A stretch of 39,208 nucleotides of DNA from a virus: IMG/VR virus record IMGVR_UViG_3300042484_000328, positions 1 to 39,208 of that record; one strand, written 5' to 3'. The notes below the pieces were generated by a model. The model had not been told where the DNA came from. It made no database searches and saw only the letters and a program-made list of their open reading frames with translations. A program made the position numbers and the translations under genes. Below are positions 1 to 39,208 of the stretch, piece by piece (position 1 is the stretch's first letter; every line of letters starts with the position of its first letter).

Positions 1-100
1 AGCAGCAGTCATTGTTAGCATACCCGATGGCAGTGCTGCTGGTGGTCCTGTAAATGGAATGTAATCTGCTGCGGCTGTGTCGTAAACGTAACCTACTCTT
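1..100. repeat. 100-bp exact terminal repeat, left copy
   Basis: These bases are identical to the last 100 bases of the window (39109-39208). The sequence differs on either side of the copies. The repeat lies inside the collar gene, which becomes one open frame of 221 codons when the ends are joined. This shows a circular map, either from an assembly overlap or from a circularly permuted headful-packaged genome. A fixed T7-type terminal repeat would more usually lie between genes. Confidence 0.97.
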
Positions 101-111
101 GATGCTGGCAT
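1..111 (-). CDS. Tail collar domain protein, 5' fragment (continues at 39208)
   Basis: This is the first 37 codons of the collar protein whose body lies at the other end of the window. The ATG at 111 overlaps the stop of the upstream gene as TAATG. The fragment reads MPASRVGYVY and so on through a Pro/Ala-rich linker, then runs off the left edge. Bases 1-100 are duplicated at the right edge, so the same codons occur there in frame. The joined product is 221 residues. The N-terminal 30 residues are probably a virion-attachment segment ahead of the collar domain. Confidence 0.9.
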   Translation of the reverse strand, partial: MPASRVGYVYDTAAADYIPFTGPPAALPSGMLTMTAA

Positions 112-631
112 TACTGTGCAATCTCCTGAATGTATCCCATTGACACACCAACCTCATAATCATTTGCACCAGTGCTAGAAAACGGTCTGTTAATATAAAT
201 TACCTGATTTCCAGCACCAGCACTTCTAACTGCTAATCCATATGTAACTGGAGAAGTAGTTCCTGGAGTATCCACATAAGTTATTGTAATTCTATTAGGT
301 GTACTTGCTACGTCACCATCATAAGCAGTTGCAGCATAGGAGCTCCAGTTAGTATTACCAGAAGAAGTGTTGTATCCATTGCTTGATAAAGAACCATTTT
401 TCCAAATTACAAATACTGCACCGTATTGCGCTTCATAATGTATTTCCCATTGAACCATTATTTTTGAATTAGCATACTTGGGAGTAATGGTCATATCAAA
501 TGGAGTCATAGCCGTGCCGCTTCCAGTAGTAGAAGAAGCAGTATAACCATACTGAGCATCAACACGAATGTTATTAAATTGAATAACATTTCCAGGCATT
601 GCACCGCTTGCATTGTTTCTCGCTCTAGACA

Positions 632-632
<1 letters not shown>
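111..632 (-). CDS. Fibre-type virion protein (beta-rich, 173 aa)
   Basis: A 173-residue protein rich in Ser, Thr, Asn and Gly with alternating hydrophobic residues, as in a beta-sandwich. The centre reads like a family common in aquatic phage tails in which a segment of the type TPxxxxSKIMV begins the jelly-roll core (here TPKYANSKIMVQWEI, about residues 50-64). The C-terminal domain of the neighbouring collagen-like fibre has a comparable layout, so the two may share a fold. The start ATG at 632 abuts the fibre stop and the stop overlaps the collar start (TAATG), which places it in a tail-fibre operon. It is probably a receptor-binding or fibre-tip protein. The family is recalled rather than searched, and the exact role is inferred. 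Confidence 0.7.
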
Positions 633-2364
<1,732 letters not shown>

Positions 2365-2365
<1 letters not shown>

Positions 2366-2694
2366 TACTGTGTCACCTCTGCTGTTACAATAAAGCGACC
2401 CTCCAAGATTCGTGTAACTTGTCCACCAGAAGATGTCAGTTCAATGTCATAAACCCAACGACCAGCAGGCACATCAGACATGGTAGTAGCATTAACAGTT
2501 GCAGATACACGACCAACAGAAGTCATTGTTGCAGTAGTAATATTAAGTAAAGTATTTGCATCGTTAGCAGAACGACGAACTTGCATAGCAAATGTATAGC
2601 CAGTTAAATTCCACGGAGTACCATCAGTCTCAACGCGAAAGTTTAGATTAAAGGTAGCACCTTGTTCAGCTACAATATTGTACTTACCACTCAT
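2365..2694 (-). CDS. Small Ig-like structural protein
   Basis: A 109-residue beta-rich protein. The pattern of an N-terminal [12 protein letters not shown] strand, a central [13 protein letters not shown] segment and a C-terminal [10 protein letters not shown] strand is common in small phage proteins encoded next to tail fibres and resembles the N-terminal Ig-like module of baseplate upper proteins. No catalytic residues are visible. It starts four bases inside the upstream membrane-protein gene and abuts the collagen-like fibre gene, so translation is coupled to the fibre. It is probably a fibre-attachment or capsid-decoration protein. The family resemblance is moderate and the function unproven. 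Confidence 0.65.
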
Positions 2695-2921
2695 AGTTCA
2701 TCCTTAAGATGTAATGTAATGTGTTCATCTAAACGCTTTTCAATTCTGTCTACAGCCTTAGCTACGTCTGGAAGGCTACGACCACCGTTGGCAGATGGCT
2801 GGATAGGATGTGTCTGTTCTTTAATGTAAGCTTTTAATGGAGTTACAATTAATAACTTACCCAGTACGGTCAGGATACCGATACTTAACGACACAACTGT
2901 CAATGACTCTATCAGTGTCAT
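2691..2921 (-). CDS. Small membrane protein with one N-terminal TM helix
   Basis: A 76-residue protein with a hydrophobic segment at about residues 5-31 (SLTVVSLSIGILTVLGKLLIV). A polar linker and a charged amphipathic helix follow, ending [17 protein letters not shown]. This single-helix plus coiled-helix layout is frequent in phages and recalls XhlA- or holin-accessory-type proteins. Its position between a connector-like gene and the fibre genes, far from the lysis cassette, argues against a main holin. It overlaps both neighbours by four bases (ATGA type). It could be a minor virion or entry protein, and the function is not settled. Confidence 0.6.
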   Translation of the reverse strand: MTLIESLTVVSLSIGILTVLGKLLIVTPLKAYIKEQTHPIQPSANGGRSLPDVAKAVDRIEKRLDEHITLHLKDEL

Positions 2922-3169
2922 AGCTCAAACACCTCATAACCAACCGACTCAAGAGCATCTTTCTCATCTTCAGTAACGACATACTCATGTCCTCCAAGAT
3001 AAACAAGGTCAGCAATAGCAAGATCATCTTGTGACGGAAATCTATCTTCATAGAATTCTCCATCAACACGGTAAACAGTTACACCTTGCTTGCGTGTGTA
3101 ACGAGCAAATAGCCAGTTACCACCCATAGGTCCTTCGTCAACCACTGGTGGTACAAATAGGTAAGACAT
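2918..3169 (-). CDS. Small structural/connector-like protein (83 aa)
   Basis: An 83-residue soluble protein beginning MSYLFVPPVVDEGP. The arrangement of an N-terminal PPVV-EGP motif, a middle GVTVYR strand, and a C-terminal GGHEYVVTEDEKDAL segment recurs in small proteins downstream of major capsid genes in actinobacterial phages (from memory). It lies directly after the capsid gene across a 63-base spacer with a hairpin, and has a good ribosome site (AAAGGG, 6 bases before the ATG). Its place suggests a head-completion or neck protein. No enzymatic motif is seen. Confidence 0.65.
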   Translation of the reverse strand: MSYLFVPPVVDEGPMGGNWLFARYTRKQGVTVYRVDGEFYEDRFPSQDDLAIADLVYLGGHEYVVTEDEKDALESVGYEVFEL

Positions 3170-3196
3170 TTAATCCCTTTCAGTACCTAGCAACAC

Positions 3197-3215
3197 TCCC
3201 ACCTTGTGGGTGGGA
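3197..3215 (-). terminator. Hairpin after the major capsid gene
   Basis: A perfect 7-bp stem (TCCCACC paired with GGTGGGA) with a 5-base loop lies 18 bases downstream of the capsid stop on the - strand. No T-run follows. It is therefore more likely a partial terminator or an mRNA 3'-end stabiliser that raises capsid output relative to downstream genes. Confidence 0.55.
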
Positions 3216-3232
3216 ATGAAGCTAGTCACTAA

Positions 3233-4243
3233 CTAGGCAATGCTAGAAGCAGACTCAATGCGGTACAACGCTTCCTGACGGTAGATAGCGTGTCCTAGAA
3301 CACCGTACCAACCGATTGGACGCTGACGCATCAAGCGGTCCACAACTGGACCAATGACTACGTGTGGTTCTTCAGCAACAGCTTCAGCAAGTGCTTGCTG
3401 TCCTGCTAGGAAAGTACGGTATACCTTGATTGAGCTGTCACCATCTGTAGCAGTGTACAGACGAGGAGACTCAATGAAGTATGCACCTTCAAACTGACCA
3501 ATTTCGCCAGCCCAGATTGCATCGTTGCTCTGGTACTCATGTGGGTTACGCCATGAAGCAGCACCAGTTTCGGCACGAAGGTCGTGGGAAACTTCTGGGT
3601 GAATACCACACCAGTAAAGTGAACCCTTACGTCCGTTAGCCTTGTTGCTACGCAACTTAGCTACAGCCTTACGGATATCAGCAGCAGATAGTGTATCATC
3701 TGAAGTGATTCCTGAAGTTGTAGTTGCAGTGGTTGTTCCACCAGTTGCGTATAGTACGTTACTGCCAGTTAGCAGAGCGTTCTGTGCTAGATCATCAATG
3801 CTATCAGCCATGTTGAATGCAATGATGTTAGCAACAGCAGGATCTACATCAGCAAGTGATAGAAGACCAAGCTTCTTGGTTACAAGAGTAGAGTTACCGT
3901 ACTCATTTAGAGTAATAGTAACGATATCTGGAGTACCAAGTGCTACTGCAGTTGGATCAACTTCTTCAGAAAGAACTGAAGTAGCCTTAGCTAGGTCGTT
4001 GTAAATCTGTAGAGCTACAGATGAACCTGGCATAGCCTGACGAGCAGGCTTCTTGTCTGCTACTGAACGTAGCAATGGGGTAGCGCGTAGTTCAAATTCA
4101 ACAAGGCGATCGTAAGCCTTCTGAACTAGACCAGCACCGTTAGATGGGGTGAATGTTCCTACGTTGTTGGCACTTGAGTAAGCACCACCACCGAGACCGC
4201 CATTAGTATTGGCGGAACCACCCGATAAGCCTGTTACAGCCAT
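3233..4243 (-). CDS. Major capsid protein, N4-gp56-like
   Basis: A 336-residue shell protein. A flexible Gly/Ser/Asn-rich N-terminus of about 35 residues precedes an HK97-type body. The middle contains the TITLNEYGNSTLVTKKLGLL segment typical of the N4-gp56/P22-like coat group, where a beta strand is followed by an EYG turn. The C-terminus GWYGVLGHAIYRQEALYRIE fits the final strand of that family. An acidic coiled-coil scaffold gene lies immediately upstream, the standard order. The ribosome site is strong (AAGGA about 7 bases before the ATG), and a hairpin follows the gene. The family assignment rests on motif memory, but the capsid role is well supported by position and neighbours. Confidence 0.87.
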   Translation of the reverse strand: MAVTGLSGGSANTNGGLGGGAYSSANNVGTFTPSNGAGLVQKAYDRLVEFELRATPLLRSVADKKPARQAMPGSSVALQIYNDLAKATSVLSEEVDPTAVALGTPDIVTITLNEYGNSTLVTKKLGLLSLADVDPAVANIIAFNMADSIDDLAQNALLTGSNVLYATGGTTTATTTSGITSDDTLSAADIRKAVAKLRSNKANGRKGSLYWCGIHPEVSHDLRAETGAASWRNPHEYQSNDAIWAGEIGQFEGAYFIESPRLYTATDGDSSIKVYRTFLAGQQALAEAVAEEPHVVIGPVVDRLMRQRPIGWYGVLGHAIYRQEALYRIESASSIA

Positions 4244-4276
4244 GATTATTCCTTAGGGGTTGTATGATTATTACGA

Positions 4277-4744
4277 TTATTCTGTGCCGTAAATCATTTC
4301 CAGTAATTCTTCAGCACTCTGAGCATTGTTAATGCGTGAGAACACATCATTAACATCGTCAGGAGAAAGAGCAGAGCCAATCGCAGCATCAATCTGTCGC
4401 AGTGTAGATAGATTTTCTTGATCTACCATAGGTTGCTGAGCTTGTGGCTGAACACCAAAGACTTCACCGTACTCATCCAACCATTTACTAATTGATTCTG
4501 GATCATTAGCAACATCTGATGGAATAAATGTAGCGATCTTAGGATTAACTCCTCTTTCATTGAGAACGGAACTAACAACAGACTGACGTTGAAAGTTACG
4601 TAAACCTTCTAGTTCAGATTCTAGTTCCTTGATACGCTTAGACTTAGCGCGATCAGCCTTACGTAGATTCTGTAATCCACCAGTCTGATCTTCTTCTTCT
4701 AAGAAGTCATCGTCGTCTTCGTACCATTCATTGTTGTTACTCAT
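4277..4744 (-). CDS. Capsid scaffolding protein
   Basis: A 155-residue acidic protein with an Asp/Glu-rich N-terminus, a predicted coiled coil at about residues 25-55 (KADRAKSKRIKELESELEGL) and a helical Gln-rich C-terminal half ending in an acidic tail. Size, composition and position just upstream of the major capsid gene are typical of phage scaffolds that assemble inside the procapsid and then leave. The ribosome site AAGGGAG stands 9 bases before the ATG. The longest spacer inside the late arm lies ahead of this gene, consistent with separate control of scaffold and capsid expression. No protease is seen nearby, so scaffold is probably released without cleavage. Confidence 0.8.
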   Translation of the reverse strand: MSNNNEWYEDDDDFLEEEDQTGGLQNLRKADRAKSKRIKELESELEGLRNFQRQSVVSSVLNERGVNPKIATFIPSDVANDPESISKWLDEYGEVFGVQPQAQQPMVDQENLSTLRQIDAAIGSALSPDDVNDVFSRINNAQSAEELLEMIYGTE

Positions 4745-4861
4745 CGTAACTATCTCCCTTATTCATCGGTTAAGCGCAGACCACAAAGCTATACGGGGAA
4801 TATAGCTTGGCTTCCACTACCAGTCTGTTACGTCGTTGGGGCTGGTTGATCCAACGAGAGT
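4745..4861 (-). promoter_or_regulatory. Spacer with two hairpins upstream of scaffold and capsid genes
   Basis: This 117-base gap is unusual in an operon where most genes overlap. It holds a perfect 8-bp hairpin at 4786-4808 (AAGCTATA with TATAGCTT, 7-base loop) and a 6-bp hairpin at 4834-4856 (CGTTGG with CCAACG). No convincing -35/-10 pair was found on the - strand. It may be an RNA processing site, an attenuator or a weak promoter that sets high expression of scaffold and capsid. Confidence 0.5.
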
Positions 4862-5680
4862 TTATACTTGAGCCTTGCGACTTAATGATCCAGTTTTAAT
4901 ACCTGAAGATCCACCAAACTCTGCACGAGCTTGAGAGGCTAAACGCTTGGTGCGCTTACTGGTTTGACCAAGAAGATTTTCTTGTTCAAGTTCTTTTTGT
5001 AAACCTTCGGTACTAGTTTCACCAAACATGCGAGATGCTTGTTCAATACCAGTTTTTTGTTCTGCAACTCTAGACAGACCAATTCTTGCCTTGCTTCTAT
5101 CTAGACCTTGAGATGTTAAGAACTCTGCACCTAGCTCTGACTTAATGCCAGTCTCTGTTTCTGCAGCCTTAACTTCAGCAATATCAATCTTATTCTTTAG
5201 ATAGTCTGAACCTTCTTTCCCAAGAAGTAAGCTATTGGCAATTTCATTATCGGTAATACCTGGATAAAGCTTGCGTAGTTCGTCAACAAGTGGCTTGTCA
5301 TTAGAGTTAACTGCGTTTTGCACACGAGTATAAGCATTAGTAAATCTTTTACTTAACTCATTTGGCGAAACATCATTGGCAATAAAGCTTGCAAAGTTTT
5401 GACGTGTAGCTAAACCACCAGCTTGATAAGCCTTCATGGTTTCTTCGTACATTCTTTCTTGGTAAAGATATTCACCTTCAGAAATAACTGGCTTACCTGC
5501 AGCTTGACGATCAAAGTTTCCTTTAAATCTAGCTTTGTATGGTTCAGTCTTGCGCAATTCAGAATAAATTATACTTCCTGATTCTGCACCATAATCGGCA
5601 ACAAGCTGAGTAATAACATCTGCAAGTTCAGACAAACCATTATCAATAAATATTTGTTTGAAGTCTTCCCAACCAGCCAT
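4862..5680 (-). CDS. Virion protein with actinophage-type helical module
   Basis: A 272-residue, mostly helical protein with no membrane segment. Residues about 40-130 contain a pattern remembered from many actinophage virion proteins: LRKTEPYKARFKGN, then a short GKPVISEGEYL segment, then DVSPNELSKRF. The module often occurs in large internal or tail-associated proteins. The C-terminal third is Gln/Glu/Lys-rich and probably extended. It is the last of four consecutive structural genes (1730, 319, 364 and 272 residues) between portal and scaffold, a position where short-tailed phages keep ejection proteins. The exact role is inferred only from context. Confidence 0.6.
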   Translation of the reverse strand: MAGWEDFKQIFIDNGLSELADVITQLVADYGAESGSIIYSELRKTEPYKARFKGNFDRQAAGKPVISEGEYLYQERMYEETMKAYQAGGLATRQNFASFIANDVSPNELSKRFTNAYTRVQNAVNSNDKPLVDELRKLYPGITDNEIANSLLLGKEGSDYLKNKIDIAEVKAAETETGIKSELGAEFLTSQGLDRSKARIGLSRVAEQKTGIEQASRMFGETSTEGLQKELEQENLLGQTSKRTKRLASQARAEFGGSSGIKTGSLSRKAQV

Positions 5681-5681
5681 G

Positions 5682-6776
5682 CTATCTCATTCCAAAAGTA
5701 GACAGTACATCATTTGCTACACTAAAGATCTTGTCTTTGTTTTTTATAACAGAAGCCCATTGATCTGTCTTACGTAAGTCTTTTACTACAGCTTCATCAC
5801 TAATTGGTCTACCTTTATCATCGGTAGCTCTCATTGCTTTATCTACAAAAGGATTCTTAAGATCAATCTTATCGATGCTTTCATCAAGTTCTGCAGCAAT
5901 ACGTTGACGATAACCAGCAGCTAAATCTTCTACACTATTAAAGTTATCTAACTTGTCAGCCCATGCTGAATACTGTTGCTTAGCAATATTTGTAATATAG
6001 TCTTTTGATTTATTAACATCAAAAGAATTAGAAGTAATTCCTCTTACTTGATTAAGAATCCAATCTTCAGCAACTGTTACGTTATTCTTTTTAGCCCAAT
6101 TGCGAATATCATCTTCAGCTTCACCAGCTGCGCCAAATAAAGAACCAATTTTTTCTTGATCGGTTTGACCAGAAAAAGTAATGTATCCAGAAATTAAACT
6201 TCTTAATTCAGAATCGTTTAAACCATTCTGCATTTGAGTTTTAGCTAGTTCTTGTGCTTGAGCATCAGATAGGTTTGCACCCATTAATCCAGCAACAGCT
6301 TTTACTTGTGCTGTACTTCCAGCTACTTGCTTATTAAAGTCTGCTGCTTGAGCAGGATCCCTAGATAAAGTGTAATACTTTCTTTGAGCTTCACTTTTTT
6401 CTTTATACCAAGTAGTGTTTTTAAGCTCAACAATAAACTTATCTGGACCCCATTCTTCACCACGCTTTTCGGCAGCCCAGGCTTTATCAAATAATTCACT
6501 AAGGCTACCAGCACCAGTACTAGATCTAATTACTGCAAGTGGTATATTAAAATCAGTACCAGCAGTTAACTGAGATGCTTTTTCAGCTTGACCAATCCAA
6601 CCTCTGTCGTTGTCCCATACAAAGTCACCTTTAGGTGCTGCTGGTCTTACCCAAAATGCACCTTTTTCAGTCCATGCTTTGCCAGGTCGTGGTCGTCTTG
6701 TTTTACTCTTTGTAGTTTTACCATCAGTTTTTGACGTGACTGTTTCATAAATACTAATTTTATTTTTATCTGCCAT
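5682..6776 (-). CDS. Virion protein, WD-x-GW module (364 aa)
   Basis: A 364-residue, largely helical protein with a basic N-terminus rich in Lys, Thr and Arg. Near residues 50-65 it has FVWDNDRGWIGQAEK, which matches FSWDPNNGWLWKGNE in the next gene upstream. The two are therefore probably partners or distant paralogues with a shared anchoring motif. The C-terminal half contains long amphipathic helices and no catalytic signature. It overlaps the upstream stop by one base (TAATG) and sits one base from the downstream gene, so the set is translated together. It is probably a minor head or ejection protein. No named family was recognised. Confidence 0.55.
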   Translation of the reverse strand: MADKNKISIYETVTSKTDGKTTKSKTRRPRPGKAWTEKGAFWVRPAAPKGDFVWDNDRGWIGQAEKASQLTAGTDFNIPLAVIRSSTGAGSLSELFDKAWAAEKRGEEWGPDKFIVELKNTTWYKEKSEAQRKYYTLSRDPAQAADFNKQVAGSTAQVKAVAGLMGANLSDAQAQELAKTQMQNGLNDSELRSLISGYITFSGQTDQEKIGSLFGAAGEAEDDIRNWAKKNNVTVAEDWILNQVRGITSNSFDVNKSKDYITNIAKQQYSAWADKLDNFNSVEDLAAGYRQRIAAELDESIDKIDLKNPFVDKAMRATDDKGRPISDEAVVKDLRKTDQWASVIKNKDKIFSVANDVLSTFGMR

Positions 6777-7735
6777 TATGAACCTAATTGAATTGGATTT
6801 TCAAGTGCTTCCATAAAGTACGTCAGATATTTCGTAGCTTTATTGTAGCCTTCTGCTTCTGGATTAGCTAAAGCTTCTTTTCTCATCATGCTCATAGCTG
6901 CATCAGAACTTACTCCACCAGACTGAGTTTGAGTAGTAGTCTTACCAGATACTGTGCTAGTTTGCACTAAAGGATTTTTATCTCCAAATGATTGCAACTT
7001 AGAAACAAAATCTTTTAGTTCATCTTCTGTAGCACCGCGACCAATTGTTCGTTGAAACAATTCATCAATAGCAACATCGTAGTCTTCAACTTGAAACTTC
7101 TGGCGAGATATAGTCTTTCTTGTACCACCAGATCCACCACCACCAGTGGTTTCCCACATACCAGTCTTAGGTGCTTGAGCTAACCAATCATCAAGAGTTA
7201 AAATAGTCTTTGAACCTTGTGCTGATAAGCGTGTATTGGTTCCAGTTGCTGCAATAAGAGCATCTTGAAGAGCTTGCATAAAGTAAGGATCAGCATCATC
7301 ACCTGAACTTAAAGATGTTTGTGCATACTTTTCGCTACCATAAATTTGTTTGTCAGCTAAAACATTTTTTAGTGCAGTAATTCCACCAGGTGTAGCCATA
7401 CGAGTTTGTAATTCTTTTTGAACTGCAGAACCAAGTGTTATAGGAGAACCTGCCGTCAAGCCTTCAGTGCTAATTGTTTCAGCAATGTACTTTCCAGTTT
7501 GATCGCCAATAAAAACTACACTAATTCCTTCGCCTTCATTGCCTTTCCAAAGCCAACCATTGTTTGGGTCCCAAGAAAAAGCATCTGGACCAAACTTAAT
7601 TGGTTGAGTTCCTGTGCCCCAAGTTGAAAAGTTATTTGTAGCTGTTGCATTAATTGTAACTGGAGTAGTGGCAATGTTATTTGCTTGCTGTTGTTTCTTT
7701 TTTAAATACTCAGGAGTTGGTCCTATTGGTGGCAT
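6776..7735 (-). CDS. Virion protein, WD-x-GW module plus GR-AT-EL helical domain (319 aa)
   Basis: A 319-residue protein. A short N-terminal WD-x-GW motif (about residues 50-65) is shared with the 364-residue neighbour. After a Gly-rich linker (GGGGSGG), residues about 210-260 read ELFQRTIGRGATEDELKDF followed by SFGDKNPLV. That helical module is recalled from large virion proteins and tape-measure-like proteins of aquatic and actinobacterial phages. The start overlaps the stop of the giant 1730-residue gene by one base. It is probably part of the internal core or neck. The function is unproven, and the domain identification is by memory. Confidence 0.55.
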   Translation of the reverse strand: MPPIGPTPEYLKKKQQQANNIATTPVTINATATNNFSTWGTGTQPIKFGPDAFSWDPNNGWLWKGNEGEGISVVFIGDQTGKYIAETISTEGLTAGSPITLGSAVQKELQTRMATPGGITALKNVLADKQIYGSEKYAQTSLSSGDDADPYFMQALQDALIAATGTNTRLSAQGSKTILTLDDWLAQAPKTGMWETTGGGGSGGTRKTISRQKFQVEDYDVAIDELFQRTIGRGATEDELKDFVSKLQSFGDKNPLVQTSTVSGKTTTQTQSGGVSSDAAMSMMRKEALANPEAEGYNKATKYLTYFMEALENPIQLGS

Positions 7736-10700
7736 TAGTTTCCTGCTCCCTTAATAACATTGCGATTAATTGTGACTTGAGCATCACGTGACTTTGAATT
7801 CATTAGCTTAAGTAATCCATACTTGTAGTATTGCTCAACTGTTTTGGTCGGATCAGAATCAATAAGGTTTTTAATTCTTTCTATTGCTTCTGCTTTTTTA
7901 GCCCGCTTTAGTTCCGCACCATTAGAAGGTTCTAGCAAACTAATTTGATTTGCATAATTAATAAACTCATTGTAGATCTCATAAGATGTATTAATTTTGT
8001 CTCTTACTTCTGGTCTTAAGTCAGCATCTGGAGAGTTAACGTAGTTATATGTTGACTGAATAAAGTCAGAAGCATCACTATTATCTGCTCCGCTTCTAAT
8101 GTGATCCTCTAAACCAGGAACACCAAGCAACAATATCTTACGCTTTCTTTCATATGCCTTAATTGAAGACCTGCGCAAGTTTGCATTTGAAAATGGAATG
8201 TTTCTTAGATCCACTTCTTCTTCATCATTGATTGCATAGTAAGCATTTGCGTATTCTTTAAGCATTACATCTTCGTAATACTTGCTGATGTAATCGTAAA
8301 CACTTGCATTTTCTGGAACCTTGTTAACAATGCCAGCAGCTTCAGCCCACTGGTATACACCAGGATTAAATTCTCCAGTGTAAGGAGCAAACATAAGTGC
8401 ACCTGCACCATACTTATCAATGGAGTCTTTATTCTTAATAGCCCAGTTCTGCATTTCATTTGAGAACTTAATTAATGGCTTGACACCTTCTTGATTTGTA
8501 GATACAAGATAAACAGTCTTGCCTGGATTGTCGCCTACCCAAGTTGCATAAGCTAGTTCATAAGGATCTTCTACATCTGGATACTTCATCTTAACTTGAT
8601 CAAGCACTTCATAAAAACTAGACTTCATACTTACTACACCATTGTCTTTTAAGTAAGTAGGAAGATCTTTAGTATCTTTTGATTGAACGGCAAATGGAAG
8701 AATCATTCCAAGTAGTGCACGAGTTACAATAATGTTATGTGCAGAAATCTTTACATCAGCTAGATACTTGCGCTTTGCTTCATCTAGTCCAGCCTGATCT
8801 ATAGTTCCATCTTCTCTTGCATAATCAGTTGGATTAATACCATAACCATTAGCTTGGTAGTAACTTAAAGCTTGAGTATAAGCAGAAACTTCTTGTTGTG
8901 AACGCTCGTCTGGAGATAGCATTTTCCAAATGTTGTTAACAAACTTAGGAGCAATAGCACTACGCAAAGTTACGTTGTCACCCATTGGACCAAGTGCAAT
9001 CTGATCAATGTCTTCAGCAAATTGCTTGGTAGGGTCAAACTTATTGAGTAATGTTTTAACTCCCAAAATAGATAGTGCACCAGCAGGACCTGAAAGATAC
9101 GGCATACCAGCATCATCTTGGAAAGAAGGGTTTCCAGCAGTTAACTTAAATGTAAGATCATTAAACAACGGCTGAGTAACTCCAAATTCACCGTTAGTTA
9201 ATGTACGAACTGTGCTATCTACTGCACCAAAAATAATATCGTCCATAGGTAAGACAACAAATCGCTCACCATCTTCGTCTTCGTGTACAGCACCAAGAGA
9301 ATCAAAACCTTGACCCATTAAACGAAGGCGATAAATAGTACTTAGCTTGTTGTACTTAACAAGACGGAACATGCGACGATGAAAATCTTCTACTGCTCTG
9401 TAAAAACGACCAACAGTTCGCATATTGTATGCAAGTACAGTTCTAACTTCTGGATTATCCGCATACTTTAGAACTTGATTAGCAGCTCTTGTCATAGCAC
9501 GATCAGTAAAGAACCTAGCAGCTATTTCTTCAGAGTTAACTTTAGCCTGTGATGGGTCAATGCCCTGTTTAATTTGCTCATCATAAATGTTTTTAGCATA
9601 AGCAACTTCATCAGCCTTAGATTCTTTACGATATGTTATGTAATGAGCATGCACTGCTGGTTGACGATAGATATCATCGCTCTGACGGCTCATCATTTCA
9701 AAAGCTTTATCGCGATACTTGCGATGCCAAGATTCTAGATTGTCGCTAACGTGAAATTCTAAATCAGTAAAGACTCTTTCTTCTGGAAGATTATCTTTTA
9801 CTAATTCTTTGTAGCTTTTTATTTTAACTTTACCGCTAGGATGAAGAACATCTTCACCAAGTTTAATTTGGTCAACTAAATAACGATGATCTTTTATGTA
9901 GCCATCAGTAAATGGCTTAAACAGTGAGTATAGTTCTTCGTTAAAGGTTGAACTATTACCATGAAATCTAACGTAAAGATCTGAAAAAACATCTTCAATA
10001 AATAAACGAGCCTTTTCAACATCAGGCAAGCCATCAAACTTAGCCATGTGAGTACTTGATTCAAGAAACTTCTTTACGTCGCCAACTTTTTTATTGTTAA
10101 CTTGCCAGATAGTTCCATTAAATTCAAAACCAATACCTTGCAAAAATTGATTTGTAGCATTAACTAAATCTTCTTCAGTTCTTAAACCATTGTTAGCAAG
10201 AAACAATCTTGCTGGATCTGCTTCTGGTATAACTTTTCCACCAAAGCTAAATCCTTTAGAAGAGAATGCAGAAATAAAGTTATCAAACATAACGGTATGA
10301 ATATGGGCATCTGTCATGTCCCGTGGATCCATAGACTTAAATATGCCAGTAGCAACTGCACCAGCTTCTTCAAGCGATATATCATTGCTTGACTTAGAAA
10401 TTAATCCAGTAGTAGTACCACGTAAACCTTGACGTGACAACAATGCATCAATAATATTTGAAGAACTTACTTGAGATAAAATATTTGGATTGTAACGAGC
10501 AGCATCGTGTAACATTGTTCGGTACTCTTCAGGCAACTTCTTGCCATACTTTGTAAGAGCCATATCAAATAGTTTTATACGAGCAGCTTGTTCGGCTTCA
10601 TACTTTGTAGCGTATACACCTTCTCGTAGTTTTTCTCCAGCTTCCGCAAAAACTTCATCACGTTGACCTTGAGTGATACCACGAACAGCACCGTATTCTT

Positions 10701-12927
10701 TACCAGTTACTCTTCCAGCTATTACCTGTAGAATATTTTTTAGTGGACCAGTAGCAGCAGTGCTACCAGTGTATGCGCTAAAAACATTTCCAATTTTCTT
10801 TGCACGAGAAAACTCTCGCATCATTCCAAGATTTGCAGTTAGACCAAAAAAGAAACCTTCGTCAATTGCAGTTCTAATACCAAGCTGTGGAATAAGAGTT
10901 AGCAAACTCCAAGTATCAGTAAGCGTTCCAACAATCTTGCTATTGTAAGCTCCACCAATAATATTGGTTGCATTTTCTACAGTAAGAGATGTATCTTTTT
11001 CCGACCTTCTAGCAACAAATTCAGAAATTACGCGCCAGTCAAGTGGGGCAATTCCATCCTTTAATTGATAAGGAAGAAGTGGTCCCATAACTTCTTGAAC
11101 TTCATCTCCACGATTCCATGCAGAAGGTTTTGCAATTCTTTCAGAACTAGCAAAAGATCCACGGCTACCATAATGGAAGTCAAGAATTCCATTCATAAAA
11201 TCTTTACCGCCTGGCATACCATGAACACCAGCGCGACGCATAGTTAATTCGTCAAGGCTTTTCTTTAATGCAATTCTTTGTTGTTGAGTAGCTGTTTTAA
11301 AATGCTCTGTAAACATATGAGCAAGTCTTTTATCATCTAATGCTAAATAAGCTTGTTCACGTACAACATCAAGGGTTTCAATAACCTTGTCATCATCAAC
11401 AAAAATAGATTTGTTTCCAGGATGTAAAGAAGTTTGACGCTCTATAAATTTGCGTAAACCTTTACCTGCGGTTGTTTTAATTACTTTATCAATATCTGTG
11501 TAATCAAAATTACCAGTGCGATCTAAACCAGCCTTGTACATATCGTCAAGTAGTTTTTCCGCACCAACTTTATCTAGTTCGTCGAAGTCTACTTTACCAG
11601 TAAAAAATTCTCTAACTTTTTGTTTTGCACCTAAAGTAAACTCACGAGTAGAACGTGCAAACGCTGCACCTTCTCTAGAAAAAGAAATGCCAGCAACTTT
11701 ACCATGTATTAAATTAGCAAAGTTTTGTGGATTTTCATCTGTAAATTGACTCTTAAATGTGTCAAAGTCTATTACGCCACTTTCAGCCCAAAGATCAATT
11801 TCTTTATCAGTACCATGCTCTGCATACTTTCTAGAAATTCTTTCCTTAATCTGACCAGCTTTAATTGAATCGCCAGAGTCAACTGCTTTTTTGTAGCTAC
11901 CAATTTCTTCTGCGTATCCAGTAAAGTAACGAGCAACTTCTGGTCTAGCAAAGTGTTCTACAACATCTCTACTTGTTTTAAGTGCTTTACTAATTTTACC
12001 AGCTTTACCAACAGTAACAATACCAGCACTTAAATAAGTTAATGGATCAGCAAAAATTTGAAATGCAAGATCAATACTTCCAGAACCAAATCTAAACCAA
12101 TCTGGATGTTCTTCGGCATCAATACCAAAACTTTTGTTTACCCAGCGAGCGACATTGCGCCCAGGAGACAAACGTGCGCGATCAAATTCATCCATAATGG
12201 ATGCCATCTCATCTGGTTCATTAAATACTTTATCAATTGCACCGAGGATCTCCGCATCATTTGGACCCCAAGCATCAATAATTTCACCAGGAGTTTTACC
12301 AGCAAGTAAATGCATTGCAGCAAAGCCAACAGCCTTGCCATGTTTTTGAACTAATGACTCTGCAAGTTCGTTATCGTAATTAAAGTCTCCATCAAAAGAT
12401 GCTTCAAAATTTGAACGAGTCCAAAAATCTTCACGATTAATTACTGCCTGCTGTGCCATTGAGTAAGGAGTATTAAAAGCTTTCACGTACTGTTCGGCAC
12501 CAGCAAATAAAAATCTAAAAGGAGACTTAAAAACATCTCCAACACTTAAACCATTGTCAAGACCAAGTAGTTTTCTTTTTACTGGATCTTCAACAAGCAT
12601 GTTACTTGTAGGCTTGTTTTCATAATCAATATTGTAATACGAACGAAGAACAACTTGTAAGTCTGGATGCAGTTTATTAAAAGATTCTGCAGCTTTTTTG
12701 TTATTCATTGCCATTAATTTTTCATGGGTACTTTTAACAGTAGACCAGTTTTCAATTAAGTTGCGTTCTTCACGAGTAAGATTTGTGCGAGCACCTGCAG
12801 CAAAAAGAGCAGGGTTAACTTCTGCTACAACAGGATTAAGATTTCTTTTAGCAGCATCAGAAGGTAAGTTGGTTACTTCACCAAACATACTTTCTGGTTG
12901 AAAGATGCTTTCTGGTTGCATACTCAC
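7735..12927 (-). CDS. Giant 1730-residue virion protein (candidate internal/ejection protein)
   Basis: This is by far the largest gene, about 13% of the genome. The product is mainly helical and has no lysozyme, transglycosylase or peptidase motif that could be recognised. Hydrophobic stretches occur around the middle (segment WSLLTLIPQLGIRTAI) and later (ARALLGMILPF-like), which could cross or disturb a membrane. Size, position after the portal and lack of a recognisable tail tube make an internal core or DNA-ejection protein more likely than a tape measure, though a tape-measure-like role is not excluded. The first possible start is a GTG at 12927 overlapping the upstream TAG, and an ATG six bases later (12921) is an alternative. 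The family is not named with confidence. Confidence 0.65.
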   Translation of the reverse strand: MSMQPESIFQPESMFGEVTNLPSDAAKRNLNPVVAEVNPALFAAGARTNLTREERNLIENWSTVKSTHEKLMAMNNKKAAESFNKLHPDLQVVLRSYYNIDYENKPTSNMLVEDPVKRKLLGLDNGLSVGDVFKSPFRFLFAGAEQYVKAFNTPYSMAQQAVINREDFWTRSNFEASFDGDFNYDNELAESLVQKHGKAVGFAAMHLLAGKTPGEIIDAWGPNDAEILGAIDKVFNEPDEMASIMDEFDRARLSPGRNVARWVNKSFGIDAEEHPDWFRFGSGSIDLAFQIFADPLTYLSAGIVTVGKAGKISKALKTSRDVVEHFARPEVARYFTGYAEEIGSYKKAVDSGDSIKAGQIKERISRKYAEHGTDKEIDLWAESGVIDFDTFKSQFTDENPQNFANLIHGKVAGISFSREGAAFARSTREFTLGAKQKVREFFTGKVDFDELDKVGAEKLLDDMYKAGLDRTGNFDYTDIDKVIKTTAGKGLRKFIERQTSLHPGNKSIFVDDDKVIETLDVVREQAYLALDDKRLAHMFTEHFKTATQQQRIALKKSLDELTMRRAGVHGMPGGKDFMNGILDFHYGSRGSFASSERIAKPSAWNRGDEVQEVMGPLLPYQLKDGIAPLDWRVISEFVARRSEKDTSLTVENATNIIGGAYNSKIVGTLTDTWSLLTLIPQLGIRTAIDEGFFFGLTANLGMMREFSRAKKIGNVFSAYTGSTAATGPLKNILQVIAGRVTGKEYGAVRGITQGQRDEVFAEAGEKLREGVYATKYEAEQAARIKLFDMALTKYGKKLPEEYRTMLHDAARYNPNILSQVSSSNIIDALLSRQGLRGTTTGLISKSSNDISLEEAGAVATGIFKSMDPRDMTDAHIHTVMFDNFISAFSSKGFSFGGKVIPEADPARLFLANNGLRTEEDLVNATNQFLQGIGFEFNGTIWQVNNKKVGDVKKFLESSTHMAKFDGLPDVEKARLFIEDVFSDLYVRFHGNSSTFNEELYSLFKPFTDGYIKDHRYLVDQIKLGEDVLHPSGKVKIKSYKELVKDNLPEERVFTDLEFHVSDNLESWHRKYRDKAFEMMSRQSDDIYRQPAVHAHYITYRKESKADEVAYAKNIYDEQIKQGIDPSQAKVNSEEIAARFFTDRAMTRAANQVLKYADNPEVRTVLAYNMRTVGRFYRAVEDFHRRMFRLVKYNKLSTIYRLRLMGQGFDSLGAVHEDEDGERFVVLPMDDIIFGAVDSTVRTLTNGEFGVTQPLFNDLTFKLTAGNPSFQDDAGMPYLSGPAGALSILGVKTLLNKFDPTKQFAEDIDQIALGPMGDNVTLRSAIAPKFVNNIWKMLSPDERSQQEVSAYTQALSYYQANGYGINPTDYAREDGTIDQAGLDEAKRKYLADVKISAHNIIVTRALLGMILPFAVQSKDTKDLPTYLKDNGVVSMKSSFYEVLDQVKMKYPDVEDPYELAYATWVGDNPGKTVYLVSTNQEGVKPLIKFSNEMQNWAIKNKDSIDKYGAGALMFAPYTGEFNPGVYQWAEAAGIVNKVPENASVYDYISKYYEDVMLKEYANAYYAINDEEEVDLRNIPFSNANLRRSSIKAYERKRKILLLGVPGLEDHIRSGADNSDASDFIQSTYNYVNSPDADLRPEVRDKINTSYEIYNEFINYANQISLLEPSNGAELKRAKKAEAIERIKNLIDSDPTKTVEQYYKYGLLKLMNSKSRDAQVTINRNVIKGAGN

Positions 12928-13328
12928 TAAACAATACCTCTAGAGTTTAAGTCTTGAAGAATCATTTCAACCTGACCAGTTGGATCATTTTGTGCAAGAC
13001 GACTTAAAACTTGAGTTGCATTAAAAGAACGGGCAGGAAGATTAAGAACTTCTGGTCCAGGACCAGCACCCATTGGATTACCTGCAGTTACAGCTTCGTC
13101 TGGAAATTCAGATGGAGCAAACATTGTAGTTACGTTTGGTTGAACAGCACGTGGTCGCTTAGCCATTGGAGCACCAGACATTAAATCTTCTGTAGCTTTA
13201 CGATCACCATAAACATTTGGATCACTTGCAGTCATCATGTCTGTACGTTGTGATAGAGCACCTGGACCTGATACTGGTTTAGCTTGAGTCTTAGTGCGAA
13301 CTGGTCGCTTACCGCCTTGCTGTGCCAT
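12927..13328 (-). CDS. Small Pro/Gly/Ala-rich virion-region protein (133 aa)
   Basis: A 133-residue protein with a basic, low-complexity N-terminal half (GGKRPVRTKTQAKPV) and a more ordered C-terminal helix of about 35 residues ending QDLNSRGIV. It has no membrane segment and no Cys or His cluster. It lies between an 82-residue acidic protein and the giant virion protein, with a two-base gap on one side and an overlapping stop/start on the other. Together with its partner it may be a portal accessory or packaged protein. It was not recognised. Confidence 0.55.
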   Translation of the reverse strand: MAQQGGKRPVRTKTQAKPVSGPGALSQRTDMMTASDPNVYGDRKATEDLMSGAPMAKRPRAVQPNVTTMFAPSEFPDEAVTAGNPMGAGPGPEVLNLPARSFNATQVLSRLAQNDPTGQVEMILQDLNSRGIV

Positions 13329-13330
13329 AA

Positions 13331-13579
13331 CTAATCCTCTTCTTCTTCTTCAGTAAAATCATTTTCTAATGCATGTTGGATTAATCCAGTTACATGCCAT
13401 ATTGGTGATTTATCATCAAATATTGTGCTTGCCCAATACTGACCATCACCATCAAAGAACTCTGCAGTAACAAAGTACATAGTGCAAAAAGCACCATCTT
13501 GATGAAACGTACTACCGTACTCATCAAGTAGGTCTTTTAATTTACTTCTAAATAAAGCTAAGCGTTCTTCGTCTGTCAT
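13331..13579 (-). CDS. Small acidic protein downstream of portal (82 aa)
   Basis: An 82-residue acidic protein ending in a run of Glu and Asp (EEEEED). The middle is compact and aromatic (FCTMYFVTAEFFDGDGQYW), suggesting a small alpha/beta fold. It overlaps the portal stop by four bases (ATGA), so it is translationally coupled to portal. The charge and placement would suit a portal or scaffold helper or a DNA mimic. Nothing identifies it by sequence. Confidence 0.6.
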   Translation of the reverse strand: MTDEERLALFRSKLKDLLDEYGSTFHQDGAFCTMYFVTAEFFDGDGQYWASTIFDDKSPIWHVTGLIQHALENDFTEEEEED

Positions 13580-15324
13580 GCTCCACCACTCAGACGGGCT
13601 AGAATACTAGCAACATCTGGTGGTGGTCCTGCTGGTTGACCTGCTGGCTGTTCTGCTGCAGGTGCTGGAGCACCCTGTTGCATTTCTTCAGGAGCTTGAG
13701 GTTGTTCTGGCATAGCTGGAGCTTCTTTAGCTTCAACTTCTTCCTTCTTAAAAATTTCCATTACTGCATCTTCAATTGCAGTACCCTTCTTCTTCATGTC
13801 AATTACCGTAGCAATCTTTTCAATGATTTCTGAAGGGTCAGCTCCATTAGCTGCCATTTGTGGAATAGCTTGAGTTAATGCTCCAATAGAGCCTGCAAGA
13901 GCATCGCGCATTCTTTCAACATCAATGCGATCCTTTTCAAGACCAACATTCATGCTCCAAGGTAGTTCGCTCATTACAAATTCACGAGATAACAATCCAG
14001 CTTGCAAAGCCTGTAGTGAGAAGATAAGTGCACGTGATGGATCAAGTCCAGCCATAACACCATAACGAACTTGAATGCTGTAATCATTCTTAATGTCTTT
14101 AGATGGCTTGTAGCTAATTTCGTATGGCGCACCTTGGTAGACACCTGCCATAGTCTTTTCTTCATCAAATAAAGTTTGATCAATATCAAAGCAAAGTTCT
14201 ATAACCTTCTGGAATGTTTCAGCAAGAATCTGCTGTCCAGCTTTTACTTGCGAATCAAAGCCACCAAGAAGTGCTTGAACTCCAGAACCTGTAATAATAG
14301 ACGCATCAATGTTACCTGATCTTCCCTCTGGGTAACGAGCACCCATACGCATTTCTTGCTCAAGTAGCTGTTGCTCCATGAATGCACCATTAGGTAATTC
14401 AAGTGCTACACGGCGTACACCAGCAGGATTATTTGTACGGATAACTGAATCAGGACCAAACGCAAATTCAGATACATCGTTAGGTAAAACCAATGGAGCT
14501 TGTACAGATTTTTCTGCAGCTTCCATAGCCAACATGCTAAAACGAGCACGGGCAATTTGCGCCCATAGTACGTCATCAAACTGACCACGTGGGTCATCTA
14601 GGTCAAGTCCTGGACGACGAGCAACTACAACAGATAGTTTGCCAATTGGGTTCTTAGCTCTGCGAAGGATTAGATCGCCACGCTGTGGCAAAAACAAAAC
14701 TATTTGATCAGCATCTTCATAGCGCATTAATTCCATATTGGTATCAAGATCGTTTAGATCTCGACCAACATCACCAAGAATTGCGCGTTCGTATTCAGGG
14801 AAGTCAACAATTAACTCACGAATTGTTTTAATGTACTTCTTTGTAAAAGAAACACAACGACCAAAGCGATCAAACTCTGGGTAAGAACCCATAGGATTTT
14901 CCACGCGAATACGTGGCATCATTGAATCAAAGTCTGCGTCAACAAAGACTGGCAAGAATCCGTAGGTTAAGTACCAGTCGGCACCCGTATACATTTGAGT
15001 TTGAAAATTAGAAAACTCAATGTAGTTGTTGGCAATAATGGTTCGCTTGTCAGAGAACTTCTTTGCCTTATCAGAGTTGATATTTGCAGTAGAGCAGTTA
15101 AACGAAGGAAGGGGAGCAAGAACTTCAGCAATGTCACGAGCAGCAACATCAACAAAGTTGGCAATCATTGGACGAGACATGCCCTCTGGGAACATATCTG
15201 GGTACACGGACTCCATGTTTCCACGACGAACAGCAGTAATATCTGCCATTCTAAAGTCACGCTCAGCGTACCTGCGTGTTAGAGCCAATACCTTATTGGT
15301 AACTTGCTCAGTTGATAATGCCAT
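13576..15324 (-). CDS. Portal protein
   Basis: A 582-residue protein directly after the terminase large subunit, the canonical portal position, and of normal portal length. The N-terminal 150 residues carry the aromatic-rich helical segment typical of wing regions (YTGADWYLTYGFLPVFVDAD). The middle alternates beta strands and helices, and a long helix runs at about residues 420-480 (crown/stem side). The C-terminus is a Pro/Ala/Gln-rich tail. It forms the dodecameric ring at the capsid vertex through which DNA is packaged and ejected. The ribosome site AGGA lies 6-7 bases before the ATG, and the gap from terminase is eight bases. The assignment rests mainly on size, order and fold-like pattern. 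Confidence 0.82.
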   Translation of the reverse strand: MALSTEQVTNKVLALTRRYAERDFRMADITAVRRGNMESVYPDMFPEGMSRPMIANFVDVAARDIAEVLAPLPSFNCSTANINSDKAKKFSDKRTIIANNYIEFSNFQTQMYTGADWYLTYGFLPVFVDADFDSMMPRIRVENPMGSYPEFDRFGRCVSFTKKYIKTIRELIVDFPEYERAILGDVGRDLNDLDTNMELMRYEDADQIVLFLPQRGDLILRRAKNPIGKLSVVVARRPGLDLDDPRGQFDDVLWAQIARARFSMLAMEAAEKSVQAPLVLPNDVSEFAFGPDSVIRTNNPAGVRRVALELPNGAFMEQQLLEQEMRMGARYPEGRSGNIDASIITGSGVQALLGGFDSQVKAGQQILAETFQKVIELCFDIDQTLFDEEKTMAGVYQGAPYEISYKPSKDIKNDYSIQVRYGVMAGLDPSRALIFSLQALQAGLLSREFVMSELPWSMNVGLEKDRIDVERMRDALAGSIGALTQAIPQMAANGADPSEIIEKIATVIDMKKKGTAIEDAVMEIFKKEEVEAKEAPAMPEQPQAPEEMQQGAPAPAAEQPAGQPAGPPPDVASILARLSGGA

Positions 15325-15332
15325 TTAGTTTC

Positions 15333-17225
15333 CTAGTATAGACCTGACAATGTTTCCATTGCCATCTCGTCAAGGTTTACTACACCCTGCATGGCAACGT
15401 TTCTTCTTGTTGCCCACTTGTTATTGGCGTGAGCCGTTCTAAAGTTACTTTGTTGAATTAATTCTTTTGCTCTAATCTCACAGAACCACAGTGCCATAAC
15501 ACAGTCAGTAGGTCCTTTAGTGTCAGCCTTCCAAGTAATTAACTGGTTAACCAAAGCCTTAACATGCTCATTAGAGTTATCGGGAAGCTCAATAAGGTTA
15601 TCTTTATTAAACTTACCATCTCGCATACTACCAAACAATGAGGACATTGCAGCTACACCGTAGTTAACATCCCACTTATTCTTGCTAGTAAAGTGTTCGC
15701 GCAGCGCAGTACCACGGCTTGCAAGCCACATTCGTAGCTGATCATCAAGCGAGAAAGCTTTCTGATAAGCGTTGATTTCAATGCGTAGCTCTTGTGGTTG
15801 GTATACCTCTACCCACTCTTTGATTAAGCTATCAATTTTTTGTGGGGTAGATTCAGCCATGTTGTACACATCAAGCACGTATCGCTTGTTAGTCTCTCGG
15901 TTGATTGCATAGACAACCATAGCGGTTTTGCCAGACATGGCAGGATCCAGCCCCATAATGACAAACCAAGAACCTTGGGAACTTGGGTGTCCAGGGGCAT
16001 TGAAGTTAAGTTTACCAACTTTGCGCATACGGTTTACTGAACCATTAACAACAGGAAGTGGAAATATTGCATCTTCCTCTACATCTTGCTGTTGGTAAAC
16101 AAGTGCCCACGTGGAGGGGCTAACCTCGCTACGACGCTCAAACAGTCGCCTACCATCCCACTTTACAAAGTGCCCGTTTTCATCGGGTGTAAGCAATTCT
16201 GGATCATCAAACTCGTCAGCCCCATCCAGCGGTCTATCAGACCTAGCCCAAAGTGTCTTCCACTTTTCAGGCTTATCGTCAAACTCAAGTACGGCTGGCA
16301 TGGCAAGATATGTGAAGGGTGACCTACCGCCAGTCCAGTGCTCTGGATTTCTTATTTCTTTATATAGATCTATAGAGGAAACTCTAGTCCCAGCAATCAG
16401 CAGCGTCCCAGTCGAACCCACACGGGTAACGACCATCTTCTGCAACCAGTTGAGTTGCTTCTCCCATTCGTGCGCGTTTGTCGTTGAGACAATATCGTCC
16501 ATGATGATTAGATCCGCACGAGTACCGTAAATCTGTTGTCCAATACCAAGAGCTTGAACCGTTGGGTCCTTCTCCCCTGACTCTCTTTCGAGATAAATTC
16601 TGTCTGCAGTCCATTGGTCTGCCGTCTCCTTGTAGCCCCCTGGGGGACCATAGACCTGTTGCATCTTAAGCCACGGCTCTTCAGTCATACGCTGCTTCAG
16701 GGAGTACAGGAACTCCTTGGCGCGTGTCTGGGTCTGAGAGATGATGACAATGCGGATATTGGGGTTAAGGGCAATTTTGTACATTGCGTAGTTAACCGTC
16801 ATTGTGGTTGATTTAGCGTGTTCGGGTGGCACGTTAATTAAAAGCCTACGGCGGTTGCCCTGCTCAAACGTCATCGAAGGGTGTTGCCACGTCGGGTCAC
16901 GACCCTCAAGAACGTCAATCCAGTTTTGCTGATGAGGGAATACCTCGGTGTTCAAGAACTCTCTAGAGAACGTGGCAAAATCTATTTTATGTTTATTCTC
17001 ACCTAGTGAGGCGGCAATAGCATCTGACCCAAAGTTAGAAGCTTCCTCGACCTGTGCCGCGAATTCCCCATCTAGGAGCCAAGATCTAAGGGCGGTCTTT
17101 TTCTTCCCCACAGCAGCAAGGGCGGAATCCATATCAATGCCCTGCTTAAGAAAAGAAATAAACTTTCTCTGATCTTCAATTTGCCGAAGTCTGGTGTGGT
17201 GTTGATCTCCAGCTTTAGCAGCCAT
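15333..17225 (-). CDS. terL: Terminase large subunit with N-terminal HTH-like region
   Basis: A 630-residue packaging motor. The ATG at 17225 (MAAKAGDQ) is preferred to an upstream in-frame ATG at 17303, because the extra 26 codons run through leader hairpins and encode an implausible Ile/Thr-rich stretch. Residues about 12-60 look like a helix-turn-helix of the type found in small terminase subunits (FLKQGIDMDSALAAVGKKKTALRSW). The ATPase follows: a variant Walker A NVPPEHAKST at 131-140, Walker B LIIMDD at 239-244, and a coupling motif near LLIAGT at 275-280. The RNase H-like nuclease has acidic residues at D427 (GLDPAM), E483 (RIEIN) and D574 (GPTDC). No separate small terminase gene was found, so the N-terminal region may serve in DNA recognition. 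Confidence 0.93.
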   Translation of the reverse strand: MAAKAGDQHHTRLRQIEDQRKFISFLKQGIDMDSALAAVGKKKTALRSWLLDGEFAAQVEEASNFGSDAIAASLGENKHKIDFATFSREFLNTEVFPHQQNWIDVLEGRDPTWQHPSMTFEQGNRRRLLINVPPEHAKSTTMTVNYAMYKIALNPNIRIVIISQTQTRAKEFLYSLKQRMTEEPWLKMQQVYGPPGGYKETADQWTADRIYLERESGEKDPTVQALGIGQQIYGTRADLIIMDDIVSTTNAHEWEKQLNWLQKMVVTRVGSTGTLLIAGTRVSSIDLYKEIRNPEHWTGGRSPFTYLAMPAVLEFDDKPEKWKTLWARSDRPLDGADEFDDPELLTPDENGHFVKWDGRRLFERRSEVSPSTWALVYQQQDVEEDAIFPLPVVNGSVNRMRKVGKLNFNAPGHPSSQGSWFVIMGLDPAMSGKTAMVVYAINRETNKRYVLDVYNMAESTPQKIDSLIKEWVEVYQPQELRIEINAYQKAFSLDDQLRMWLASRGTALREHFTSKNKWDVNYGVAAMSSLFGSMRDGKFNKDNLIELPDNSNEHVKALVNQLITWKADTKGPTDCVMALWFCEIRAKELIQQSNFRTAHANNKWATRRNVAMQGVVNLDEMAMETLSGLY

Positions 17226-17251
17226 AATAAACCTAATTATTCTAATAATAG

Positions 17252-17274
17252 TATTACTATTAATAATAGTAATA
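17252..17274 (-). promoter_or_regulatory. Leader hairpin 1 of the late operon
   Basis: A perfect 10-bp A+T stem (TATTACTATT with AATAGTAATA, 3-base loop) lies 27 bases before the terminase start. A smaller 6-bp inverted repeat (ATTATT with AATAAT) sits between it and the start codon. It may act in RNA stability or translation control of the late transcript. Confidence 0.5.
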
Positions 17275-17278
17275 GTAA

Positions 17279-17301
17279 GCAACCCCTCCAAAGGGGGTTG
17301 C
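17279..17301 (-). promoter_or_regulatory. Leader hairpin 2 of the late operon (G+C-rich)
   Basis: A perfect 8-bp stem (GCAACCCC with GGGGTTGC, 7-base loop) lies just upstream of the A+T hairpin. On the - strand it is followed by TTACTATTACTATTATT, a T-rich but interrupted tail. It could be an attenuator that early transcription stops at until a late factor is made. This is inference from structure only. Confidence 0.5.
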
Positions 17302-17363
17302 AATTAACTGGCAAGCCATAAGACAAGCTTGCTTTACTTATAACCTCTACTAATACTAACCCT

Positions 17364-17382
17364 GTTACAGAACACTTGTAAC
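17364..17382. promoter_or_regulatory. Operator-like inverted repeat GTTACA-N7-TGTAAC
   Basis: A perfect 6+6 dyad with a 7-base spacer, the size and spacing of a dimeric DNA-binding protein site. Related GTTA-type half-sites follow at about 17387-17402 (CTGTTATC and TTGTTACC). It lies downstream of the proposed leftward promoters, so a bound protein could block late transcription. No cognate repressor was identified. Confidence 0.45.
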
Positions 17383-17469
17383 GCTCTGTTATCTAATTGT
17401 TACCTAAATCACATAGATTGTTATAAAGAAAACAAATAGATAATACTACGGGCAAACAACTAACTATAA

Positions 17470-17495
17470 ATTATATAAGAGTCTACAGTATAACA
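17470..17495 (-). promoter_or_regulatory. Candidate late promoter boxes (leftward)
   Basis: Reading the - strand there is an extended -10 (TG-T-TATACT, 17487-17495) and, a little downstream, a perfect TATAAT (17470-17475). No good TTGACA box is found at 16-18 bases from either, so these may be -10-dependent or activated promoters, for example with the sigma-like protein encoded at the end of the early arm. Initiation here would give a leader of over 200 bases before the terminase. Confidence 0.4.
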
Positions 17496-17515
17496 CCACT
17501 ACGCGGTTAATCACT

Positions 17516-17548
17516 GGGGGTCAAGATCTAAGCAAGATCTGACACCCC
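17516..17548. promoter_or_regulatory. Strong hairpin containing two AGATCT sites
   Basis: The arms are GGGG-GTC-a-AGATCT and AGATCT-GAC-a-CCCC, forming 13 base pairs with two single-base bulges and a 5-base loop. CAAGATCT also occurs as a direct repeat. It is placed between the candidate leftward and rightward promoters. It could be a protein-binding site, an origin structure or an insulator. Confidence 0.5.
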
Positions 17549-17635
17549 TACCCTACTACTTATGGTAATTACCGCTAGCTATTTCATAGCAGAGATAGTC
17601 CCCCTACTACCAGACTGACTACCCTACCCCTACTA
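17546..17635. repeat. C-rich direct repeats (iteron-like) CCCTACTA
   Basis: Three exact copies of CCCTACTA lie at 17551-17558, 17602-17609 and 17628-17635. Two of them are part of a longer element, CCCTACCCTACTA (17546-17558) and CCCTACCCCTACTA (17622-17635). They are clustered on one strand in the control region and could be initiator-protein iterons or regulator sites. Confidence 0.45.
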
Positions 17636-17714
17636 GTTAACACTAATCTTCGTTTTAAATAGTTTGTTTGTACTTAAGACTGTCTGCTACATACTTCTGA
17701 CTAGGGCACAGTTC

Positions 17715-17720
17715 TATAAC
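17715..17720 (+). promoter_or_regulatory. Candidate early promoter -10 box
   Basis: TATAAC lies about 40 bases before the first early start codon and would give a short leader carrying the AAAGGAG ribosome site. No clear -35 box is present at 16-18 bases. A second weak pair is TTGTTA (17418-17423) with TAATAC (17441-17446), spaced by 17. Confidence 0.3.
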
Positions 17721-17754
17721 TTGACTACTTGTGATTCTTAGAAAGGAGTCAGTA

Positions 17755-18036
17755 ATGTTATCAACCATCAACGGGTTCGACCTGCTTCTAGTAATTGTAA
17801 TTGTTCTTCTTGTCTTCAAGGTGATGCGCCTTAACGATGAATGTAACGATTACGTACGCCAGATTATGGAAGTATCCCACGATAACTACAGGTTGTCCGA
17901 ACAAGTGCGCAACCTACGCTATGACCTAGAAACTTGGGAGCCAGGATTCACCCCAGCCTTCACTAGTAACTGTGCTTACTGTGCAGGGATCGAAGACTTT
18001 ATAACAGGTGATGAATGCATCTGCCCACCATTCTAG
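17755..18036 (+). CDS. Small membrane protein with C-terminal Cys motif (93 aa)
   Basis: First gene of the early arm. The ATG at 17755 is chosen over an in-frame GTG at 17731 because a strong ribosome site (AAAGGAG) lies 7-8 bases before it and inside the longer version. Residues 7-25 form one transmembrane helix (FDLLLVIVIVLLVFKVM). A charged helix or coiled coil follows to about residue 55. The C-terminus has C73, C76, C88 and C90, arranged like a small metal knuckle. Early expression and a membrane anchor suggest a host-takeover or superinfection role, but nothing identifies the family. Confidence 0.65.
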   Translation: MLSTINGFDLLLVIVIVLLVFKVMRLNDECNDYVRQIMEVSHDNYRLSEQVRNLRYDLETWEPGFTPAFTSNCAYCAGIEDFITGDECICPPF

Positions 18037-18047
18037 ACACTCTAGTG

Positions 18048-18078
18048 ACGACCACCCTGCTCCGCGTGGTGTGGTCGT
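18048..18078 (+). terminator. Hairpin between first and second early genes
   Basis: An 8-bp stem (ACGACCAC with GTGGTCGT) is strengthened by inner CC/GG pairs. No T-run follows. It is probably a weak terminator or RNA processing structure that separates expression of the flanking early genes. Confidence 0.45.
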
Positions 18079-18127
18079 TGCTATGGATTCTAGGTGGATC
18101 CAATCAGTCACAGAACAGGAGTAAATA

Positions 18128-18727
18128 ATGACTGACTTAAGTACCTACGGAGACGACGAGAAGCTATCCAGCATCTTGGACGTACTCAAGCAAGCAGGTC
18201 TCTTTGACCGTATTGTCGCAGTCAAATCGCTAGTAGATGACGATGACTTAGACACAGAAGATGAGGACTGGGTAGATGTCCAGACCAAGTACGGTCACGA
18301 CACTACAGACTATGTCTTTGGTGATCGCTCAGAATCTAGAGCAGGCACTATCTCAACAGAAACTGAGCCAGTATCAGGTCACGACTGGGTATCTCCAGTC
18401 ACTAGCACAGGTCGCAAGATTTACGTTATCTCAGGAGTTCGCGCACTATGCGGACTCAAAGAAGCGGACTGCTTCGACCCTACCTGCAGGCACGTACCAG
18501 TGCTTGAGGAACAAGACGAGGAACGTCACGAGTTCAAGCAAGACTGGAACTCAATGGCTGACAGACCCACAGAGAACTTCTTTATGGGGTTGCCAGGTCT
18601 TCGTTACATAGAGAGTGACCAGCAATACTTCACTCGTCTCAACACGGTGTGCCGTGAGTGCAATCTATACACACCATCACGACTAGAAACCTGCCAGAAT
18701 TGCGACAGAGTTCTAGTTTCAAAATAA
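18128..18727 (+). CDS. Early acidic protein with C-terminal zinc ribbon (199 aa)
   Basis: A 199-residue acidic protein. The N-terminal 60 residues are helical and Asp-rich (VDDDDLDTEDEDW). The middle has a beta segment with three further Cys (about residues 108-119). The C-terminus is a clear four-Cys ribbon, C175-x2-C178 and C189-x2-C192. The ribosome site AGGAG precedes the ATG. Hairpins flank the gene on both sides, so its transcript is set apart from its neighbours. Zinc ribbons of this kind often bind nucleic acid or polymerase, but the acidic N-terminus could equally mimic DNA. It is not assignable to a family from sequence alone. Confidence 0.65.
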   Translation: MTDLSTYGDDEKLSSILDVLKQAGLFDRIVAVKSLVDDDDLDTEDEDWVDVQTKYGHDTTDYVFGDRSESRAGTISTETEPVSGHDWVSPVTSTGRKIYVISGVRALCGLKEADCFDPTCRHVPVLEEQDEERHEFKQDWNSMADRPTENFFMGLPGLRYIESDQQYFTRLNTVCRECNLYTPSRLETCQNCDRVLVSK

Positions 18728-18733
18728 CAAATA

Positions 18734-18767
18734 GGCTTACGCCCCTGCTTCGCGGGGGGCGTAAGCC
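18734..18767 (+). terminator. Long G+C-rich hairpin after the zinc-ribbon gene
   Basis: The stem GGCTTACGCCCC pairs with GGGGCGTAAGCC (12 bp), and the inner bases can extend it. It starts about seven bases after the stop codon. There is no T-run, which is common for hairpin terminators in Actinobacteria. It is likely a terminator or a stabilising 3' structure. Confidence 0.7.
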
Positions 18768-18793
18768 ACTCAACAGATACAAAGGAGCAAGGA

Positions 18794-19120
18794 ATGAACA
18801 ACGAACTAACAGTGACAGGTAAGTTGAAGAACATCAAGGAGTTCGATCAGTACGGCTTGATGATCGTGGGTCAGTTGACCCAGAAGGTTGGCAATGAACG
18901 AGCAAAGTTCACTATCCCAGTAGCATGCTTCGATGAAAGCGTAGCAAGCACACTGCGAGGACTTCGCGAAATGCAAGACGGTCAAGGCTTTACACCAGTA
19001 GTGAATATCGTAGGTGAATTAGACACCAAGTTCGATACTCGCCCAGGTGTTGAGTTGTCAGATCGTCGCGCTCCATTGACACGTGTACTTATCAAGTCCG
19101 TTGAACTAGCAGAAGTCTAG
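18794..19120 (+). CDS. OB-fold-like, possible ssDNA-binding or primosomal protein (108 aa)
   Basis: A 108-residue protein with alternating beta strands that read like an OB fold: an N-terminal NELTVTGKLKNI strand, a central FTIPVACFDESVASTL segment, and VVNIVGELDTKF toward the end. This is the pattern of SSB- or PriB-type proteins that coat single-stranded DNA. There is no acidic SSB tail. The start has an excellent ribosome site (AAAGGAG, 6 bases before the ATG). The gene stands alone between two hairpins, the second a full intrinsic terminator, which suggests a separately controlled, abundant early product. The fold call is inference. Confidence 0.55.
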   Translation: MNNELTVTGKLKNIKEFDQYGLMIVGQLTQKVGNERAKFTIPVACFDESVASTLRGLREMQDGQGFTPVVNIVGELDTKFDTRPGVELSDRRAPLTRVLIKSVELAEV

Positions 19121-19128
19121 TTGCAACC

Positions 19129-19168
19129 AGAGAGGGTTGGGGCAATCGCCCTGACCCTCTCTTTTTTT
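19129..19168 (+). terminator. Intrinsic terminator
   Basis: AGAGAGGGT pairs perfectly with ACCCTCTCT, an inner GGGC/GCCC extends the stem, and a run of seven T follows. It begins nine bases after the stop of the OB-fold-like gene. This is the clearest Rho-independent terminator in the early arm. It implies either a new promoter further on or antitermination for the genes from 19195. Confidence 0.9.
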
Positions 19169-19194
19169 GTGTCGCACGGTCAGTAGGGAGTTAT

Positions 19195-19386
19195 GTGGGT
19201 ACTAAGTTCATAATCAATCCAAGAATCAACAAATGCAATCACGTCTATAGTCCAGAGTGTGTTAGCTGTGGAGAAGATAACAGTTATAGATGGATTGTTT
19301 GTGCAAGGTATAAAACAGATTGTCCTGACTTTGCATGCATTAAGTGTGGAGAAATAGAAATAATAACCGAGAGGAATAACAAATGA
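19195..19386 (+). CDS. Small Cys-rich zinc-ribbon protein (63 aa)
   Basis: A GTG start at 19195 is supported by AGGGAG about 7 bases upstream and by the four-base overlap of its stop with the next start (ATGA). The 63 residues contain seven Cys (14, 22, 25, 36, 43, 48, 51) and a His16, including C-x2-CG and C-x2-CGE knuckles, so it probably binds two metals. Such proteins often act as transcription or translation modulators. The family is not recognised. Confidence 0.6.
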   Translation: MGTKFIINPRINKCNHVYSPECVSCGEDNSYRWIVCARYKTDCPDFACIKCGEIEIITERNNK

Positions 19387-19940
19387 GTACAACAAAAGAG
19401 ATAGACCTAGGTGCAATTACCCCAGAACATCTAGCAATTGTTCAAGATGTATACAAAGTAATGGCATTCTTATTAGATGAAGATGTTAACCATGATGTAT
19501 TAACAAAAGAACAGTACGAACTAATCCATCTAGCTACCAGCAACATCAAGGTACGTGACGGTGTACTTAAATACTTTAGTGATGCACCATTCAATGTACG
19601 AGTAGACATTATGAAATCATTTACAATTATCAGTCAGGGTATGCTTGACAATGAGATCAATGCAGAAGCAATTGGTTACTCATCAATGATGTTAGCTGCC
19701 TTTATGCTATGCCATGCAGGTATGTTAGAAGACTTTGATGAAGATCGTGATGTTGAATACGAACTAAAGCTAGTAGATGATTTGCTACATGAAGCAGAAA
19801 CACTAGGCTGCACAGCCAGCTTATTAGGACTATTAAAGATGGCACGTGACCACAACATCCCACCACGTATCTTCTACTCATCACTACAAGCAGTTACATT
19901 CCATCACACAACAGATCCAGTAGGTCACCTCAATGACTAA
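19383..19940 (+). CDS. Acidic helical early protein (185 aa)
   Basis: A 185-residue acidic protein that looks all-helical, with no zinc motif and no membrane segment. The central region has Met/Ala-rich helices (GYSSMMLAAFMLCHAG) and the C-terminal part is a short helix bundle ending HHTTDPVGHLND. It overlaps both neighbours (ATGA-type upstream, eight bases downstream), so it is within a translationally coupled run of five genes ending at the DUF932 gene. No family recognised. Confidence 0.6.
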   Translation: MSTTKEIDLGAITPEHLAIVQDVYKVMAFLLDEDVNHDVLTKEQYELIHLATSNIKVRDGVLKYFSDAPFNVRVDIMKSFTIISQGMLDNEINAEAIGYSSMMLAAFMLCHAGMLEDFDEDRDVEYELKLVDDLLHEAETLGCTASLLGLLKMARDHNIPPRIFYSSLQAVTFHHTTDPVGHLND

Positions 19941-20166
19941 GTTACAAACAGTAACAAAAACTCATAAAGAAAAAGAGTACGCAAAGAGAGCATTACGCTG
20001 TCACTATGATGCAAGTAAAGAGTTAAGAGAAATTCATAAAGAAGAATTCACAGAGTTACTTAATAGATATAAATTAAAAGCAGGCATAGTTCCGCGCAGT
20101 CTATCTAGTAAGCATAAAGAAAAACTGATTGAAGTCATAGCAGAATCAGAGGTAACAAATGATTAA
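19933..20166 (+). CDS. Small basic helical protein (77 aa)
   Basis: A 77-residue protein rich in Lys, Arg and Glu, predicted to be two or three helices (KEYAKRALRCHYDASKELRE). It might bind nucleic acid. It overlaps the preceding and following genes by eight bases each, which supports its being expressed. No family recognised. Confidence 0.55.
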   Translation: MTKLQTVTKTHKEKEYAKRALRCHYDASKELREIHKEEFTELLNRYKLKAGIVPRSLSSKHKEKLIEVIAESEVTND

Positions 20167-20560
20167 GACAAGCAGTGGTACGCAGTACTACACACAGCAA
20201 GAAGTTACTAACAAGATCAATGAAGTAATGGAAGATGGCTATCGTATTACCAATGCTATCTATGATAAAGCAAGAGAGATGGATTGGTGCAGTGAATATG
20301 ATGACTGGGCTGAACAAACAAATAGAAGTCTTAAGTTCTTTGAAATCCCATTAATGCGTAGAGAATGGGCAGTTACATACACTATTGAACGCCTTCAAAG
20401 AGCAACAGTAACAGTACAAGTAACAGCACGTAATGATGATGACGCAGAAGATCAAGCTGATGAAGCATACAGTACAGAAGAGTTAGTAGAAAAAATAGAT
20501 GAAGATGATTGGGACACTAAGCACGAAGAGATTATAAGCACAGAAGCACAGGAGATTTAA
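20159..20560 (+). CDS. Acidic early protein (133 aa)
   Basis: A 133-residue protein with a helical N-terminal half containing aromatic residues (MDWCSEYDDWAE), a central beta pair (WAVTYTIERLQRATVTVQVTA) and a strongly acidic C-terminus. The central pattern suggests a small alpha/beta fold. The tight overlaps (eight bases upstream, TAATG downstream) mark it as part of the coupled early run. Function unknown. Confidence 0.6.
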   Translation: MIKTSSGTQYYTQQEVTNKINEVMEDGYRITNAIYDKAREMDWCSEYDDWAEQTNRSLKFFEIPLMRREWAVTYTIERLQRATVTVQVTARNDDDAEDQADEAYSTEELVEKIDEDDWDTKHEEIISTEAQEI

Positions 20561-20877
20561 TGAGCATCAAAGACGAGCCGTGGTTTAGCGACCCGTTTGA
20601 TTGGTACGAACGAGAAGGATACCCAGAGATTGTAGGTATAGCCGTAACGGATAAGGTAGCACTTGATTTTCTTCAAGCGTTATACCAAATCTATAAACGA
20701 CTAGAGCGCAATGATAGAACAAAAGCGATGGAAGATGCCAAGCAACTAGCAATACTGCTACTAGCTAGTGCATTTGATTACGCTGAAGAAGCAATAGATG
20801 AATTAATTATACAAGAAGTAAACGCAGTAGATATAGATGCTGCATTCGCAGAGATGATAGAGGAACAGAATGACTAG
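20560..20877 (+). CDS. Acidic helical early protein (105 aa)
   Basis: A 105-residue acidic protein. After a short aromatic N-terminus (PWFSDPFDWYEREGY) it is predicted to be helical, with a segment LAILLLASAFDYAEEA that could pack a dimer core. The start overlaps the preceding stop (TAATG) and its end overlaps the DUF932 gene by eight bases. Nothing diagnostic is seen. Confidence 0.6.
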   Translation: MSIKDEPWFSDPFDWYEREGYPEIVGIAVTDKVALDFLQALYQIYKRLERNDRTKAMEDAKQLAILLLASAFDYAEEAIDELIIQEVNAVDIDAAFAEMIEEQND

Positions 20878-21850
20878 ACGTAATCCATACACAGTAATTG
20901 GTACGCACTGTGAGTATGAAGTTAATTCAGCTCACGATCTAATGAAGCAAGCTGGACTTGACTGGAAGGTTACATTAGAAAATGTATTTATTAATGCAAC
21001 TGATCCGCTTGAAGTACCAGATAGATATGCAACAGTTAAGTGGACTAATACAGGGTGGACTGAGACAGACCCTACACCACTAGCAATAGTAGGTTCACGA
21101 TACAAAGTGTTACAGAATGATGAGATCTTCTCATGCCTTGACGACATCGTTAACAACAGCGATGCACGTTATGGTGCAGCAGGTGAACTCAAGGGTGGCA
21201 ACGTAGTATGGGCAACCATTGAACTACCAGCTAACGTAACAGTTGGTGACGATCCACATAATGCATATGTAATTGCACGTACATCACATGATGGTAGTAT
21301 GCCATTCCAAATGACACCAGTTGTTAACCGACTAAGCTGCACCAACCAGATCAATGCAGCCATGATGAGTGGCAAAGCTAAGGGTATTTACTATCGTGTT
21401 AAGCACAGCCCTAACAGTACCATAAATGTAAATGATATCAGACAAGCATTCAAAATTATGAATGAAGATATCCAGAAGTATGCAACAGTATCGTCATACC
21501 TACGTTCAATTGAATTCAGTAACGAAGAGTTCAAGAACTTTGTTAAGCGAGTGTACCCACTGCCTAGCAAGATTGAGTTCTCACCATATGAGATGCTCAG
21601 TGCAGGTGAACGTACATCTAAGACAAGAGTAGAACGCAACAGAGCCAGTGCATTAAACGTATGGATTGGTGAGACAGACACGCAACACAACATTAAGAAC
21701 ACTAAGTTCGGTGCGTTTCAAGCTATCGTAGAAGCAACCGATCACTTTAGTAAAGACTATAGCAAGCAAGCAGGCAAGATGATTCTCGGCACAGACATAG
21801 CCGTGAAGTCACGTGCCCTACAACTATTAGGAGTAAGCAATGGGTCTTGA
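20870..21850 (+). CDS. DUF932 / phage-plasmid-like protein
   Basis: A 326-residue protein of the DUF932 family (also modelled as the TIGR03299 phage/plasmid-like group), a frequent but uncharacterised protein of phages and plasmids. Recognisable parts are the early YKVLQNDEIFSCLDDIV segment, the central GGNVVWATIELP strand and the conserved VVNRLSCTNQI motif at about residues 150-160. The length matches the family. It follows a run of overlapping early genes and overlaps the next by 11 bases. A role in DNA metabolism or early takeover is often supposed for the family but not established. Confidence 0.85.
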   Translation: MTRRNPYTVIGTHCEYEVNSAHDLMKQAGLDWKVTLENVFINATDPLEVPDRYATVKWTNTGWTETDPTPLAIVGSRYKVLQNDEIFSCLDDIVNNSDARYGAAGELKGGNVVWATIELPANVTVGDDPHNAYVIARTSHDGSMPFQMTPVVNRLSCTNQINAAMMSGKAKGIYYRVKHSPNSTINVNDIRQAFKIMNEDIQKYATVSSYLRSIEFSNEEFKNFVKRVYPLPSKIEFSPYEMLSAGERTSKTRVERNRASALNVWIGETDTQHNIKNTKFGAFQAIVEATDHFSKDYSKQAGKMILGTDIAVKSRALQLLGVSNGS

Positions 21851-22343
21851 TATGTACCTAAATGTAAGTGAACGTATTGGTAGCCAGATATCTCGTAAAG
21901 ATTACAACAATCGAGTAAGCTTTGCAGAGAACCCTAGGTATAATGACATCGTTGAAGCTGCAGGTATCAAAGTAAAAGATAACATAGCATCATCAGTATC
22001 AGTAGAGTGGACTGCTATCTATTGGCGTAAGTCTAATCAGATTCATGCATGGTTTGTAGATACACTAGCTAATGGAGTTGATGAATGCCAGCGTATACCA
22101 GTACCAAGAGAGAACTTAGTTGCATTACACAATAGATGTGGAGTGTTACTTGATACTAAGTCAACTGAATTAGCTCTTGAGCTACTGCCACCATCATCAG
22201 GATTCTTCTTTGGATCTACAGATATTGATGATTGGTACTGGCATGACGTTGAAGAAACACATAAGCAACTGACCGAGTTACTTGATGAGATCACAGAAGA
22301 AAACAAATGGAACTATGAAATTGAGTACCAAGCATCATGGTAG
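21840..22343 (+). CDS. Widespread phage protein of unknown function (MGLDMYL family)
   Basis: A 167-residue protein beginning MGLDMYL. The sequence has landmarks recalled from an uncharacterised family common in phages and some bacterial islands: the YWRKSNQIHAWFV motif (about residues 61-73), a Cys-containing middle segment, and SGFFFGSTDIDDWYW (about residues 119-133). Conservation of aromatic and acidic positions suggests a ligand-binding or enzymatic role. It overlaps the DUF932 gene and the next small gene, so all three are coupled. Confidence 0.75.
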   Translation: MGLDMYLNVSERIGSQISRKDYNNRVSFAENPRYNDIVEAAGIKVKDNIASSVSVEWTAIYWRKSNQIHAWFVDTLANGVDECQRIPVPRENLVALHNRCGVLLDTKSTELALELLPPSSGFFFGSTDIDDWYWHDVEETHKQLTELLDEITEENKWNYEIEYQASW

Positions 22344-22528
22344 AGCTACCAGAAGATCACTTTGCTATTGATGGATTCAGAGCTGATGTATTAATAAGTC
22401 CAGATACATTAGAGTATTTACAAAAGATTAACGAAGTAGTAATGGAAGGTGAATGTATGTGGTTCAAAAGTTTAACTACATGTAGGTACGATCCACACAC
22501 AGGAGATGTGTTTGATGTTTCAAATTAA
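22337..22528 (+). CDS. Small early protein (63 aa)
   Basis: A 63-residue acidic protein with no diagnostic motif. The start overlaps the preceding stop by seven bases and the stop lies 14 bases inside the WhiB gene, so it is probably translated as part of the same chain. Two Cys and several aromatics are present but do not form a known site. Function unknown. Confidence 0.5.
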   Translation: MVELPEDHFAIDGFRADVLISPDTLEYLQKINEVVMEGECMWFKSLTTCRYDPHTGDVFDVSN

Positions 22529-22817
22529 TGAGAATGAAACACCAGCATGTGATGGTATGGATACTAACTTCTTCTATCCAGTAGGAGAAGACAATGAAGA
22601 TAACGCATGGGCAAAGACTAATGTTTATCCACAGTTAAGGAAAGTCTGTGGACAATGTGATGTGCTTGATAAGTGTAGAGACTGGGGTATCAAGCACGAA
22701 GAGTGGGGGTTCTGGGGTGGCATGTCAGTCTATGAACGCCGTCAATGGAGAAAGAAATACAACATTAAGATTGAGCAGCCTTGGACTTCAGGGTTCTTGA
22801 GAGGAATGAACAAGTAA
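22515..22817 (+). CDS. whiB: WhiB-like Fe-S transcriptional regulator
   Basis: A 100-residue WhiB-family protein. C12, C45, C48 and C54 give the family's C-x(n)-C-x2-C-x5-C arrangement for a [4Fe-4S] cluster. The diagnostic Gly/Trp turn follows as GFWGG (65-69) and then a basic stretch YERRQWRKK for DNA contact. The first spacing (32 residues) is longer than in most host WhiB proteins. The ATG at 22515 is chosen because AGGAG lies 9 bases upstream; an in-frame ATG at 22506 abuts that site. WhiB proteins bind the sigma factor region 4 and modulate host promoters; phage WhiB from TM4 is known to repress host whiB2. The family occurs only in Actinobacteria and their phages, so this gene is the best host marker here. 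Confidence 0.9.
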   Translation: MFQINENETPACDGMDTNFFYPVGEDNEDNAWAKTNVYPQLRKVCGQCDVLDKCRDWGIKHEEWGFWGGMSVYERRQWRKKYNIKIEQPWTSGFLRGMNK

Positions 22818-22975
22818 TGGAATGCTGTAACATGGACATAGAAGAACTATACAAGCAGGAAGACGAAGATGTCTGCGAGTCATGCTATGATCGTATCGAA
22901 GCACACATTGAAGACATGATGCTTAGTAGAGCTAAAGAAGATTTCTATGATAGGAATAAAAAATACTATGATTAA
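22817..22975 (+). CDS. Small CC/CxxC protein (52 aa)
   Basis: The ATG at 22817 overlaps the WhiB stop as TAATG. The 52 residues begin MECCNMDIEELYKQ and carry C3, C4, C20 and C23 (CESC), a likely zinc site, followed by a charged helix. Proteins of this size with a CC-then-CxxC pattern are frequent in actinophages (from memory). It was not assigned a function. Confidence 0.6.
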   Translation: MECCNMDIEELYKQEDEDVCESCYDRIEAHIEDMMLSRAKEDFYDRNKKYYD

Positions 22976-23171
22976 AATAAACGGATACGAACTACCAGCA
23001 CATGTATCTTATTCAGCACTAACAACATACCTTGACTGCGGTTGGAAGTATTATCTTACACGAGTGGAAAAGTTAATTGAACAACCAACCTGGTACCTAG
23101 CAGGTGGTAGTGCAGTACACACAGCGACCGAAATGTATGATAAAGAACTATTTGAAACAGAAGGTAAGTAA
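22968..23171 (+). CDS. RecB/Cas4-like nuclease, N-terminal part (split gene)
   Basis: A 67-residue polypeptide with the start of a PD-(D/E)XK exonuclease of the RecB/AddB/Cas4 kind: the SYSALTTYLDCGWKYYL motif (14-30), in which C24 is the first Fe-S cysteine, and the GSAVHTATE motif whose His51 belongs to the active site. An in-frame ATG at 22947 is possible, but 22968 fits AGGA better and overlaps the upstream stop. The frame ends with TAA at 23169-23171 and the remaining nuclease starts on the overlapping ATG (TAATG). In related proteins these parts are one chain of roughly 260-300 residues. It is either a natural two-subunit enzyme or a frameshifted gene. Confidence 0.75.
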   Translation: MIKINGYELPAHVSYSALTTYLDCGWKYYLTRVEKLIEQPTWYLAGGSAVHTATEMYDKELFETEGK

Positions 23172-23788
23172 TGAATAAGTATTGGGAAGCAGCATGGGCT
23201 GCACAACAAGCAGAACAACTAACAAAAACAGGTGTTGATCAGGCACAATGGAAAGCATCTGGTCGTGCAACCAAAGCTAATCCCAACAAAGAAGATGGTG
23301 ATTGGTGGAATGTAAATGGTTCAGAAATGGTTGACTCATGGATTACATGGCGTAATGGTACGCATCCACTAACTATGTGGGAAGTACAACCTGGAGTACC
23401 AGCAATTGAACTATCACTTACACCTATCTGGAATGACATACCAGTACAGATGCACATTGACAGAGTTATGATTAACCCTGATGGTGAACTAATTGTATTA
23501 GATATTAAGACAGGTGTACGCACCCCATCGTCAGACTTGCAGTTAGCATTCTATGCTGCAGGTATGGAAGAAATGTTAGGCATCCGTCCGCAGTATGGTG
23601 CATACTGGATGGCTAGGTCTGGTCAGACTAGTGAACTAATTGACCTAGATTATTTTAGTAAGGATGATATCATTGAGATTGTTACTAAGTTTGATCAAGC
23701 TCGTAAGGCAGAGCTGTTCATACCTAACCTCAATCACTGTATAATGTGTAATGTAAAAGATCAATGCAAGTACAAAAGAAAAGGATAG
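23171..23788 (+). CDS. RecB/Cas4-like nuclease, catalytic part (split gene)
   Basis: A 205-residue continuation of the nuclease. D97 (HIDRV), D111-x-K113 (LDIKTG) and Q124-x3-Y128 match motifs II, III and IV of the PD-(D/E)XK exonucleases. C190, C193 and C199 (C-x2-C-x5-C) supply three of the four Fe-S cysteines; the fourth is in the preceding ORF. The enzyme would trim or recombine double-stranded ends together with the nearby resolvase and ATPase. It follows the first part in the -1 frame through TAATG, so coupled translation is expected. No cas1/cas2 or repeat array is present, so this is a phage recombination nuclease and not part of a CRISPR adaptation module. Confidence 0.85.
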   Translation: MNKYWEAAWAAQQAEQLTKTGVDQAQWKASGRATKANPNKEDGDWWNVNGSEMVDSWITWRNGTHPLTMWEVQPGVPAIELSLTPIWNDIPVQMHIDRVMINPDGELIVLDIKTGVRTPSSDLQLAFYAAGMEEMLGIRPQYGAYWMARSGQTSELIDLDYFSKDDIIEIVTKFDQARKAELFIPNLNHCIMCNVKDQCKYKRKG

Positions 23789-23794
23789 AACAAA

Positions 23795-24262
23795 GTGGAA
23801 AGTAATTACGTAGTAAATGTAAAGACCAAGGTAGGTACTATCATTACTGTTCGTGGTAATGACGCTACTGAATTTGAAAATAATATCAATGCTCTTATTG
23901 GTAACGGAGTTAATAACAGCATCGCTGCAATGGAAGAGTTGTTTCTTGGAACGCAACCCAGTCAATCCAGTACTGCAAGAATCAATACAGTGGTTGATGC
24001 GCTAGGTGGTACAGTAATTAGCGAGACACCAATCCCAGCAGCACCAACAGCAACCTTCGCACCAGTAGCACCACCATCAGTAGCAGGGGTTACAGCAGGC
24101 TCAGCCAGCAGGACTTGTATTCATGGTGTAATGACTAAGCGTGAAGGTGTAGGACCATATGGACCTTACAAGGCTTACATGTGTCCAACAGCTAAAGGTA
24201 CACCAGATCAGTGTAAAGCTATCTATCTGAAAACCAACGACCCAGACTACGCTACGTTCTAG
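23795..24262 (+). CDS. Zinc-finger C-terminal protein of the replication cluster (155 aa)
   Basis: The GTG start at 23795 has AAGGA 9 bases upstream. The N-terminal 65 residues form a small alpha/beta domain (YVVNVKTKVGTIITVRGNDATEFENNI split over two strands and a helix). A Pro/Ala/Val linker follows (about 75-103). The C-terminus carries C108, H110, C130 and C140 in a compact motif with GPYGPYKAYMCP and GTPDQC. That motif is recalled from actinophage proteins encoded beside recombination genes. It may be an ssDNA-binding accessory. The position between the nuclease and the DnaB-type ATPase fits, but the function is inferred. Confidence 0.6.
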   Translation: MESNYVVNVKTKVGTIITVRGNDATEFENNINALIGNGVNNSIAAMEELFLGTQPSQSSTARINTVVDALGGTVISETPIPAAPTATFAPVAPPSVAGVTAGSASRTCIHGVMTKREGVGPYGPYKAYMCPTAKGTPDQCKAIYLKTNDPDYATF

Positions 24263-24272
24263 TCGCATAGGT

Positions 24273-24314
24273 TTGACTGGGTAGTGTAGTGGGGAAGGCT
24301 ACCTACCCAGTCAA
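24273..24314 (+). terminator. Long hairpin before the ATPase gene
   Basis: A perfect 12-bp stem (TTGACTGGGTAG with CTACCCAGTCAA) encloses an 18-base loop and is followed by TTATTTATT. It lies between two genes of the replication block, so it is probably a partial terminator that adjusts the expression of the ATPase and following genes. Confidence 0.7.
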
Positions 24315-24332
24315 TTATTTATTGGGAGATAA

Positions 24333-25115
24333 ATGAAAACATTAAGCAGAGCAGTAGGTCGTCCTGACATTGGTGGTGAGCCAATGCCTACAGTATTCAG
24401 GACGTTTGACAATAACCAAATCGTATTACGAAGAGCAGAAGTAAGTATGATTGCAGGCACACCAGGTGCAGGTAAGTCAACACTTGCACTAGCCCTAGCA
24501 CTACGTATGCAAGCACCAACGCTATACCTATCAGCAGATACTAATGCTCACACTATGGCTATGCGTTTGTATTCAATGATTACAGGAGTAAGTCAGAGTG
24601 AAGCAGAAAAAATCATATCGGAAGACCCAATCAATTCTAGGAATAACCTTGCTCTTGCCAGCCATATTTATTGGAGCTTTGATAGTGCCCCTAGTCTTAG
24701 TGATATCGACGATGAGGTTACCGCGATTGAGGAGTTACTTGGAGAAGCACCTGCCCTAATTGTTATTGATAACCTTATGGATATTAGTATGGATGGCGGA
24801 GAAGAATTTAGTAACATGCGTAGTGCACTTAAAGAACTTAAGTACTTAGCAAGAGATACCAACGCCGCTATCCTAGTGTTACATCACACACAAGAAGGTT
24901 ATGTCGGAGACCCATGCCAACCAAGATCATCCTTGCAAGGCAAGGTAGCACAGTTACCTGCACTAATCCTTACCGTTGGACAGAGCAATGGATTACTAGG
25001 TGTAGCTGCAGTTAAGAATAGATACGGTAAGGCAGACCAGTCTGGTAAGTCACCAGTATGGTTACAATTTAATCCAGAGTATATGTTTATAGCAGACTTA
25101 GAGGAAGCAAGATGA
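24333..25115 (+). CDS. DnaB/RecA-superfamily ATPase (replicative helicase-like)
   Basis: A 260-residue RecA-fold ATPase. Walker A is GTPGAGKST at 42-50, Walker B is LIVID at 142-146 followed by NLMDI, a sensor-like HH pair lies at 184-185 (LVLHHTQ), and KNRYG at 228-232 resembles the arginine-finger motif of DnaB helicases (KNRNG). The protein corresponds to the C-terminal motor domain of DnaB without its N-terminal primase-binding domain, as in several actinophages. It probably unwinds the fork with the split primase encoded 600 bases later. A role as a recombinase-like loader is the alternative. Confidence 0.85.
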   Translation: MKTLSRAVGRPDIGGEPMPTVFRTFDNNQIVLRRAEVSMIAGTPGAGKSTLALALALRMQAPTLYLSADTNAHTMAMRLYSMITGVSQSEAEKIISEDPINSRNNLALASHIYWSFDSAPSLSDIDDEVTAIEELLGEAPALIVIDNLMDISMDGGEEFSNMRSALKELKYLARDTNAAILVLHHTQEGYVGDPCQPRSSLQGKVAQLPALILTVGQSNGLLGVAAVKNRYGKADQSGKSPVWLQFNPEYMFIADLEEAR

Positions 25116-25282
25116 GACCAGAAGAATCATTGGGTTTATTGGCAGCATATGCTGAACTAAATCTTGCAGTAGAAAATGTAATAGAAGTATACAACAAACT
25201 AAACTATGTAGGTGGTGAAAGTATGGAACGCATCAATTGGGATACCAATAATCCAGTAGAGTATGACGATGATGATGAGTAA
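25112..25282 (+). CDS. Small acidic protein (56 aa)
   Basis: The ATG at 25112 overlaps the ATPase stop (ATGA). The 56 residues have a helical Leu/Ala/Glu-rich N-terminal part (LGLLAAYAELNLAVENVIEV) and an Asp-rich tail (EYDDDDE). It could be an acidic partner of the ATPase or a DNA mimic. The tight coupling on both sides is the main evidence that it is real. Confidence 0.6.
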   Translation: MRPEESLGLLAAYAELNLAVENVIEVYNKLNYVGGESMERINWDTNNPVEYDDDDE

Positions 25283-25403
25283 ATTTGGATGGTGTACTGG
25301 ACACGAAATAGAACAGCAACACAGCAAGTGCCCAAAAGAATTTACTAATAACGTAAGCGACTATACATTGAAATGTGATTGTGAATGCCATGAGCAAAAG
25401 TAA
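25275..25403 (+). CDS. Tiny Cys/His protein (42 aa)
   Basis: ATG codons at 25269, 25272 and 25275 are in frame, and the last is listed. The product MSKFGWCTGH and onward carries four Cys and three His in metal-like spacing (CTGH near the start, then C19, then CDCECH at 34-39). It overlaps both the acidic protein upstream and the resolvase downstream, as expected for a coupled gene. Very short, so moderate confidence. Confidence 0.55.
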   Translation: MSKFGWCTGHEIEQQHSKCPKEFTNNVSDYTLKCDCECHEQK

Positions 25404-25725
25404 ACAAAAAGGTACGGCTGCTGAGACAGCAGTAGTTAACTGGCTACTAAGTAAGGGACGCAAGCATGTTGAACGTAGATCTCTTAACGGAGTCAATGAT
25501 CGAGGTGATGTTGCAGGTATGCCTGGAGTTGTACTCGAAATAAAAAACTGTGCCAAGATGGAACTATCAGCATGGTTAAAAGAACTAGAAGTTGAAATGG
25601 TTAATGACAAAGCTGACACAGGTGTAGTGATTCATAAGAAAAAAGGAACCCAAGATGTTGGGTTATGGTACGCCACTATGCCAGTGCATGTATGGTTTAA
25701 ACTAATAGAAGACGCAGGTTACTGA
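25390..25725 (+). CDS. Holliday-junction-resolvase-like PD-(D/E)XK nuclease
   Basis: A 111-residue nuclease starting at ATG 25390 (MSKSKQKGTAAE); an in-frame GTG further upstream has less support. The N-terminal basic segment followed by E12, then D40 (DRGD), then E50-x-K52 (VVLEIKN) gives the E-D-ExK active site of small resolvases. Related proteins in mycobacteriophages are annotated as Holliday junction resolvases, with the same KGTAAE and GVVxExKN motifs (from memory). It would resolve replication or recombination branches before packaging. It lies in the replication block, directly ahead of the primase. Confidence 0.8.
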   Translation: MSKSKQKGTAAETAVVNWLLSKGRKHVERRSLNGVNDRGDVAGMPGVVLEIKNCAKMELSAWLKELEVEMVNDKADTGVVIHKKKGTQDVGLWYATMPVHVWFKLIEDAGY

Positions 25726-26084
25726 TGGACGTACCACCTATTGCTGCAATCATAGAGCACTACGGTGGTAGATTACGTAGAGACTATGGCAGTTGGCAAA
25801 AGATTAAGTGTCCATTCCATGACGATAGCCATGCATCAGCAGGCGTATCAGTTACAGATAACATCTTTGTATGTCATGGCTGTGGAGTAAAAGGAAATGC
25901 ATTTAACGTAATCAAAATACACGAAGGAGTTAAGTACGGTGAAGCTATCAAGATCGCAGAAGGTATTACTGGAGAAAGCTACAAGTCATTACGAGGAGTA
26001 CCTTCCATTGGCAGAAGAGTATCTAGCCAAGCGAGGGATAAGTCTAAAGACAGCTCAAGAGATTCGATTAGGAGTCGTCGTTGA
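25725..26084 (+). CDS. Primase, CHC2 zinc-binding part (split gene)
   Basis: A 119-residue polypeptide with a DnaG-type zinc-binding domain: C29-x2-H32 (CPFH) and C50-x2-C53 (CHGCG), followed by the KGNAFNVI helix that packs on it. The last 30 residues (Arg/Ser/Lys-rich, from about residue 90) are low complexity and look like the wrong frame of the following gene. The TOPRIM half is read from a different frame starting inside this gene, with a 146-base overlap. The start overlaps the resolvase stop by one base. A split primase of this kind is recalled from other actinophages. This half would recognise the template. Confidence 0.85.
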   Translation: MDVPPIAAIIEHYGGRLRRDYGSWQKIKCPFHDDSHASAGVSVTDNIFVCHGCGVKGNAFNVIKIHEGVKYGEAIKIAEGITGESYKSLRGVPSIGRRVSSQARDKSKDSSRDSIRSRR

Positions 26085-26556
26085 TCCACTAGCAGGACAA
26101 GAAGCATTTGTAAATAGACTTGCTATTCCATACATAACACCAACAGGTGTAGTTGATGTAAGGTTTAGATCAATGGGATTAGAAGAGCCTAAGTACATGG
26201 GTATGCCAGGAACTTCTACTAGGTTATACAATGTTAATGCACTGCACACGGCAGGCAATTTTATAGCGGTATGTGAAGGAGAAATAGATGCTATCACTCT
26301 TAGTTATTCTTGCGGCATTCCTGCTGTGGGTGTTCCTGGAGCTAATGCTTGGAAACGGCACTACGGACGTTTACTGGCAGACTTTGAAACTATCTATGTT
26401 TTTGCTGACGGTGATCAGCCTGGCTCTGATTTTGCAAAGAGTCTAAGTAAAGAGTTTAATAGTGTTATCATTATGCAGATGCCTGAAGGTGAGGATGTTA
26501 ACTCAATGTACTTACGTAACGGATCAGGTTACTTCACAGAAAAGATTGCAGCATGA
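25939..26556 (+). CDS. Primase, TOPRIM catalytic part (split gene)
   Basis: A 205-residue continuation in the +1 frame. The TOPRIM core has E113/E115 (VCEGEIDAIT) and DGD at 157-159 (VFADGDQPG), the metal-binding residues that drive primer synthesis. An internal GTG at 25939 lies 9 bases after a perfect AAGGAG, so it can be made as a separate protein; alternatively a +1 frameshift would join it to the CHC2 half. Its first 18 residues look like an out-of-frame reading, and strong primase-like sequence begins at EEYLPLAEEYL. It overlaps the next gene by four bases. It pairs with the DnaB-type ATPase as a minimal primosome. Confidence 0.85.
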   Translation: MKLSRSQKVLLEKATSHYEEYLPLAEEYLAKRGISLKTAQEIRLGVVVDPLAGQEAFVNRLAIPYITPTGVVDVRFRSMGLEEPKYMGMPGTSTRLYNVNALHTAGNFIAVCEGEIDAITLSYSCGIPAVGVPGANAWKRHYGRLLADFETIYVFADGDQPGSDFAKSLSKEFNSVIIMQMPEGEDVNSMYLRNGSGYFTEKIAA

Positions 26557-27026
26557 GCACTAAGCAAGACTTAAAAGAACTAGAAGAACACGAAGCTAAA
26601 CTAAAGGATTACAATGCAGGACTTCAGCGAACAAGAAATCAATCACATCTTCCAAGCCCTGATCAACATGGGATTAGAAGTTGTAGATGTCAAATATGCG
26701 AACGGACTTACTCTAACATTAAAGAGACCAACGCTAAAATAAAACCACCATTAGAGTTTGAAGCTGCCATCATAGCTCGCAAAGCTATTGAGTTACTAGT
26801 GCAAAAGCATGACGACTATGGACCAAGCAACATCTCTGATGCACCAGGTGGACCACTGAACGGACTAAGTGTTAGGCTACATGACAAGGTAGCAAGACTA
26901 AACAATCTATTGTCAAACAATAAAGAACCACAAAACGAAAGTGTACAAGATACATTCATTGACATCCTTAACTATGCACTCATTGCCTTACTGGTAATTG
27001 AAGGCAAGTGGGATACTACTAAGTAG
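26553..27026 (+). CDS. DUF1599 / Nmad1-like protein
   Basis: A 157-residue protein. The C-terminal 85 residues match the pattern of DUF1599, also named nucleotide modification associated domain 1: HDDYGPSNI, then RLHDKVARLNNLL, then VQDTFIDILNYALIALL. The N-terminal 22 residues form a charged helix. The segment between (about 23-62) is low quality, carries a CRC-x2-C cluster and looks like an out-of-frame reading; it overlaps a nested ORF (26614-26742). No other start codon gives the domain in frame, so this start is kept. The domain family is linked by comparative work to modified-base pathways; the biochemical function is unproven. Confidence 0.75.
   Translation: MSTKQDLKELEEHEAKLKDYNAGLQRTRNQSHLPSPDQHGIRSCRCQICERTYSNIKETNAKIKPPLEFEAAIIARKAIELLVQKHDDYGPSNISDAPGGPLNGLSVRLHDKVARLNNLLSNNKEPQNESVQDTFIDILNYALIALLVIEGKWDTTK
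26614..26742 (+). CDS. Nested 42-residue ORF inside the Nmad1 gene
   Basis: In another frame of the Nmad1-like gene, ATG 26614 is preceded by AAAGGA with good spacing and opens 42 codons that look like a compact small protein: a helix (MQDFSEQEINHIFQALINMG) followed by a beta pair (LEVVDVKYANGLTLTLKR). Over the same bases the outer frame looks low complexity. Either both are translated or the outer gene has changed frame in the past. It is too short for a certain call. Confidence 0.5.
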   Translation: MQDFSEQEINHIFQALINMGLEVVDVKYANGLTLTLKRPTLK

Positions 27027-27032
27027 GTAAAC

Positions 27033-27791
27033 ATGAAAACAGTTATAGTGATTCCAGACATGCAAGTTCCTTACCATGATCCTCGTGCTGTACGTGCAGT
27101 ACAAAACTTTGTGGGTGACTACCAACCAAATGAACTTTACTGTGTTGGTGATGAAGCAGATAGTCCTGAACCATCACGATGGAACAAAGGTTTAGTTGGA
27201 GAGTTTGAAGGAACTCTGCAAGCTGGACTAGATCGTACTGCTGCCATTATGAAAGAGTTTAAAAACAAGTTAGGCGATAAGCCTTTCCATACTATGAGGA
27301 GTAACCACGGTGACCGAGTTGAGAACTATGTCAAAAGATACGCACCAGCCCTGGCAAGTCTGCGGGAATTGGAATACTCCAAGCTTCTACATTACAGCGA
27401 AAACGAAATTACCTATCACGATAAACTATGGGAGTTTACGCCAGGATGGGTACTGGCACATGGAGATGAAGGCAACATCTCAAGGCAAGCTGGTGGGACG
27501 GCTTTGGCTTTGGCTCGCAAGATTGGGTCTTCGGTCGTCTGTGGGCATACACATCGTGCGGGAATTCAACATGAACACCAAGGCTACAACGGCAAGATTC
27601 ACAGTCGTCTCTACGGAGTTGAAGTCGGACACCTTATGGATCTTAGCCAAGCGTCTTATTTAAATACTGGTAGTGCTAACTGGCAACAAGCATTTACTAT
27701 TCTCTACATACGTAGAGGTAACGTAACTCCTGTTGTTGTACCTATCAATGGACGATCTTTTGTAGTCGAGGGTAAGACGTATGAGTTCTAA
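27033..27791 (+). CDS. Calcineurin-like metallophosphoesterase
   Basis: A 252-residue phosphoesterase. Visible metal-site motifs are D9 and H15 (IPDMQVPYH), GDE at 39-41, NHGD at 91-94, H143 (LAHGDEG) and GHTH at 171-174. NHGD replaces the common GNHD/E, and GDE-AD replaces GD-x2-D, but the layout is that of the two-metal family. Substrates of phage members range from nucleotides and RNA 2',3'-cyclic ends to DNA ends. It follows the Nmad1 gene after a seven-base gap and overlaps the sigma-like gene by 11 bases. A role in nucleotide or nucleic-acid processing is likely, but the substrate is unknown. Confidence 0.85.
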   Translation: MKTVIVIPDMQVPYHDPRAVRAVQNFVGDYQPNELYCVGDEADSPEPSRWNKGLVGEFEGTLQAGLDRTAAIMKEFKNKLGDKPFHTMRSNHGDRVENYVKRYAPALASLRELEYSKLLHYSENEITYHDKLWEFTPGWVLAHGDEGNISRQAGGTALALARKIGSSVVCGHTHRAGIQHEHQGYNGKIHSRLYGVEVGHLMDLSQASYLNTGSANWQQAFTILYIRRGNVTPVVVPINGRSFVVEGKTYEF

Positions 27792-28422
27792 TGGAATTGT
27801 TTATGAGATGTACCATGCTATGGTCAAGCAGATTGGATCAGAGTTTAAGCGTAAGTACCAGATGGTTGAACGCGAAGACATTGAACAAGAGTTATGGCTA
27901 TGGTTTGCTGAACATCCTAACAAAATAGAAGAATGGTTAGCTCTACCTGATCAGAAAGATAGAGATAAACTATTTGCTAGGTCACTACGTAACTCAGCAC
28001 TAGACTATTGCATCAAAGAAAAAGCACATAAGTCTGGTTACAATGCTGAAGATAACTTCTGGTACAACAAGCAGTTCATTAAGCTTATGATTCCTGCTGT
28101 ACTTAGTGACGACTGGACTAAGTTCAACAACACACTAAGCAACATGGGTCGTACTAGTAAAGCACTAGCAGAGTCAGGTGACTTCATGGCATTTAGTTCT
28201 GATGTCAAGGTTGCTTTCGATAAGTTAAATGACAGAGAGAAATCATTAGTTCATTTATTTTATGGAGAGCAGATAGATGGAGCAGAACTAAGAGATCGTA
28301 TGGACGCTGACAAGTCACAGAAAGCAGTGATGATGGAAGCTAACAGAGCAGTCAACAAAATGGTCAAGATACTAGGTGGTAATCCACCAGTAAGAGACGA
28401 AGACTACCAAAGTAATACATAA
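27781..28422 (+). CDS. Sigma-factor-like transcription protein
   Basis: A 213-residue protein, the last gene of the early arm. The N-terminal part reads like sigma region 2: VEREDIEQELWLWFAE (about residues 28-43), then LFARSLRNSALDYCIKE (about 64-80). The C-terminal part reads like region 4 helices: AFDKLNDREKSLVHLFYG, then a possible HTH (AELRDRMDADKSQKAV). Similarity is distant and the -10 recognition residues are not clear. Position at the end of the early operon suits a switch to late genes through the leftward promoters at 17470-17495. An alternative is a structural homologue that modulates host polymerase without being a true sigma. Confidence 0.6.
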   Translation: MSSNGIVYEMYHAMVKQIGSEFKRKYQMVEREDIEQELWLWFAEHPNKIEEWLALPDQKDRDKLFARSLRNSALDYCIKEKAHKSGYNAEDNFWYNKQFIKLMIPAVLSDDWTKFNNTLSNMGRTSKALAESGDFMAFSSDVKVAFDKLNDREKSLVHLFYGEQIDGAELRDRMDADKSQKAVMMEANRAVNKMVKILGGNPPVRDEDYQSNT

Positions 28423-28430
28423 AAAAATAA

Positions 28431-28481
28431 CCCCTCTTAGGGTAGTAAGTACTAAGTTCATACTCTACTACCCCAGAGGGG
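28431..28481 (-). terminator. Strong terminator of the leftward late operon
   Basis: Arms CCCCTCTTAGGGTAGTA (28431-28447) and TACTACCCCAGAGGGG (28466-28481) pair over about 15 bp around an 18-base loop. On the - strand the stem is followed by TTATTTTTTT (28430-28421), so it terminates transcription from the lysis genes. It lies directly after the stop codon of the early arm. In the rightward direction there is no T-run after the stem. Confidence 0.88.
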
Positions 28482-28588
28482 ATTACGTGGCTCTACGTGG
28501 CTCTGAGAGCCAGCAATGAGCATTGTAGCCCACAAGTCTTGGGGAAACTTTTTAGTTCTAGCCCTAGTGGGGTTTGTTAAATTGTATC
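28482..28588. other. Convergent intergenic region with repeats and weak rightward terminator
   Basis: About 107 bases lie between the strong terminator and the last late gene. It contains a tandem ACGTGGCTCT repeat (28485-28504) and a near-perfect palindrome TGGCTCT-G-AGAGCCA (28498-28512). A short hairpin (CCCACAA with TTGGGG, 28529-28544) is followed by AAACTTTTT, which may terminate early transcription. No coding sequence was seen. Confidence 0.5.
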
Positions 28589-28975
28589 CTAGTTAGCCTT
28601 TATCTGCCGTCCGTCTAGGACGATAGGTGCAGTACCATCATGGTCAATGAAGATACCTACTGGCATAGCACCACCTGAAATAAAGCCATGAGCTAGGGTT
28701 ACCCATACAGTTCTACCTGCCATCCCTGGATGGACAGGGTAAGAGAAATGACCAGTGTAGTCAGCCTTAGCAGTTCCTGGATAACGACAGAAGCGGAAGC
28801 GAATAATGTTTGGTAGTCCACCAGGTGGTAGTTCTACCTGAATAGTAGTCTCCCACATATTGCGTCTGCTACGTACTGAACCCTTCCAAGATGTCTTGCC
28901 GTTGATGCGGACAGCAACGGCTTTACCTGAAATGATGGACTGCTTGTCCTTGTTTGATTCTACTTTTGCAATCAT
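28589..28975 (-). CDS. Protein downstream of the endolysin (128 aa)
   Basis: A 128-residue beta-rich protein following the M23 endopeptidase. The ATG at 28975 overlaps its stop (ATGA); a GTG four codons upstream is also in frame. It has no signal peptide, membrane segment or known catalytic residues. It contains repeated Gly/Arg/Trp positions (SWKGSVRSRRNMWET) and a GMAGRTVWVTLAHGF segment. It might be a wall-binding partner of the endolysin or a minor virion protein. It is the last gene of the late operon. Confidence 0.6.
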   Translation of the reverse strand: MIAKVESNKDKQSIISGKAVAVRINGKTSWKGSVRSRRNMWETTIQVELPPGGLPNIIRFRFCRYPGTAKADYTGHFSYPVHPGMAGRTVWVTLAHGFISGGAMPVGIFIDHDGTAPIVLDGRQIKAN

Positions 28976-29394
28976 GCTTTCAACCACTTATCTGGATTAA
29001 CGTGCTTAGTTGGATTCCAATGTCTTGTTGACATTACTTGGAAGTGTAAATGGGGAGCAGTGGAATTGCCAGTTGAACCTGACCAACCCAACAATTGTCC
29101 CTTCTTAACCTTTTGTCCTGATGCTACCTTGACTTTAGATAGGTGGGCATAACCTGCCCATAGTCCTGCCGAACCATCTTTAAACTTATCGTTACTAATA
29201 ATTATGTGGATGCCAAACGAACGACCCCACCCACTTAGAAACTTATGTGTTCCTGAATGCACAACTACACCATTTACTGCTGCGTACACTGGTGTACCTG
29301 TAGCTGCTCTACCATCTATACCTTTATGTATTCCACCATTTTTGTATGTAGCACCATACTTAAATGTAGTTTTCCATTCTTTTAATGGATACAT
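28972..29394 (-). CDS. M23-family endopeptidase (endolysin)
   Basis: A 140-residue LytM/M23 zinc endopeptidase. H23 and D27 (GIHKGID) and H117 of the H115-x-H117 pair (PHLHF) are the zinc ligands and catalytic residues, and H84 (YAHLS) completes the site. It cleaves peptide cross-bridges of peptidoglycan. There is no signal peptide, so release needs the holin encoded directly upstream, whose stop overlaps this start (TAATG). The domain has almost nothing outside the catalytic fold, so wall binding may be provided by the following gene. M23 endolysins without a second domain are known from several phages. Confidence 0.9.
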   Translation of the reverse strand: MYPLKEWKTTFKYGATYKNGGIHKGIDGRAATGTPVYAAVNGVVVHSGTHKFLSGWGRSFGIHIIISNDKFKDGSAGLWAGYAHLSKVKVASGQKVKKGQLLGWSGSTGNSTAPHLHFQVMSTRHWNPTKHVNPDKWLKA

Positions 29395-29612
29395 TATTCG
29401 CTTTCAACGCTTCCGTAGCGTAAGTCCATGCCATTGACATAGTTAATTGCTACTGGCAGTGCTGCACCTAATGCAATAATAACAACTGGTGCTAGATCAA
29501 AAGATGCAATGTTATCTAGAACATATACAAGGACAGCACCTAGTGCTGCCTTTAACATGCCACCAAATGGACTATCTGCTAACCAAATACCAAATCTTTT
29601 TGCTTTACTCAT
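29394..29612 (-). CDS. Holin (two predicted TM helices)
   Basis: A 72-residue protein with two hydrophobic helices at about residues 19-34 (LKAALGAVLVYVLDNI) and 41-57 (LAPVVIIALGAALPVAI), a positively charged N-terminus (MSKAKRF) and a short acidic tail. Size, topology and position immediately ahead of the M23 endopeptidase are typical of holins that open the membrane at lysis. Start and stop are coupled to both neighbours by TAATG overlaps. Confidence 0.85.
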   Translation of the reverse strand: MSKAKRFGIWLADSPFGGMLKAALGAVLVYVLDNIASFDLAPVVIIALGAALPVAINYVNGMDLRYGSVESE

Positions 29613-31603
29613 TATAGTTTCCTTACTGTTACTAATAGTAAGCCACCAAAGCCACTACTATTTTTATCTGGAGAAGATTCATTACTAAATCTAACTTCTT
29701 CAATTACACCTTGATACTGCTCACCAGTACGGTAGTCAGTTACTGTTACAAACTTACCCGTCTCTTCAATAGATTCAATGCGTTGAATAAATTCCATAGC
29801 ACGACCATCGTAACCAAAAATAGAATTAAATCTGTCCATCTCATTGTCATAACAAGACAGTGGGTACTGATACAAACGCTGACGGCGTGTAGCTGGAGTA
29901 GATTTAATTTGGTAAGCCTCTAGTATAGGTAGGTCTTGATCATCGGTAGAGTTGTTAAACACAAACTTAAATGCCATAAACTCTTGCTTCGTAGAAGGCG
30001 TAGTTATTAAAATATCTTTATTGCTTAAGCCTGCACTAACAACTGCAAGAGATGATTCAAGACCAGACTTATCAATAGTAAAAATGGTTATACTGTCACC
30101 TTGACCAGTAGTACATTGAAGATTAACGTATCTAAAAAACTTAGGCTCAACAGTTCCATAACGAATCTTACCCGTCTTAAGCCAGCCAGTGCTACGCTTT
30201 CTAGTGGTGTGTTCTACTTGTAGCTCACCCTTAAGACCGTCTTGATTTTCTTCAACTACCATGACCAATCTATCGTCAACTAAATAAACTTCAGTTGCTT
30301 CAGAGTCATCTCCATCTTTACTAGATTGATACTCTAAGTCGTAAGCATAAGCAAACGTACCGTCACTAAATGATTGTGATAAGTCAATACGAATTAAACA
30401 AGCATTAGTGTAAGCACCATCAGCTACTTTAGTGGCTGCATAAATATACTTATCCTTAGTAGCAAAACCATTAACTGCATAAGTAGAATCAATTAGTAAT
30501 GGTCCAAGTGTTACTAATCCAGTAGGACCTACCTGACATATACGTACACCCTTAGTGGTAGCAACTGCTAAGTATCCTAAGTAGTATTCAATTGCAATAA
30601 TGTTTTCGCCATCAGGCATAGATGCTACAACAAAACCGCCTGGCAAGTCAGGCAAGTTAGTTCCTTCATCAAAACCTATTGCATAAATTTCAGACTTGTT
30701 ACCAGCATTACCAGCAGCATAAACATAAGTTGGACCAGCTGTTACATCTTTCCAGTTCCAGTTAGGATTAATGTGGACCTTAGATGTACTAGATGCAGCA
30801 GGCATGTCATTGCTACCAGTGTGATTACCATTGCCAGTATAAGCAGCATTTAATAAGTAAAGAGTTTTACCATCACCAAAAAACAACTGTCCTTTAATGT
30901 ATTTAATTACACCTTGAGTAACAGAACTGTGTCTAGCAAATACAACATCAGTATCTAAATCATTAACAAGACCAGTATGAATACAAGTAGAACAGGCAGC
31001 GTAGTACCTAGTACCATTAGTTGCTACAGAAATAATTGGAAACGTAGTTGAGTGACCACTAAGTGTTGATCCACCAGCTACCACATAATCATCTTCGGTT
31101 GCTGCACTATTACCATTTAAAACAATCCGCTTTAGTACACCAAGACTATCACCAGATACAAGACAATCATTAGTACCGTCGTTACCAGTAGCAGCATTAA
31201 TGCCACTAGCATCACTGTATGCATAGAATACATCTGGAAGTAATGTAGCTTGTCCAATAGTCCATACATCTACACCACGACTATCTGCAAACCTATGGCT
31301 TACATGTTCGTAGTCAGTGCCTGGTTCATAGAATGAAATGCCACTACCATTATGCCATGATGTCTGTGATCGTAACCACCAACCAGTAAGTGATTGCTCA
31401 CCTGGTTCAGGACTATTATCAAACTGATCTTTTTTATATGGTGCAGTTTCACGACGATATGGATTTTGATTATTGACACTAACAATAAATGGTAGATCAT
31501 CAATAACAATATCAAAAGCTGTATCAGTTAATTCAAAGGTTGCTTCGGTTGATGGTACGGCAAGGTCATATGGAACACCTTCTGTAATATCATAAGTTGG
31601 CAC
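29612..31603 (-). CDS. Large tail protein, propeller-like (663 aa)
   Basis: A 663-residue beta-rich protein. The N-terminal 90 residues include ETAPYKKDQFDNSPEPGEQ and LTGWWLRSQTSWHNGSGI, motifs remembered from tail proteins of actinophages. Residues about 100-480 repeat strand-rich segments of 45-55 residues with recurrent Tyr/Gly positions, suggestive of a beta-propeller. It lies between the collar fibre gene and the lysis cassette. The GTG start at 31603 is preceded by AAGGAG with 5-base spacing. It is probably a tail tip or hub component that contacts the host or carries fibres. The domain call is inference. Confidence 0.65.
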   Translation of the reverse strand: MPTYDITEGVPYDLAVPSTEATFELTDTAFDIVIDDLPFIVSVNNQNPYRRETAPYKKDQFDNSPEPGEQSLTGWWLRSQTSWHNGSGISFYEPGTDYEHVSHRFADSRGVDVWTIGQATLLPDVFYAYSDASGINAATGNDGTNDCLVSGDSLGVLKRIVLNGNSAATEDDYVVAGGSTLSGHSTTFPIISVATNGTRYYAACSTCIHTGLVNDLDTDVVFARHSSVTQGVIKYIKGQLFFGDGKTLYLLNAAYTGNGNHTGSNDMPAASSTSKVHINPNWNWKDVTAGPTYVYAAGNAGNKSEIYAIGFDEGTNLPDLPGGFVVASMPDGENIIAIEYYLGYLAVATTKGVRICQVGPTGLVTLGPLLIDSTYAVNGFATKDKYIYAATKVADGAYTNACLIRIDLSQSFSDGTFAYAYDLEYQSSKDGDDSEATEVYLVDDRLVMVVEENQDGLKGELQVEHTTRKRSTGWLKTGKIRYGTVEPKFFRYVNLQCTTGQGDSITIFTIDKSGLESSLAVVSAGLSNKDILITTPSTKQEFMAFKFVFNNSTDDQDLPILEAYQIKSTPATRRQRLYQYPLSCYDNEMDRFNSIFGYDGRAMEFIQRIESIEETGKFVTVTDYRTGEQYQGVIEEVRFSNESSPDKNSSGFGGLLLVTVRKL

Positions 31604-31612
31604 TTATGCTCC

Positions 31613-32839
31613 TTAGAATTTGATGATAAACTTGAGTGTGAAGTATGGCTGTAAGTTACCGTTAGTAGCACTTGCACTTGAACCGCCAGATGTTTTGTTA
31701 TCTGTTCCAGTTCCATTGACAGTTACACTTGTTGATGCATTATGACTGTGGTCTCCAGCATACTGCAGATAAGGTGATCTAGGAGTTGTATTAAGCTCAA
31801 GAAGATAAATACCACCATTGGCTAAAGATCCAGCAATTTCAATATTCGATGCGTGGCTGTGATTACCTTGTGTATCAATAGATGTACTACCAGAAGCAGT
31901 GTGACCGTGGTTAATGTCTGTAACGTGAGTGTGTGGCGCAGTGCTTGTCTTAGAACCACCAGTTCCCTTTAATGTACCAAAGGCATCATCATCAGTCTTA
32001 AAACCAGCAGGTACAAATCCACGCATATCAGGTACAGTTGCACCTACAATACCAGCAAGAGTCGGATAACTAGCGGTTGATTGACCATTGCACTCTAGCC
32101 AGCCAGTAGGAATTTCATTTTTAGCCCACATAACAATAGAACCAACTGGAGTGTTAGTTGTTAATGCCGTATTAATTGTACCAATTTGCGTTTGAATTGA
32201 AGAAGTAACTCCATCAACATAGCTAAGTTCAGTAGAAGTAATTGTACCAATTGAAGTAGTAGATGGAAGAACTACGGTTCCAGTAAATGTAGGATCAGCA
32301 CTAGGAGCTTTAGTATTTAATTGTGTTTGAATAGCAGAAGTTACACCATCAACATAATTAAGTTCTGTTGTGCTAAGTGTTGCACCATCAAGAATATTTA
32401 ACTCTGTAGATGTAGCAGTAAGATTAACATTTTCATTAATCTTTGGTGTAGTTAAAGTTTTGTTAGTAAGAGTTTGTGAATTTGTTGTACCAACAACAGC
32501 ACCAGTTGCACCATGTGCAGTGGTAGTATTGTCAAGATGATCGTGTACTAACTGTAAGTCAGAGCCAACAATCATGTGACGAACTGAATCACCATTCGTA
32601 TGTGGGTAAGCAGTAGCACCAGTTTCAATAGCTCTTTGAACTCTAACTGTTGGTGCAGTTAAAGTAGCATCTGCAACTACAAGTACAACTTCTTCACTTG
32701 CAGTATCTGGACTAAGTACAAGAACATATGGTGGACTAGGTAAGCCTGTTACGTTGTTAAGAGTAAGCTGTGTGGTACTATTGTTTATATCACCACTTAA
32801 TGTTTTAGGTTCTGCAATAGATGTGTAATTACGGGACAT
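31613..32839 (-). CDS. Tail fibre with collar domain (408 aa)
   Basis: A 408-residue fibre. The N-terminal ~90 residues form a virion-attachment domain resembling part of the neighbouring 299-residue protein. Residues about 120-230 contain three copies of a short repeat of the type STELNYVDGVTSAIQTQ. The C-terminal ~180 residues form a phage tail collar domain: GSIVMWAKNEIPTGWLECNG, then the PDMRGFVPAG motif, then His-rich loops (HTHV, HGHT, NHSH). The last residues NLQPYFTLKFIIK match the end of the other collar protein (NLQPYISINYIIK), so the two are paralogues. The ribosome site AGGT precedes the ATG. Confidence 0.87.
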   Translation of the reverse strand: MSRNYTSIAEPKTLSGDINNSTTQLTLNNVTGLPSPPYVLVLSPDTASEEVVLVVADATLTAPTVRVQRAIETGATAYPHTNGDSVRHMIVGSDLQLVHDHLDNTTTAHGATGAVVGTTNSQTLTNKTLTTPKINENVNLTATSTELNILDGATLSTTELNYVDGVTSAIQTQLNTKAPSADPTFTGTVVLPSTTSIGTITSTELSYVDGVTSSIQTQIGTINTALTTNTPVGSIVMWAKNEIPTGWLECNGQSTASYPTLAGIVGATVPDMRGFVPAGFKTDDDAFGTLKGTGGSKTSTAPHTHVTDINHGHTASGSTSIDTQGNHSHASNIEIAGSLANGGIYLLELNTTPRSPYLQYAGDHSHNASTSVTVNGTGTDNKTSGGSSASATNGNLQPYFTLKFIIKF

Positions 32840-32846
32840 GATTTAC

Positions 32847-33746
32847 CTATCGTGTGAAGTGGATTCTAGTTGGGTTACGATCAGTTAACTTTCGACTTTC
32901 TTCAGCAAGTCTCTTGTCATATAGTGCAAGCAAGTACTTAGCAGTATTAGTACCAGCACCATAAGAACGACCAGCAATCTGTGATTGTTGATCTGATTCA
33001 GCAGAGCCAAAAGTTAGACGACCTGGATCTACAAATGAAGCTAGTCGTGCTGCTGCACCAAGAACAATTACATCCTTACAGGACACAGGTAAACCAGTGA
33101 CAATTTCAAACTCATCATCATTAGTATCCATTACGGTTGGTGCGGATGTATAAAATATCTGTACAGTTCTTCCTGGTTCAACACCAGAGTAAAGACTAAT
33201 ACTGTTGCGAGAATTAAAAGCAGCAGTGTTAGCCATAGAATCAACACGCCAACTACGAATAGGAAGCCATTCTTTAGATGGACCAGTAGTTTGGAAGGAT
33301 ACTGCAAGCACAGTTTCTGCTTCGTCAGGTAAAGCATAAGTTGATTTAGCTGTTGAGTAAGAAAATGTATGGGTAGCAGTAGCATACAAGTCTGGATAAA
33401 CTGCCTGAATTGTATCATTAATAGCTTCCTTAATGTCTACAGATGGGAAGGTAGGAGATACAATTACACGTGCACCGTTCTGATGTGTAGCAGCAGATGT
33501 GCCATTGTACCCACGACCATAAGGTGGAATGCTAAGTACACCAGTATTGCGGTCATATGAATCTACATAAATTAATTCATCATCAATTTGGATAACACCA
33601 GTAGAAATGTTAGTAGCAGAAGCAACAGTAATACTAGTTGCAGTTGTATTAACTGCAGCAGTAAGGTGTGTCTGACGATCTTGACGCAGAGTAAAGCCTG
33701 CTAATTTACGTGATACCTCATCAGTCATTTGACCAAACGTAGCCAT
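32847..33746 (-). CDS. Tail adaptor-like structural protein (299 aa)
   Basis: A 299-residue protein. Residues about 30-100 form a domain with TSITVASATNISTGVIQIDD, then LIYVDSYD and GVLSIPPYGRGYNGT, recalled from tail-attachment proteins of aquatic phages. The fibre gene downstream has a similar arrangement at its N-terminus. The rest is alpha/beta with a helix-rich C-terminus. It lies between a large charged protein and the collar fibre. It may be the adaptor or neck protein to which fibres attach, which would fit a short-tailed phage lacking a tail tube gene. Function inferred. Confidence 0.6.
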   Translation of the reverse strand: MATFGQMTDEVSRKLAGFTLRQDRQTHLTAAVNTTATSITVASATNISTGVIQIDDELIYVDSYDRNTGVLSIPPYGRGYNGTSAATHQNGARVIVSPTFPSVDIKEAINDTIQAVYPDLYATATHTFSYSTAKSTYALPDEAETVLAVSFQTTGPSKEWLPIRSWRVDSMANTAAFNSRNSISLYSGVEPGRTVQIFYTSAPTVMDTNDDEFEIVTGLPVSCKDVIVLGAAARLASFVDPGRLTFGSAESDQQSQIAGRSYGAGTNTAKYLLALYDKRLAEESRKLTDRNPTRIHFTR

Positions 33747-35278
33747 TATTTACCTTCCAGTCTTTCAATATAATCTGCAAACTTTTTAGCTTCTTTAGCA
33801 AGTTCTTTTCTTGTTTCAACATCTGTGGCTGGAGTATCTTTCCATTCTTTTCTAAGTCTTTCTACTTCAGCTCTTGCCTTACTAATCTTTCCTTCTGTCG
33901 TAAGTTTTGCTGTAGATCCACCCTTGCCAGGAACTGCTTTTTTAATCTTTGGTTCGCCAAGAATATTTTTTTCTTTGCTTTCGGCAATACCTCGTTTATT
34001 AATTTCATTTGCTACTTCAACAGACTTAGCTCGCTCTTCATCAGTAAGTTCTTTTGAAGCTCTACGTAACTGTTCGTTATACTTTTTAATTAATTCTTCA
34101 TTGTCTTTTGACTGCTTTAATATTTCATCTCGTTCTTTACCAGCAGCAGTTCTAAGTTTGCGAGAATTTGCTTTGTTAAAGTTTTCTAATCTATTTATTT
34201 CCGATTGAATAAATGCAGCACGGTCAACTTTTGGAGACACTCTAAGGTCTTCTGGTATCTTTGATGCACCTGTAGATGTAGTCATTGGACCACGAGGAAC
34301 TGGCGGAATGTTAGTAGTATTTTCTACTTCTTCAATCTTACGAATTACACGACCAGTTTCTTCGTCAACCTCTTCAAGTATTCCTGCTTCAGCTGGAAGT
34401 TTTTCTGGTATTTCTTCATCAACCTTGGCAAGTATACGCTCACCATTTTTTGTCTTAGCAACTTTAGTTCTAAATTCTTTTTCAATTTTAGGAAACATAA
34501 TGTCAAGATAAGCTTTATCTTTAGGATCTAATGTTCCTGGATTTTTCTTTTCAAATTCTAATAGTTTTTTAACTTCAGAATAACTTCTTGAAATTTCATT
34601 TACATCTTGCTTAGTTCTACGTGCATTCCACTTAACTAAAAGATCAACTTTTTCTGCAAGTTCTTGATCAGTTAATTCTTTCTTGTCATAAAACTGTGCT
34701 TTATTAATATCTTTTTCGTTAAGTTCTTCTTTAGTTAAACGCTTTTTCTGTCCACCTCTAGAAGCAATAAGATCATCTGCTTCTTGTTTAAAGTCTGGAG
34801 TAGGATTAAAGTAATCATACTCTTCATCTACACGTGAGTAACCTACGTTAGTTGACTTATCAAGTGGCTTACCTTCTGGAACAAATGGTACTGACTTACC
34901 TACACGTTCAACTGGCTCAGCACCAGTAGGTATGTAGCCTTGACGTTTAACCATAAGAGCATCGTCTAAAGTTTTAGCTGCTGCTCGCTTAGCAGCAACA
35001 GATGCAGTATCACTAGCAACAACTTTACTTGAAGCTTTAATTACAGTCGTTAAAGCTTTACCACTTAACTGCATAATTTTAGCAGGAGCAATAAAGAAAC
35101 TAGCAGCACTTACCCCAAAGGTTGCAAGGTCTCCCCATGAACCTTTACCACTTGCAATTTTTTCAAGTGACTTGGTAGCAAAAAGAAAGTCAGCAATTTC
35201 AGAGGTAACAGCAGCTCTCTCTAGTCTTGCTTTTTGTGCAAGTACTTCACGTCCTTGCTTAGTTGACTCATTAGCCAT
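33746..35278 (-). CDS. Charged coiled-coil virion-region protein (510 aa)
   Basis: A 510-residue protein dominated by Lys, Glu and Arg. Residues about 25-95 include hydrophobic patches (WGDLATFGVSAASFFIAPAK). The remainder is mostly long charged helices, with likely coiled coils at about 330-420 and 455-505 (ARAEVERLRKEWKDTPA). No motor, protease or nuclease motif is visible. It follows the cluster of small basic proteins and precedes the adaptor-like gene, so it is probably a virion component: an internal protein that enters with DNA, or an assembly factor. It was not recognised. Confidence 0.55.
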   Translation of the reverse strand: MANESTKQGREVLAQKARLERAAVTSEIADFLFATKSLEKIASGKGSWGDLATFGVSAASFFIAPAKIMQLSGKALTTVIKASSKVVASDTASVAAKRAAAKTLDDALMVKRQGYIPTGAEPVERVGKSVPFVPEGKPLDKSTNVGYSRVDEEYDYFNPTPDFKQEADDLIASRGGQKKRLTKEELNEKDINKAQFYDKKELTDQELAEKVDLLVKWNARRTKQDVNEISRSYSEVKKLLEFEKKNPGTLDPKDKAYLDIMFPKIEKEFRTKVAKTKNGERILAKVDEEIPEKLPAEAGILEEVDEETGRVIRKIEEVENTTNIPPVPRGPMTTSTGASKIPEDLRVSPKVDRAAFIQSEINRLENFNKANSRKLRTAAGKERDEILKQSKDNEELIKKYNEQLRRASKELTDEERAKSVEVANEINKRGIAESKEKNILGEPKIKKAVPGKGGSTAKLTTEGKISKARAEVERLRKEWKDTPATDVETRKELAKEAKKFADYIERLEGK

Positions 35279-35437
35279 TTATTTTTTCTTTCGAGTAACT
35301 GCCATATTGTCAATTAGATTTGGATAAGGTCGTCCAGCTTTTTTGGCACGAGCTTTAGCTGTTGCTTTTTGTGCAGGTGTTAATGCTTTAGATTTCTTTT
35401 TAGGATTTGGTTTATCCCAAACTTTTTTCTTTACCAT
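35279..35437 (-). CDS. Very basic 52-residue protein
   Basis: The ATG at 35437 overlaps the stop of the 95-residue basic gene, and its stop abuts the next gene. The 52 residues contain 15 Lys and 3 Arg against 2 Asp, beginning MVKKKVWDKPNPKKKSK and continuing with AKARAKKAGRP. It belongs to a run of basic genes and probably binds DNA in the virion. Its coupling to neighbours is the main support. Confidence 0.6.
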   Translation of the reverse strand: MVKKKVWDKPNPKKKSKALTPAQKATAKARAKKAGRPYPNLIDNMAVTRKKK

Positions 35438-35718
35438 TTAACTTTATCCGCCCAGTATGCTGCTGATAATTTACCTTTTTGAATGTTAGATGCGTGACGT
35501 GCTTTGAATGATCGTCTACGTGCAGCATAGGATGCTGACTCTCCAGATTTTTTAGGAGAGCCAGACACACCCTGCTGACCAAAGCGAATAGTCTTAACCT
35601 GATCTCCAACTTTAGCCACAACTACATGTGACTTCTTTGGATGATTAGGTGTACGCTTTGGTTTGTTGTAGCCAGAAACACCAGCACGTGCTAGACGTGG
35701 ATCCTTCTTGGCTACCAT
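35431..35718 (-). CDS. Basic virion-region protein (95 aa)
   Basis: A 95-residue basic protein beginning MVAKKDPRLARAG. The pattern of a KDPRLARAGVSGYNKPKRTP N-terminus, a KTIRFGQQG strand and a C-terminal RSFKARHASNIQKG with SAAYWADKVKW is recalled from freshwater and marine phages, where it is an unnamed structural-region protein. The YWADKVKW ending is distinctive. It is the most recognisable member of the basic cluster. A capsid-internal nucleic-acid binding role is likely but not shown. Confidence 0.7.
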   Translation of the reverse strand: MVAKKDPRLARAGVSGYNKPKRTPNHPKKSHVVVAKVGDQVKTIRFGQQGVSGSPKKSGESASYAARRRSFKARHASNIQKGKLSAAYWADKVKW

Positions 35719-35720
35719 AA

Positions 35721-36539
35721 TTACTTCTTGCCGCGTGAGTTGTAACGACTAGTTGCAGAAGAAGCAATCTTTGCTCCCTGTGCTTTCATCTTATTACTTA
35801 CACCTGCTTTAGCAGCAGTAGCCCTAGCAGTTGCTTTCTTTGCATACTTAGATGCTTCTGCCCTAGGATTTGTTTTAGGAGCACCAGCCATCTTATGCTT
35901 ATTTGGACTTTTAACTCCAGACTTAGTTTTAGCAGCAGCAGCAGCTTTAGCTCTAGCAACTTCTTGAGCAGCCTTGCCCTTAGGACCAGTTTCAATTTGC
36001 TTTAGTCCTTGAGTAATTGCCCTACGTGGCTTAGCACCTGGACCACCACGTCCCTTAATAACAGCAAGTGCAGCAGCACCAGCCAAAGCTACACCTGTAG
36101 CACTTACATTAGGAGACTTGCTCTTGTTAGGTCCAACACCTGCATTACCAGGTCTACGGCTATTACCCATACCTACACCTGTACCTGTGCTTGATTGAGA
36201 AGTTTTCTTTACTCTTCCATCTCCACCAATTTTTGCACCAGGACCACCTGCTGGACGACCAGGCATTTTAGCTCCAGGTCCACCTGCTGGTCTAGTTGTA
36301 GTAGATGTAGTAGGTGCTACAGAACCAACACGAGACTTACCATAAAAACGATTCAATGCTTCACGCATTGCTGGATCATTCTTGTATTTAGCAATAGCTT
36401 TTTCAGGAGTCTTTTCTGCTCGCAACTTATCTAGCTGTGCCTTAGTTACTTTTGTTGAGCTATCAAAGTTTGCTTTCTTCCAAGCATCTTGCTTAGCCTT
36501 GCTCATTGAGTTCCAGCCCTTAGGCTTTGGCTTTGCCAT
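35721..36539 (-). CDS. Histone-H1-like basic protein (272 aa)
   Basis: A 272-residue, Lys/Ala/Gly/Pro-rich protein. The N-terminal 65 residues form a folded helical region (GWNSMSKAKQDAWKKANFD). Residues about 80-105 contain a tandem RPAGGPGAK motif. The C-terminal half is an H1-like Ala/Lys tail (KAAAAAKTKSGVKSPNKHK; ARATAAKAG). Such tails condense DNA in bacterial histone H1-like proteins. Together with three other basic genes it could neutralise packaged DNA or be injected with it. It overlaps no gene but has gaps of only two bases on each side. Confidence 0.6.
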   Translation of the reverse strand: MAKPKPKGWNSMSKAKQDAWKKANFDSSTKVTKAQLDKLRAEKTPEKAIAKYKNDPAMREALNRFYGKSRVGSVAPTTSTTTRPAGGPGAKMPGRPAGGPGAKIGGDGRVKKTSQSSTGTGVGMGNSRRPGNAGVGPNKSKSPNVSATGVALAGAAALAVIKGRGGPGAKPRRAITQGLKQIETGPKGKAAQEVARAKAAAAAKTKSGVKSPNKHKMAGAPKTNPRAEASKYAKKATARATAAKAGVSNKMKAQGAKIASSATSRYNSRGKK

Positions 36540-36541
36540 AA

Positions 36542-36799
36542 TTATTTACCTACACTTTTATTCTTTTTGTTTTCTAAAACCTTTTTAAGTTCTCCACGAG
36601 CTTTTACTTTTGTTGGATTGTTGTAAGGTGACTTAGGTTCAAACTTTGATAGACCAGACTTAGGAAGAGAACCCTTACCTTTAGGAGCAGCCTTAGGGTT
36701 AGACTTACCTGCACTTGCTTGTGGACGACTTGCTTTGCCTGCCATTTTTGCCATCTTTGCTACTGGCTTTTTAGCACCAGTCATTTTCTTCATTGCCAT
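36542..36799 (-). CDS. Small Lys-rich protein (85 aa)
   Basis: An 85-residue protein with 22 Lys and 2 Arg against 3 Glu, rich in Ala, Pro, Gly and Ser (MAMKKMTGAKKPVAKMAKMA; KAAPKGKGSLPKSGLSKF). It is probably disordered until bound to DNA or another polyanion. It sits next to the 272-residue H1-like protein with a two-base gap and is likely co-expressed with it. It is similar in style to the tail of that protein, so it may come from a partial duplication. Confidence 0.6.
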   Translation of the reverse strand: MAMKKMTGAKKPVAKMAKMAGKASRPQASAGKSNPKAAPKGKGSLPKSGLSKFEPKSPYNNPTKVKARGELKKVLENKKNKSVGK

Positions 36800-36800
36800 G

Positions 36801-36953
36801 TTACTTACCCTTCTTAGTTGACTTAGGCATAGCAGGAACTGCTGGTACCTTTGGCATGTTGTAGTTTACTTTGTCAATACCTTTGTAAGAGCCTGGCATT
36901 GTAGGCATTTCGTGATTATAGTTAACGTGATTACATCCACATGAAGCACACAT
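36801..36953 (-). CDS. Cys/His 50-residue protein
   Basis: A 50-residue protein with a strong ribosome site (AAAGGAG, 6 bases before the ATG at 36953). The N-terminus MCASCGCNHVNYNHE carries three Cys and two His in tight spacing, a likely metal site. The rest is Met/Pro/Lys-rich and probably extended. It resembles the other small Cys-rich proteins of the late arm only in general style. Function unknown. Confidence 0.6.
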   Translation of the reverse strand: MCASCGCNHVNYNHEMPTMPGSYKGIDKVNYNMPKVPAVPAMPKSTKKGK

Positions 36954-36964
36954 GGTTATCTCCT

Positions 36965-37231
36965 TTATAAAGCAGAACCGAATGCGTGTCCTGTTTTGTT
37001 ACTTACATCTACTGCCTTCTGAATCTGTGCAGTAGAAGTTCCGTCTGGTTGTATACCCTGAGCACGAGCGTCACGGTAAGCTTTAAGTTCGTTGTTCCAT
37101 TTCTTATTGGTCCAACCATTGTTAACTAGATCGCCGTTAGCGTCACCAGTTGACATCTGTATGTTTGATGCTCGTAAGCAATCACCCCAAGACTCGTGAT
37201 CTTGAGTAGGACAGCCAGTTCTACAAGCCAT
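36965..37231 (-). CDS. Cys-rich protein with MACRTGC motif (88 aa)
   Basis: An 88-residue protein. Residues 1-18 carry C3, C7 and C18 in MACRTGCPTQDHE followed by a DC pair, and the first 11 residues are identical to the 31-residue protein encoded at 38309-38404. The rest is a compact helical domain (WTNKKWNNELKAYRDARAQG) of a type common in small phage structural-region proteins. It overlaps the glycosyltransferase stop by 11 bases. It could bind a metal and attach to the virion. Confidence 0.65.
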   Translation of the reverse strand: MACRTGCPTQDHESWGDCLRASNIQMSTGDANGDLVNNGWTNKKWNNELKAYRDARAQGIQPDGTSTAQIQKAVDVSNKTGHAFGSAL

Positions 37232-38291
37232 TCTTATAATCCTTTACAGTCTGAGTCATAATGAACTCATAGTTTTTTATTAATCTTTCATCACCAGGAT
37301 TAAGATCAACTGCTTTACGTGCGTATCTTTTAGCAGAACCCTTCTTGCCTAAGTTCCAACATGCAACAGAAAGCAAATCATACATACGCCAAGGCATTGA
37401 CTGGTCAGCTACATAGTGGTTATAAGATTCATTAGAAAGTTCAGTTACTTTAATGGCTGCTTGATAGCAATGATTCCACATCTTGCGTTCATAGTAATAG
37501 AATGCCATAGGCATCCAAGCTTCTAGATCTAGTGGTGCTTCTTCAACATTACGTTGATACCAGTAAAGACCTTCACGATCATTACCTAATCTGCAGTAAG
37601 CTTCACCTATACCACGCCAAGTCTGAGCACGTTCAACATTCCATCCTGGAATATCTTCTAACTTCTTACCGACATCAATAAGCTTTTGCCACATACCTTT
37701 GAAATAATACTCACGAGCTAAGTAAACAATCATTCGATGATCCGTAGGATCTTCAGCATGACCTAGTTCAAGTAATTGTAAGTAGTTACTTCTAGGTTTA
37801 TCATCATCTGGTTTATGAGTAACCAATGACTCTATTAGAATAAGTTTATCTAAACTTTTATCAATAGGTTCTATAACTTCGTGGCAAGGATAACGCCACT
37901 TGTAGTTATGTCTAGCATGAATACGGTTATTGTTTGCCCAGATGTTACCTGTATCCCACATGACCCAAGCTCTACCAGTATCAGGCTGCCAAGCTTGTCG
38001 TAGTTTATCAAAGAAATCTGGATCAGGAACTTCATCCATATCCAAAGAGACACATACATCTACGTCAGATGGTACTAAATTTAGTGCCATGTTTCGTGCT
38101 ACATCAAACCTAAAGTCGCTTAGCGTGGCTCTGTGGGCTTCTACGGGGTACTTCTGGAGTAGGTCATAGGTGTTATCTTCTGACCCAGTATCTAGAACTA
38201 CCCTGACATCTGCACCTTTAGTGGCATCTACCCATTGTTTAATATGTTTAGATTCATTCTTAGCTATAGCATAAGCTGCAATTTTAACCAT
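37221..38291 (-). CDS. Family-2-type glycosyltransferase with TPR-like C-terminus
   Basis: A 356-residue protein. The N-terminal ~130 residues form a GT-A glycosyltransferase domain: VVLDTGSEDNT at 31-41 (the usual DTGS-D-T motif), an acidic DMDE at 84-87 (DxD-type metal site) and a conserved His in WRYPCHEVIEP. The C-terminal ~190 residues are tandem helix pairs that resemble TPR repeats (residues about 170-345: IVYLAREYYFKGMWQKLIDV and EGLYWYQRNVEEAPLDLEAW). It has no signal peptide or TM helix, so it acts in the cytoplasm. It lies in the fibre and small-virion-protein region, so it may glycosylate virion proteins such as the collagen-like rod; alternatively it modifies a host surface sugar. 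Confidence 0.8.
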   Translation of the reverse strand: MVKIAAYAIAKNESKHIKQWVDATKGADVRVVLDTGSEDNTYDLLQKYPVEAHRATLSDFRFDVARNMALNLVPSDVDVCVSLDMDEVPDPDFFDKLRQAWQPDTGRAWVMWDTGNIWANNNRIHARHNYKWRYPCHEVIEPIDKSLDKLILIESLVTHKPDDDKPRSNYLQLLELGHAEDPTDHRMIVYLAREYYFKGMWQKLIDVGKKLEDIPGWNVERAQTWRGIGEAYCRLGNDREGLYWYQRNVEEAPLDLEAWMPMAFYYYERKMWNHCYQAAIKVTELSNESYNHYVADQSMPWRMYDLLSVACWNLGKKGSAKRYARKAVDLNPGDERLIKNYEFIMTQTVKDYKNGL

Positions 38292-38308
38292 GCTATAATC
38301 CTAGCATA

Positions 38309-38404
38309 CTATGGTCGTAGGCTGGACTTATTAATAGCTACACCTTTACAGCAGTCTGCGTATGATTCACAGTCCTGTGTTGGGCATCCTGTACGACAAG
38401 CCAT
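38309..38404 (-). CDS. Cys-rich mini-protein (31 aa), paralogue of 36965-37231
   Basis: A 31-residue protein with ribosome site AAGGAAG. It carries six Cys: C3, C7 and C12, then C18 and C19 after a short acidic turn. The first 11 residues (MACRTGCPTQD) match those of the 88-residue protein exactly, but 8 of the 11 codons differ synonymously, which points to selection on the protein sequence. It is coupled to the 45-residue gene upstream (three-base gap). It probably binds a metal or forms disulphides in the virion. Confidence 0.7.
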   Translation of the reverse strand: MACRTGCPTQDCESYADCCKGVAINKSSLRP

Positions 38405-38406
38405 TT

Positions 38407-38544
38407 TTAAACTTCCTTTGAACCAAATGCATCTACACTAAGAATTTTAATTTCATCGGTAACGCTAACTCTTACATTTACTTTAAGAGTAACTTCAACC
38501 TCTTCATTATCTATTGGATTAATTACAGTTGTTACTATTTCCAT
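38407..38544 (-). CDS. Small beta-strand protein (45 aa)
   Basis: A 45-residue acidic protein with ribosome site AGGAA before the ATG at 38544. The sequence MEIVTTVINPIDNEEVEVTL and onward alternates hydrophobic and charged residues, as in a three- or four-stranded sheet. It lies between the collar gene (nine-base gap) and the MACRTGC mini-protein. It may be a small decoration or neck protein. Function unknown. Confidence 0.55.
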   Translation of the reverse strand: MEIVTTVINPIDNEEVEVTLKVNVRVSVTDEIKILSVDAFGSKEV

Positions 38545-38553
38545 TTTAATTTC

Positions 38554-39208
38554 CTATGTTTTAATTATGTAGTTAATTGATATGTAAGGCTGTAAATTAT
38601 TATGAGCAGAACCAGAACCCGTGCTTCCAGAAGTACCAGTAAAATTAGGAACATCAATAGTGTGGTTATGTGCGCCAGCACCACCCATGCTATTTTGACT
38701 TCCACCCCAGTTGGTTGCAATATCTTGAAAGATTCGGAATGGGTAGTTTCCACCCTGACCTGAAATACCAGCATCACTGTTAACACCACTCCAAGGGTGA
38801 TTGTGATTGCCAGCACCATCGGTTGTACCAAATGATGCATGATCATGGTTAATAGAATGAGTATGGCTTGGTAGTTGTGCTTCAGTTAAAGTGTGAGTTT
38901 TAGCACCACCAGTTTCACCAAGTGCATCAAACTCTGTTTGACTAGAATCCGTTCCGACTGGAACACGACCACGTAAGTCAGGAATATTAAAGGTAGTTGT
39001 ACCATCACCTACACCGTAAGTTGTGCCAATGGCTGTAAACAAATCAGCATATGTAGTACGACTAACTGCTGAACCATTGCATAACATCCAACCCGTTGGT
39101 GCTGTACTAGCAGCAGTCATTGTTAGCATACCCGATGGCAGTGCTGCTGGTGGTCCTGTAAATGGAATGTAATCTGCTGCGGCTGTGTCGTAAACGTAAC
39201 CTACTCTT
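38554..39208 (-). CDS. Tail collar domain protein (main part; 5' end at 1..111)
   Basis: This is the body of a 221-residue collar protein cut by the window edge; the first 37 codons also occur at 1-111. The collar domain is clear: MLTMTAASTAPTGWMLCNGS, then the YADLFTAIGTTYGVGDG segment, then PDLRGRVPVGTD and His-rich loops (HTHSINHDH; NHNHPW; HNHT). It ends NLQPYISINYIIK, as in the 408-residue fibre, so the two share this domain. Such domains form trimeric knobs at fibre ends or at the collar. An internal ATG (at 39129) is not the true start, because the frame stays open to the ATG at 111 that overlaps the upstream stop. Confidence 0.92.
   Translation of the reverse strand, partial: RVGYVYDTAAADYIPFTGPPAALPSGMLTMTAASTAPTGWMLCNGSAVSRTTYADLFTAIGTTYGVGDGTTTFNIPDLRGRVPVGTDSSQTEFDALGETGGAKTHTLTEAQLPSHTHSINHDHASFGTTDGAGNHNHPWSGVNSDAGISGQGGNYPFRIFQDIATNWGGSQNSMGGAGAHNHTIDVPNFTGTSGSTGSGSAHNNLQPYISINYIIKT
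39109..39208. repeat. 100-bp exact terminal repeat, right copy
   Basis: Right copy of the repeat at 1-100. Removing one copy leaves a unit of 39,108 bp. The round length of 100 bp suggests an assembly overlap rather than a biological end. Confidence 0.97.

Follow-up and report, generated by a model that had tools for sequence, protein, structure and literature searches.

We propose that the giant 1730-residue protein encoded in the window (the whole stretch of 39,208 nt analysed, IMG/VR virus record IMGVR_UViG_3300042484_000328) is the largest subunit of an ejection (internal core) complex in a short-tailed phage whose hosts are probably freshwater Actinobacteria; we put the probability at roughly three in four. 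The computed basis comprises the conserved architecture of the gene set around the giant, cysteine depletion, short-tail gene content, hydrolase domains on the Streptomyces partner homologues, exchange of the set between relatives and, in relatives carrying E- or F-type sets (as in the phages E7 and F5), switching of the portal tail together with the set. For the giant itself we infer a location in the virion, ejection, an oligomeric channel and contact with the membrane.

The giant gene and its set

A 1730-residue gene taking about 13% of the genome had been picked out in a preliminary description, and this was borne out by an intact 1730-codon ORF with a GTG start, running from 12927 to 7735, whose 5193 nt make up 13.2% of the window. 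Frame 1 of the plus strand contains many stops across the same positions. The window ends carry an identical 100-bp repeat, and this exact repeat indicates a circular assembly. A scan with the single giant sequence matched 11 IMG/VR loci, whose best segments were 54-100% identical (the locus at 100%, L011, spans giant residues 1-614 only), and a 15-sequence profile found 583 related IMG/VR stretches, the best 80 of which (79 loci) were kept for comparison. The giant ORF is therefore not a product of chance. Among cellular genomes, 38 pattern matches included no relative.

The set consists of the 133-, 1730-, 319-, 364- and 272-aa genes in this order, flanked by the portal gene and the scaffold and capsid genes (Table 1). 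The 364-aa partner resembles the C-terminal parts of Beephvirinae gp11 (NlpC/P60) and gp12 (SLT) and is without an enzyme domain, and the 272-aa partner resembles the C-terminal parts of the E7 530-aa and F5 482-aa proteins. Wall-hydrolase domains were found in none of the 87 partners scanned from the window and the IMG/VR loci. A GNAT hint in locus L022 (E 0.005) was under the Pfam cut-off.

Table 1. Positions of the set, its flanking genes and the short-tail genes in the window
Feature	Position	Strand	Remarks
Major capsid protein, phrog_1357	3233..4243	-	right flank
155-aa scaffold-like protein, phrog_3760 at 0.0051	4277..4744	-	right flank, not exchanged
272-aa partner, phrog_8424	4862..5680	-	similar to Beephvirinae gp13; weak allele signal around window
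364-aa partner, phrog_6654	5682..6776	-	follows the giant's allele
319-aa partner, similar to Beephvirinae gp10	6776..7735	-	follows the giant's allele
1730-aa giant, proposed main ejection (internal core) subunit	7735..12927	-	mostly alpha-helical by prediction; cysteine-free
133-aa protein, phrog_8200, no cysteine, possible connector	12927..13328	-
Portal protein, phrog_104	13576..15324	-	docking on its C-terminal tail proposed
663-aa putative nozzle, phrog_11667 (no function assigned in PHROGs)	29612..31603	-
SU10-type adaptor, PF24175, 1.7e-6, short-tail marker	32847..33746	-

Domain, fold and homology searches

The giant had been described as having no recognisable domain, and our searches agree: Pfam gave no match at E<=1, PHROGs only two chance-level matches (0.043 and 0.2) and PDB sequences no match at E<=10. 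The hydrophobic patches mentioned at the same time are modest and number two, at residues 288-306 and at residues 1392-1414; their best 19-residue Kyte-Doolittle mean is 1.55, and they are not clear membrane spans.

Structure prediction and profile searches, suggested as a check, were run, and no internal virion protein was among the matches listed. The models of the two halves of the giant were mostly helical and of low confidence (pLDDT 67.2 and 66.6), and searching PDB with them gave no similar fold at E<=0.001 for either half. The best VIA-align Z scores, 6.8 (rmsd 4.6, 100 aligned) and 4.3 (rmsd 6.2, 58 aligned), appear ordinary for helical models; ejection proteins were absent among the fold-search rows listed, which with such poor models excludes nothing. 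When hhalign was run against the single sequences of T7 gp14, gp15 and gp16, no similarity was detected (best probability 0.4% for the W+E family, that of the window and E7, and 1.6% for any family). A hydrophobic 'DPL' motif common to the giant and residues 328-348 of T7 gp16 was rejected as a candidate link, being also found in 27 of 70 terminases and 39 of 54 capsid proteins; a DPL-type segment occurs in only 2 of 15 known or presumed ejection proteins. In BFVD, searched with the C-terminal model only, there were five matches at E<=0.001, three to proteins of uncultured Caudovirales phage and two nameless.

The same search gave a podovirus RNA polymerase row (E 0.37, not significant), which would be in line with the giant being a virion-delivered enzyme or effector in the head, such as an N4-type virion RNA polymerase or a polyvalent protein, with no channel role. 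The size of the giant and its place among head genes also suit this, and the channel role is a proposed one. However, no catalytic domain, that of RNA polymerase included, was found in the giant by Pfam or PHROGs (the fold models being poor), and exchange together with several partners and, in E/F relatives, the portal tail better suits a structural core than a lone enzyme. We consider a lone enzyme or effector unlikely.

Gene content indicates a short tail

The initial observation that no tail tube gene was present held: tail tube, tail terminator and chaperone families were all missing from the PHROG matches listed for 29 window proteins. Of the 28 late-region ORFs taken for genes, 27 are among these proteins, all but the 82-aa ORF at 13331-13579; for three of the 29, the best 25 families were considered. 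The putative nozzle has homologues covering >90% of its sequence in Streptomyces phages (29 records, some of which duplicate one phage). Abafar, which shares homologues of both the nozzle and the set with the window, has a tail of 16 nm by TEM (PMC11536984). Judged by gene content, namely the PF24175 adaptor, the nozzle kin and the lack of a tube family among the matches listed, the window phage is probably short-tailed.

These data bear on whether the giant could be a tape-measure-like protein of a long-tailed phage. It is large, helical and cysteine-free like lambda gpH and the phiC31 TMP, and BFVD gave its C-terminal model a weak match (E 0.058) to a protein annotated as a tape measure. Nevertheless, the absence of tube, terminator and chaperone families among the listed matches, the adaptor, the position of the giant gene between the portal and capsid genes, and the nozzle kin in podophages such as Abafar all point away from a tape measure, which is highly improbable. 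The window M23 protein matches tape-measure PHROGs via its M23 region only. Homology of the giant to tape measures together with tube genes, named beforehand as the finding that would count against a channel protein, was looked for, and neither was found among the PHROG matches listed.

Cysteine depletion

No cysteine is present in the 2818 aa of the five set proteins of the window. Giants are cysteine-free in 71 of 74 cases in the W+E family, in all 19 of the F family and in all 7 of the B family, as are 174 of 179 partners, compared with 5.25 cysteines per 1000 in 100 portals. Known or presumed ejection proteins (n = 15) contain 2 cysteines in 10,755 aa and 31 other proteins 185 in 19,671 aa; in gp11 of FlowerPower and Immanuel3 the sole cysteine lies in DCSG. 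The depletion is not specific, because the lambda and phiC31 tape measures, lambda V, the FlowerPower MCP, the 510-aa and M23 proteins of the window and 22 of 54 MCPs are also cysteine-free. Absence of cysteine is a pattern measured in the present analysis rather than one taken from the literature; the word 'cysteine' does not occur in the review PMC8954989.

Relatives in cultured phages

The cultured Planktophila phage E7 (LanE43AprE7) carries a homologous 1764-aa giant in the same gene order, with two large partners whereas the window has three. By tblastn, the E7 giant showed 28% identity across 28% of the window protein, and the comparison of W and E giant profiles gave 100% probability (E 4e-49). 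The Planktophila phage F5 (LanE43AprF5) has a 1711-aa giant without detectable homology to that of the window, and no profile pairing of F-type with W- or E-type giants detected any. The synteny of portal, 133-aa type, giant, partners, scaffold and capsid is found in the window, E7, F5 and the Beephvirinae, which differ by a tRNA array preceding the scaffold.

The Beephvirinae, podophages that infect Streptomyces (FlowerPower, Immanuel3, Manuel and Abafar), resemble the window in having a syntenic cysteine-free giant of 1635-1648 aa, a nozzle homologue and partners that match the window 319-, 364-, 272- and 133-aa proteins by blastp. The giant homology is weak: between the W+E profile and that of Beephvirinae gp9 the probability was 42% and the E value 2.6e-4, with collinearity along 1358 columns, compared with E 0.66 in a column-reversed control, and tblastn with Immanuel3 gp9 at E<=0.01 reached only Streptomyces phages. 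The Beephvirinae carry remote kin of the set. They are unlike the window in having four large partners, with NlpC/P60 and SLT domains on partners (FlowerPower gp11 NlpC/P60, 1.7e-29, and gp12 SLT, 3.6e-5). Wall-hydrolase domains are present in the FlowerPower and Manuel partners; Stella gp13 had no SLT in the domain scan. Beephvirinae set genes are annotated as hypothetical, peptidase, glycosylase or minor tail protein.

A third alternative is that the giant is an internal scaffold or head-completion protein that is not ejected and stays outside the cell, as it is mostly helical and adjoins the region of the scaffold and capsid genes. However, the window has a separate scaffold-like gene, and the wall hydrolases on the Beephvirinae partner homologues would be of use only at entry or lysis, so that a non-ejected protein is very unlikely.

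Exchange of the set and of the portal tail

Giant identity between the window's allele (W1) and a neighbour allele (W2) is 0.43-0.47 (72 pairs), compared with 0.57-0.89 within W1 (36 pairs) and 0.57-1.00 within W2 (28 pairs). For terminase, portal, scaffold and capsid, the same- and different-allele ranges coincide. The 319-aa partner has a W1-W2 identity of 0.25-0.37, with which the W2-W2 range overlaps at 0.31. Around the window, following of the allele is clear for the giant and the 319- and 364-aa partners and unclear for the 133- and 272-aa proteins. The same- and different-allele ranges of these two overlap, and the idea that the 133-aa protein switches with the set there was dropped; this protein is variable, and its divergence near the window is not clearly allele-linked.

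E7 and F5 have a common host, and their DNA aligns at 96-98% in two stretches, one running from the terminase up to the set (E7 2833-8372) and one starting at the scaffold (E7 16922-38376). Their sets are without any DNA match, and they also differ, patchily, in the remaining ~3.6 kb. The exchanged block starts within the counterpart of the 133-aa protein, and the set coincides with a published 8 kb island of 3 versus 4 hypothetical genes, for which no function was given (PMC10202952). Related phages appear to swap the set as a genetic block. Neither membership of the giant in a set nor this exchange featured in the preliminary description.

Only in E/F relatives do the last ~50 portal residues switch with the set. 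Over the last 60 residues, portal identity is 0.58-0.70 for E-F (60 pairs), 0.75-1.00 for F-F (105 pairs) and 0.88-1.00 for E-E (6 pairs), computed without an upper limit on core identity, and portals with identical cores (1.000) have tails at 0.617 (E7/F5) and 0.667 (L018/L033). In both backgrounds, the peak of tail divergence and the set are separated by DNA regaining about 90% identity. The window's allele and the neighbour allele showed no such switching (W1-W2 0.870 versus 0.886 and 0.841, in pairs limited to core identity 0.93-0.985, with the closest pairs left out). Co-switching would be expected if the set docks on the portal inside the head, and we propose the portal C-terminal tail as the docking site.

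Proposed function and significance

In the proposed mechanism, the giant and its 133-, 319-, 364- and 272-aa partners would be packed in the head, on the portal, during assembly. On adsorption, they would pass in unfolded form, before the DNA, along the channel of portal, adaptor and nozzle, and could then refold in the envelope, lengthening the short tail through the thick wall to the membrane. A channel protein specific to actinobacterial short-tailed phages had been suggested from the start. This suggestion is supported in part, by the lack of a tail tube family among the matches listed, the adaptor, the putative nozzle kin and the Abafar tail, cysteine depletion like that of known ejected proteins and the portal-tail co-switching in relatives, and the place in the virion, the ejection and the channel role of the giant are putative; specificity to Actinobacteria fits WhiB and the cultured E7 host, with few isolates to date.

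T7 gp14, gp15 and gp16 are, by inference, similar to the window set as a multi-gene group of large helical cysteine-poor proteins in a short-tailed phage. However, the T7 genes come after the tail genes, while the window set lies between portal and capsid. The host envelope of T7 also differs from that of the window phage. SU10 shares the adaptor family PF24175 with the window, and its head contains ejection proteins according to PMC9509320.

According to the review PMC8954989, ejection-protein genes are common in podophages of Gram-negative hosts (with Mycobacteria listed there) and not found in phi29-like phages of Gram-positives, and a wall-hydrolase domain is not universal in ejection sets. 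If podophages of Streptomyces and Planktophila do carry an ejection set, the host range described in that review would be wider. No paper naming the set was found in the open-licence PMC literature. The freshwater order Nanopelagicales is abundant, and E7 and F5 are its first phages in culture (PMC10202952); our reading would provide a likely function both for a large 'hypothetical' family and for their unexplained 8 kb island. As the two share one host and align closely on both sides of the set, the role of ejection-protein choice can be tested with them.

More tentatively, the set could be a multi-allelic 'ejection-type' locus, at which phages swap whole entry machines as interlocking sets. 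The portal's C-terminal tail (perhaps with the 133-aa protein as connector) would be the key by which each set fits the portal, and phages infecting one host would then take different routes through the envelope; we regard this as possible, though rather doubtful. If true, the ejection-type allele would decide which membrane protein or intracellular defence the incoming phage meets, and would form a second layer of specificity besides the tail fibres.

The giant gene and its neighbourhood

The large ORF named in the preliminary description is real and intact, and it lies on the minus strand (see table). The genes on this strand run in the order terminase, portal, 82 aa, 133 aa, giant, 319, 364 and 272 aa, a scaffold-like 155-aa protein and the major capsid protein, and both ends of the 39,208-base record share a 100-bp repeat. 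The giant and its 133-, 319-, 364- and 272-aa partners are called the set here. No tail tube family appeared among the PHROG matches shown for 29 window proteins, which were 27 of the 28 late-region ORFs taken for genes and two others.

Selected features of the window and related loci
Feature	Position	Strand	Basis or remark
Terminase	15333	-	Window gene order
Portal	13576	-	Window gene order
Giant	12927 to 7735	-	1730 aa, GTG start
SU10-type adaptor	window, outside set		PF24175, 1.7e-6, above family cut-off
663-aa putative nozzle	window, outside set		phrog_11667, 1e-125
Fibres	window, outside set
M23 peptidase	window		3.6e-25
WhiB regulator	window		1e-12
510-aa protein	window 33746-35278		Cysteine-free, basic (pI 9.2), adjoins adaptor gene; no significant family match (Pfam, PHROGs)
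Three small ORFs (95, 272, 85 aa)	window 35431-36799		Lysine-rich, basic-looking; 95-aa ORF with weak phrog_220 'minor head protein and DNA pilot' match, 1.9e-5
Glycosyltransferase-like protein	window 37221-38291		phrog_13126, 1.8e-79; C-terminal TPR repeats (TPR_14, 2e-06)
178-aa protein, E7	L017:7500-8036		Between portal and set; weak proteasome/Ntn-hydrolase match (PF00227, 1.2e-5)
178-aa protein, F5	L016:17155-17691		Between portal and set
F-type giant gene in two ORFs	L034:6001-11128		1221 + 504 aa; real split or assembly error

The earlier statement that the giant has no recognisable domain was borne out, as no Pfam domain was found at E≤1, PHROG matches were at chance level, and its profile matched nothing among PDB sequences at E≤10. 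AlphaFold2 models built from 44-row alignments were mostly helical for residues 1-680 (pLDDT 67.2, pTM 0.46) and 600-1730 (pLDDT 66.6, pTM 0.40), a predicted quality too low to support any fold claim. Foldseek of both models against the PDB gave nothing at E≤0.001, and a BFVD search with the C-terminal model returned five viral proteins at that threshold, three of them described as uncultured Caudovirales phage and two unnamed.

Relatives of the giant and its partners

One-sequence scanning of IMG/VR identified 11 loci with giant relatives, and a 15-row profile identified 583 related stretches, of which the best 80 were kept; the cellular genome collection yielded none. In 50,697 annotated phage records, the sole tblastn match at E≤1 was OX376640.1, Planktophila phage LanE43AprE7 (E7)(PMC10202952), in which the gene order around the giant is that of the window. 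E7, its companion phage LanE43AprF5 (F5) and the WhiB regulator are the grounds on which the IMG/VR relatives are taken to be probably of freshwater origin.

Window-like (W) and E7-like (E) giants are homologous (hhalign 100%, 4e-49), and profile comparison detected no homology of F5-like (F) giants to either. Compared with gp9 of Beephvirinae (B), the W+E giants gave 42% (E 2.6e-4, collinear across 1358 columns; reversed control 0.66) and the F giants 3.6% (E 0.012; control 0.26). The W-to-B homology of the giants is weak, and the link between the window and Beephvirinae rests more firmly on neighbour genes: by blastp, the 319-aa partner matches gp10, the 364-aa to gp11/gp12, the 272-aa to gp13 and the 133-aa to gp7, and nozzle homologues are present in 29 Streptomyces phage records. 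The FlowerPower partners carry NlpC/P60 on gp11 and an SLT domain on gp12; no enzyme domain was found in the window's own set. For Abafar (Manuelvirus, Beephvirinae), a tail of 16 nm by TEM is reported (PMC11536984).

Six F-type giants (L039-L044) are 1871-1938 aa long, about 160-230 aa above the 1711-aa F5 form, and the one scanned, L040, showed no Pfam domain.

Exchange of the set

The published comparison of E7 and F5 describes an 8 kb island whose hypothetical proteins lack homologues, and assigns it no function (PMC10202952). This island coincides with the set. E7 2833-8372 and 16922-38376 align with F5 at 96-98%, with the remaining ~3.6 kb patchy. Nothing in F5 aligns by blastn (E≤1e-5) with E7 8373-16921, which holds most of a 147-aa gene and the 1764-, 442- and 530-aa genes; its F5 counterpart comprises 160-, 1711-, 364- and 482-aa genes. 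Portals are at least 90% identical in 60 of 135 E-F pairs, and E and F labels are intermixed on the portal tree, where starred branches force at least five and at least three changes.

Around the window, 68 loci were compared in 2278 pairs, which are not independent. Giants were less than 50% identical in 69 of the 150 pairs with portals 90-97% identical, and in none of the 38 pairs with portals at or above 97%. Nine loci carry the window's own allele (W1) and eight a neighbour allele (W2; loci within L058-L063 and L073-L082), and giant identity was 0.57-0.89 within W1 (36 pairs), 0.57-1.00 within W2 (28) and 0.43-0.47 between them (72), with no overlap. For W1-W1, W2-W2 and W1-W2 respectively, identities were 0.55-0.80, 0.51-0.92 and 0.40-0.50 for the 364-aa protein and 0.42-0.76, 0.31-1.00 and 0.25-0.37 for the 319-aa protein. 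The ranges overlap for the 272-aa (0.54-0.88, 0.59-0.96, 0.53-0.70) and 133-aa proteins (0.71-0.92, 0.70-1.00, 0.67-0.82), therefore the allele evidence for these two is weak. Mean identities of terminase (0.96, 0.97, 0.97), portal (0.93, 0.95, 0.94), scaffold (0.89, 0.93, 0.91) and capsid (0.91, 0.92, 0.91) were independent of allele. In the pair L078/L007, terminase (0.99), portal (0.97), scaffold (0.97) and capsid (0.99) flank a divergent giant (0.44), 319-aa (0.28) and 364-aa protein (0.48), whereas L007/L005 share both portal (0.96) and giant (0.89).

The spread within alleles shows that the set is also fast-evolving, and finding distinct alleles where the portals are equally distant argues for exchange in addition to fast evolution.

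The portal tail follows the set in E and F phages

In E-F pairs, portal differences lie mainly in the last ~50 residues. For both E7/F5 and L018/L033, core identity was 1.000 and last-60 identity 0.617 and 0.667; in 50-residue windows identity ran from 1.00 to 0.96 and then fell to 0.51 and 0.52. Across 4 E and 15 F portals, last-60 identity was 0.58-0.70 for E-F (60 pairs), 0.75-1.00 for F-F (105) and 0.88-1.00 for E-E (6). A filtered selection of pairs gave identical ranges, except that E-E reached 0.97. All 10 E portals compared end in a DIQ-type tail (6 by pattern, 4 by reading) and all 21 F portals in a DIMSIL tail, five F loci having no portal in the stretch compared. The DIQ tail is not exclusive to E, being present in at least one distant W relative (L105). 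The portal tails of Beephvirinae L014 and L015 were by eye closer to the F type, which fits the weak resemblance between F and B giants.

Two genes (178 and 84 aa) separate the portal tail from the set, and across them DNA identity regains ~0.87-0.98 in E7/F5; both divergence peaks recur in L018/L033, with a partial dip (0.65-0.75) within the 178-aa gene. As tail and set diverge with conserved DNA between them in both pairs, the tail follows the set on two portal backgrounds. The C terminus of P22-type portals is directed into the head, the site of the ejection proteins. At the place of the 178-aa gene, the window has only the 82-aa ORF.

No such switch was seen between W1 and W2 near the window (W1-W2 0.870, W1-W1 0.886, W2-W2 0.841), perhaps because these alleles are still homologous.

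Cysteine depletion

The five proteins of the window's set contain no cysteine in 2818 aa. Giants are cysteine-free in 71/74 W+E, 19/19 F and 7/7 B, as are 174 of 179 partners (proteins >200 aa); the averages for 100 portals and 70 terminases are 5.25 and 6.06 cysteines per 1000 residues. In T7, phiKMV, P-SSP7, P22 and SP6, 15 annotated or assigned ejection proteins, picked by annotation and gene order, hold 2 cysteines in 10,755 residues, against 185 in 19,671 for 31 other large proteins of our own choice. The sole cysteine of gp11 in FlowerPower and Immanuel3 sits in the DCSG motif of NlpC/P60 and is the catalytic cysteine of that domain. This scarcity fits proteins that need threading through a narrow channel. 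Cysteine is also absent from the lambda and phiC31 tape measures, lambda V and the FlowerPower capsid protein, and in the window from the 510-aa protein and the M23 peptidase; of 54 capsid proteins, 22 lack it. Its absence is a marker of a class, not of a function.

The set as a probable ejection core

The most likely reading of the set is an ejection core, proteins proposed to be packed on the portal inside the head and sent into the cell ahead of the DNA. This reading draws on large cysteine-free proteins, a giant predicted to be helical, the adjoining portal gene and short-tail genes, as well as the portal-tail tie in relatives and the wall hydrolases fused to Streptomyces-phage partner homologues. 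The class suggested in the preliminary description, an ejected channel protein, is right as far as computation goes; that it forms a channel is something we infer. The ORFs at 35431-36799 may be additional packaged proteins, and the 510-aa protein is possibly another internal protein.

No paper describing an exchangeable set, its identity with the island or the portal-tail link was found in the open-licence PMC literature. What seems to be new is the set as an exchangeable locus, which would explain the published island, with the portal tail following it in E and F phages.
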